Shown one piece after another: positions 1-32,239 of a stretch of DNA of 32,239 nt. The position numbers and the translations under genes were made by a program. Within the stretch, counting starts at the first letter, position 1; the number at the start of each line of letters is the position of its first letter. The DNA is taken from NCBI GenBank assembly GCA_029866215.1, contig JARWZU010000036.1:1-32239 (forward strand). The letters run 5' to 3'. The notes beneath the pieces were generated by a model. The model saw only the letters and a program-made list of their open reading frames with translations, was not told the DNA's origin and searched no databases. Origin of the DNA: Akkermansiaceae bacterium. GTDB taxonomy: Bacteria > Verrucomicrobiota > Verrucomicrobiia > Verrucomicrobiales > Akkermansiaceae.

Positions 1-28
1 CACCGGATCATCGAACAAAACAGGCCCC

Positions 29-45
29 GCATCCCGGCGGGATGC
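29..45. repeat. Short GC-rich palindrome 3' of the transposase gene
   Basis: GCATCCCG and CGGGATGC form an almost uninterrupted inverted repeat around a single G. The real hairpin would have a shorter stem and a loop of about five bases. It lies 14 bases beyond the stop codon of the transposase gene. Together with the palindromes on the other side of that gene it fits the REP-like hairpins that flank RAYT/IS200-type genes. The family link is inferred from position; copy number elsewhere in the genome is not visible here. Confidence 0.5.
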
Positions 46-59
46 CATCGGAGGCGGGA

Positions 60-503
60 TCAATCGAGATAACGTGGATCGTAGGTGACTCCAGATTTTT
101 TCAGAAAGTCGATCAACTCCTCGCGGAAAGATTTTACCCGATGGTGTTCCTCCTGATTGACAATGTAAGAGCGAACTGAGGCCCGCGCGGAAGCACTGAC
201 GGTGAAGGCAGCGTAACCTTCTTGCCAGTGAAAGCCCGGACATTTCGATTCCCGGAGCCAGTTGGACGAGGATTTTTTCAGCTCACGCATGAAATCGGCG
301 AGACATGTGGTCGGTTTCAGCGAGACGAGCAGGTGGACATGATCGGCCACGCCGCCGATGCCCTCGGGGTACGCATCCAGTCCATTCACGATTCCGCCAA
401 GATAGGCGTGGAGTTCGTGCCGCCATTCTTTGGCGAGAATGGGTTCGCGGTGTTTCGTTGCAAAGATCAGATGGTAATGGAGGGAGGTGTGGGTGGAGGG
501 CAT
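60..503 (-). CDS. IS200-like / REP-associated tyrosine transposase (Y1 HUH family)
   Basis: A 147-residue protein of the single-domain Y1 HUH transposase family, which cuts and joins single-stranded DNA through a tyrosine-5' phosphate link. Visible features are the N-terminal strand HYHLIFATKHR, the HUH metal-binding motif HVH at residues 55-57 followed by LLVSL, and a late helix SYIVNQEEHH whose Tyr113 is the probable nucleophile, with Gln117 a likely active-site partner. Length is normal for a stand-alone TnpA/RAYT protein and the frame is intact. There is no accompanying tnpB. GC-rich palindromes lie on both sides (29-45 and 519-612), which favours a REP-associated or IS200-type element over a captured host gene. 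Whether it is still mobile cannot be judged from one copy. Confidence 0.88.
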   Translation of the reverse strand: MPSTHTSLHYHLIFATKHREPILAKEWRHELHAYLGGIVNGLDAYPEGIGGVADHVHLLVSLKPTTCLADFMRELKKSSSNWLRESKCPGFHWQEGYAAFTVSASARASVRSYIVNQEEHHRVKSFREELIDFLKKSGVTYDPRYLD

Positions 504-518
504 GACGGGGATTGGCTG

Positions 519-536
519 GCACCCCTGCCGGGGTGC
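519..536. repeat. REP-like hairpin upstream of transposase
   Basis: GCACCCC (519-525) and GGGGTGC (530-536) are perfect 7-base arms around a TGCC loop. It begins 16 bases upstream of the transposase start codon. It is the first of three consecutive hairpins on this side of the gene and is probably part of the element end or of a REP/BIME-like unit. Confidence 0.55.
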
Positions 537-557
537 GGGATTCGGGGACGTTGGTGC

Positions 558-586
558 CCGGTGGTGTCGCTTCGCTCAACCACCGG
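558..586. repeat. REP-like hairpin with 8-bp stem
   Basis: CCGGTGGT (558-565) and ACCACCGG (579-586) are perfect 8-base arms around a 13-base loop. This is the longest of the three hairpins in the gene-free stretch 504-844. Shadow reading frames run through it, but none resembles a protein. Confidence 0.55.
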
Positions 587-597
587 CTACAGGATGA

Positions 598-612
598 AAT
601 GCCTCTGGCATT
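598..612. repeat. Small palindrome closing the hairpin cluster
   Basis: AATGCC (598-603) and GGCATT (607-612) pair around a TCT loop. It lies 11 bases after the 8-bp-stem hairpin. Beyond it, 613-770 holds no feature I can recognise apart from a short tandem GCGCAAT-like repetition near 738-755. Confidence 0.4.
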
Positions 613-773
613 GTGGGAGCGGATTTGATCCGGGTGGCTGGATCACAGGCTGCAATCGGCTTGGATTCGAGGACAAATCCCGGCAGCTCGGAATTTGCTG
701 CTCCTTTGTTGCTGGCCCGCCGGTGTCATTCTACTTGGCGCAATGCGCAATGCGCTCCGGATTTCGAATGTAA

Positions 774-802
774 TTGCATGGGGCCACGAATGGCGGTATA
801 AG
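774..802 (+). promoter_or_regulatory. Candidate sigma-70 type promoter for the KaiC-like gene pair
   Basis: TTGCAT at 774-779 and TATAAG at 797-802 are separated by 17 bases, the preferred spacing for a housekeeping sigma factor. They match 4/6 and 5/6 of the -35 and -10 consensus. They lie about 43 bases upstream of the first ATG of the plus-strand pair. The following leader (about 813-843) is almost entirely pyrimidine and carries no Shine-Dalgarno-like purine tract, so initiation at 845 would not use a classical ribosome binding site. Confidence 0.4.
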
Positions 803-844
803 TGCAGGTAACTGTTTTCTCTCCCCCCCCTATCCCCTCCTCCA

Positions 845-1279
845 ATGAACCTGGAGACTATCGATGTACGTCATCTTGCCGAGCGAATTCTCGCGTTCGA
901 GAGGGCGATCATTTCCCCTACTGGCGATCCATCTCCCGCATTTTTCATCTTCGAAAAACTCAGCCCGCATTTCATCACGATGATGGGAAGCTACGGATAC
1001 CAACAGCTGCTTGAGCGGGCACTGGTGCTCGCACGCAAGGAGGTCCCATGGCTGTCCAAGGCCAACATCAACCGCGATGGGCTGCTCGATGGATTGGGCG
1101 AAATCGATCCGAACATCGCCCCAGAGGATTTTTCAGAAGGCAAAGTGGCACTCCTCACCCATCTGCTGCGGCTGCTAACCGACATCATTGGCGAGGGCAT
1201 GACTTTTAGGCTACTCAGGGACGTCTGGCCGGAGCTTGCGGACAACACGATGAACACGAACCAAGGTAAAACACCATGA
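845..1279 (+). CDS. Small helical protein of unknown function, coupled to KaiC-like ATPase
   Basis: A 144-residue soluble protein with no signal peptide or membrane segment. I do not recognise a family. The sequence looks mainly helical, with a conserved-looking centre (FEKLSPHFITMMGSYGYQQLL, then a long leucine-rich helix ending in WPEL). Its stop codon overlaps the start of the next gene in an ATGA arrangement at 1276-1279, so the two proteins are probably translationally coupled and work together. The position where kaiB or kaiA would be expected suggests a partner or regulator of the KaiC-like ATPase, but it shows no thioredoxin-like KaiB pattern. The ATG at 845 is preceded by a pyrimidine-rich leader without a ribosome binding site. 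Confidence 0.75.
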   Translation: MNLETIDVRHLAERILAFERAIISPTGDPSPAFFIFEKLSPHFITMMGSYGYQQLLERALVLARKEVPWLSKANINRDGLLDGLGEIDPNIAPEDFSEGKVALLTHLLRLLTDIIGEGMTFRLLRDVWPELADNTMNTNQGKTP

Positions 1280-2850
1280 AACCAACACACCCCACTGGAC
1301 CAAGGCCTGAAAAGGCATCTCTACCCCAAGAGGATCACCCACCGCAGATTCGGAAAATATCATCGGGCGTTCGTGGACTTGATGAAATCTTCGGAGGAGG
1401 GATTCCAGAGTATTCGTTCAACGTGATCGCAGGTACCCCGGGCTGTGGCAAGACCACCATGGCCCACCAAATCGCGTTCACCAATGGAACTGAGGAGAAG
1501 CCGGCGCTCTATTTCACCGTGCTGGGTGAGCCTTCGATCAAAATGATCCGCTACCAACAGCAGTTCGACTTTTTTGATATTCAGAAGATCGGGAAATCGG
1601 TTCGCTTCATCAATCTATCTGATTTTCTAATCAAACAAGGACTGCCCGCCGTCATCGATGAAATCTCAAAGCAGGTCAAGGCTGCTGACCCATCGATTGT
1701 CGTAGTGGACTCGTTCCGCTCGGTGATCCGCACCCAATCCGGCAGTGTTGGCGAAAAGGAAATGCAGCTTTTCATCCAGCAGCTCAGCCAATTCCTAACA
1801 GGATGGCAGGCCACGACCTTTCTCGTGGGTGAATATGATATCTCCGAGATTCGCGACAATGCGCTATTTACCGTCGCCGACGGAATCTTCTGGCTCTCTC
1901 AAGAAACCGAGCGGAACTCGGTGGTCCGCAAACTTCAAGTCATCAAGATTCGTGGCCAGAAGTCGGTTCCAGGCCTGCACACCATCCGCATCACCGACAC
2001 TGGCCTTGAAGCATTTTCACGCACACTCGGCCTCGGTGAGAAAAAATCAACCGTGGTTGCTAGTAGGCACCCACGCCGCCGAATCTCACTCGGTATCCCA
2101 GAGTTAGATACGATGCTCGATGGTGGGATTTTTGAAGGAGACAGCTTACTCGTGACTGGCCCATCGGGCACCGGCAAATCAGCATTGGCGACCCATTTCA
2201 TCGCCGAGGGCATCCGCAATGGTGAACCAGGAATCATGGCGATCTTTGAAGAGCGCCCCCAAGGTTACTCAGATCGCGCTCTAAGCTTCGGCCTCAATTT
2301 CGATCTGCCACACGATCAAGAAAAGCTGGAGATCCTCTACCTCCGCCCCCTCGATCTCTCAGTCGACGAGACGATGCAAGCGATCCTCGAGGCCATCCAG
2401 AAAATTGGTGCCAAACGCCTCGTCATCGACTCTCTCGTCGGATTTGAGATGGCCTTGGCTCCAAGTTTCCGAGCCGATTTCCGGGAGTCACTCTATCGGA
2501 TGATCGGAGCACTCACCGGAGCGGGCGTCACGATCCTAAGTACCGTCGAAGTCGAAGACACCTTCGGGTCGCTCCAATTGAGCCACTACGCGATTTCATT
2601 TCTAACCGACGACATCATTCGCATGCGTTATGTCGAGATCGACGGCCAACTCCGCAAAGTCCTCATTGTGATCAAAATGCGGGGTGGCAACCACAGTAAA
2701 GACATCCGCGAGTACATCATCACGGATAAAGGAATCGTGATCATCGCACCACGCCGGACCGATTACATCGGCCTAAGCTCGGGCCTTGCCCAGAAGAGCG
2801 GCCAGCGCCTTGAAGTCGCGCCTGAACCCAGAATCCTCAGAGAACAGTGA
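1276..2850 (+). CDS. Double-domain KaiC-like RecA-superfamily ATPase
   Basis: A 524-residue protein with two tandem KaiC/RadA-type ATPase domains (about residues 25-250 and 268-490). Domain 1 has a Walker A motif GTPGCGKTT (53-61) and a Walker B ending in Asp145. Domain 2 has GPSGTGKS (295-302), paired glutamates 325-326 and Walker B Asp385. In domain 1 the catalytic Glu pair is only Gly84-Glu85. Aligned by eye with cyanobacterial KaiC, the Ser431 site is kept (Ser441) but Thr432 is Phe442 and Thr426 is Ser436. Autophosphorylation may therefore be limited. No kaiA or kaiB is in the window. KaiC homologues outside cyanobacteria often act in stress or signalling rather than as full clocks. The coupled upstream gene and the convergent BLUF gene suggest a light- or time-related sensory role, which is inference. 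Confidence 0.9.
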   Translation: MKPTHPTGPRPEKASLPQEDHPPQIRKISSGVRGLDEIFGGGIPEYSFNVIAGTPGCGKTTMAHQIAFTNGTEEKPALYFTVLGEPSIKMIRYQQQFDFFDIQKIGKSVRFINLSDFLIKQGLPAVIDEISKQVKAADPSIVVVDSFRSVIRTQSGSVGEKEMQLFIQQLSQFLTGWQATTFLVGEYDISEIRDNALFTVADGIFWLSQETERNSVVRKLQVIKIRGQKSVPGLHTIRITDTGLEAFSRTLGLGEKKSTVVASRHPRRRISLGIPELDTMLDGGIFEGDSLLVTGPSGTGKSALATHFIAEGIRNGEPGIMAIFEERPQGYSDRALSFGLNFDLPHDQEKLEILYLRPLDLSVDETMQAILEAIQKIGAKRLVIDSLVGFEMALAPSFRADFRESLYRMIGALTGAGVTILSTVEVEDTFGSLQLSHYAISFLTDDIIRMRYVEIDGQLRKVLIVIKMRGGNHSKDIREYIITDKGIVIIAPRRTDYIGLSSGLAQKSGQRLEVAPEPRILREQ

Positions 2851-2890
2851 ACCTCTCGCCCAGTCTCTTGCTCTAACATCTGCCACAAGG

Positions 2891-3325
2891 CTACAGCCCA
2901 CACATCTCTGCAAGAAACGCCCGAACCTTTGAGGGGTATCGCTTCAATTCAATTTGGCTCGGGTCCATGTTGAAAATTTCCTCAAAGCCCTCAGGAGCTC
3001 CACTCGCATCCAAATCCAGATTGCGGAACGCCATGGACCACTTTGAAAACTCACGTTTTTGAATCGGCTCTTCAAACAAGGTGGTTACGGTGCGGTGGAG
3101 TTGATCCCGTTGGATCTTTGCGTAAAGCCCCCGAATCGCCGCTTCCTCGCCCTCGATGACCTGCAGGAAATAGCCGTCATGATAAAACAAAGCGCCCGTG
3201 ATTCCTACCGAGTGATTGAAGGTCCGGTATTTTTCCAACAAAGCCACGAGTACGGCCGGTGACATTGGCGCAACGGCATGGCTGATGTAGATGACATGGA
3301 ACAAAGGTGAAGAAGCGTGAGACAT
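2891..3325 (-). CDS. BLUF-domain blue-light sensor
   Basis: A 144-residue single-domain flavin photoreceptor. From the chosen start the BLUF fold covers about residues 8-105. Visible key residues are Tyr13 (FHVIYIS, equivalent of AppA Tyr21), Asn37 and Gln55 (NHSVGITGALFYHDGYFLQVIEG region, AppA Asn45 and Gln63), and the W-S-M motif in FSKWSMAF. A short C-terminal helical tail (IFNMDPSQIELKRYPSKVRAF) follows, with no output domain, so it probably signals by protein contact. A longer frame reaches 3442, but its first 39 residues do not fit the family, so the ATG at 3325-3323 is preferred. It converges with the KaiC-like gene, 40 bases between stop codons, which raises the possibility of a shared light-responsive pathway. 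Confidence 0.9.
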   Translation of the reverse strand: MSHASSPLFHVIYISHAVAPMSPAVLVALLEKYRTFNHSVGITGALFYHDGYFLQVIEGEEAAIRGLYAKIQRDQLHRTVTTLFEEPIQKREFSKWSMAFRNLDLDASGAPEGFEEIFNMDPSQIELKRYPSKVRAFLAEMCGL

Positions 3326-3509
3326 CGGGTTTGAAATTGATTCCTTGAAGATTTCACATGACTGACGATACGCAACGCAAAAGGGTGAAGCTTTCGGCAA
3401 TGCTTCGAACTGGAAAGCTGAGTGCACCCATCGCGGAATCACTCACGCACTCGGGGACGAACCCAGATTTCTGATAGACCGCGGCACTTTGAAAACCATT
3501 GATGAACAA

Positions 3510-3584
3510 TGGAGCCGGCTGCGAGAGTCGAACTCGCGACCTACTGATTACAAATCAGTTGCTCTACCACTGAGCTAAGCCGGC
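3510..3584 (-). tRNA. tRNA-Thr (anticodon UGU)
   Basis: The minus strand reads as a full cloverleaf. The acceptor stem is GCCGGCT/AGCCGGC, followed by a D-arm with TAGCTC..GAGCA, an anticodon stem ACTGA/TCAGT with loop TTTGTAA (anticodon TGT), and a T-arm with GTTCGACTC. The discriminator base is T, and the CCA end is encoded in the genome at 3510-3512. A small hairpin (CCAGAG/CTCTGG, 3588-3605) lies just upstream on the same strand. Confidence 0.96.
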
Positions 3585-3745
3585 CAGCCAGAGAAAATCC
3601 TCTGGGAGACGCCCCGTGTGACGCAATTCATCGCGAGAAACACCGAGGACACGCGACTTGTAACACGCAGAGCATGCTTGGCAATTTCAATCTGGGAAAT
3701 GAGTGTGAAAAACCCGCAAGCGCTTCCCACTCGGCCTGTCACGGA

Positions 3746-4933
3746 TCAGGGAGCGCGCTTCTCCAGCGCAGCAGCATAAAATCCGTCGAAACCCGTGGCC
3801 GCAGGGGAAACGGGATGCTCCTCCAACAGGGTGAATCCCCCACCTTCCAGCAAGCGATCGATGGCCGCACGGTTCTCAGATGGCAAAATCGAGCAGGTTG
3901 CATAAACCAAGCGTCCACCCGGTTTGAGCATGGCCGTGTACTTTTCTAGCAGTTCCCTCTGAATTCCCCGGAGGCGCTCCAACTGAGCGGGCTTGAGCCG
4001 CCATTTTAAATCAGGCTGACGCTTCAAAGTGCCAAGGCCGGAACATGGCGCATCGATCAGCAAGCGGTCGGCCACCTCGGCGAAGTCCACCGCCGTTGCT
4101 GACGTGATTTCCTTTGCCTTCACGCAGCGATGGGCACCCGCGCGTTTGGCCCGGCGCTCGAGTTCGCCTAGCTTTTTCACATCGATGTCCATGCCGAAGA
4201 CCCGCCCTTCGTTCTTCATGAGAGCCGCAAGATGCAGGGATTTCCCCCCTGCGCCAGAGCACGCATCAATGATTCTCTCGCCCGGCAGCGGTGCAACCAA
4301 CGGCGCAATCATCTGCGAGCCAGCGTCTTGGATTTCGACTCGGCCATCCAGCCGCAGCGCCTTCGGCAACGCCTTTCCGGCTGCGAGCACGAGGGCGTCT
4401 GGCAGATTTGGAACCTCGCTTGCCACCACATTGAAACTGGCAAGCCACGCGATGGCCTCAGGCCGTGTGGTGCGCAAGGTGTTCACCCGTAGAAAAACTG
4501 GCGCACGCTGATTGAGTGCCGCGAGTTCTGCATCCCAAGCGCTGCCGAGCTCAGAGACGCCAAGTTCATCGAGCCAATCTGGAATCGACTCTCTCACCCC
4601 TCGAGGTTGTTGGCTGAGCCCCTCCTCACGTGCCTTGATTTCATCGGCGGATCGGCCGTTATAGACCCACCAGTCGGGGAGTTCGAAACCCATGCGAACC
4701 CACTGTGCCGCACACAGCGCGGTGGTCTCCTCGCTCTCCACAAGGAATCCAAGCGCACGCCGCCAGCGCGCTACCTCAAACACCGTCTCCGCGATGAAGC
4801 TGCGGTCGCGTTTCCCCCACTTCGGATTTTCCTCAAAAGCGGCTGCCAACTCGTGATCCAGAACCTTGTGCTCACGGAATACGGATTTGGCGATGTTAGA
4901 GGCTGCCTCTGCGAGGATGCGGTGCATTTTCAT
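3746..4933 (-). CDS. rsmB: RsmB-like 16S rRNA cytosine-C5 methyltransferase (NOL1/NOP2/Sun family)
   Basis: A 395-residue S-adenosylmethionine-dependent RNA m5C methyltransferase. Residues 1-130 form a helical NusB-like region. The Rossmann-like catalytic domain starts near residue 200 with SAM-binding DACSGAGGKSLHLA (223-236) and GMDID (247-251). The two catalytic cysteines are present: Cys297 in DAPCSGLG and Cys347 in YATCS, the latter usually being the attacking or releasing residue in this family. Length is close to RsmB (about 430), but an RsmF/YebU or related member cannot be excluded, so the exact target base is uncertain. It lies 93 bases downstream of aat on the same strand, without an obvious terminator between. 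An alternative start is Met3. Confidence 0.85.
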   Translation of the reverse strand: MKMHRILAEAASNIAKSVFREHKVLDHELAAAFEENPKWGKRDRSFIAETVFEVARWRRALGFLVESEETTALCAAQWVRMGFELPDWWVYNGRSADEIKAREEGLSQQPRGVRESIPDWLDELGVSELGSAWDAELAALNQRAPVFLRVNTLRTTRPEAIAWLASFNVVASEVPNLPDALVLAAGKALPKALRLDGRVEIQDAGSQMIAPLVAPLPGERIIDACSGAGGKSLHLAALMKNEGRVFGMDIDVKKLGELERRAKRAGAHRCVKAKEITSATAVDFAEVADRLLIDAPCSGLGTLKRQPDLKWRLKPAQLERLRGIQRELLEKYTAMLKPGGRLVYATCSILPSENRAAIDRLLEGGGFTLLEEHPVSPAATGFDGFYAAALEKRAP

Positions 4934-5026
4934 AAAACAACACCCTTCCCTAAACCAAGGGGGCTGGCAAACGAAACAAGAAGAACTCGGGTGAAACCCA
5001 TGGCCACTCAGAAATTCCCAGCTGAA

Positions 5027-5602
5027 TCAAAGCGCGACATCGATCTCGAGAGCCTTGGCCAGCACGAGATGATATTCCTTCCGCGAAAGCTCATAGCCGC
5101 CGAATTGCTGCAGGTGCGGGGTCATCCACTGCGTGTCCAACAAAACAAATCCCCTTTCACGCAACCGATCGACTAGGGCAACCAACGCGATCTTTGAGGC
5201 ATCGGTCTTCCTTGAAAACATGCTCTCTCCAAAGAAAACTCCGCGCAGCGAGACCCCATAAAGTCCACCCTGCAAACCATCCGCATCCCAACACTCGACC
5301 GAATGCGCGTAGCCAGTCTCGTGAAGCGCGCAGTAGCTTGTTAGGATCGCGTCATCGATCCATGTCTCCTCCCGCGTGGCGCAGCCCAGCATGACCTCGC
5401 GAAATGCCGTATTCCAACGGATCTCAAACGGCTTGCGTTTCAGGCTGCGAAGCAACCCATGCGGAACATGAAATCGCTCATCCAACGGAATCAGCCCGCG
5501 CTGCTGAGGAGAAAACCAAAAGATCTCGCCATCTTCTGCCATGGGAAAGATTCCCTGCGCGTAGGCGTCCAACAGAACTTCCGGCGGGATGATCGGGTGC
5601 AA
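5027..5602 (-). CDS. aat: Leucyl/phenylalanyl-tRNA--protein transferase
   Basis: A 191-residue enzyme that moves Leu or Phe from aminoacyl-tRNA to the N-terminal Arg or Lys of proteins, creating N-degrons for ClpAP(S). The family signatures are clear: LLDAYAQGIFPM near the N-terminus, WFSPQQRGLIPL, HVPHGLLRSLKR, then ECWDADGLQGGLYGVSLRGVFFGESMFS, and the C-terminal LLDTQWMTPHLQQFGG. It is the short form without the E. coli N-terminal extension. The start is TTG at 5602-5600. No in-frame ATG precedes the conserved region, so this unusual start codon is likely real. Only 12 bases separate it from the folE2 stop codon, so it belongs to the same transcript as the queuosine genes. Confidence 0.93.
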   Translation of the reverse strand: MHPIIPPEVLLDAYAQGIFPMAEDGEIFWFSPQQRGLIPLDERFHVPHGLLRSLKRKPFEIRWNTAFREVMLGCATREETWIDDAILTSYCALHETGYAHSVECWDADGLQGGLYGVSLRGVFFGESMFSRKTDASKIALVALVDRLRERGFVLLDTQWMTPHLQQFGGYELSRKEYHLVLAKALEIDVAL

Positions 5603-5614
5603 TCGAGTGTGGGG

Positions 5615-6430
5615 CTACTCGGCGGCGTGTCCGATGATCGTCGCAAATGCATTGTGGTCATGAATACTCTCATGGTTCACCGCCTTCACCGAAAATGAGG
5701 CAACCCGCTTGTCTGCACGCAGAAGCGCCGCCGCGTTTCTAACCACATCTTCAACGAAGACCGGATTGTCATATGCCTGCATGGTCACGAAGCGTTCGTC
5801 GGTGCGTTTTAACAACGCATAGAGCGGCGCAGAGCCCGATTTCTCGGCGATCTCGATTAGATCCTCGATGAGGATCAATTCCCACCCCCCCGCGGTCGCC
5901 TTGGGTCGGACCTCCAAGGTCACGTATCCGCGCTGATTGTGCGCCCCGTATTCACTGATCTCCTTGCTGCATGGGCAAAGCGTGGTCACCGGAACGGTCA
6001 CACACAGAACGAAGTCATCGACCTTGCCGTTCGATTTTCCCTTAAACACGCAATCGCATCCAACCTTCGCCGCAGCCCCAGAAACCGGTGCTTTCTTCGT
6101 CACGAAATACGTGAATGCCACCTCGATGTGCGCTTCCTCTGCATCTAACCGCTTCTTGAGATCATGCAAAATTTCTGGCAGCGTTCGCATCGTCACCTCG
6201 CCCTCGTGGTGACTGAGCACCTCAAGGAACCGACTCATGTGAGTGCCCTTGAAATGATGCGGCAAATGCACTGACATGGAAATTTTCGCGACCGTTGGGA
6301 ATGGCCGGCCTTCCTGATCCAGCACTTGGATCGGGTACCGCAGGTCCGAGACCCCCACTTGGTCAATCGCGATCCCGCGGGTGTCGGGAGTCGCTTGGAT
6401 GTCCGGCAATGACGAATTTTGGTTAGGCAT
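5615..6430 (-). CDS. folE2: GTP cyclohydrolase FolE2 (type IB)
   Basis: A 271-residue enzyme converting GTP to 7,8-dihydroneopterin triphosphate, the first step of folate and of 7-deazaguanine (queuosine) synthesis. It shows FolE2 family motifs: DIQATPDTRGIAIDQVGV at the N-terminus, SMSVHLPHHFKGTHMSRF (51-68), the metal/active-site segment LCPCSKEISEYGAHNQRG (151-168, with Cys152, Cys154 and His164), and the C-terminal NHESIHDHNAFA. Type IB enzymes can use metals other than zinc and often replace FolE under zinc limitation. It ends 12 bases before aat and starts 3 bases after the queD stop, so it is co-transcribed. Being inside the que cluster it probably feeds preQ0 synthesis, but it could also serve folate. 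Confidence 0.95.
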   Translation of the reverse strand: MPNQNSSLPDIQATPDTRGIAIDQVGVSDLRYPIQVLDQEGRPFPTVAKISMSVHLPHHFKGTHMSRFLEVLSHHEGEVTMRTLPEILHDLKKRLDAEEAHIEVAFTYFVTKKAPVSGAAAKVGCDCVFKGKSNGKVDDFVLCVTVPVTTLCPCSKEISEYGAHNQRGYVTLEVRPKATAGGWELILIEDLIEIAEKSGSAPLYALLKRTDERFVTMQAYDNPVFVEDVVRNAAALLRADKRVASFSVKAVNHESIHDHNAFATIIGHAAE

Positions 6431-6433
6431 GAT

Positions 6434-6895
6434 TCAAAGAGAATGTTCGTATTCCGCCCATGAGGATGAGGTCTCCCAAACTCTAACGCGGACGAGGCGG
6501 ACGCCAGGAGCGAGTCGATAGGGAGCATCGGCACGAGCCGCATAGGCCACCAATGATTTCACCGTATGATCAAAAATCGTGCGCGCCATCAGTTCGGTCG
6601 TCGGATCTTGGTGGTCAAATCCGATCACACGATCGCCGTAGCGCTCCTTGAAAGCGGCATAAGCGGGATCCGCGGTGTTAATGCACATCGCATGGTCAAA
6701 TGTGTCTAACCATTCACCGACCGCCTCTTTGATCATCTTGAAATCGCAGACCATTTCGTTTCCGTCAAGTTCATCAGCCTCCAGCACGAACTCGATCTTC
6801 CGCGTGTGCCCGTGTGGAAACTGGCACTTGTCGGGATGCTTGCTGAGCATGTGACCATTCTCAACCTCGAGCGATTTACAGATTCGGTATGGCAT
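6434..6895 (-). CDS. queD: 6-carboxy-5,6,7,8-tetrahydropterin synthase
   Basis: A 153-residue member of the PTPS/QueD family that turns dihydroneopterin triphosphate into 6-carboxytetrahydropterin. The zinc ligands His15, His28 and His30 and the catalytic Cys24 are visible in GHMLSKHPDKCQFPHGH (14-30). The second catalytic part FDHAMCIN and the C-terminal VRVWETSSSWAEY (with Glu for pterin anchoring) are also present. The Cys-x3-His-x-His spacing is that of QueD rather than of mammalian-type PTPS. It is followed after 3 bases by folE2, and 78 bases separate it from queC upstream. Confidence 0.94.
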   Translation of the reverse strand: MPYRICKSLEVENGHMLSKHPDKCQFPHGHTRKIEFVLEADELDGNEMVCDFKMIKEAVGEWLDTFDHAMCINTADPAYAAFKERYGDRVIGFDHQDPTTELMARTIFDHTVKSLVAYAARADAPYRLAPGVRLVRVRVWETSSSWAEYEHSL

Positions 6896-6973
6896 GAAGG
6901 ATGAGGTAACGTTTCAAATGAGAGACGAGACAATAAATGAAAACAAGATGGATTTGAACGCCTATTTAAATCT

Positions 6974-7654
6974 TTATCGCACAATCGGCAGATCCGGAGT
7001 TTGCTCGTAAAGGGTCGGGTCTTGCAAACCCGCCAGCACAAACGCTTCACGGCGCTCAACGCAGGTCCCGCACACCCCACAATGAATCTCCCCGCCTTTA
7101 TAACACGACCAAGTTTCTGAGAAATCCACTCCAAGCTCGACCCCACGCTTCGCAATCCCAGCCTTGTCGGTGGCAATGAACGGCCGCAGCAATTGAATCC
7201 GCGCATAAGTTCCTTCGCTCATGGCGGTCGCCATCGCATGCATAAAGGGCTCACGACAATCTGGATAGATCGCATGATCGCCCGAATGCGCAGCAATCAC
7301 CAACCCTTCCGCATCGATGCTCTCCGCATACCCTGCGGCGATCGCCAACATGATGCCATTTCGGAACGGGACGACCGTTTGCTTCATCGACTCCTCCGCA
7401 TAGTGGCCGTCAGGGATCTCGCCACCCGACTGCAGGAGATCGGACTTGAACAACCGATTCATGAAATCTAACGAAATTACCTGATGGGTAACTCCCCCAC
7501 GCTCCGCATGCAATTTCGCAAACGGAATCTCCCGCGCGCTGTGCTTCGACCCGTAATCAAATGAAAGACACGCCACCACTTCATGTTGGCCGAGCACCTC
7601 ATGGAAAGCAGCCACCGAATCCATGCCGCCACTCAGCAATACACAAACTTTCAT
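6974..7654 (-). CDS. queC: 7-cyano-7-deazaguanine synthase
   Basis: A 226-residue ATP-dependent amidotransferase-like enzyme that converts 7-carboxy-7-deazaguanine and ammonia to preQ0. It shows the PP-loop SGGMDS at residues 8-13 and LSFDYGSKHSAREI. The central region reads FRNGIMLAIAAGYAE and AAHSGDHAIYPDCREPF. The C-terminal zinc site is CYKGGEIHCGVCGTC, with four cysteines. The start codon overlaps the queF stop by four bases (7651-7654), so translation is coupled. Length is normal. Confidence 0.96.
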   Translation of the reverse strand: MKVCVLLSGGMDSVAAFHEVLGQHEVVACLSFDYGSKHSAREIPFAKLHAERGGVTHQVISLDFMNRLFKSDLLQSGGEIPDGHYAEESMKQTVVPFRNGIMLAIAAGYAESIDAEGLVIAAHSGDHAIYPDCREPFMHAMATAMSEGTYARIQLLRPFIATDKAGIAKRGVELGVDFSETWSCYKGGEIHCGVCGTCVERREAFVLAGLQDPTLYEQTPDLPIVR

Positions 7655-8082
7655 GGTCGCGCCAAAATCGAGTCGGGATACGTGGCCTCCGTCGTCAACT
7701 GAATGCCTCCACGTGGCGCAAACTCACCTCGCACCACCAACTCCGCTGGCGCCATCGCGGCCACTAGGTCGTCCAAAATCCGGTTGACGATTTCCTCGTT
7801 GAACGCCGGTTGATTGCGGAACGAAGCGAGATAGAACTTCAGACTCTTCGTTTCCACACAAACCTGATTCGGCACATAGCGGATCACGATCTTCGCGCTA
7901 TCAGGCTGGCCGGTGACTGGACACAATGATGAGAACTCAGGACAATTTAGTGTGATCCAATATCTACGCCCTGGGCGTTGGTTTGGGAAAATTTCCAATT
8001 TCGCCTCATCGGGGCTAGCAGGAAGGCGGGTCTCCGCTTTCCCGAGCAGAGAGAGGTTCTTAAGATCTTCGCGATCGGACAT
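7651..8082 (-). CDS. queF: NADPH-dependent 7-cyano-7-deazaguanine reductase (preQ0 reductase)
   Basis: A 143-residue single-domain (unimodular) QueF that reduces the nitrile of preQ0 to the amine of preQ1. The thioimide-forming Cys54 lies in SSLCPVTGQPD, with Asp61 as proton donor. The QueF motif is VETKSLKFYLASFRN (76-90), and a Glu-rich helix follows (FNEEIV). An open frame extends to 8163, but the preferred start is the ATG at 8082-8080 (MSDRED), because the extra 27 residues are not family-like. It is the first gene of the queF-queC-queD-folE2-aat run. Its leader (8083-8162) contains a weak hairpin but no match I can recognise to preQ1 riboswitch consensus. Confidence 0.93.
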   Translation of the reverse strand: MSDREDLKNLSLLGKAETRLPASPDEAKLEIFPNQRPGRRYWITLNCPEFSSLCPVTGQPDSAKIVIRYVPNQVCVETKSLKFYLASFRNQPAFNEEIVNRILDDLVAAMAPAELVVRGEFAPRGGIQLTTEATYPDSILARP

Positions 8083-8162
8083 GGCCGAATTCTGAAACTC
8101 CACGCGCAAAGGTCGATTCCTTTTTCGCACCGACCCAACGAAACCTCCATACCTCGGTGGCA

Positions 8163-8480
8163 CTACTCGAAATCAAACGACTTGCTTCGAACGGGACGTA
8201 AGCGAAATCGACCACCATTTGCACGGCGCAGCGGATCGAAAACAGAGTCCATCCCGACTGCTTTGATTTCACAAACCTGGGCCATCAGCTCGCCCAATCG
8301 GCCTTTGGGAAAGCCACGTTCCTGAAACCAGCTCAGATACTCCGGCGGCAAATCCATGATCGGAACACCGCTAGGTGGATAAAACTTGATTCCAAATTTC
8401 CCAAACGGAATCCGCGTTTTACCAATCTCAATCAGAAGATTCCTGAAATCCTCACGATCGATCTCGGTGATATCTGCCAC
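8163..8480 (-). CDS. DUF3820-family small protein
   Basis: A 105-residue soluble protein. The pattern IPFGKFGIKFYPPSGVPIMDLPPEYLSWFQERGFPKGRLGELMAQVCEIK matches the DUF3820 (quorum-sensing-regulated virulence factor-like) family, where a compact IPFGK...LP..YL.W....GFP.G.LG core is typical. Molecular function is not established for the family. The start is GTG at 8480-8478. It begins only 9 bases after the coxB stop codon, which makes it the last gene of the respiratory run by spacing, and it is followed 80 bases later by queF. A functional link to the oxidase is not implied by anything in the sequence. Confidence 0.8.
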   Translation of the reverse strand: MADITEIDREDFRNLLIEIGKTRIPFGKFGIKFYPPSGVPIMDLPPEYLSWFQERGFPKGRLGELMAQVCEIKAVGMDSVFDPLRRANGGRFRLRPVRSKSFDFE

Positions 8481-8489
8481 GCAAAAACT

Positions 8490-9284
8490 CTAGTTCTTTG
8501 CGGTCGCTGCAGGTGCTGGCTTCGGGCTATTCGCCTTGAGCGCCGCGGCGGTTTGTGAACTAGACCAAGTTTCAAACTGATCCTTCGGCAAAACCTCCAT
8601 CGATCCAACCATGTTCCCATGGCCTTCACCACAAAGCTGCGCGCAAACCACGAAAGTCTCCAAGGTCTTCACTGGGGTAAACCACATCGGGATTTCTCGG
8701 CCGGGGATCGCGTCCTGCTGAATCCGCATCGGAACGATGCAATAGTTATGAATCACATCCTTGGTGCCAATGTTGAGAACTACCGGTTTATCCACAGGCA
8801 ACTTGAGAATTGGACTGGTGAAATCATCGAGCGCATTCGGGTCAGTGTAGTCGATGCCAAGGTCATTGGATCCAGAGATCAACGCTGGGTCATGGCGCCC
8901 AAACTTGTTGTCCGCACCCGGGTAATGGTAAGTCCATCCGAACTGCCAACCCACCACACGGACGCGCAATGGATTCAAGTTTTGAACCTCTTTCCAGCTA
9001 TCAACCCGCTCAGCCCAGAGTGGAAATGCAAACCCGAGAAGCAAGACTGCCTCGATGATAATCACGCCAACTTCCAAGTGGCTCGAAAGATGACTCCTCA
9101 CCCCCTCATAAGACGCCTTTGGGTTGTTTTTATGCCAGAACCGGAAAATGCAGTAAAAGAAAAACAAGGTCCACCCCACGAACAGCGCGATCATGAACCA
9201 ATGAACTACGTCAATCATGTGATCAACCTGACCACCGTGCGCTGAGAAATTTTCAGGAATGCCTAGGAATTTTGAGGGACTCAT
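8490..9284 (-). CDS. coxB: Cytochrome c oxidase subunit II (CuA subunit)
   Basis: A 264-residue subunit that receives electrons from cytochrome c through the binuclear CuA centre. There are two N-terminal membrane helices (about 26-50 and 70-92), then a periplasmic cupredoxin domain. CuA ligands are visible: the first His in DVIHNYCIVPMRIQQDAIPG and the loop CAQLCGEGHGNM (two Cys, Glu carbonyl, His, Met). The aromatic entry segment VVGWQFGWTYHYPG is also present. There is no fused cytochrome c domain, so this is aa3-like rather than caa3-like. The C-terminus is an Ala/Pro-rich tail. Unusually for cox operons it is the last oxidase gene, after coxA, coxC, coxD and two tiny membrane genes. Confidence 0.95.
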   Translation of the reverse strand: MSPSKFLGIPENFSAHGGQVDHMIDVVHWFMIALFVGWTLFFFYCIFRFWHKNNPKASYEGVRSHLSSHLEVGVIIIEAVLLLGFAFPLWAERVDSWKEVQNLNPLRVRVVGWQFGWTYHYPGADNKFGRHDPALISGSNDLGIDYTDPNALDDFTSPILKLPVDKPVVLNIGTKDVIHNYCIVPMRIQQDAIPGREIPMWFTPVKTLETFVVCAQLCGEGHGNMVGSMEVLPKDQFETWSSSQTAAALKANSPKPAPAATAKN

Positions 9285-9326
9285 ATGGAAGAAATTCGGG
9301 TTTGAAAAATACTTTTAAAATAACTC

Positions 9327-9548
9327 TCAACGCGAAGCGTTAGGATTTACATAATCGTCAGAAAGTGTGGGGTCAAAGTGGGCCTTCTCCCGTCGAGCGA
9401 TACGAATCATAAAAAAACTAACCACTCCAATCATTGCCAAAATCACGATAAGCAAAAAGAAAATCGACCACCCCGCAGCATCGCCTCCACCATCGATCAT
9501 GGTAACTCGGCAAGTGGAGCAGCTCAGAAGTGTTTGATTGAAGTTCAT
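9327..9548 (-). CDS. Small single-span membrane protein in oxidase operon
   Basis: A 73-residue protein with one clear membrane helix (GWSIFFLLIVILAMIGVVSFFMIRIARR, about 26-53) followed by a basic stop-transfer and a short acidic cytoplasmic tail. The N-terminus carries CSTC (residues 10-13), a possible metal-binding or disulfide pair on the outer face. I do not recognise a family. It is 42 bases upstream of coxB and 35 bases after the next small gene, so it is co-transcribed with the oxidase. Its size and position suit an accessory or assembly subunit of the oxidase, which is inference. Confidence 0.7.
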   Translation of the reverse strand: MNFNQTLLSCSTCRVTMIDGGGDAAGWSIFFLLIVILAMIGVVSFFMIRIARREKAHFDPTLSDDYVNPNASR

Positions 9549-9583
9549 GAATGTTGGAATCGGTTAAACTACTCTCTGAATTT

Positions 9584-9784
9584 TCAAATGTGGTCCCGAG
9601 TGATTTTCCGATAAAAGCAAACCCCATAGACCGGCATCAAAATGGCACCAGCCAATCCCAGGAACCCGAGCGCCGTTGAAATAGCGGATGGCTCTGGTGC
9701 CAACACGAAGGCCCACAATGCCAAGAAAACAAAGAGAAGCGTCGAAACCGATACAAATACGATATGAAATCCTTTGAGTGACAT
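9584..9784 (-). CDS. Small two-span membrane protein in oxidase operon
   Basis: A 66-residue hydrophobic protein with two probable membrane helices: FHIVFVSVSTLLFVFLALWAF (about 6-27) and ISTALGFLGLAGAILMPVYGVCF (about 35-57). A basic C-terminus YRKITRDHI follows. No family is recognised. It lies between coxD (22-base gap) and the CSTC small membrane gene, in the same direction as the whole oxidase run. A small structural or assembly subunit of the aa3 oxidase is the simplest guess. Confidence 0.7.
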   Translation of the reverse strand: MSLKGFHIVFVSVSTLLFVFLALWAFVLAPEPSAISTALGFLGLAGAILMPVYGVCFYRKITRDHI

Positions 9785-9806
9785 GGCAATGGTTGGGTTA
9801 GTGATC

Positions 9807-10148
9807 TCAGTGGCCTGAGTAGAAGAACTTATCGATTATCGGATCGCCAAGCGCAAGGGCGGTTAGACCCGCAAGACTGCAAACCATGCAAAGCCCGGAG
9901 CCAAACAGCCAGTAAACCGCCTTCCTCTCGTGATTAAGGTGCATGAAGATGAATGCAACTAGCGACGCTTTGAAGGTCGCGATCGTCAAACCGAGGATAC
10001 AGTCCGCGGCGTCAAATCCATGGCGTCCAAAATCCAACCAAGGCACCGTAGCCACCAAAACGGTGACGATGGTTCCTACGAATAAAATAGCTCCAACGAA
10101 CATATATGTTCGGACGGACTTCTTGATTGCTTCAGGAGTATCAGCCAT
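9807..10148 (-). CDS. coxD: Cytochrome c oxidase subunit IV (prokaryotic type)
   Basis: A 113-residue membrane protein with three predicted helices (about 14-35, 48-74 and 80-101). The second helix contains the family-typical pattern LTIATFKASLVAFIFMHLNHERK, i.e. the K(A/T)xLV..FFMHL signature of bacterial subunit IV (CtaF/CoxD-like). The subunit stabilises the catalytic core and has no cofactor. It lies 33 bases after coxC. The two tiny membrane genes and coxB follow. Confidence 0.88.
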   Translation of the reverse strand: MADTPEAIKKSVRTYMFVGAILFVGTIVTVLVATVPWLDFGRHGFDAADCILGLTIATFKASLVAFIFMHLNHERKAVYWLFGSGLCMVCSLAGLTALALGDPIIDKFFYSGH

Positions 10149-10181
10149 GGGATCGAAAGGTTGTGAGTGAGATCGTCTAAG

Positions 10182-11795
10182 TTACATCAAATACAAAATC
10201 GGGAAAACGAAGATCCAGACAAGGTCAACGAAGTGCCAGAACAAGCCACCGATTTCGACCCGATTGGCAAGCCACTCTGGATCCGACAGGTACATCTTCT
10301 TTCCGAAAAACAAATAGTATGCAAGCACCAGCGCTCCACCAATCACGTGGAGACCATGAAGACCAGTAATCGCAAAATAAATGGCATAATAGGTGTTCCA
10401 GGCAGGCGTAAACTTAGAAGCAAATCCGACCTGCTCGCGCGGTACTGAAAGTCCAGGGAATGTCTCATCACCCCGCGCTTTATAATTTGGGCCAAAGAAT
10501 TCCTCTTTCGCCGCGTCGACACCCGAGAGCTTGGTACGACCATCATCCTCAGCTTTTTTTGCCAAGTCCTTCCAACCGATCCGGTAAAGCTCCTTGTGAG
10601 TCGGTGTGTAGCGGGGCTTACCATCCTTGCCGACGCCATGCGCCTTAAGCAGCTCGGCACTCAGTTTTTTAACCTCACCCTGGTGCCATGCCCATGCCTC
10701 CCTGACGAAGGCACTATTTTTCATGAGCCATGAATTCTCAATAGCGACCTCAGGATCGATCCCCTTCTCCTTGGCCTTCATGACCAAATGTTGGAAGTCG
10801 ATTGCATCAATGTTATGGAAGACCATGGGGCTCGCAAGAAGCTTCCCGTCGATCACCGTGTCATCACGAAGCCTTGACTGACCCTCGGCAGCCTTGATGT
10901 CCCGTGGGTGGAAATCAAGCTTTGCAGGTGGATCAACAGAAAACGGGACCGTCGAAATTTCACCAAGTAATGTTGGTGCCAACGCTGCCGTGTCGATGTT
11001 GACACCAGAGGCAATTTGCCAGTCTTTTTTGCCCGGATTCGCAGCCTTAGCGGTCACCCACTCAGCACGAAGCGCTTCGGTACGATTGGCCGCATTGTGG
11101 CTCCGCGCCGCAAGATGCACCGCTTGGAGGCGATTGAGAAGCTCGACGGAGAGAGGTTCCCCTGCTTTTGCAATGATCTCTGCGGACTGGCCCACCTTGG
11201 TGATCGCAGTGACATCCGCCGCTAATGCCACCTTCGAATGATGATGCTCAGCTTGCGCCAAGAGTTCCTCGACCCATGGCTTGTAGAAACGGACCGTATC
11301 AAAAGTCAGCTTCGACGCCTCCACAAAAATGAGATTCTCCTCGATCGTACTTCCTTTGTGATTGAGCACCGGTTTTCCATCCTCCGACTCCACACCGAGG
11401 TGACCCTCAACCACCGAATAGTCCTTCAACTTCAGGGCTTGGTGATGAAGCTTCGCGTTGTACTCGATGCCCTTGAGCACCATGAAAATCATCGCGCAGC
11501 CCACGGTGATTCCCATGAACAACTGAAACTTACGCCAATCGCGCAACTTCAACGACGCCCATGCGAATACCACCGTGATCGAGGAACCGATCAGTACGAA
11601 CGTATTGATCAAACCTGGAAGTACAGGCAGCGTCCGCTCAGGCCATGGATAGTCTGCGCCGAGACGCAGGAACACGTATGCCGATAAGAAACCGCCGAAG
11701 AGCATGACTTCAGAAGCAAGGAACAACCAGATGGCGATCTTCGAATTGAAGAGTCCGGTATCCTTTCGAGGAGTGACGACGTATGGAATTTCCAT
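10182..11795 (-). CDS. coxC: Cytochrome c oxidase subunit III with ~340-residue insertion
   Basis: A 537-residue protein, against about 190-270 for normal subunit III. The first 118 residues are canonical: helix 1 near 20-45, helix 2 near 57-83, and helix 3 near 90-111 ending in GIEY with the conserved helix Glu111. The last 76 residues (462-537) are also canonical, with YFAITGLHGLHVIGG and WHFVDLVWIFVFPILYL. Between them about 340 hydrophilic residues, mostly helical and charged, are inserted without a membrane segment. The frame is open and flanking homology is intact, so it is not a frameshift. In the five-helix topology this loop should face the periplasm, near where cytochrome c docks (inference). 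I recognise no domain in the insertion. Confidence 0.93.
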   Translation of the reverse strand: MEIPYVVTPRKDTGLFNSKIAIWLFLASEVMLFGGFLSAYVFLRLGADYPWPERTLPVLPGLINTFVLIGSSITVVFAWASLKLRDWRKFQLFMGITVGCAMIFMVLKGIEYNAKLHHQALKLKDYSVVEGHLGVESEDGKPVLNHKGSTIEENLIFVEASKLTFDTVRFYKPWVEELLAQAEHHHSKVALAADVTAITKVGQSAEIIAKAGEPLSVELLNRLQAVHLAARSHNAANRTEALRAEWVTAKAANPGKKDWQIASGVNIDTAALAPTLLGEISTVPFSVDPPAKLDFHPRDIKAAEGQSRLRDDTVIDGKLLASPMVFHNIDAIDFQHLVMKAKEKGIDPEVAIENSWLMKNSAFVREAWAWHQGEVKKLSAELLKAHGVGKDGKPRYTPTHKELYRIGWKDLAKKAEDDGRTKLSGVDAAKEEFFGPNYKARGDETFPGLSVPREQVGFASKFTPAWNTYYAIYFAITGLHGLHVIGGALVLAYYLFFGKKMYLSDPEWLANRVEIGGLFWHFVDLVWIFVFPILYLM

Positions 11796-11860
11796 TTGAA
11801 AATGTGAGGCTTGTGAGGTTTTGAACCGCTAAGAATGACTTGATGAATTGGTTTCGATGC

Positions 11861-13744
11861 TCAGTGGCTACCCGTTGGCTTCTCAGAAGAATCGAGGTGC
11901 TTTGGCTCTGTCCACTGCGGCAGGAAGTCGGCATCGCAATTGGGGCGGCTGTATTCGTAAGGTCCACGGTAAGTGACCGGCTCTTTCAAGAAATTTCCAT
12001 GCCCCGGAGGCGTCGGTGTCGCCCATTCAAGGGTCGTTGCGTGCCAAGGGTTATCACCCTCAGCCTTTTTCCCAAACTTCCATGCGGTGAAGAGGTTGAT
12101 GATGAATGGAATTTGGAAAAGTGCCATCGTCCAAGCACCCATGGACATGATAATGTTCATATCAATGTGCTGCACCACCGTGTTGCCGAAGATATTAACG
12201 CTATCAGCAGCCTTCGAGAGGTAGGCATCTCCACCATTGTACCAACGGCGATGAAATCCCGCCATCCCCTGCACCAACATCGGGAAGAAAATCAAATTCA
12301 TGCAAATCAGGCTGGGCCAGAAATGGAGATGATTGAGGGTCTTGCCCATGTAACGGCCGGTGATCTTGGGATACCAGTGGTGGATCCCCGCGAAGAATCC
12401 AAACAAAATCCCCGGTGCTACCACGTAGTGGAAATGACCGATCACGTAGTAAGTGTCGTGAAGGTGGAGGTCAGCCAAATTGAACGCCAGCGGCAGGCCC
12501 GTGAGACCACCAATTCCAAACATCGGAATGAATGCGCAGGCCCACATCATCGGAGTGGTGAAGCGAATCGAACCACCCCACAGCGAGATCAACATCGCCG
12601 TGATGATCACCACCGAAGGCACCGAAATCAAAACTGTGGTCGTTTGAAAGAAGGTCGAAACCGCAGCACCCATGCCCGTCATGTACATGTGGTGAGCCCA
12701 CACCACGAACGAAAGGAAACCTAGGAGGAGCACCGAGTAGACCATCGACTTATAACCCCAAAGCGGCTTGCGACTGTTTGCAGGAATGATTTCACTCACG
12801 CAAGCAAAGGCAGGAAGGAGAAGCACATACACTTCAGGATGCCCAAGGAACCAGAACAAGTGTTGGAACAAGAGCGGTGAACCACCACCCGAAAGATCCG
12901 CCAGCCCTTCACTCTTGGTGAACAGCCCGGAAGGCATGAAAAACGAAGAGTGGGTGACGCGGTCCATCAATTGCATGATGCCAGCGGCCTCAAGTGGCGG
13001 GAATGCAAGGAGTAAGAGAAAACCCGTCACCAACATCGCCCAGACAAAAAATGGCATCCGCATCCAAGTCATGCCACGCACCCGCAGGTTGATGATGGTT
13101 GTGATGAAATTGACTGAACCCAGAAGCGACGAAGTGATAAGGAAAACAAGGCCGATCAACCATTGGGTTTGGCCTGCCAACCATTGGTTCACCACTTGCC
13201 CATCGGCAAATCCAGCGAGCGGAGAATAGTTGGTCCAACCCGATTTGGCAGCGCCAGACTCAAAGAAGAAGGACGCACACATGATCAGGCCACCCAAGAG
13301 ATAAATCCAGTAGCTTGCCATATTGAGACGAGGAAACGCCATGTCGGGCGCACCGATCTGAAGTGGCGTCACGTAGTTACCAAACGCGCCGAAACCAAGC
13401 GGCACGATGCCAAGGAAAACCATGATCGTCCCGTGCATGGCACCAAACATGTTGTACGTTTCACCTGTTACCTTGCCGTCTTGCAGCCAGCGAGCCTTCC
13501 AACCATCGGTAAAGACCCAGCCCATCCACTCCGGAAGCGGCTGATGCGGATACGCAATGCTCCAGCGCATCACCATCATCAAATAAAATCCGAACGCGAG
13601 GAATAACAGTGCAGTGATACCGTATTGCAAACCAATCATCTTGTGGTCCGTGGAGAAAATCCATTTCTGGATGAATCCTGGATCGTGATGATGTTCGTCG
13701 TGGTGGGCATCGTGCCCGGCAGGTGCTGTGGAGTGAGAGCTCAT
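11861..13744 (-). CDS. coxA: Cytochrome c oxidase subunit I (aa3-type, haem-copper catalytic subunit)
   Basis: A 627-residue catalytic subunit with about twelve helices. The low-spin haem and active-site ligands are present: MHGTIMVF (helix II His), GHPEVY (CuB His, gate Glu and cross-linked Tyr, as in A1-type oxidases), WAHHMY (CuB His pair) and HDTYYVIGHFHYV (haem a3 and haem a His). The D-channel entry Asp is kept in GAPDMAFPRLN. Oddly, the helix that normally carries the K-channel lysine (VPTGVKVFSW in classic enzymes) reads VPSVVIITAM, so the lysine position is isoleucine by eye alignment. The N-terminus is His-rich and extended. The gene follows the second c-type cytochrome and precedes coxC in the operon. 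Confidence 0.96.
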   Translation of the reverse strand: MSSHSTAPAGHDAHHDEHHHDPGFIQKWIFSTDHKMIGLQYGITALLFLAFGFYLMMVMRWSIAYPHQPLPEWMGWVFTDGWKARWLQDGKVTGETYNMFGAMHGTIMVFLGIVPLGFGAFGNYVTPLQIGAPDMAFPRLNMASYWIYLLGGLIMCASFFFESGAAKSGWTNYSPLAGFADGQVVNQWLAGQTQWLIGLVFLITSSLLGSVNFITTIINLRVRGMTWMRMPFFVWAMLVTGFLLLLAFPPLEAAGIMQLMDRVTHSSFFMPSGLFTKSEGLADLSGGGSPLLFQHLFWFLGHPEVYVLLLPAFACVSEIIPANSRKPLWGYKSMVYSVLLLGFLSFVVWAHHMYMTGMGAAVSTFFQTTTVLISVPSVVIITAMLISLWGGSIRFTTPMMWACAFIPMFGIGGLTGLPLAFNLADLHLHDTYYVIGHFHYVVAPGILFGFFAGIHHWYPKITGRYMGKTLNHLHFWPSLICMNLIFFPMLVQGMAGFHRRWYNGGDAYLSKAADSVNIFGNTVVQHIDMNIIMSMGAWTMALFQIPFIINLFTAWKFGKKAEGDNPWHATTLEWATPTPPGHGNFLKEPVTYRGPYEYSRPNCDADFLPQWTEPKHLDSSEKPTGSH

Positions 13745-13816
13745 AATTCCGTCTTGCGGCTTTGGTGAAGTTTAGTGAATCTAGTTAAAATCGCGAAGTG
13801 GTTGTCGTTTCCAGAC

Positions 13817-14581
13817 TTAAGGAGCCTTTGCTGGGGCAAGGGTGACTGGATCAAGCAAAGTCTTCGGATCCATCATTGCACCAGACAGAGCTCTTAAGTG
13901 ATCAGCGGTGAGTTCGGCTGAAGTGGCCGAGTTGCCTGCATTCTTGCGAGCCGCGGAGATCTCGAGCGCAGCCTTTGCCATATCAGTGGTGATCACGTCA
14001 CCCTTGGCGTTGCCAAAGTTATTGCGAACGTAGGTCATGATTCCCGCGAGATCCTCGGGTGCCATCCCAACCCCCTGAGCCGGCATCACTCCGTACGTTT
14101 TCCCATCGCTTACCGGGCCTTGTAAGCCATTGAGAATGATCATTGCAAAAAGCTCGGTTTCCCCATTGACCCAAGCAGAACCAACGAGCGACGGGTAAGT
14201 CGAACCGTTGCCCTTCGCATCCGAACCGTGACAGCCGTTGCATTTGGCCGAGTAAATCTTTGCACCCTTCGCCATGTAGGCGGCGAGCGCCTCTTTCGGC
14301 ACTGGCCCGCTGTCTGCCGTTCCTGGTGCCGAGGCACGAACGTAACCTTCACGGAACGTGGCCTTGTACGAAAACAAAGCACCGCCACCCGCCAGAACAC
14401 CACCTGCAATCAAAAGAACAACACCACAAGCGATCAACGCCCAGATCGAAATGGAGCCGATCCCATTGTCAACCACACGATTTTCGCGGGCACAAGCGGC
14501 AGCCTCACGGATCACCCGCTCGTGAGCCTCACTCACATTGATCGATTCCTCCAGATCTGGATTTTGGTTTGGCAGAGACAT
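13817..14581 (-). CDS. Membrane-anchored monohaem cytochrome c (paralogue of the cytochrome at 16890)
   Basis: A 254-residue protein: a cytoplasmic N-terminal segment of about 42 residues, one membrane helix (about 43-70) and a periplasmic class I cytochrome c domain with haem motif CNGCH (114-118). Candidate axial Met lies in YGVMPAQGVGM. After the haem domain there is a helical tail rich in Ala. The segment MTYVRNNFGNAKGDVIT closely parallels LTYIRNSFGNKASAVT of the cytochrome at 16890-17648, so the two are probably paralogues. They sit on either side of the CcoN-like/CcoO-like pair. The probable role is electron relay between alternative complex III, the CcoNO-like module and CuA of the oxidase. 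Confidence 0.88.
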   Translation of the reverse strand: MSLPNQNPDLEESINVSEAHERVIREAAACARENRVVDNGIGSISIWALIACGVVLLIAGGVLAGGGALFSYKATFREGYVRASAPGTADSGPVPKEALAAYMAKGAKIYSAKCNGCHGSDAKGNGSTYPSLVGSAWVNGETELFAMIILNGLQGPVSDGKTYGVMPAQGVGMAPEDLAGIMTYVRNNFGNAKGDVITTDMAKAALEISAARKNAGNSATSAELTADHLRALSGAMMDPKTLLDPVTLAPAKAP

Positions 14582-14610
14582 GATTTAAATAGGTTAGAAA
14601 ACAATAATTC

Positions 14611-15318
14611 TCAACGAGCACCCTTGGCCTTCGGTGGCGCAAAGCTGAGCACCGCAGGAACGGCTTGGTCTTTCTTGAGTGATAATAGGTAGGATACGAG
14701 CGCTTTTGCATCCGCGCTAGCCACTAATTCTTCGCCATCCTCCGCGCCGAAGGGCATAGCCTCGTCTGACGGATTCCCTTTAATCTTACGCGTTTCAAAC
14801 AAAAACTGATGGGGTGGGCAAGTGGACTTCCAACGGTCCGCCTCACTGCGAGGATTGTAAAGGTGACTGAGCAACCATTGAGACGCCTCGAGCGGACTAG
14901 CATACTCGGACTCCACTCGGCGACCGATGTTCGACAAATCAGGGCCCATGCGGGCAACCCCGACTTGCGCAAATTTCTCACCAAAGAAGTCATAGGCATT
15001 GGTCTCACGGCGAGTGTCTCCTCGGTCAGGATCCGCTTTCAAGCCACCCCAATCCGCGCGATAGAGGTCATTTCCTGCATAAGTGGGTCGCACGACCTGC
15101 GTGTGGCAGAGATAGCAACCATTCTCAGCATAAACCTTAGCCCCGTCAGCGATCCGTCCGGTGCGCTTTGGGTAGAAGATGCCGGTGGAACCATCATTCG
15201 CCTCCGAAAGCTGGATCGGCTCAAGATTGCGCATCGTGATGAATGGCACGACGACGATCGCGAGCCAGGCGGCGCCAAAACTGGCGGATAAACCGAGGAT
15301 GAATGTGCGGAAGCTCAT
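14611..15318 (-). CDS. CcoO/FixO-like monohaem cytochrome c
   Basis: A 235-residue protein with an N-terminal membrane anchor (about 7-29) and a cytochrome c domain. The haem motif is in NGCYLCHTQVVRP (67-78), very like the NGC.GCHSQMIRP of CcoO, the cbb3 oxidase subunit II. GPDLSNIG and HLYNPR are further CcoO hallmarks. The segment where CcoO has its axial Met (KMPSYPWL) reads STCPPHQFLF (165-174) here, so the Met appears replaced by Cys167. Another Met such as Met188 could serve instead. It lies 37 bases downstream of the CcoN-like gene and is almost surely its partner subunit. No CcoP or CcoQ gene is present. Naming it ccoO would imply an active cbb3 oxidase, which the partner does not support. 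Confidence 0.87.
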   Translation of the reverse strand: MSFRTFILGLSASFGAAWLAIVVVPFITMRNLEPIQLSEANDGSTGIFYPKRTGRIADGAKVYAENGCYLCHTQVVRPTYAGNDLYRADWGGLKADPDRGDTRRETNAYDFFGEKFAQVGVARMGPDLSNIGRRVESEYASPLEASQWLLSHLYNPRSEADRWKSTCPPHQFLFETRKIKGNPSDEAMPFGAEDGEELVASADAKALVSYLLSLKKDQAVPAVLSFAPPKAKGAR

Positions 15319-15355
15319 TAGGAAATTTACTGAGATTAAAATCTAACACTTCATG

Positions 15356-16861
15356 TCAATGTGCGGCAGCGTGACCCGGGCCAGCGTTGTCGATATCGCC
15401 CTCCTCACCGTGAGGACCAGGACCATGGTGGGCATCTGAAACCAACAGTGTCGGATGGAGACTGCGTCTTCCAAGACGCAACCACATCAAAGCAAGGTGG
15501 ATGAAGAAGAAAACATTAGAGAACAGAATGAAGCACCATGCGATGGTGGTTGCGACGGCGTAAGGGTAGGCCCGCGTGGCAGCACCTTGCCAAGGCTGCT
15601 GCCATTCCTCCTGACCGATCCCCTGCTGGAGCCCTCCGAAGAGAGCAACCGCTGCAACGGTGATGATTCCGTACACCGAAAACAAAAAGTGAATCTTGAT
15701 CAGGCGACGTGAAAGCCACTCCCTGCCAGTGACCCGGGGCACGATGAAATACACCGAGCCAAACATGACAAAACTAAAGAAACCGTAGATCGCAAGGATT
15801 TCAAACCCATAGCCAGACAGCGAAAACTGCGTGAGTGGCAGGGTCGATCCGGGAAGATTTAGCCAGACGGCTGCCAAGCCAAGAAGGATGAGGCCGCCAA
15901 TACCAGTAATCATGAAACGAAGTGAAGGACTGCTCGCGACGACCGCCGGGGAGGACAAGGTCGTACGGAGGATGTTGACTGCAGCACAAACCGCTGGAAC
16001 AAAAAATAGCACGGTGGCTGCAGCACCTACGTAAGGAAGGAAAAATGGGATCGGTGCACCCATCAGCTTTTGCATTCCAGCCCAAGGCCCGATGATCGCC
16101 AGCGACCAAAATCCAAGTTTAGCGAGCGAGTAACTGAAGACCGGCCGACCAGTAACCTTAGGAGCAAGATAGTAGGCAGCAGCCAAAGCGACTGGGGTGA
16201 AGAAAAGGAAGACCAGTGCCGACCGATACCAAGCATTAATGCCTGCGGCCATCAGCGGATGACCAGGGATGCAATGAAGCAATGTGTTTGCCGTGATAAA
16301 CACCCATGGGAACCAAACCATTGCGGCAAGAAGATACCACTGAGAAATGTAAACATGCCCTTCGGGACGCACGCGAAACTGAATGAACGATCCGATAACA
16401 ATTGCGGTGTACGACACCAAAAACACGGGCCACACGAAGGAGGGAAATTCCATCCAAGGCATCCCGGTGCCGTTGCCCGAGAGAATTCCGACAAGGCCCA
16501 ACGAAACACCAAGGTTCCAAATGTGCCCAGCGGTGAGAATAATACCAGCCGAGGTGCACTCTTTCCGCGAAAGGCGCGCCATCAGCCAAATGATCACCGC
16601 AAACGCCGCTTGAAAGCCCCAACCGTAGATCAGCGCGTTGATGTGAGAGGGAAATACCCGCCCATAGTCAAGCCAAGCGCAGCCAGACATGAAGCCAGGG
16701 CTATGCACCTTGGCCGATGCGATGATCCCCAAAACGATCGACACCGCTAGCCATGCGGCCCCGCTGGTCATGAAAAACATCACAGGGTGACGAAGCGAAC
16801 GGTCGATCCCTGCACGCAGCAAGGCGTCCTGATCACTGGAATTTTGAATGGCAGATGACAT
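15356..16861 (-). CDS. CcoN-like membrane protein lacking catalytic haem-copper ligands
   Basis: A 501-residue polytopic protein of the cbb3 oxidase subunit I (CcoN) fold. CcoN landmarks are clear: SHINALIYGW (His73, low-spin haem ligand), YYLAPKVTGRPVFSY, FWSLAIIGPWAG and SVYFIVPRVTGREW. Aligned by eye with CcoN, the CuB histidine of helix VI is Ser214. The His-His pair of helix VII is Gln264-Lys265, and the cross-linked Tyr position is a Gly. The helix X HxH that binds haem b3 and haem b reads Phe353-Glu-Ile355. Only one of six haem/copper histidines remains, so oxygen reduction is not possible in the known way. The C-terminal tail is His-rich. The start at 16861 avoids overlap with the upstream gene; the frame extends to 16939. 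It is likely a non-catalytic scaffold or electron-transfer subunit. Confidence 0.85.
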   Translation of the reverse strand: MSSAIQNSSDQDALLRAGIDRSLRHPVMFFMTSGAAWLAVSIVLGIIASAKVHSPGFMSGCAWLDYGRVFPSHINALIYGWGFQAAFAVIIWLMARLSRKECTSAGIILTAGHIWNLGVSLGLVGILSGNGTGMPWMEFPSFVWPVFLVSYTAIVIGSFIQFRVRPEGHVYISQWYLLAAMVWFPWVFITANTLLHCIPGHPLMAAGINAWYRSALVFLFFTPVALAAAYYLAPKVTGRPVFSYSLAKLGFWSLAIIGPWAGMQKLMGAPIPFFLPYVGAAATVLFFVPAVCAAVNILRTTLSSPAVVASSPSLRFMITGIGGLILLGLAAVWLNLPGSTLPLTQFSLSGYGFEILAIYGFFSFVMFGSVYFIVPRVTGREWLSRRLIKIHFLFSVYGIITVAAVALFGGLQQGIGQEEWQQPWQGAATRAYPYAVATTIAWCFILFSNVFFFIHLALMWLRLGRRSLHPTLLVSDAHHGPGPHGEEGDIDNAGPGHAAAH

Positions 16862-16889
16862 CGGCTTGAAAGATGAAAGGTCAGTCAAA

Positions 16890-17648
16890 TTATGGTTTGA
16901 TGAGTTCCTCGGCGAGAAGTTGCGGCTTACCGACCTCACTGCGAAGCGCGGCCACTTGGGCAGCAGTCACTGCGGATGCTTTGTTTCCAAAGCTATTGCG
17001 AATATATGTCAGGACCCCAGCGATTTGCTCGTCGTTCTGATAGCTGAGCGCCGCCATCCCTACCGCGAAGTTGTAGTCCTTGCCTGCGACCTTGATCGGG
17101 CCCTTCAGACCGCGCAGCTGAATGCGAATGAGGTTAGAAACAGGTCCCGTCACCCACTCCGAATCCGCGAGCGGCGGCGCGATCGGCCCACCCTCACCAT
17201 TCTGACCGTGGCATGCGCTGCACACCAAATAGGAAGCCTTCCCCGAAGCCATTACCGCAGGATCGATCGGAGCGTCAGAACCCGCAGTCGCTGCATCGAC
17301 AGCCTTCGTATCCACCGCAGGAGCAGCTGCAAGTTTCTTTGCGGTATCCGACCCTGGTACAACTTGGGCCGGGATGCTCACGGCAATCGGCTTTGAATCC
17401 GCGAGCTGCTTGGCCACTGTGGCAGCCGCAGCTTCAATCGACTCGGGTGAAAGATTCGCGGCCTGAGCGGCATCGATCTTGGCCTTCGTCGCATAGCGAG
17501 GCTGTGCAGCAGCATCCTCGAGCGAGGTGGGCTCAGGGCGGACAAAAAGCCAGATTACAGCGAGCAATACAGCAAAGATAAGGAAGGTGCCAATGCCCCA
17601 CCAGAAAGTGGTGAAACGGATCAGCGGATTATCGCGGGATGGGTCCAT
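16890..17648 (-). CDS. Membrane-anchored monohaem cytochrome c with Ala-rich linker
   Basis: A 252-residue protein: N-terminal anchor (about 15-37), a long Ala/Lys/Pro-rich flexible linker (about 42-128), and a class I cytochrome c domain with CSACH (143-147). A candidate axial Met lies in FAVGMAALSY. The flexible linker resembles those that let tethered cytochromes swing between complexes. Its C-terminal half resembles the cytochrome at 13817-14581. It starts 17 bases after actF and is followed 28 bases later by the CcoN-like gene. It is a plausible electron carrier from alternative complex III, occupying the place where some operons carry actG or a soluble cytochrome c. Confidence 0.88.
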   Translation of the reverse strand: MDPSRDNPLIRFTTFWWGIGTFLIFAVLLAVIWLFVRPEPTSLEDAAAQPRYATKAKIDAAQAANLSPESIEAAAATVAKQLADSKPIAVSIPAQVVPGSDTAKKLAAAPAVDTKAVDAATAGSDAPIDPAVMASGKASYLVCSACHGQNGEGGPIAPPLADSEWVTGPVSNLIRIQLRGLKGPIKVAGKDYNFAVGMAALSYQNDEQIAGVLTYIRNSFGNKASAVTAAQVAALRSEVGKPQLLAEELIKP

Positions 17649-17665
17649 GGGAAGAGAAGAAGAAA

Positions 17666-18976
17666 TCAGTTAGAAACGTTCGCGGATTCAAGGATGCGTG
17701 GATCGCGGTTCGGGTAGAGCGAATGTTGACTAAGCGCACGCAGAAGGAAGAAGATGAATGCCGCACCGATCGTCACGAAGGCGAGGATGTCGCCCCAAAA
17801 CGCACCAGGGATCGATACTTGAATATCGCCGAACACCTCTGGCTTGATGTTGCCCAAGGAGACACCGCGCTCGGGAATCGTGATCAAGTAATGGTCGAGC
17901 GCGTGCATGCACAAGGTATAGACGGCAACGATTGAGAGCAATTTCGGATTCTTCTTCAGCCAGGCTTGCAAAAGAACCACGAAGGGCACCACGAAATGGC
18001 CGAAAACGAGGAAATACATCGCCACGTTCCAATTGCCCGTGTTGCGAATGGCAAAGTAGGAAGTTTCCTCCGTGATGTTTGCGTACCAGATCAGGAAAAA
18101 CTGCGAGAATGCAATGTATGCCCAGAACGTCGTGAACGCGAACATCAGCTTACCCATGATGTGGAAATGCTCTGGTCCGGTGACGTGCTTCAAGTGGCCC
18201 TGGCTCTTCAACCAGGTACAGACGAGCACAATAACCGCCATCGAATTGAGTGCGGTGCCGGCGAAGATATACACACCCCACATGGTCGAGAACCAGCGGT
18301 AATCCAAGCCCATCAAGAAATCAAAGCCGGTGAACGTGATCGTCAACGCGAAAATGATCAGCGTGTAGGTCGAATGAAAACGCGCCTTCAATAACCGATT
18401 GGTGCCCGGATTCGGATCAGTGTCTTGGGCGGTCGAAAGTTTGCGGAGCCCATAGATCACAGCGCTGAGACCAAGCGCATAAAATGCCACGCGACCATAC
18501 CAGAACGGTTGATTCATGAACCAATACTTACTGTAGAGAAGATGGTCATGGTGGTGAAGATACTCTTTTACGGCACCGGGTGCCTTATTGTGGGTATTCA
18601 TCCACTCATAAAGGTAAACTTGCACTTTTGGAAACAACAGCGGCGTGCCGAACAGAAACACCCATGGAAACGTCGAGCCCAAGTTTTCAAACGTGCGACG
18701 CACCGAAGTTCCCCACCCCGAGTTCGACACATTGTGGAGCAAGGTCCAGAACACCCCACCAATCGAGAGAGTGAGGAAATAATAAAAGGCGAACAGCCAA
18801 GAGTAAGCATATGGCCCGCGAAGCTTCTCCGGCGCAAAGAACAAGAGATAAACGCTGGCTACGGTGCCGAGAACTGCAAGGGTCAAAGCGATGCTCTTCA
18901 ACTTCGAGGTCTTCGAAGTGTCAAGATGATCGCCGTGTATCGCGATTTCGGCGGAGGTGACGTGGTGATGGGCCAT
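17666..18976 (-). CDS. actF: Alternative complex III subunit ActF
   Basis: A 436-residue integral membrane protein of the quinol:cytochrome c/oxidase oxidoreductase (ACIII). About ten membrane helices are visible, including the segments SWLFAFYYFLTLSIGGVFW, FHSTYTLIIFALTITFTGFDFLMGL and MFAFTTFWAYIAFSQFFLIWYANI. The F..FWAYIAFSQF.LIWYAN motif is typical of ActF. ActF is a distant NrfD-like paralogue of ActC that builds the membrane arm and possibly a proton path; it binds no cofactor. The His-rich N-terminus is cytoplasmic. It is sixth in the actA-F order, 21 bases after actE. Confidence 0.93.
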   Translation of the reverse strand: MAHHHVTSAEIAIHGDHLDTSKTSKLKSIALTLAVLGTVASVYLLFFAPEKLRGPYAYSWLFAFYYFLTLSIGGVFWTLLHNVSNSGWGTSVRRTFENLGSTFPWVFLFGTPLLFPKVQVYLYEWMNTHNKAPGAVKEYLHHHDHLLYSKYWFMNQPFWYGRVAFYALGLSAVIYGLRKLSTAQDTDPNPGTNRLLKARFHSTYTLIIFALTITFTGFDFLMGLDYRWFSTMWGVYIFAGTALNSMAVIVLVCTWLKSQGHLKHVTGPEHFHIMGKLMFAFTTFWAYIAFSQFFLIWYANITEETSYFAIRNTGNWNVAMYFLVFGHFVVPFVVLLQAWLKKNPKLLSIVAVYTLCMHALDHYLITIPERGVSLGNIKPEVFGDIQVSIPGAFWGDILAFVTIGAAFIFFLLRALSQHSLYPNRDPRILESANVSN

Positions 18977-18997
18977 TTCGGTGGAGTCAGGAAAAAG

Positions 18998-19648
18998 TTA
19001 TTTAGCCTTGGCTTGAGCCTCTTTGGCGGTTTGCAAGGTGCGGACATAAGCGATGATTGCCCAGCGGTCATTGACCGGAATGTTGTAGCCGTATGCACCC
19101 ATCATGCCCTTGCCGAGGGTGATAGTTTCGAACATCCTACCGTCGGGATAGGAAGCAGGCTTGAAGGCATCTAGGTGGAAATTCGCAATTCCGGGAACCC
19201 CGTACTGCCCCGTCACTCCCTGACCGTCGCCCGATTTGCCGTGGCACACCGCACAATAGATCCCATAGCGTTCCTTGCCACGCTGGACCAGAGCGTTTGC
19301 GCTTTCTTCGTCCAACTTAAGCTCCTCTGGCATGCCAGAGCCGAAATAATCTCCCACGTGACCGGTGTAGTAGTAACCAGTCTGTCCACCAAATTCATAC
19401 TCAGGAATTCCGCCAATCGACTGAGCACCATCATCATTGAATCCACGGGGCTGGGTTTCAGCGACGGGTTGGCGTGAACCATGACCATCTGCAAAAAATG
19501 GGTCAGGCTTTTGCGCACGCAGCTTGTCCTGCTCGTCCATGTCCGGGAAGATCCGAATAGGAGGCTTGGAAAACTTCTGGCCGCGGAACCCAAAAAGGCC
19601 AACGACTAGCAACGCGATCAGCGCGTAAGTGAGAAAAAAGTAACGCAT
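18998..19648 (-). CDS. actE: Alternative complex III monohaem cytochrome c subunit ActE
   Basis: A 216-residue periplasmic cytochrome c with an N-terminal signal/anchor (about 3-20, no lipobox cysteine). ActE-typical FxxxPPIRIFPDMDEQDKLRAQ follows it (26-46). The haem motif is CAVCH (132-136). The probable axial Met is in LGKGMMGAYGYNI, and the C-terminal helix is WAIIAYVRTLQ. It takes electrons from the ActA pentahaem chain and passes them on. It lies between actD and actF as in other ACIII operons. Confidence 0.94.
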   Translation of the reverse strand: MRYFFLTYALIALLVVGLFGFRGQKFSKPPIRIFPDMDEQDKLRAQKPDPFFADGHGSRQPVAETQPRGFNDDGAQSIGGIPEYEFGGQTGYYYTGHVGDYFGSGMPEELKLDEESANALVQRGKERYGIYCAVCHGKSGDGQGVTGQYGVPGIANFHLDAFKPASYPDGRMFETITLGKGMMGAYGYNIPVNDRWAIIAYVRTLQTAKEAQAKAK

Positions 19649-19691
19649 CTAAAGTGTGGAATTTAAAATTTACGATTTAAGATTTCCTCGA

Positions 19692-20246
19692 TCAGTCCTC
19701 CTCTTCGACCAGCTCGATGTTTGACCCGCCAACCTCAGCGAGGAAATCATGGGTCCCTATCGGACTAAACTTAGGATCACGAGCCTCGATGGCGATGAAG
19801 AAACCGTCGTCCGTCGCACGGCTGAACTGGCTGCTTGCAAACAACGGATGGTTAAGGCGTGGCAACTGGATCAAGGCAAGGAGGCCAAACAAAACGGCGA
19901 AGCCTGAGAACAAAATCGTCAGCTCGAACATGATTGGAAAAAACGCTGGCACGGTGAAGATATTCGCGGGTTTTGCCTGAACAATCGTCGGGTAGATGAC
20001 CACCTGAGTGCTGTAGGCCAGCGCAAATGCAGTCGCGGTGCCGGTCATTCCTCCGAAGAAAACGAACCAAGGAAGGATCGAGCGCTTCATGCCCATCGCC
20101 CCATCCAAGCCGTGGACTGGATAGGGAGAATAACAATCCCACTTCTTGAAGCCGGCGTCGCGGATTTTCTCCGCACCCTTGTAAAGAGCAGATGCGCTCT
20201 TGAACTCGGCTAGATAGCCATAAACGCGTTTGCGGGTGGTGCTCAC
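19692..20246 (-). CDS. actD: Alternative complex III subunit ActD (DUF3341)
   Basis: A 184-residue membrane subunit. The N-terminal cytoplasmic part GYLAEFKSASALYKGAEKIRDAGFKKWDCYSPYPVHGLD (10-48) is the DUF3341 signature. Two membrane helices follow (about 60-82 and 100-127), then a C-terminal soluble segment HPLF...DDGFFIAIEARDP. The subunit has no cofactor and supports the ActC-ActF membrane arm. The start codon is GTG (20246-20244). Spacing is 30 bases from actC and 43 bases to actE. Confidence 0.94.
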   Translation of the reverse strand: MSTTRKRVYGYLAEFKSASALYKGAEKIRDAGFKKWDCYSPYPVHGLDGAMGMKRSILPWFVFFGGMTGTATAFALAYSTQVVIYPTIVQAKPANIFTVPAFFPIMFELTILFSGFAVLFGLLALIQLPRLNHPLFASSQFSRATDDGFFIAIEARDPKFSPIGTHDFLAEVGGSNIELVEEED

Positions 20247-20276
20247 GGTGAAAAGTTAAAGTTGATTCGTTAGAAG

Positions 20277-21752
20277 TTATTTGGAGGACACGAGCTCTTT
20301 TTGATATGCAGCCTCGGTGACCACGCCGTGGTCAGGATGATCTTTGACATCGTCGAAGTGTGGATCGGACTCAAGCAAGGTCCACTTCACCTCTGCAATG
20401 TTGATGCAGGGCAAGAAACGCAAGAACATGAGGAAAAGCGCAAGGAACAGGCCGATGGTACCCACGAAGGTCATCAACTCAACCCCACTGGGAGAATAAG
20501 TTTTCCAATCCCCCGGCAGCCACATCCGTGCCAAAGTCGTGCAGATGATCACAAAGCGCTCGAACCACATCCCGACGTTCACACACATCGCGACGATCAT
20601 GATTACCCAAAGGTTTTCGCGGCACGCCTTGAACCAGAACACCTGCGGCGAAAGCACGTTGCAGCTCATCATCGCGGCGTAGGCCCACCAGTATGGACCG
20701 GCGATCCGGAACTTGAATGCATCCATCTCATAGATCGCACCCGAGTAGAACGCGACGAACAATTCCATCAGGTAGGCATAACCAACGATGGTTCCGGTCA
20801 GAAGAATGATCTTCGCCATGTTGTCGATGTGCTTCATGGTGATCACATCCTGAAGCCCATAGATGAAGCGGGCCGGAACCATGATCGTGAGCACCATCGC
20901 AAATCCACCGAAGATGGCACCTGCGACGAAATAAGGAGGGAAGATGGTCGTGTGCCAGCCAGGCACCACCGAGGTTGCGAAGTCGAACGAAACCACCGAG
21001 TGCACCGAGAGCACGAGCGGAGTGGAGAGAGCGGCGAGCAACAGATAGGCCATTTCGTAGTGGCTCCACTGGCGGTTGCCCCCACGCCAACCGAGCGCGA
21101 AAATTCCATAGAGCATCTTGCGGATGCCTGGCTTGCAGCGGTCGCGGATGGTGGCAAGGTCAGGAACCATGCCGAGATACCAAAAAATCAACGAAATAGT
21201 GAAATAGGTGGAGACCGCGAACACGTCCCAAAGCAGTGGCGACTTGAAGTTTTGCCAGATGGCATTCGCATTCGGAACGGGAGCGAGGAACCAAGCAAAC
21301 CAAACTCGACCGACGTGGAAGGCAGGGAAAATCCCTGCGCAAATCACCGCGAAAATCGTCATGGCCTCGGCCGCGCGATTGATCGATGTCCGCCAATTTT
21401 GGCGAGTCAGGAACAACACCGCAGAAATCAGCGTTCCTGCGTGTCCGATCCCGATCCAGAAAACGAAGTTCGTAATATCAAATCCCCAGAAAACTCGGTT
21501 TGACATCCCCCAAACACCCACACCCGTCGAAACAAGATACGTGAGTCCACCGCCCACCCCGATCATCGCGATCAACGCCGAAGGAATAAACAGCAACCAC
21601 CAGAGGAAGGGTTGACGGTTTTCAAGAACGCCACAGATGCGCTCGGTGATCCAGTGATACGAACGACCGCTGAGGATGAGCTTTTCGCGCTCAAGCACCG
21701 GTAACTTGACCCCAGTGTGGGTCTCAGGTGCGGTTTGGGTGGTGGAAGCCAT
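20277..21752 (-). CDS. actC: Alternative complex III quinol-binding subunit ActC (NrfD/PsrC family)
   Basis: A 491-residue polytopic protein of the NrfD/PsrC family with about ten helices. ActC features include [84 protein letters not shown] and [16 protein letters not shown]. The first two helices of these contribute the quinol site in characterised ACIII, near the ActB [3Fe-4S] cluster. Length matches other ActC proteins. It lies 35 bases downstream of actB, in the canonical order. Confidence 0.95.
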
Positions 21753-21787
21753 GGTTAAATGAAATTAAAAGCTTGGATTGGAAGGGC

Positions 21788-24700
21788 TCAGACCATGTGG
21801 ACAGTCGCCTTGCCGACGAACTTGGCGTCGGGCATTTTAGGATTCGGATTCTTCACACGCGCCAGATAGCTGGTGCGAGGGCGGGTGCCGATATAGTTGA
21901 GAAGGTCGTAATTCCGCTCAATCTTCTTGCTGCGACCCAAGACAGATTTTTCTTCGTCGAACAGATTTCCGAAGGTGATGGCACCTGCAGGGCAAGCGTC
22001 TTGGCATGCGGTCTTCACCGAATCCACCGGAATCCGGAGGGTGTGCAGATCGACTTTCATCTCGGTCGATGGCTTTCCAGCCACGAGGGCCTCTTGCTTT
22101 TGGCCGCGCTTCTGACGGATCACCGCGTCCTTGAGACGCTGCACACAATAGGTGCACTTTTCCATCACACCGCGCATGCGGACCGTGACATTCGGGTTCT
22201 TCTGAAGGTGAGGTGCTTCGCCGGTTTGCTTCTCACCAAATGGTCCCTTGTAGAGGTTGTGAGAGATGAGCGGGTTGCGCTTGTTGTAATCGAAATAGTT
22301 GAATCGACGCGCCTTGTATGGGCAGTTGTTCGCGCAATAGCGAGTTCCGATGCAGCGGTTGTAGGCCATCGCATTGAGGCCATCCTCCGTATGGATCGTC
22401 GCATTGACTGGGCAAACGGTTTCACAGGGAGCGGATTCACACTGCACGCAAGCCACTGGCTGCGGGACCATCTCCGGATTGTCCTCGTCGAACGTATTGT
22501 CCTTCTGTGCCGCAAAGTAACGATCCATCCGAATCCAGTGCATTTCACGACCCATCCCAACCTGCTTTTTGCCGACGATTGGAATGTTGTTTTCCGATTG
22601 GCAAGCGACAAGGCAAGAATTGCAACCCATGCAGGAAGAAAGGTCGATCGACATCCCCCACTGATGCAGCGGATCATTGATGAGCGGCTGATCCTTGCGG
22701 TCGGTGGGTTTGTAGAGCGAAATATTTGGCGGAGCGTGAGCGTCGTTGCCCTGCTTTGGCACATTGGCCAACTGAGCGGCAAACGATCCCTTTTGCTCGT
22801 CCACCATCGTAGATACCTCACGAGCGAGTGCGCGACCATACATCGCATGGTGCTCTTGCGTCAGCGAGACCGAGTAGCGTTTGCTCGTAGGTTTGGCGGT
22901 TGCGCCCGTGGCGAAATACGAAGTGGCAGCGGTGCGCAACGGATAGGCATCGAAACCGCGGTTGACGCCGACAAGGCCGACATGGCACTCGTTCTTTGGT
23001 CCACGCTTCAACTCGTCGTGCTCGTCGAAACCTTGACCGTAGCCCAGCGGGATCACCAGGGTGTTTTCTGCTTGGCCGAAGGAAACCAGCACAGGAATCT
23101 CAAGAGATTTTCCGTTCACCGTGACCAGAATCATCGGTGAGGTGCGGTTCTGAGCCTCATCATCCGGCGAGCGAGATCCAAACGGTGTTTCGAGAGCGAT
23201 GATCTGATCGTAAACCCCAAGTTCCTTGGCGGTCTTGGGTGCGACGAGAGCCACGTTGTCCCATGTCAGTTTGGAAATCGGATCTGGCGCTTCCTGCAAC
23301 CAACCATTATCAATCCAGCGACCGTCGAAGATCGACGAATCCGTCGCGAAGATAAGTTCGAGCGAAGTTTTGGTTGGGGCCGTGGCCACCAAAGGTGCGG
23401 AGATATCGCTCCGGACCGCTGGTGTCACGGATGCGTATTGAGAGCCGGCAAAGAATCCATCGCGGAGCAATTGCTTCCATGCGGTTTCACCCTCGCCACC
23501 AAATCCAGCGAATGTCTTCCGCACTGCAGTGTATGCTGGTGACGCAGCGCCTTTCGCACCCTCGCCGCTGAGCAGCTTGCCGTCTTCCGAAAGCAAAGCC
23601 AAGAGTAGCTCCAACTCCGATACACATTCGGGATAAAGTGGAAGGATCATCGGCTGCACCATCGTGTAGGTGCCACGTGCACTTCGAGCATCGCCCCATG
23701 ACTCCAAGTAATGAGCAGATGGGACATGCCAAGTGGCCGCGTGAGCCGTTGCATCGGTCCGCATCCCCAAATGAATACTGGTCTTCAGCTTGGCAAAGGA
23801 TTCCACAAATTTTAGATCTGCGGGTGCGTCATGGATCGGGTTCGAGGGAGTCAAAACGACCAGCGTTTCGACCGCACCGGCATCGATGTCTGTCTTCAGG
23901 CTAGCGATGGAGCCGAGGCCCTTGGTCTCGGTTTGGAGCGCAACGAGTGGCTTGCCTTCGCCGATGTTGCCCAGTGCCACGTTAATCGCGTGAGCGAGCA
24001 AATGCACCGAGAGCGACTGACGCGAGCCGGCAAGTACCAATGACTTACCCGCATGCTCCTTGAGATCTTCGACAAGACCGGCAACCCAAGCGACTTGCTT
24101 CGCATCGGCGAGTTCTGGAGAAACAATCGCCACCCCAGCCTTAACGCCAAGCCCGCGCGCAACCTGTGCCGCCACGGCATTTACTTGGCTCGGCGCAACC
24201 CGCAAACGGTGATCGGCCATACCACCGGTGAGGGTGAACGCCGCTTCCACCGCGTAAAGGCGATTCATCTTCTTCGCATCTGGCTTTTCCGAGTAAAATT
24301 TACCTTCTGGCTTCCGGCGATCGAAGAACGAGGTGACCGGCCCCTGGGAATCGGTCCCTGCGAAATCACAGTCCAACGAGAGAATCCGGTCTGCCTTCGC
24401 ATAATTGGCCACCAGTTTCACCCCATCACCGAGCGCCGTCGGAGCAGCATCACCGGTGAGAGCCTCGTATTGATAAAACTTCGCAGCAGAAAACTTTGCC
24501 GCCAATTCCTTGGTAAGGCGTGCCCGAGTCGGGCTGTCATCCGCACCGAACAAGAACCCGATTTTCGCAGCCGGATCGGCGGCCAGCGAGGTGACGACCG
24601 CTTCAAAATCACCGCGTTTCGCGACTTGAGCCTTCTTGAGGATCTTGCGGGAACGCGACGGTGAGTAGAGATCCAAAACCGAAGCTTGGGCGAATGCATC

Positions 24701-25120
24701 CGTGCCCTCGACATCTGGATGCAACTTGTTTGGTGCCAAATGGGTTGGGCGACCTTCGAAGGTGGTCACCACAAGTGGCGTCGCCCCTTGGGCCCGCGGC
24801 ATGGATGACGCATAGTAAGTTGCGTTTCCGGGGATCACCCACTCCGGAGCCTTGGTGTAAGGTACAATATACCCTTCCGGGCGGCGGCAGGCGGCCATAC
24901 CAAAACCGGCCAACGCCGTCGATGCCCCCATCAACTTCAAAAACGAACGCCGGGAGCCCTCGGACTCCTCTCCATTCGCCAACTCCGCAGCACCTTGCGG
25001 GAACTCACGATCCAGCCACTGGCGGAATTCTGCCGTGTCCTCAAGTTGACCCGCACTGCGCCAGGCGACGGTGGTTTCGCCGGCGGGAACTTCGGGGTGG
25101 TGCCAAATACGCTTGCTCAT
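21788..25120 (-). CDS. actB: Alternative complex III iron-sulfur subunit ActB (molybdopterin-oxidoreductase-like fusion)
   Basis: A 1110-residue fusion. A twin-arginine-type motif SRRSFLKLMG lies at residues 56-65 after an N-terminal extension, as usual for ActB, so export is by Tat. The first two thirds (about 75-800) resemble molybdopterin oxidoreductases, but I see no N-terminal [4Fe-4S] cysteine motif or Mo ligand; ACIII ActB binds no molybdenum. The C-terminal third is a four-cluster ferredoxin-like domain with cysteine groups CMGCNSCLVAC (about 825), CVQCESAPCETVCP (about 885), CIGTRYCANNCP (about 925), CTYC (about 985) and CQDACP (about 1038). These carry quinol electrons to ActA. Frame intact; 35 bases to actC. 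Confidence 0.96.
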   Translation of the reverse strand: MSKRIWHHPEVPAGETTVAWRSAGQLEDTAEFRQWLDREFPQGAAELANGEESEGSRRSFLKLMGASTALAGFGMAACRRPEGYIVPYTKAPEWVIPGNATYYASSMPRAQGATPLVVTTFEGRPTHLAPNKLHPDVEGTDAFAQASVLDLYSPSRSRKILKKAQVAKRGDFEAVVTSLAADPAAKIGFLFGADDSPTRARLTKELAAKFSAAKFYQYEALTGDAAPTALGDGVKLVANYAKADRILSLDCDFAGTDSQGPVTSFFDRRKPEGKFYSEKPDAKKMNRLYAVEAAFTLTGGMADHRLRVAPSQVNAVAAQVARGLGVKAGVAIVSPELADAKQVAWVAGLVEDLKEHAGKSLVLAGSRQSLSVHLLAHAINVALGNIGEGKPLVALQTETKGLGSIASLKTDIDAGAVETLVVLTPSNPIHDAPADLKFVESFAKLKTSIHLGMRTDATAHAATWHVPSAHYLESWGDARSARGTYTMVQPMILPLYPECVSELELLLALLSEDGKLLSGEGAKGAASPAYTAVRKTFAGFGGEGETAWKQLLRDGFFAGSQYASVTPAVRSDISAPLVATAPTKTSLELIFATDSSIFDGRWIDNGWLQEAPDPISKLTWDNVALVAPKTAKELGVYDQIIALETPFGSRSPDDEAQNRTSPMILVTVNGKSLEIPVLVSFGQAENTLVIPLGYGQGFDEHDELKRGPKNECHVGLVGVNRGFDAYPLRTAATSYFATGATAKPTSKRYSVSLTQEHHAMYGRALAREVSTMVDEQKGSFAAQLANVPKQGNDAHAPPNISLYKPTDRKDQPLINDPLHQWGMSIDLSSCMGCNSCLVACQSENNIPIVGKKQVGMGREMHWIRMDRYFAAQKDNTFDEDNPEMVPQPVACVQCESAPCETVCPVNATIHTEDGLNAMAYNRCIGTRYCANNCPYKARRFNYFDYNKRNPLISHNLYKGPFGEKQTGEAPHLQKNPNVTVRMRGVMEKCTYCVQRLKDAVIRQKRGQKQEALVAGKPSTEMKVDLHTLRIPVDSVKTACQDACPAGAITFGNLFDEEKSVLGRSKKIERNYDLLNYIGTRPRTSYLARVKNPNPKMPDAKFVGKATVHMV

Positions 25121-25166
25121 GTTAAACTGCGGAAAATTTGAGAATTGGAAAAATCGGAGTGGAAGA

Positions 25167-25865
25167 TCAATGGTGACAAGTGGCGCAAGTGACCTTGGGC
25201 TTCACCATGAACTGCTCTTTCAGCTTGAGACCGAGGTCTTGCGTGGTCTTGACCGATGCATCATCTGTGTATTTCGACACATCGCTGTCGCTGTAATCAA
25301 AATTGTAAACCTCCTCCAGCGGGCGCAGATTTTTCTCCGGTGCACGGTGACACTCAAGACACCAGCCCATCGAATGTGACTCAGCTTGGTAAACCACTTC
25401 CATCTTGTTGACGTCGCCGTGGCAGCTCTGGCAGGAAATCCCTCGGTTCACGTGCGCCGAATGGTTGAAGTAAACGTAGTCTGGCGCCTTGTGGACCCGA
25501 ACCCATTCGATCGGCTTTCCATCGTAACCCGGATAGTTCACATCCATCGACCGATGAAGGGGTGCAAGCTTCGGGCTGTCACGCTGAACGTGCTGGTGGC
25601 AATTCCAACAAGTGCTGCCAGTCGGAACATTCGAATGACCCGCCACATCGACAAACGAGTGACAATACCGACAATCCAAACCGAGCTGATCGACGTGAAT
25701 CTTGTGAGAAAATGGAATCGGTTGCGACGGTTGATAGCCTACCACCAGCGCCTTGGGAGTCGCGTAATACGCAAATGCAAGCGCCACACCTGCACCTGCG
25801 GTCCCAGCGCAGAATGCGATCTTGAATGGTAGGAAGTTGGACCAGCGTGGAAAGATATTTGCCAT
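25167..25865 (-). CDS. actA: Alternative complex III pentahaem cytochrome subunit ActA
   Basis: A 232-residue periplasmic multihaem cytochrome with an N-terminal membrane anchor (about 14-35). Five CXXCH motifs are present: CRYCH (65-69), CWNCH (86-90), CQSCH (145-149), CLECH (169-173) and CATCH (227-231). The last ends one residue before the C-terminus. Additional His residues in IPFSHKIHVDQ and FNHSAHVN are likely distal ligands. It passes electrons from the ActB clusters towards ActE or other cytochromes. It is the first gene of the respiratory run, with a 188-base leader that holds several inverted repeats. Confidence 0.96.
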   Translation of the reverse strand: MANIFPRWSNFLPFKIAFCAGTAGAGVALAFAYYATPKALVVGYQPSQPIPFSHKIHVDQLGLDCRYCHSFVDVAGHSNVPTGSTCWNCHQHVQRDSPKLAPLHRSMDVNYPGYDGKPIEWVRVHKAPDYVYFNHSAHVNRGISCQSCHGDVNKMEVVYQAESHSMGWCLECHRAPEKNLRPLEEVYNFDYSDSDVSKYTDDASVKTTQDLGLKLKEQFMVKPKVTCATCHH

Positions 25866-25897
25866 GAGAGGGGCGTTGCAGTGCTTGGAGATTGGAC

Positions 25898-25917
25898 CTT
25901 GTGAAATTTTTCACAAG
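25898..25917. promoter_or_regulatory. Perfect 9-bp-arm palindrome in the actA leader
   Basis: CTTGTGAAA and TTTCACAAG are perfect arms around TT, placed 33 bases upstream of the actA start codon. The size, symmetry and AT-rich centre look like an operator for a dimeric regulator (TTGTGA..TCACAA is reminiscent of CRP/FNR-class half-sites). It could equally be a hairpin in the mRNA leader. Since actA starts a run of about 16 respiratory genes, control here would set ACIII and oxidase levels together. The regulator is unknown. Confidence 0.5.
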
Positions 25918-25976
25918 CTGATTCGGAAAAAAATCAGAATCAGAAAATGTCGGCCGGAGGATGCAAGGGACCGGCC
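25918..25976. promoter_or_regulatory. Additional inverted repeats upstream of actA
   Basis: Two further palindromes adjoin the operator-like one. CTGATT (25918-25923) pairs with AATCAG (25932-25937), which is repeated directly at 25938-25943. GGCCGG (25952-25957) pairs with CCGGCC (25971-25976) around a 13-base loop. On the minus strand the GC-rich hairpin is followed about 14 bases later by a T-rich run, so it might terminate the upstream gene imperfectly, or be part of the promoter/leader structure. I cannot assign a -35/-10 pair with confidence. Confidence 0.35.
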
Positions 25977-26053
25977 ATGATGCAATCCGAAAAACACAAA
26001 ATCTGGAGATTTATCAAGTTTGCTTGAAATTTCGGACCTCTTAATGACCCGCC

Positions 26054-26362
26054 TCAGGAATTCGACCAGTTGAGACCATTTTCCTGCCTCCACTGACGAT
26101 AGGCGGCGAACTGCTCGCTCTTGCCCAATTTCCTCCGACTGGGATCTTCACTGAGGAAGGTCTCAAAGGCTCCGCCCGAGGAGGTCTCCGCCGCCGAAGG
26201 TGCTGCCTGTGGCATTCCACCACGAACTCTTTCCTCAGACAAAAACTGCATGATCAATGCCAACCCGCGCGTGATCTGATACAGAAAAACCACCGCGAGG
26301 CCCAGCAAACCCGCACAAGTCGCCAGTAGGATGGCGAGCGTCGAAATTTCGAAATTGCCCAT
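26054..26362 (-). CDS. Small membrane protein of unknown function
   Basis: A 102-residue protein with one membrane helix near the N-terminus (ISTLAILLATCAGLLGLAVVFLYQI, about 5-30). A short amphipathic stretch and a polar, Ser/Ala-rich cytoplasmic tail follow, ending in KLGKSEQFAAYRQWRQENGLNWSNS. I do not recognise a family. The frame continues upstream to 26419, but the ATG at 26362-26360 starts directly before the membrane helix and is preferred. It lies 70 bases downstream of hrpA and 188 bases upstream of actA on the same strand. Confidence 0.65.
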   Translation of the reverse strand: MGNFEISTLAILLATCAGLLGLAVVFLYQITRGLALIMQFLSEERVRGGMPQAAPSAAETSSGGAFETFLSEDPSRRKLGKSEQFAAYRQWRQENGLNWSNS

Positions 26363-26432
26363 GCACCAACCTTGTCGACCGCTTTCAATTTGAGAAGCTC
26401 GAATTCTCAGAACTTGCACTCAGCTTCAACCG

Positions 26433-29400
26433 TTACCGGCCGAGCATTTCCTCGATGCGCTTTTCAGAGACCTTACCCAAAACCGGAATGTCAGGCGCAA
26501 AAATCGAGATCCGATACTCATCCAGCGCCCACCCCAGCGGCCAAAGCTTGGCATCGTCCGGATGCCTCATCCATCGCACGAACCACTCATCCCACAGCCG
26601 TCGCAGACGTTCCATCTTCTCGATGTCTTTGATCAACGGCAAAGAGGAAAGGCGGCCGATCCTCGACCGGATGGCCTGTAACCGTCGCGGATATTCCCGA
26701 ATCCCCGCAAAACCCGCACGCCAGACAAAGTCCTCGCGGAAAAGCCACGCAAGCTGCTGCTCAAGATCCTCGGCGATCCCCCCCAAGTTGCGATCATCTC
26801 GGTTCGTGACGATCCATTGCCGGATATCGGGCAGAATCACCAAGATCTCATCCAGCGCCTTGCCAATGGCGGCCGCCGCCTCAAACCAACGACCCCTCGC
26901 CTTCTCGCTAGTCACCCGAAACTCATCAGGCGACCGCGGGAACACCCCACCCGCAGCTCCCTCAGCGGCTAACAGAATCAAACGATCCAGCGAGGTGCCC
27001 CCTACGCCCAACCGAGGCAGCTCGACCTTTGCCATCAATCCTAACGGAAATTTCTTGCGCAAGTAGGCGACTTGATCGCCATGCGCCAACCACAACAACC
27101 GAGCGCCCCCCGCACGATGGGCCTGCATCGCCTCAGCCGCACAGGTGAACGCACGCACCGCAACCGCCGCCCCTTCATCGACCAACGCAGGAAATGCCGA
27201 GCCGCCCGGCGTCTCGACCCGCTCGGGTAAGCTCTCACCATCCCACGAACTCATTCCCTTACGCTCGATCTCAGCATTGGCCGCCGCCTCGAACCGAACC
27301 CGCATCCGCCCCGCAAGTTGCAACTTCAACACCGCCACATCCTCGCCCATGGCCAGTTCTTCTCCCTCGTCATCACAAACCCAAATCTTGGTCACCAATT
27401 CGAACGGAACCTTGGCGAGATCGTAGGCCGTCACCGGCACGTAAGCCCCCGTACGCTCACGAGCATACTCGGACAACGCCTGCAAAATCGGCCGATCCTT
27501 CGGCGCAAACATCCAAAGATCTGCAAATCCGTCGGCCATCGGAGCGATCGGCTGACACGCACGCCGGTAGTCTTTTGGCAACGACCTCAACAAAATCTCC
27601 GCTCGGTCGCGCAGACTGCCATCGACCCCCCACCCCGCCAACCAATCAGGAAATTTCGGCAATTGATCGACGTGCACCCCAATCGTCACGCCATCATCAC
27701 GCTCACCTTGCTTGGCGTGATAGTAAACCGAATACTCCTCACCCAAGTAGTGGATGGCATCAGGGAAACCTGCCAGACCGAGATCTGCTAGATCCTCATC
27801 CAACACATCACCCAAGTCTAACATTAAGCGATCTTCATTCGTCTCTAACCATCGATAAAACGCCGCTGCGGCATGAATGGCGTCAGGAATGCGCTCTTCA
27901 AAAAATCGCAACACGGCCTCATCGCTCCAAAGCCCGTTGGGTCGCCGCAATTTCTGCTCGATGCTCTGAATTTCACCGCGCATTTCGGTGAGGTGATCGA
28001 GAAAACGACAACGATTTCGCATGCCGTTGCCAACAATTCCCTCCCGCAGGAAAATATGCCGCGCCGCTTTCGGATCGACCCGCCCATAGTGCACACGCCG
28101 CCCGACGACAACGGGCAGCCCACCACAAATCACCGTCTCTTTACCGTAAACCGCCCCTTGGTTTTCATCCCAATACCCTTCCCCATAGTTACTCTTACAC
28201 AAATGCGGCGCAACCTTCTCAACCCACAGGGGATCAATCCGCGCGACACGCCTTGCCCAAAGCCGCGAAGTCTCGACCAACTCCATGCCCATCACCCACT
28301 CGAAGCGCTTCGGCAGTGAAAACAACCCAGACCCGGGAAACACCGCGAAAAAACCGCCATTGGCGCTGCGGTACGATTTCGACTCGCGGTCCCACACGCC
28401 AAACTGCCGTGGCACTCCGGATAAAAGCGAGCGATGAATGCTCGCGTAGGCTGCAGCACCCGATAGGTCATTACCAATCTCGCCCACTCGCAACTTCCAT
28501 TCAGATTCTAACCGATCAGCGAGTTCATCTCTCACATTTGCCCACTCCATCACGCGCCGCGCATTGAGAAACGAACTCCCACAATATTTCCGCAGAGCAT
28601 TCCGCTTCCAACGACCCCGCTCGTCGCGAAACTGCGCAAGATCCTTCCACAACCGCAGCAACGCAATGAAGTCGCTCTCGCCATCTTTCCACTTGGCGTG
28701 CACCGCATCCGCCTCCCGCGCTTTCTCGGCCGGACGCTCGCGCGGATCGTTCGATTCCAAGGCGGCGATGATCGGCAAGACCTCGGCGAGGCATTGCTCC
28801 TTGCGGGCTTCAATCAACATCCGCCCGAGCCGCGGATCAACCGGCAAGCGCGACATCTGTCGTCCATAGTCGGTTAGATTTTTCTGCGGATCCAAAGCAC
28901 CGACTTCCCGCAGGGTGCGATACCCTTCCGAAACCGCCTTAGGCGATGGCGGATCGAGAAATGGAAACTCATCGATCTCTGGCAGGTTAAGTGCCTTCAT
29001 CCGCAGAATCACCCCCGCCAATGAGCTGCGGCGGATCTCGGGGTCGGTGAACTCTGGCCGATCTGTTAGCTCGGACTCGTCATAAAGCCTCACGCAAACT
29101 CCGTCCCGCACGCGGCCGCATCGGCCTTTCCGCTGGCGCGCACTCGCTTGACTCACGGGCTCGACCTGCAAGCGCTGGACGCCCTTCCCTGGACTCCAAC
29201 GGCTAACCCGCGCACTGCCCGAATCGATCACGCAAGCGATCCTCGGAATCGTCAACGAGGTCTCCGCGACATTCGTTGCAAGAATCAGGCGGCGTCGATT
29301 GCCCGGCTGAAACACCCGCTGCTGATCACCCAAGCTCAGGCGCGCAAACAACGGAAGGACCTCCGTGCTACGATACTGGCGCCCCTCAAGCACATCGGCA

Positions 29401-30113
29401 CACTCGCGGATTTCGCGCTCGCCCGGCAAGAATATGAGCACGTCCCCATTCGGCTCCACTTCACCAAGGTAGTCGACCGCGCGCGCGACATGCTGGCCCA
29501 ATTCTTCATCGTCGAAGGGCGGGAGGAAAAATTCCACCACTGGAAACATCCGCCCCGGAGCCTCGATCACGGGCGCGGGGACCCCATCGCGCGAGAAAAA
29601 TTCCGCAAAGGATCCCGCGTCAAGCGTGGCCGATGAAATCACCAGTTTAAGATCCTTCCGCCGATCTAACAACCGCTTCACATAACCCAGCAAGAAGTCG
29701 ATGTTGAGCGAGCGCTCATGCGCCTCGTCGAGAATCAATGCCTCATATTGCATCAAATCATGGTCACCCTGAGTCTCTGCTAACAGAATGCCATCGGTCA
29801 TGAACTTGATCCGAGTTTCTCGCGATGTCAGATCTTCGAACCGCACCTGATAGCCCACATAGTCGCCTAGCGGGACCTGCAGCTCTTCTGCGACCCGCTT
29901 GGAGACGCTGGCCGCAGCCAACCGCCGGGGTTGGGTGCAACCGATCCGCCCACCGTCCACGCCGAGTGCCTCGGCAACCATCTTTGGCAACTGCGTGGTC
30001 TTGCCGGACCCCGTCTCGCTCACAATCACCACCACAGGATGCGCACGAATGGCCGCAAGGATCTCCTCCCGATGTTCGACCACCGGAAGTTCCTTGGGAT
30101 AATTCCACTTCAT
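26433..30113 (-). CDS. hrpA: HrpA-type DEAH-box ATP-dependent RNA helicase
   Basis: A 1226-residue DExH RNA helicase; E. coli HrpA has about 1300. Ordered motifs are Walker A SETGSGKTTQ (32-41), TQPRRLAA, MTDGILL, DEAH in ILDEAHERS, SAT in ISSATLD, LIFLPGEREI, TNVAETSLTI and QRKGRCGRV. The helicase-associated domain follows, and the long C-terminal DUF3418-like region occupies the rest. HrpA-type helicases work on mRNA and help rescue stalled ribosomes. An upstream frame runs to 30215, but conserved sequence begins at KELPVVEHREEIL. The ATG at 30113 is therefore preferred, with 30131 as the alternative. It is divergent from the PLP enzyme gene. Confidence 0.93.
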   Translation of the reverse strand: MKWNYPKELPVVEHREEILAAIRAHPVVVIVSETGSGKTTQLPKMVAEALGVDGGRIGCTQPRRLAAASVSKRVAEELQVPLGDYVGYQVRFEDLTSRETRIKFMTDGILLAETQGDHDLMQYEALILDEAHERSLNIDFLLGYVKRLLDRRKDLKLVISSATLDAGSFAEFFSRDGVPAPVIEAPGRMFPVVEFFLPPFDDEELGQHVARAVDYLGEVEPNGDVLIFLPGEREIRECADVLEGRQYRSTEVLPLFARLSLGDQQRVFQPGNRRRLILATNVAETSLTIPRIACVIDSGSARVSRWSPGKGVQRLQVEPVSQASARQRKGRCGRVRDGVCVRLYDESELTDRPEFTDPEIRRSSLAGVILRMKALNLPEIDEFPFLDPPSPKAVSEGYRTLREVGALDPQKNLTDYGRQMSRLPVDPRLGRMLIEARKEQCLAEVLPIIAALESNDPRERPAEKAREADAVHAKWKDGESDFIALLRLWKDLAQFRDERGRWKRNALRKYCGSSFLNARRVMEWANVRDELADRLESEWKLRVGEIGNDLSGAAAYASIHRSLLSGVPRQFGVWDRESKSYRSANGGFFAVFPGSGLFSLPKRFEWVMGMELVETSRLWARRVARIDPLWVEKVAPHLCKSNYGEGYWDENQGAVYGKETVICGGLPVVVGRRVHYGRVDPKAARHIFLREGIVGNGMRNRCRFLDHLTEMRGEIQSIEQKLRRPNGLWSDEAVLRFFEERIPDAIHAAAAFYRWLETNEDRLMLDLGDVLDEDLADLGLAGFPDAIHYLGEEYSVYYHAKQGERDDGVTIGVHVDQLPKFPDWLAGWGVDGSLRDRAEILLRSLPKDYRRACQPIAPMADGFADLWMFAPKDRPILQALSEYARERTGAYVPVTAYDLAKVPFELVTKIWVCDDEGEELAMGEDVAVLKLQLAGRMRVRFEAAANAEIERKGMSSWDGESLPERVETPGGSAFPALVDEGAAVAVRAFTCAAEAMQAHRAGGARLLWLAHGDQVAYLRKKFPLGLMAKVELPRLGVGGTSLDRLILLAAEGAAGGVFPRSPDEFRVTSEKARGRWFEAAAAIGKALDEILVILPDIRQWIVTNRDDRNLGGIAEDLEQQLAWLFREDFVWRAGFAGIREYPRRLQAIRSRIGRLSSLPLIKDIEKMERLRRLWDEWFVRWMRHPDDAKLWPLGWALDEYRISIFAPDIPVLGKVSEKRIEEMLGR

Positions 30114-30247
30114 TTCTCGCCCCACCGACATGCGCTGTTCACTCGAATCTCCAAAAACCGGAGACACTCCATCTCCAAGCAAGATTTGGTTCGGTTTGCC
30201 GCCGCAATCCATCACTTTTTTCGATCACGTGCCGGCAATTCATGAAA

Positions 30248-30267
30248 GTGGGGGGAATTCCCGCCAC
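30248..30267. promoter_or_regulatory. Near-perfect 20-bp palindrome between hrpA and the PLP enzyme gene
   Basis: Ten-base half-sites GTGGGGGGAA and TTCCCGCCAC are symmetrical about the centre at 30257/30258, with a single mismatched pair (30252/30263). It sits 58 bases upstream of the PLP enzyme start and 134 bases upstream of hrpA, in their shared divergent promoter region. This is a plausible operator for one or both genes. No known regulator is recognised. Confidence 0.4.
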
Positions 30268-30324
30268 AGACCCGCCAACCCGTGCTTGAAACTTCTTCGC
30301 CAACCACCGACAACTTCCCTCACC

Positions 30325-31461
30325 ATGCCATTCGATTTCGATTCACCCATCATCCGCCGAGGCACCGGCTGCATCAAATACGACCGTCGGCCCGAGCTGG
30401 ATCCATTCTGGGTCGCAGACATGGACTTCGCCTCCGCTCCGGTGATCCTTGATGCACTGCATCGTCGGGTAGATCATGGGATTTTCGGATATGCCCAAGC
30501 GCATCAGGGGCTCAATGAGGCACTGACCACCCACCTTCAGGAACGCCGCCACGTGTCGGTTCCATTAGATCAAATCATCCACCTCGGCGGCCTCGTCCCA
30601 GCGCTATCCCTCGCCGCAAGGGCATTTTGCAAACCGGGTGACGCTTTGATGACCTGCACGCCGGTCTATCCACCGTTCATCGGCGTGCACCATGATGCGA
30701 ATGTCTCGCTCATCGCGATCGATCACGTTCAAATCGATGGAACCTGGACTTTCGATTGGGCCGCTATGGAGCAAGCGGTCACCCCACAGACCAAGGTCTT
30801 TCTTTTGTGCAATCCGCAAAATCCGTTAGGCAGAGTGTTTTCTGCCGAAGAAGTAACTGCTCTTGCCGCGTTTTGTGTGGCCCATGACTTGGTGCTCGTC
30901 TCGGACGAAATCCATTGTGATCTAATCTTTGATGAAACGGCGACGCCTCATTTCTCAGCACTTAACCTCCCGCCCGAGCTCGCAAAACAGAGCATCACGC
31001 TGCTGTCACCCAGCAAGACCTGGAACATTGCAGGAATCGGCTACGCATTCGCCGTGATTCCAGACGACACGATCCGTCGCAAATTTGCCGCCACTCGTGG
31101 CCACACGCTCACTGAAATCAGCGCCCTTTCCTATTACGCGGCCGAGTCCGCCTACCGCGATGGTGAACCTTGGCGGCAAGAACTCATCGCCTATCTGAAG
31201 TCTAACCGCGACACACTCGTCGATTTCATGACCACGCGTTGCCCGGGGTTATCAGTGCAAGCAGGCGAAGCCACCTATCTCGCGTGGATCGATGCCCGCC
31301 AGCTCGGCGTCGAAAACCCAGCCCAGTACTTCGAGCAAAAAGCAGGACTCTTTTTATCCGATGGCGCCTTCTTTGGTTGGCCCGGATGGATCCGCTTCAA
31401 CTTCGGCTGCCCGCGCGAGCGAATGCTCGAAGGCCTCGAGAAAATCGCCGCAGCCCTTTGA
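30325..31461 (+). CDS. MalY/PatB-type PLP enzyme (probable cystathionine beta-lyase / aminotransferase)
   Basis: A 378-residue fold-type I PLP enzyme. The N-terminus (FDFDSPIIRRGTGCIKYDR, then FWVADMDF) is typical of the MalY/PatB C-S lyase group. PLP-binding residues are visible: Asn/Gly in NPQNPLGR (163-170), Asp194 in SDEIHCDL and Schiff-base Lys231 in SPSKTWNIAGIG. Such enzymes release pyruvate, ammonia and homocysteine from cystathionine, or act as related aminotransferases. The substrate cannot be fixed from sequence. An open frame starts at 30130, but its first 65 residues are unrelated and overlap the divergent promoter region, so the ATG at 30325 is used. Length then matches the family. 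Confidence 0.9.
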   Translation: MPFDFDSPIIRRGTGCIKYDRRPELDPFWVADMDFASAPVILDALHRRVDHGIFGYAQAHQGLNEALTTHLQERRHVSVPLDQIIHLGGLVPALSLAARAFCKPGDALMTCTPVYPPFIGVHHDANVSLIAIDHVQIDGTWTFDWAAMEQAVTPQTKVFLLCNPQNPLGRVFSAEEVTALAAFCVAHDLVLVSDEIHCDLIFDETATPHFSALNLPPELAKQSITLLSPSKTWNIAGIGYAFAVIPDDTIRRKFAATRGHTLTEISALSYYAAESAYRDGEPWRQELIAYLKSNRDTLVDFMTTRCPGLSVQAGEATYLAWIDARQLGVENPAQYFEQKAGLFLSDGAFFGWPGWIRFNFGCPRERMLEGLEKIAAAL

Positions 31462-31538
31462 AACCAAAAAGGATCAATAAACCTGACAAAAATCCGGCAA
31501 CGAAAAGGAGACCACTTTAGATTTCCAGTAGCTTTCGA

Positions 31539-31997
31539 TTAGACCGCTGGCAGGGATGGCAGGCCCAGCTCTTTGAGAAATTGATTGTGCTTCGCGGTTG
31601 CCGTCTGGATGGCATTCCCGATTTCCTGCAACTGTGCGTGGGTCGCGGCGAGATCAACCTCCGCCTCGCCTACCGCCGTGCTGATGTAGCGGGAGATGTT
31701 CAGGTTGAAGTCGTTCTTCTTGATCTCGTCCATCTCCACCCGGCGGGAGTAGCGGGGCTCTTCCTTGCGGAACTGGTAGGTGTCGATGATTTTTGAAATG
31801 TTCTCGGGCGAGAGTTGGTTCTGGCGTTTGCCTTTCACGAAGTGCTCGGCGGCATTGATGAAGAGCACGTCGTTGGGCTTCTTGCACTTTTTAAGCACGA
31901 GGATGCAGACGGGGATGCCGGTGGAGTAGAACAGGTTCGCGGGCAGGCCGATGACGGTGTCGATGTGGCCGTCGTTGAGCAGCTTAGTGCGGATGCG
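31539..31997 (-). pseudogene. hsdM: C-terminal remnant of type I restriction-modification methyltransferase (hsdM)
   Basis: On the minus strand a continuous frame encodes about 150 residues from IRTKLLNDGHIDTVIGLP near 31994 to a natural C-terminus NQFLKELGLPSLPAV at 31539. Key family segments are LPANLFYSTGIPVCILVLKK and FINAAEHFVKGKRQNQLSPENI. Full HsdM has about 480-530 residues, so the N-terminal two thirds, with the SAM-binding and NPPY motifs, are missing. An in-frame stop lies at 32007-32009, and homology ends within a few bases of the RAYT element flank. No hsdS or hsdR follows downstream, where the PLP enzyme gene sits instead. It is therefore a dead fragment. Internal GTG starts could still allow a short peptide. 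Confidence 0.85.
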
Positions 31998-32065
31998 TGG
32001 ACGGGGTCAGTCCTCGCATGGTAACATTTTCCTTGAGTTAGAGGATAAATTGTTCAGCATCGGGC
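31998..32065 (+). mobile_element. Left flank of RAYT-type transposase element
   Basis: The sequence between the hsdM break and the second transposase start includes GGGGTCAGTCCTCGCATGG (32003-32021) and no coding potential. Its position suggests the left end of the element that carries the transposase. The exact boundary and any terminal hairpin cannot be fixed without a second copy, and the right end is outside the window. Confidence 0.4.
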
Positions 32066-32239
32066 ATGGCAAGGCCCTTACGTTTCGTTTCTCCGGGCGC
32101 AGTGTATCACATCATGGCGCGTGGAGATGGCGGCAAGCCGATCTTCATCGAGAAGGAGGATCACCTGCTATTCCTCCACGGATTGAGCCGGGTCTGCGGT
32201 AGCCATGGCTGGCGCGTTCATGCTTGGGTGATGATGGGG
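32066..32239 (+). CDS. RAYT/IS200-like transposase, N-terminal part (runs off the window)
   Basis: From the ATG at 32066 an open frame of 58 codons reaches the window end. It begins MARPLRFVSPGAVYHIMARG and continues with GWRVHAWVMMG, the standard N-terminus of REP-associated tyrosine transposases, where MARPLR..PGA.YH...RG is followed further on by the HUH motif in GNHYHLL. That motif and the catalytic Tyr lie beyond the window edge. It belongs to a different Y1 subfamily from the transposase at 60-503. The insertion abuts the truncated hsdM. Confidence 0.85.
   Translation, partial: MARPLRFVSPGAVYHIMARGDGGKPIFIEKEDHLLFLHGLSRVCGSHGWRVHAWVMMG

Follow-up and report, generated by a model that had tools for sequence, protein, structure and literature searches.

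Subunit I of a haem-copper oxidase is usually regarded as being defined by its ligands. The closest described systems are the cbb3 oxidases and the supercomplexes of alternative complex III (ACIII) with an A-family oxidase. For the cbb3 enzymes, CcoH, CcoI and CcoS are reported, in the accessible part of one account, to be essential to activity (PMC7558416). The Flavobacterium johnsoniae supercomplex is described, in the available text, as making its contacts via oxidase subunit III (PMC8361435), and the available portion of another report finds ActE to be dispensable for electron transfer to aa3, although growth is slower without it (PMC8552683). For a verrucomicrobial isolate, a 2026 paper gives, in the sections accessible, ActABCDEF with an oxidase designated caa3 next in order (PMC13274419). 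In the open-access literature searched, in so far as its texts were available, we found no report of a CcoN lacking its ligands, and none of a verrucomicrobial operon that combines ACIII with CcoN.

The window analysed here is the whole of a 32,239-nucleotide stretch from an Akkermansiaceae bacterium, and its closest named record is an Akkermansiaceae MAG with 98% protein identity. It contains an intact minus-strand operon of the order ActABCDEF - cytochrome c - CcoN-like - CcoO-like - cytochrome c - CoxACDB, made up as follows:

25167 to 25865, minus strand: ActA, ACIII subunit with five CXXCH motifs (6f0k_A, E 6.8e-52)
21788 to 25120, minus strand: ActB, ACIII subunit (6f0k_B, E 3.7e-215)
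20277 to 21752, minus strand: ActC, ACIII subunit (6f0k_C, E 7.3e-175)
19692 to 20246, minus strand: ActD-like membrane protein, named by position and kept in relatives
18998 to 19648, minus strand: ActE-like monohaem cytochrome c, named by position
17666 to 18976, minus strand: ActF, ACIII subunit (6f0k_F, E 1.5e-53)
16890 to 17648, minus strand: cytcX, a monohaem cytochrome c, occupying the place of a protein of about 95-170 aa without CXXCH in ligand-complete operons
15356 to 16861, minus strand: CcoN-like subunit without six of the seven catalytic or haem ligands, only His73 being left (PF00115, alignment to solved CcoN)
14611 to 15318, minus strand: CcoO-like monohaem c protein, CXXCH kept, Cys167 at the axial Met site
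13817 to 14581, minus strand: cytcY, a membrane-anchored monohaem cytochrome c with a CcoP-like domain
11861 to 13744, minus strand: CoxA, A-family oxidase subunit I, ligand motifs intact (profile matches and motifs)
10182 to 11795, minus strand: CoxC, subunit III with a long extra segment (profile matches)
9807 to 10148, minus strand: CoxD-like small membrane protein, named by position
8490 to 9284, minus strand: CoxB, subunit II with CuA motif (profile matches and motif)

ActA, B, C and F, in one cluster, match the solved ACIII structures 6f0k and 6btm (E from 6.8e-52 to 3.7e-215 against the 6f0k chains), CoxA carries the oxidase ligand motifs, and CoxB carries the CuA motif. The ACIII-aa3 context given in the preliminary description is thereby borne out; the names ActD, ActE and CoxD come from position and resemblance. 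The COX3 match of CoxC (537 aa) falls in two stretches, hence the extra segment. Elsewhere in the window lie neighbouring frames for what are presumably a KaiC-like double ATPase and a BLUF-like photoreceptor (1276-3442), and putative QueC-, QueD- and FolE2-like genes (5615-7654) that look like queuosine precursor synthesis.

The CcoN-like frame runs on the minus strand from 16861 to 15356, opens with ATG and encodes 501 aa, with an N-terminus common to most relatives. Its homology to subunit I is clear: it matches PF00115 (COX1) with E 1.8e-39 and 136 bits (cut-off 34.8), and phmmer aligns about 400 residues with solved CcoN (9g6b, 1.2e-22; 3mk7, 1.5e-20). The expectation that automated annotation would call it an active cbb3 oxidase needs correction: only the generic COX1 model passes, and the ccoN equivalog TIGR00780, which gives 105 bits against a cut-off of 583, would not name it ccoN. 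All seven functional positions, the roles of which we assume to follow the published cbb3 numbering, can be read. Of the six histidines and the active-site tyrosine of a cbb3 CcoN, His73 is the sole survivor; Ser214, Gly258, Gln264, Lys265, Phe353 and Ile355 stand at the sites of the three CuB histidines, the tyrosine (Gly258), the b3 histidine and the second low-spin haem histidine. These are exactly the residues first named from the sequence.

Ligands at shifted positions had been put forward as the finding that would overturn this assignment, and they are excluded as far as an alignment allows. Indeed, the window's protein has no gap against solved CcoN at any of the four ligand sites. In a 93-row alignment of relatives, where the nearest relative (L001) stands for the window, the ligand segments are gap-free in 93/93 rows for helices II and VI, 92/93 for VII and 89/93 for X, and the rows with gaps belong to clades other than the window's. 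The window's clade has 15 rows in this alignment, and positions 73, 113, 391 and 455 are the only ones at which all of them have histidine. Gln264 is also invariant in the clade and Lys265 nearly so. That His73 is invariant in this clade may point to a remaining role of some kind.

A scan of species genomes returned 57 verrucomicrobial and three proteobacterial relatives. No His or Tyr was found at the six lost sites in any of the 55 relatives covering them (L001-L055); L056 covers two ligand sites, both substituted, and L057 covers only His73. Of the proteobacterial proteins, L058 and L059 have the full set of seven residues; L060, which covers six of the positions, has all six. A profile built from 35 relatives, run against 387 genomes of the phylum, gave matches in 98, ten of which are distant, outside the class and all ligand-complete; since the two genome sets come from two releases and may overlap, counts pooled from them are not fully independent. 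Within the class there are 88 ACIII-linked homologues, window included: 28 with all seven residues and 60 with at most three. Of the 59 deficient rows placed on the tree, 17 keep none of the seven, 35 one, five two and two three. The order ActF-CcoN-CcoO, conserved synteny of the kind that the preliminary description proposed to look for, is kept in 87/88, the remaining locus being cut by a contig end. That description contained neither the ligand-complete sisters in the same operon setting nor the CcoO substitution described below.

Loss extends beyond the ligands. Arg70, Trp210, Asn215, Ser247, Tyr324 and His345 are near-invariant in ligand-complete proteins and lost in most deficient rows (Ser247 and Tyr324 belong to what we take to be the K-channel region). 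On the other side, 34 residues that are near-invariant in the ligand-complete set persist in at least 90% of deficient rows. His73 itself is absent from 35 of the 44 ligand-less loci outside the window's clade, in the same operon. Two loci (L085 and L086; wider cuts L167 and L168) are intermediates: they have His73, their second low-spin haem site is likewise occupied by His (HNSQRYH), and they might still hold a low-spin haem b even though no CuB site is left. A further degenerate clade (L130-L134, L136, L143 and L146-L149) repeatedly shows a set of its own at the seven sites, namely Q-Q-G-R-H-Q-Q or close variants of it.

The state of the ligands is matched by that of an assembly factor. Using our own profile, seeded from seven of the ligand-complete operons, we found a CcoS-like gene directly upstream of CcoN in 27/27 ligand-complete operons against 0/109 ligand-less ones, counting loci with enough flank and leaving out six others (one complete, five ligand-less). 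The independent Pfam model PF03597 matched next to CcoN in 19 of the 28 ligand-complete genomes, 18 of these matches exceeding the cut-off, versus 0 of 48 ligand-less; in one ligand-less genome (G295) a match lies beside another COX1 gene. The window's own genome (G000, 97.4% complete) has no CcoS match at E 0.001. It also lacks CcoG (TIGR02745), but so do 9/28 ligand-complete genomes, which makes CcoG uninformative as a second assembly marker. The comparison indicates that ligands and ccoS were lost together, and more than once.

Trees bear on the number of losses. On a CcoN tree from which the ligand columns were excluded, a loss-only count requires three losses for the ligand-deficient rows, one of which (L110) is nested in the ligand-complete part of family f3. 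An AU test on 65 of the 93 rows, 28 long or redundant ones having been dropped, rejected a single clade of deficient rows (p-AU 8.4e-5), and did so less firmly when L110 was set aside (p 0.03). A midpoint-rooted tree of ActB and ActC, covering 81 of the 87 operons chosen, gave a loss-only count of 14. The two trees conflict in f5, where the ligand-complete L094 and L169 fall among QQGRHQQ operons on the operon tree, possibly through exchange of ccoN or through tree error. Since this conflict may inflate the operon-tree count, we place more trust in the lower number. Ligand loss therefore seems to have arisen several times within one bacterial class.

Between the window and three relatives, dN/dS of the CcoN-like gene was 0.029, 0.036 and 0.053, close to the values for CoxA (0.036, 0.020 and 0.025); dS was 0.3-0.4 for the first comparison and approached saturation for the second and third. 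Values of about 0.03-0.05 point to a gene that is selected, and a decaying pseudogene is ruled out by these ratios together with long open frames in relatives. The window's form is under strong purifying selection.

The partner protein has also changed. The window's CcoO-like protein retains CXXCH but has Cys in place of the methionine that is the axial haem ligand in cbb3 structures. This methionine is kept in 28/28 ligand-complete operons and in 7/7 other ligand-complete rows. With L060 (ligand-complete where covered) taken out of the deficient class, CXXCH is kept in 115/115 ligand-less rows; the methionine is replaced by Cys in all 71 CcoO proteins of the window's clade, window included. 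Of the 44 ligand-less rows outside this clade, 35 have the methionine and nine have K, R, H or A at its site. The CcoO haem of the window's clade is probably also off the main electron path, and outside that clade, with the methionine kept in 35/44, it may still carry electrons. We considered whether a haem gained by cytcX compensates for the CcoO change. This was only partly supported: in the window's clade the protein at the cytcX place has a haem motif in 50/65 and none in 15, though every aligned CcoO of the clade has Cys. Several loci with a motif-less protein at this place (L037, L039-L041, L043 and L045-L048) have no coxA found in the locus, some of the loci being short.

The genome of the window has two COX1-family matches, CoxA and the CcoN-like protein, and no match to cytochrome bd subunit I. 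We examined 75 further genomes (47 of the 60 ligand-less and all 28 ligand-complete), calling A-family oxidases at a bit score of at least 390, with G384 called via a contig-edge fragment bearing A-family motifs. An A-family oxidase is absent from 4/28 ligand-complete versus 0/47 ligand-less genomes, with p 0.017, a value that is optimistic because the four genomes belong to two genera, related genomes not being independent in such an association; a third genome from one of these genera (G163) has the oxidase. All 48 ligand-less genomes examined, the window's own included, therefore carry one. Since 24/28 ligand-complete genomes do so too, its presence alone does not explain ligand loss. In two small genomes, G001 and G146 (L101 and L099), nothing but a ligand-complete ACIII-linked CcoN matches COX1, which makes these loci candidates for an ACIII-C-family supercomplex. 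An aa3 cluster directly downstream failed as a predictor of ligand loss, CoxA lying beside the ligand-complete L170 and near L116; the association that held was the weaker one at the level of whole genomes. In the fetched flanks, coxA was found at none of the f5 loci, ligand-less or not, and within the window's clade it was missing from some as well. The docking of aa3 is therefore not necessarily direct.

Sequence comparison shows that the CcoN-like protein descends from CcoN within a conserved ActABCDEF-CcoN-CcoO-cytochrome c operon. We consider it most probable, at roughly 0.7, that it is a pseudo-oxidase: a C-family subunit I that has lost the sites for haem b, haem b3 and CuB and has been kept as a structural membrane subunit of an ACIII assembly. 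That it is non-catalytic is well supported by the relatives, purifying selection, the loss of ccoS and the repeated loss on the trees. A scaffold role in an ACIII-oxidase assembly is our best inference, the association being seen as synteny. The ancestor would have been an ACIII joined to a C-family oxidase module in an ACIII-cbb3-like supercomplex. Takeover of O2 reduction by an A-family oxidase might then have left the CcoN active site free to decay, the protein being retained because it would anchor CcoO and the cytochromes c beside ACIII and perhaps help to dock the aa3 oxidase. Electrons would pass from quinol through ACIII and one or more cytochrome c domains to CuA and aa3, by-passing CcoN. 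The preliminary view of a non-catalytic cbb3 relative with conserved synteny is strongly supported, but its suggestion of electron or proton coupling through CcoN is not, as the second low-spin ligand and the residues that we assign to the K channel are gone.

Two alternatives, each unlikely, deserve most attention. One supposes a residual redox role, with His73 plus another ligand, or a His/Cys-ligated CcoO haem, still relaying electrons. The constancy of His73 in the window's clade and of CXXCH in all CcoO rows fits this idea, and Cys in 71/71 CcoO proteins suggests selection for that residue. However, the second low-spin haem ligand has gone, the other invariant histidines (113, 391 and 455) probably lie towards the cytoplasmic half, judging by helix and loop order, CcoS is missing, and His73 has disappeared from most ligand-less loci outside the clade without change to the operon. 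The other, to which we give about the same small weight, is that the CcoN-like protein is a regulator or assembly chaperone that helps to build or tune aa3 or ACIII and is not a stable subunit. Non-catalytic homologues often turn into regulators, and in a large part of the window's clade the gene sits at a fixed place, with act genes on one side and cox genes on the other; yet throughout the class the core residues are conserved jointly with the CcoO partner, and many members have no adjacent coxA. A proton or ion conduit, in which Gln264-Lys265 form a new polar path through the emptied active site, seems very improbable: the conservation of this pair and the recurring polar set QQGRHQQ of another clade speak for it, but the polar sets differ among lineages and Ser247 and Tyr324 are lost in most deficient rows. 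Shifted ligands, or an annotation or assembly artefact, have nothing in their favour and can be dismissed, given ligand sites free of gaps in the window and nearly all relatives, an identical state in 55 records, and the low dN/dS.

Returning to the structural subunit, we lean towards a broader reading in which pseudo-oxidases recur in the haem-copper superfamily, the C-family catalytic subunit of ACIII operons having repeatedly become a cofactor-free architectural one, with its assembly factor lost in step and the haem c of its partner re-ligated to Cys in one clade. If so, the protein would have outlived its chemistry repeatedly and in parallel; sisters with the full ligand set occur in the same operon, and intermediates bear two or three ligands. 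Such a system would make it possible to examine which functions CcoN has apart from catalysis and how oxidases are gained or exchanged in supercomplexes. It also means that counting COX1 matches overstates the number of oxidases in Verrucomicrobiota.

Finally, the locus can be set against known systems. It resembles cbb3 CcoN and CcoO (PDB 3mk7, 9g6b and 8smr) in having a subunit I that is homologous along some 400 residues and a CcoO partner that carries a single haem c motif; it differs in the replacement of six of the seven residues, in the Met to Cys change of CcoO, in having no CcoS and in falling below the ccoN cut-off. The ACIII-aa3 of F. johnsoniae and ACIII-caa3 of Rhodothermus (6btm, 6f0k) likewise combine ACIII genes with an A-family partner (available text of PMC8552683), but no CcoN or CcoO subunit is described for either in the accessible parts of the reports (PMC8361435, PMC8552683). 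The closest relatives found outside the phylum are proteobacterial CcoN-CcoO-cytochrome c trios (Aquariibacter L058, Paraburkholderia L181 and Azoarcus L182; 31-34% identity); in contrast to the window, no ActA-F were found by L058-L060 and none are annotated within 5 kb of L181 and L182. The ligand-complete ACIII-linked CcoN proteins of other Verrucomicrobiia (for example L093 and L170) belong to the same subfamily and have the same ActABCDEF-CcoN-CcoO core order, but keep all seven residues, the CcoO methionine and an adjacent ccoS.
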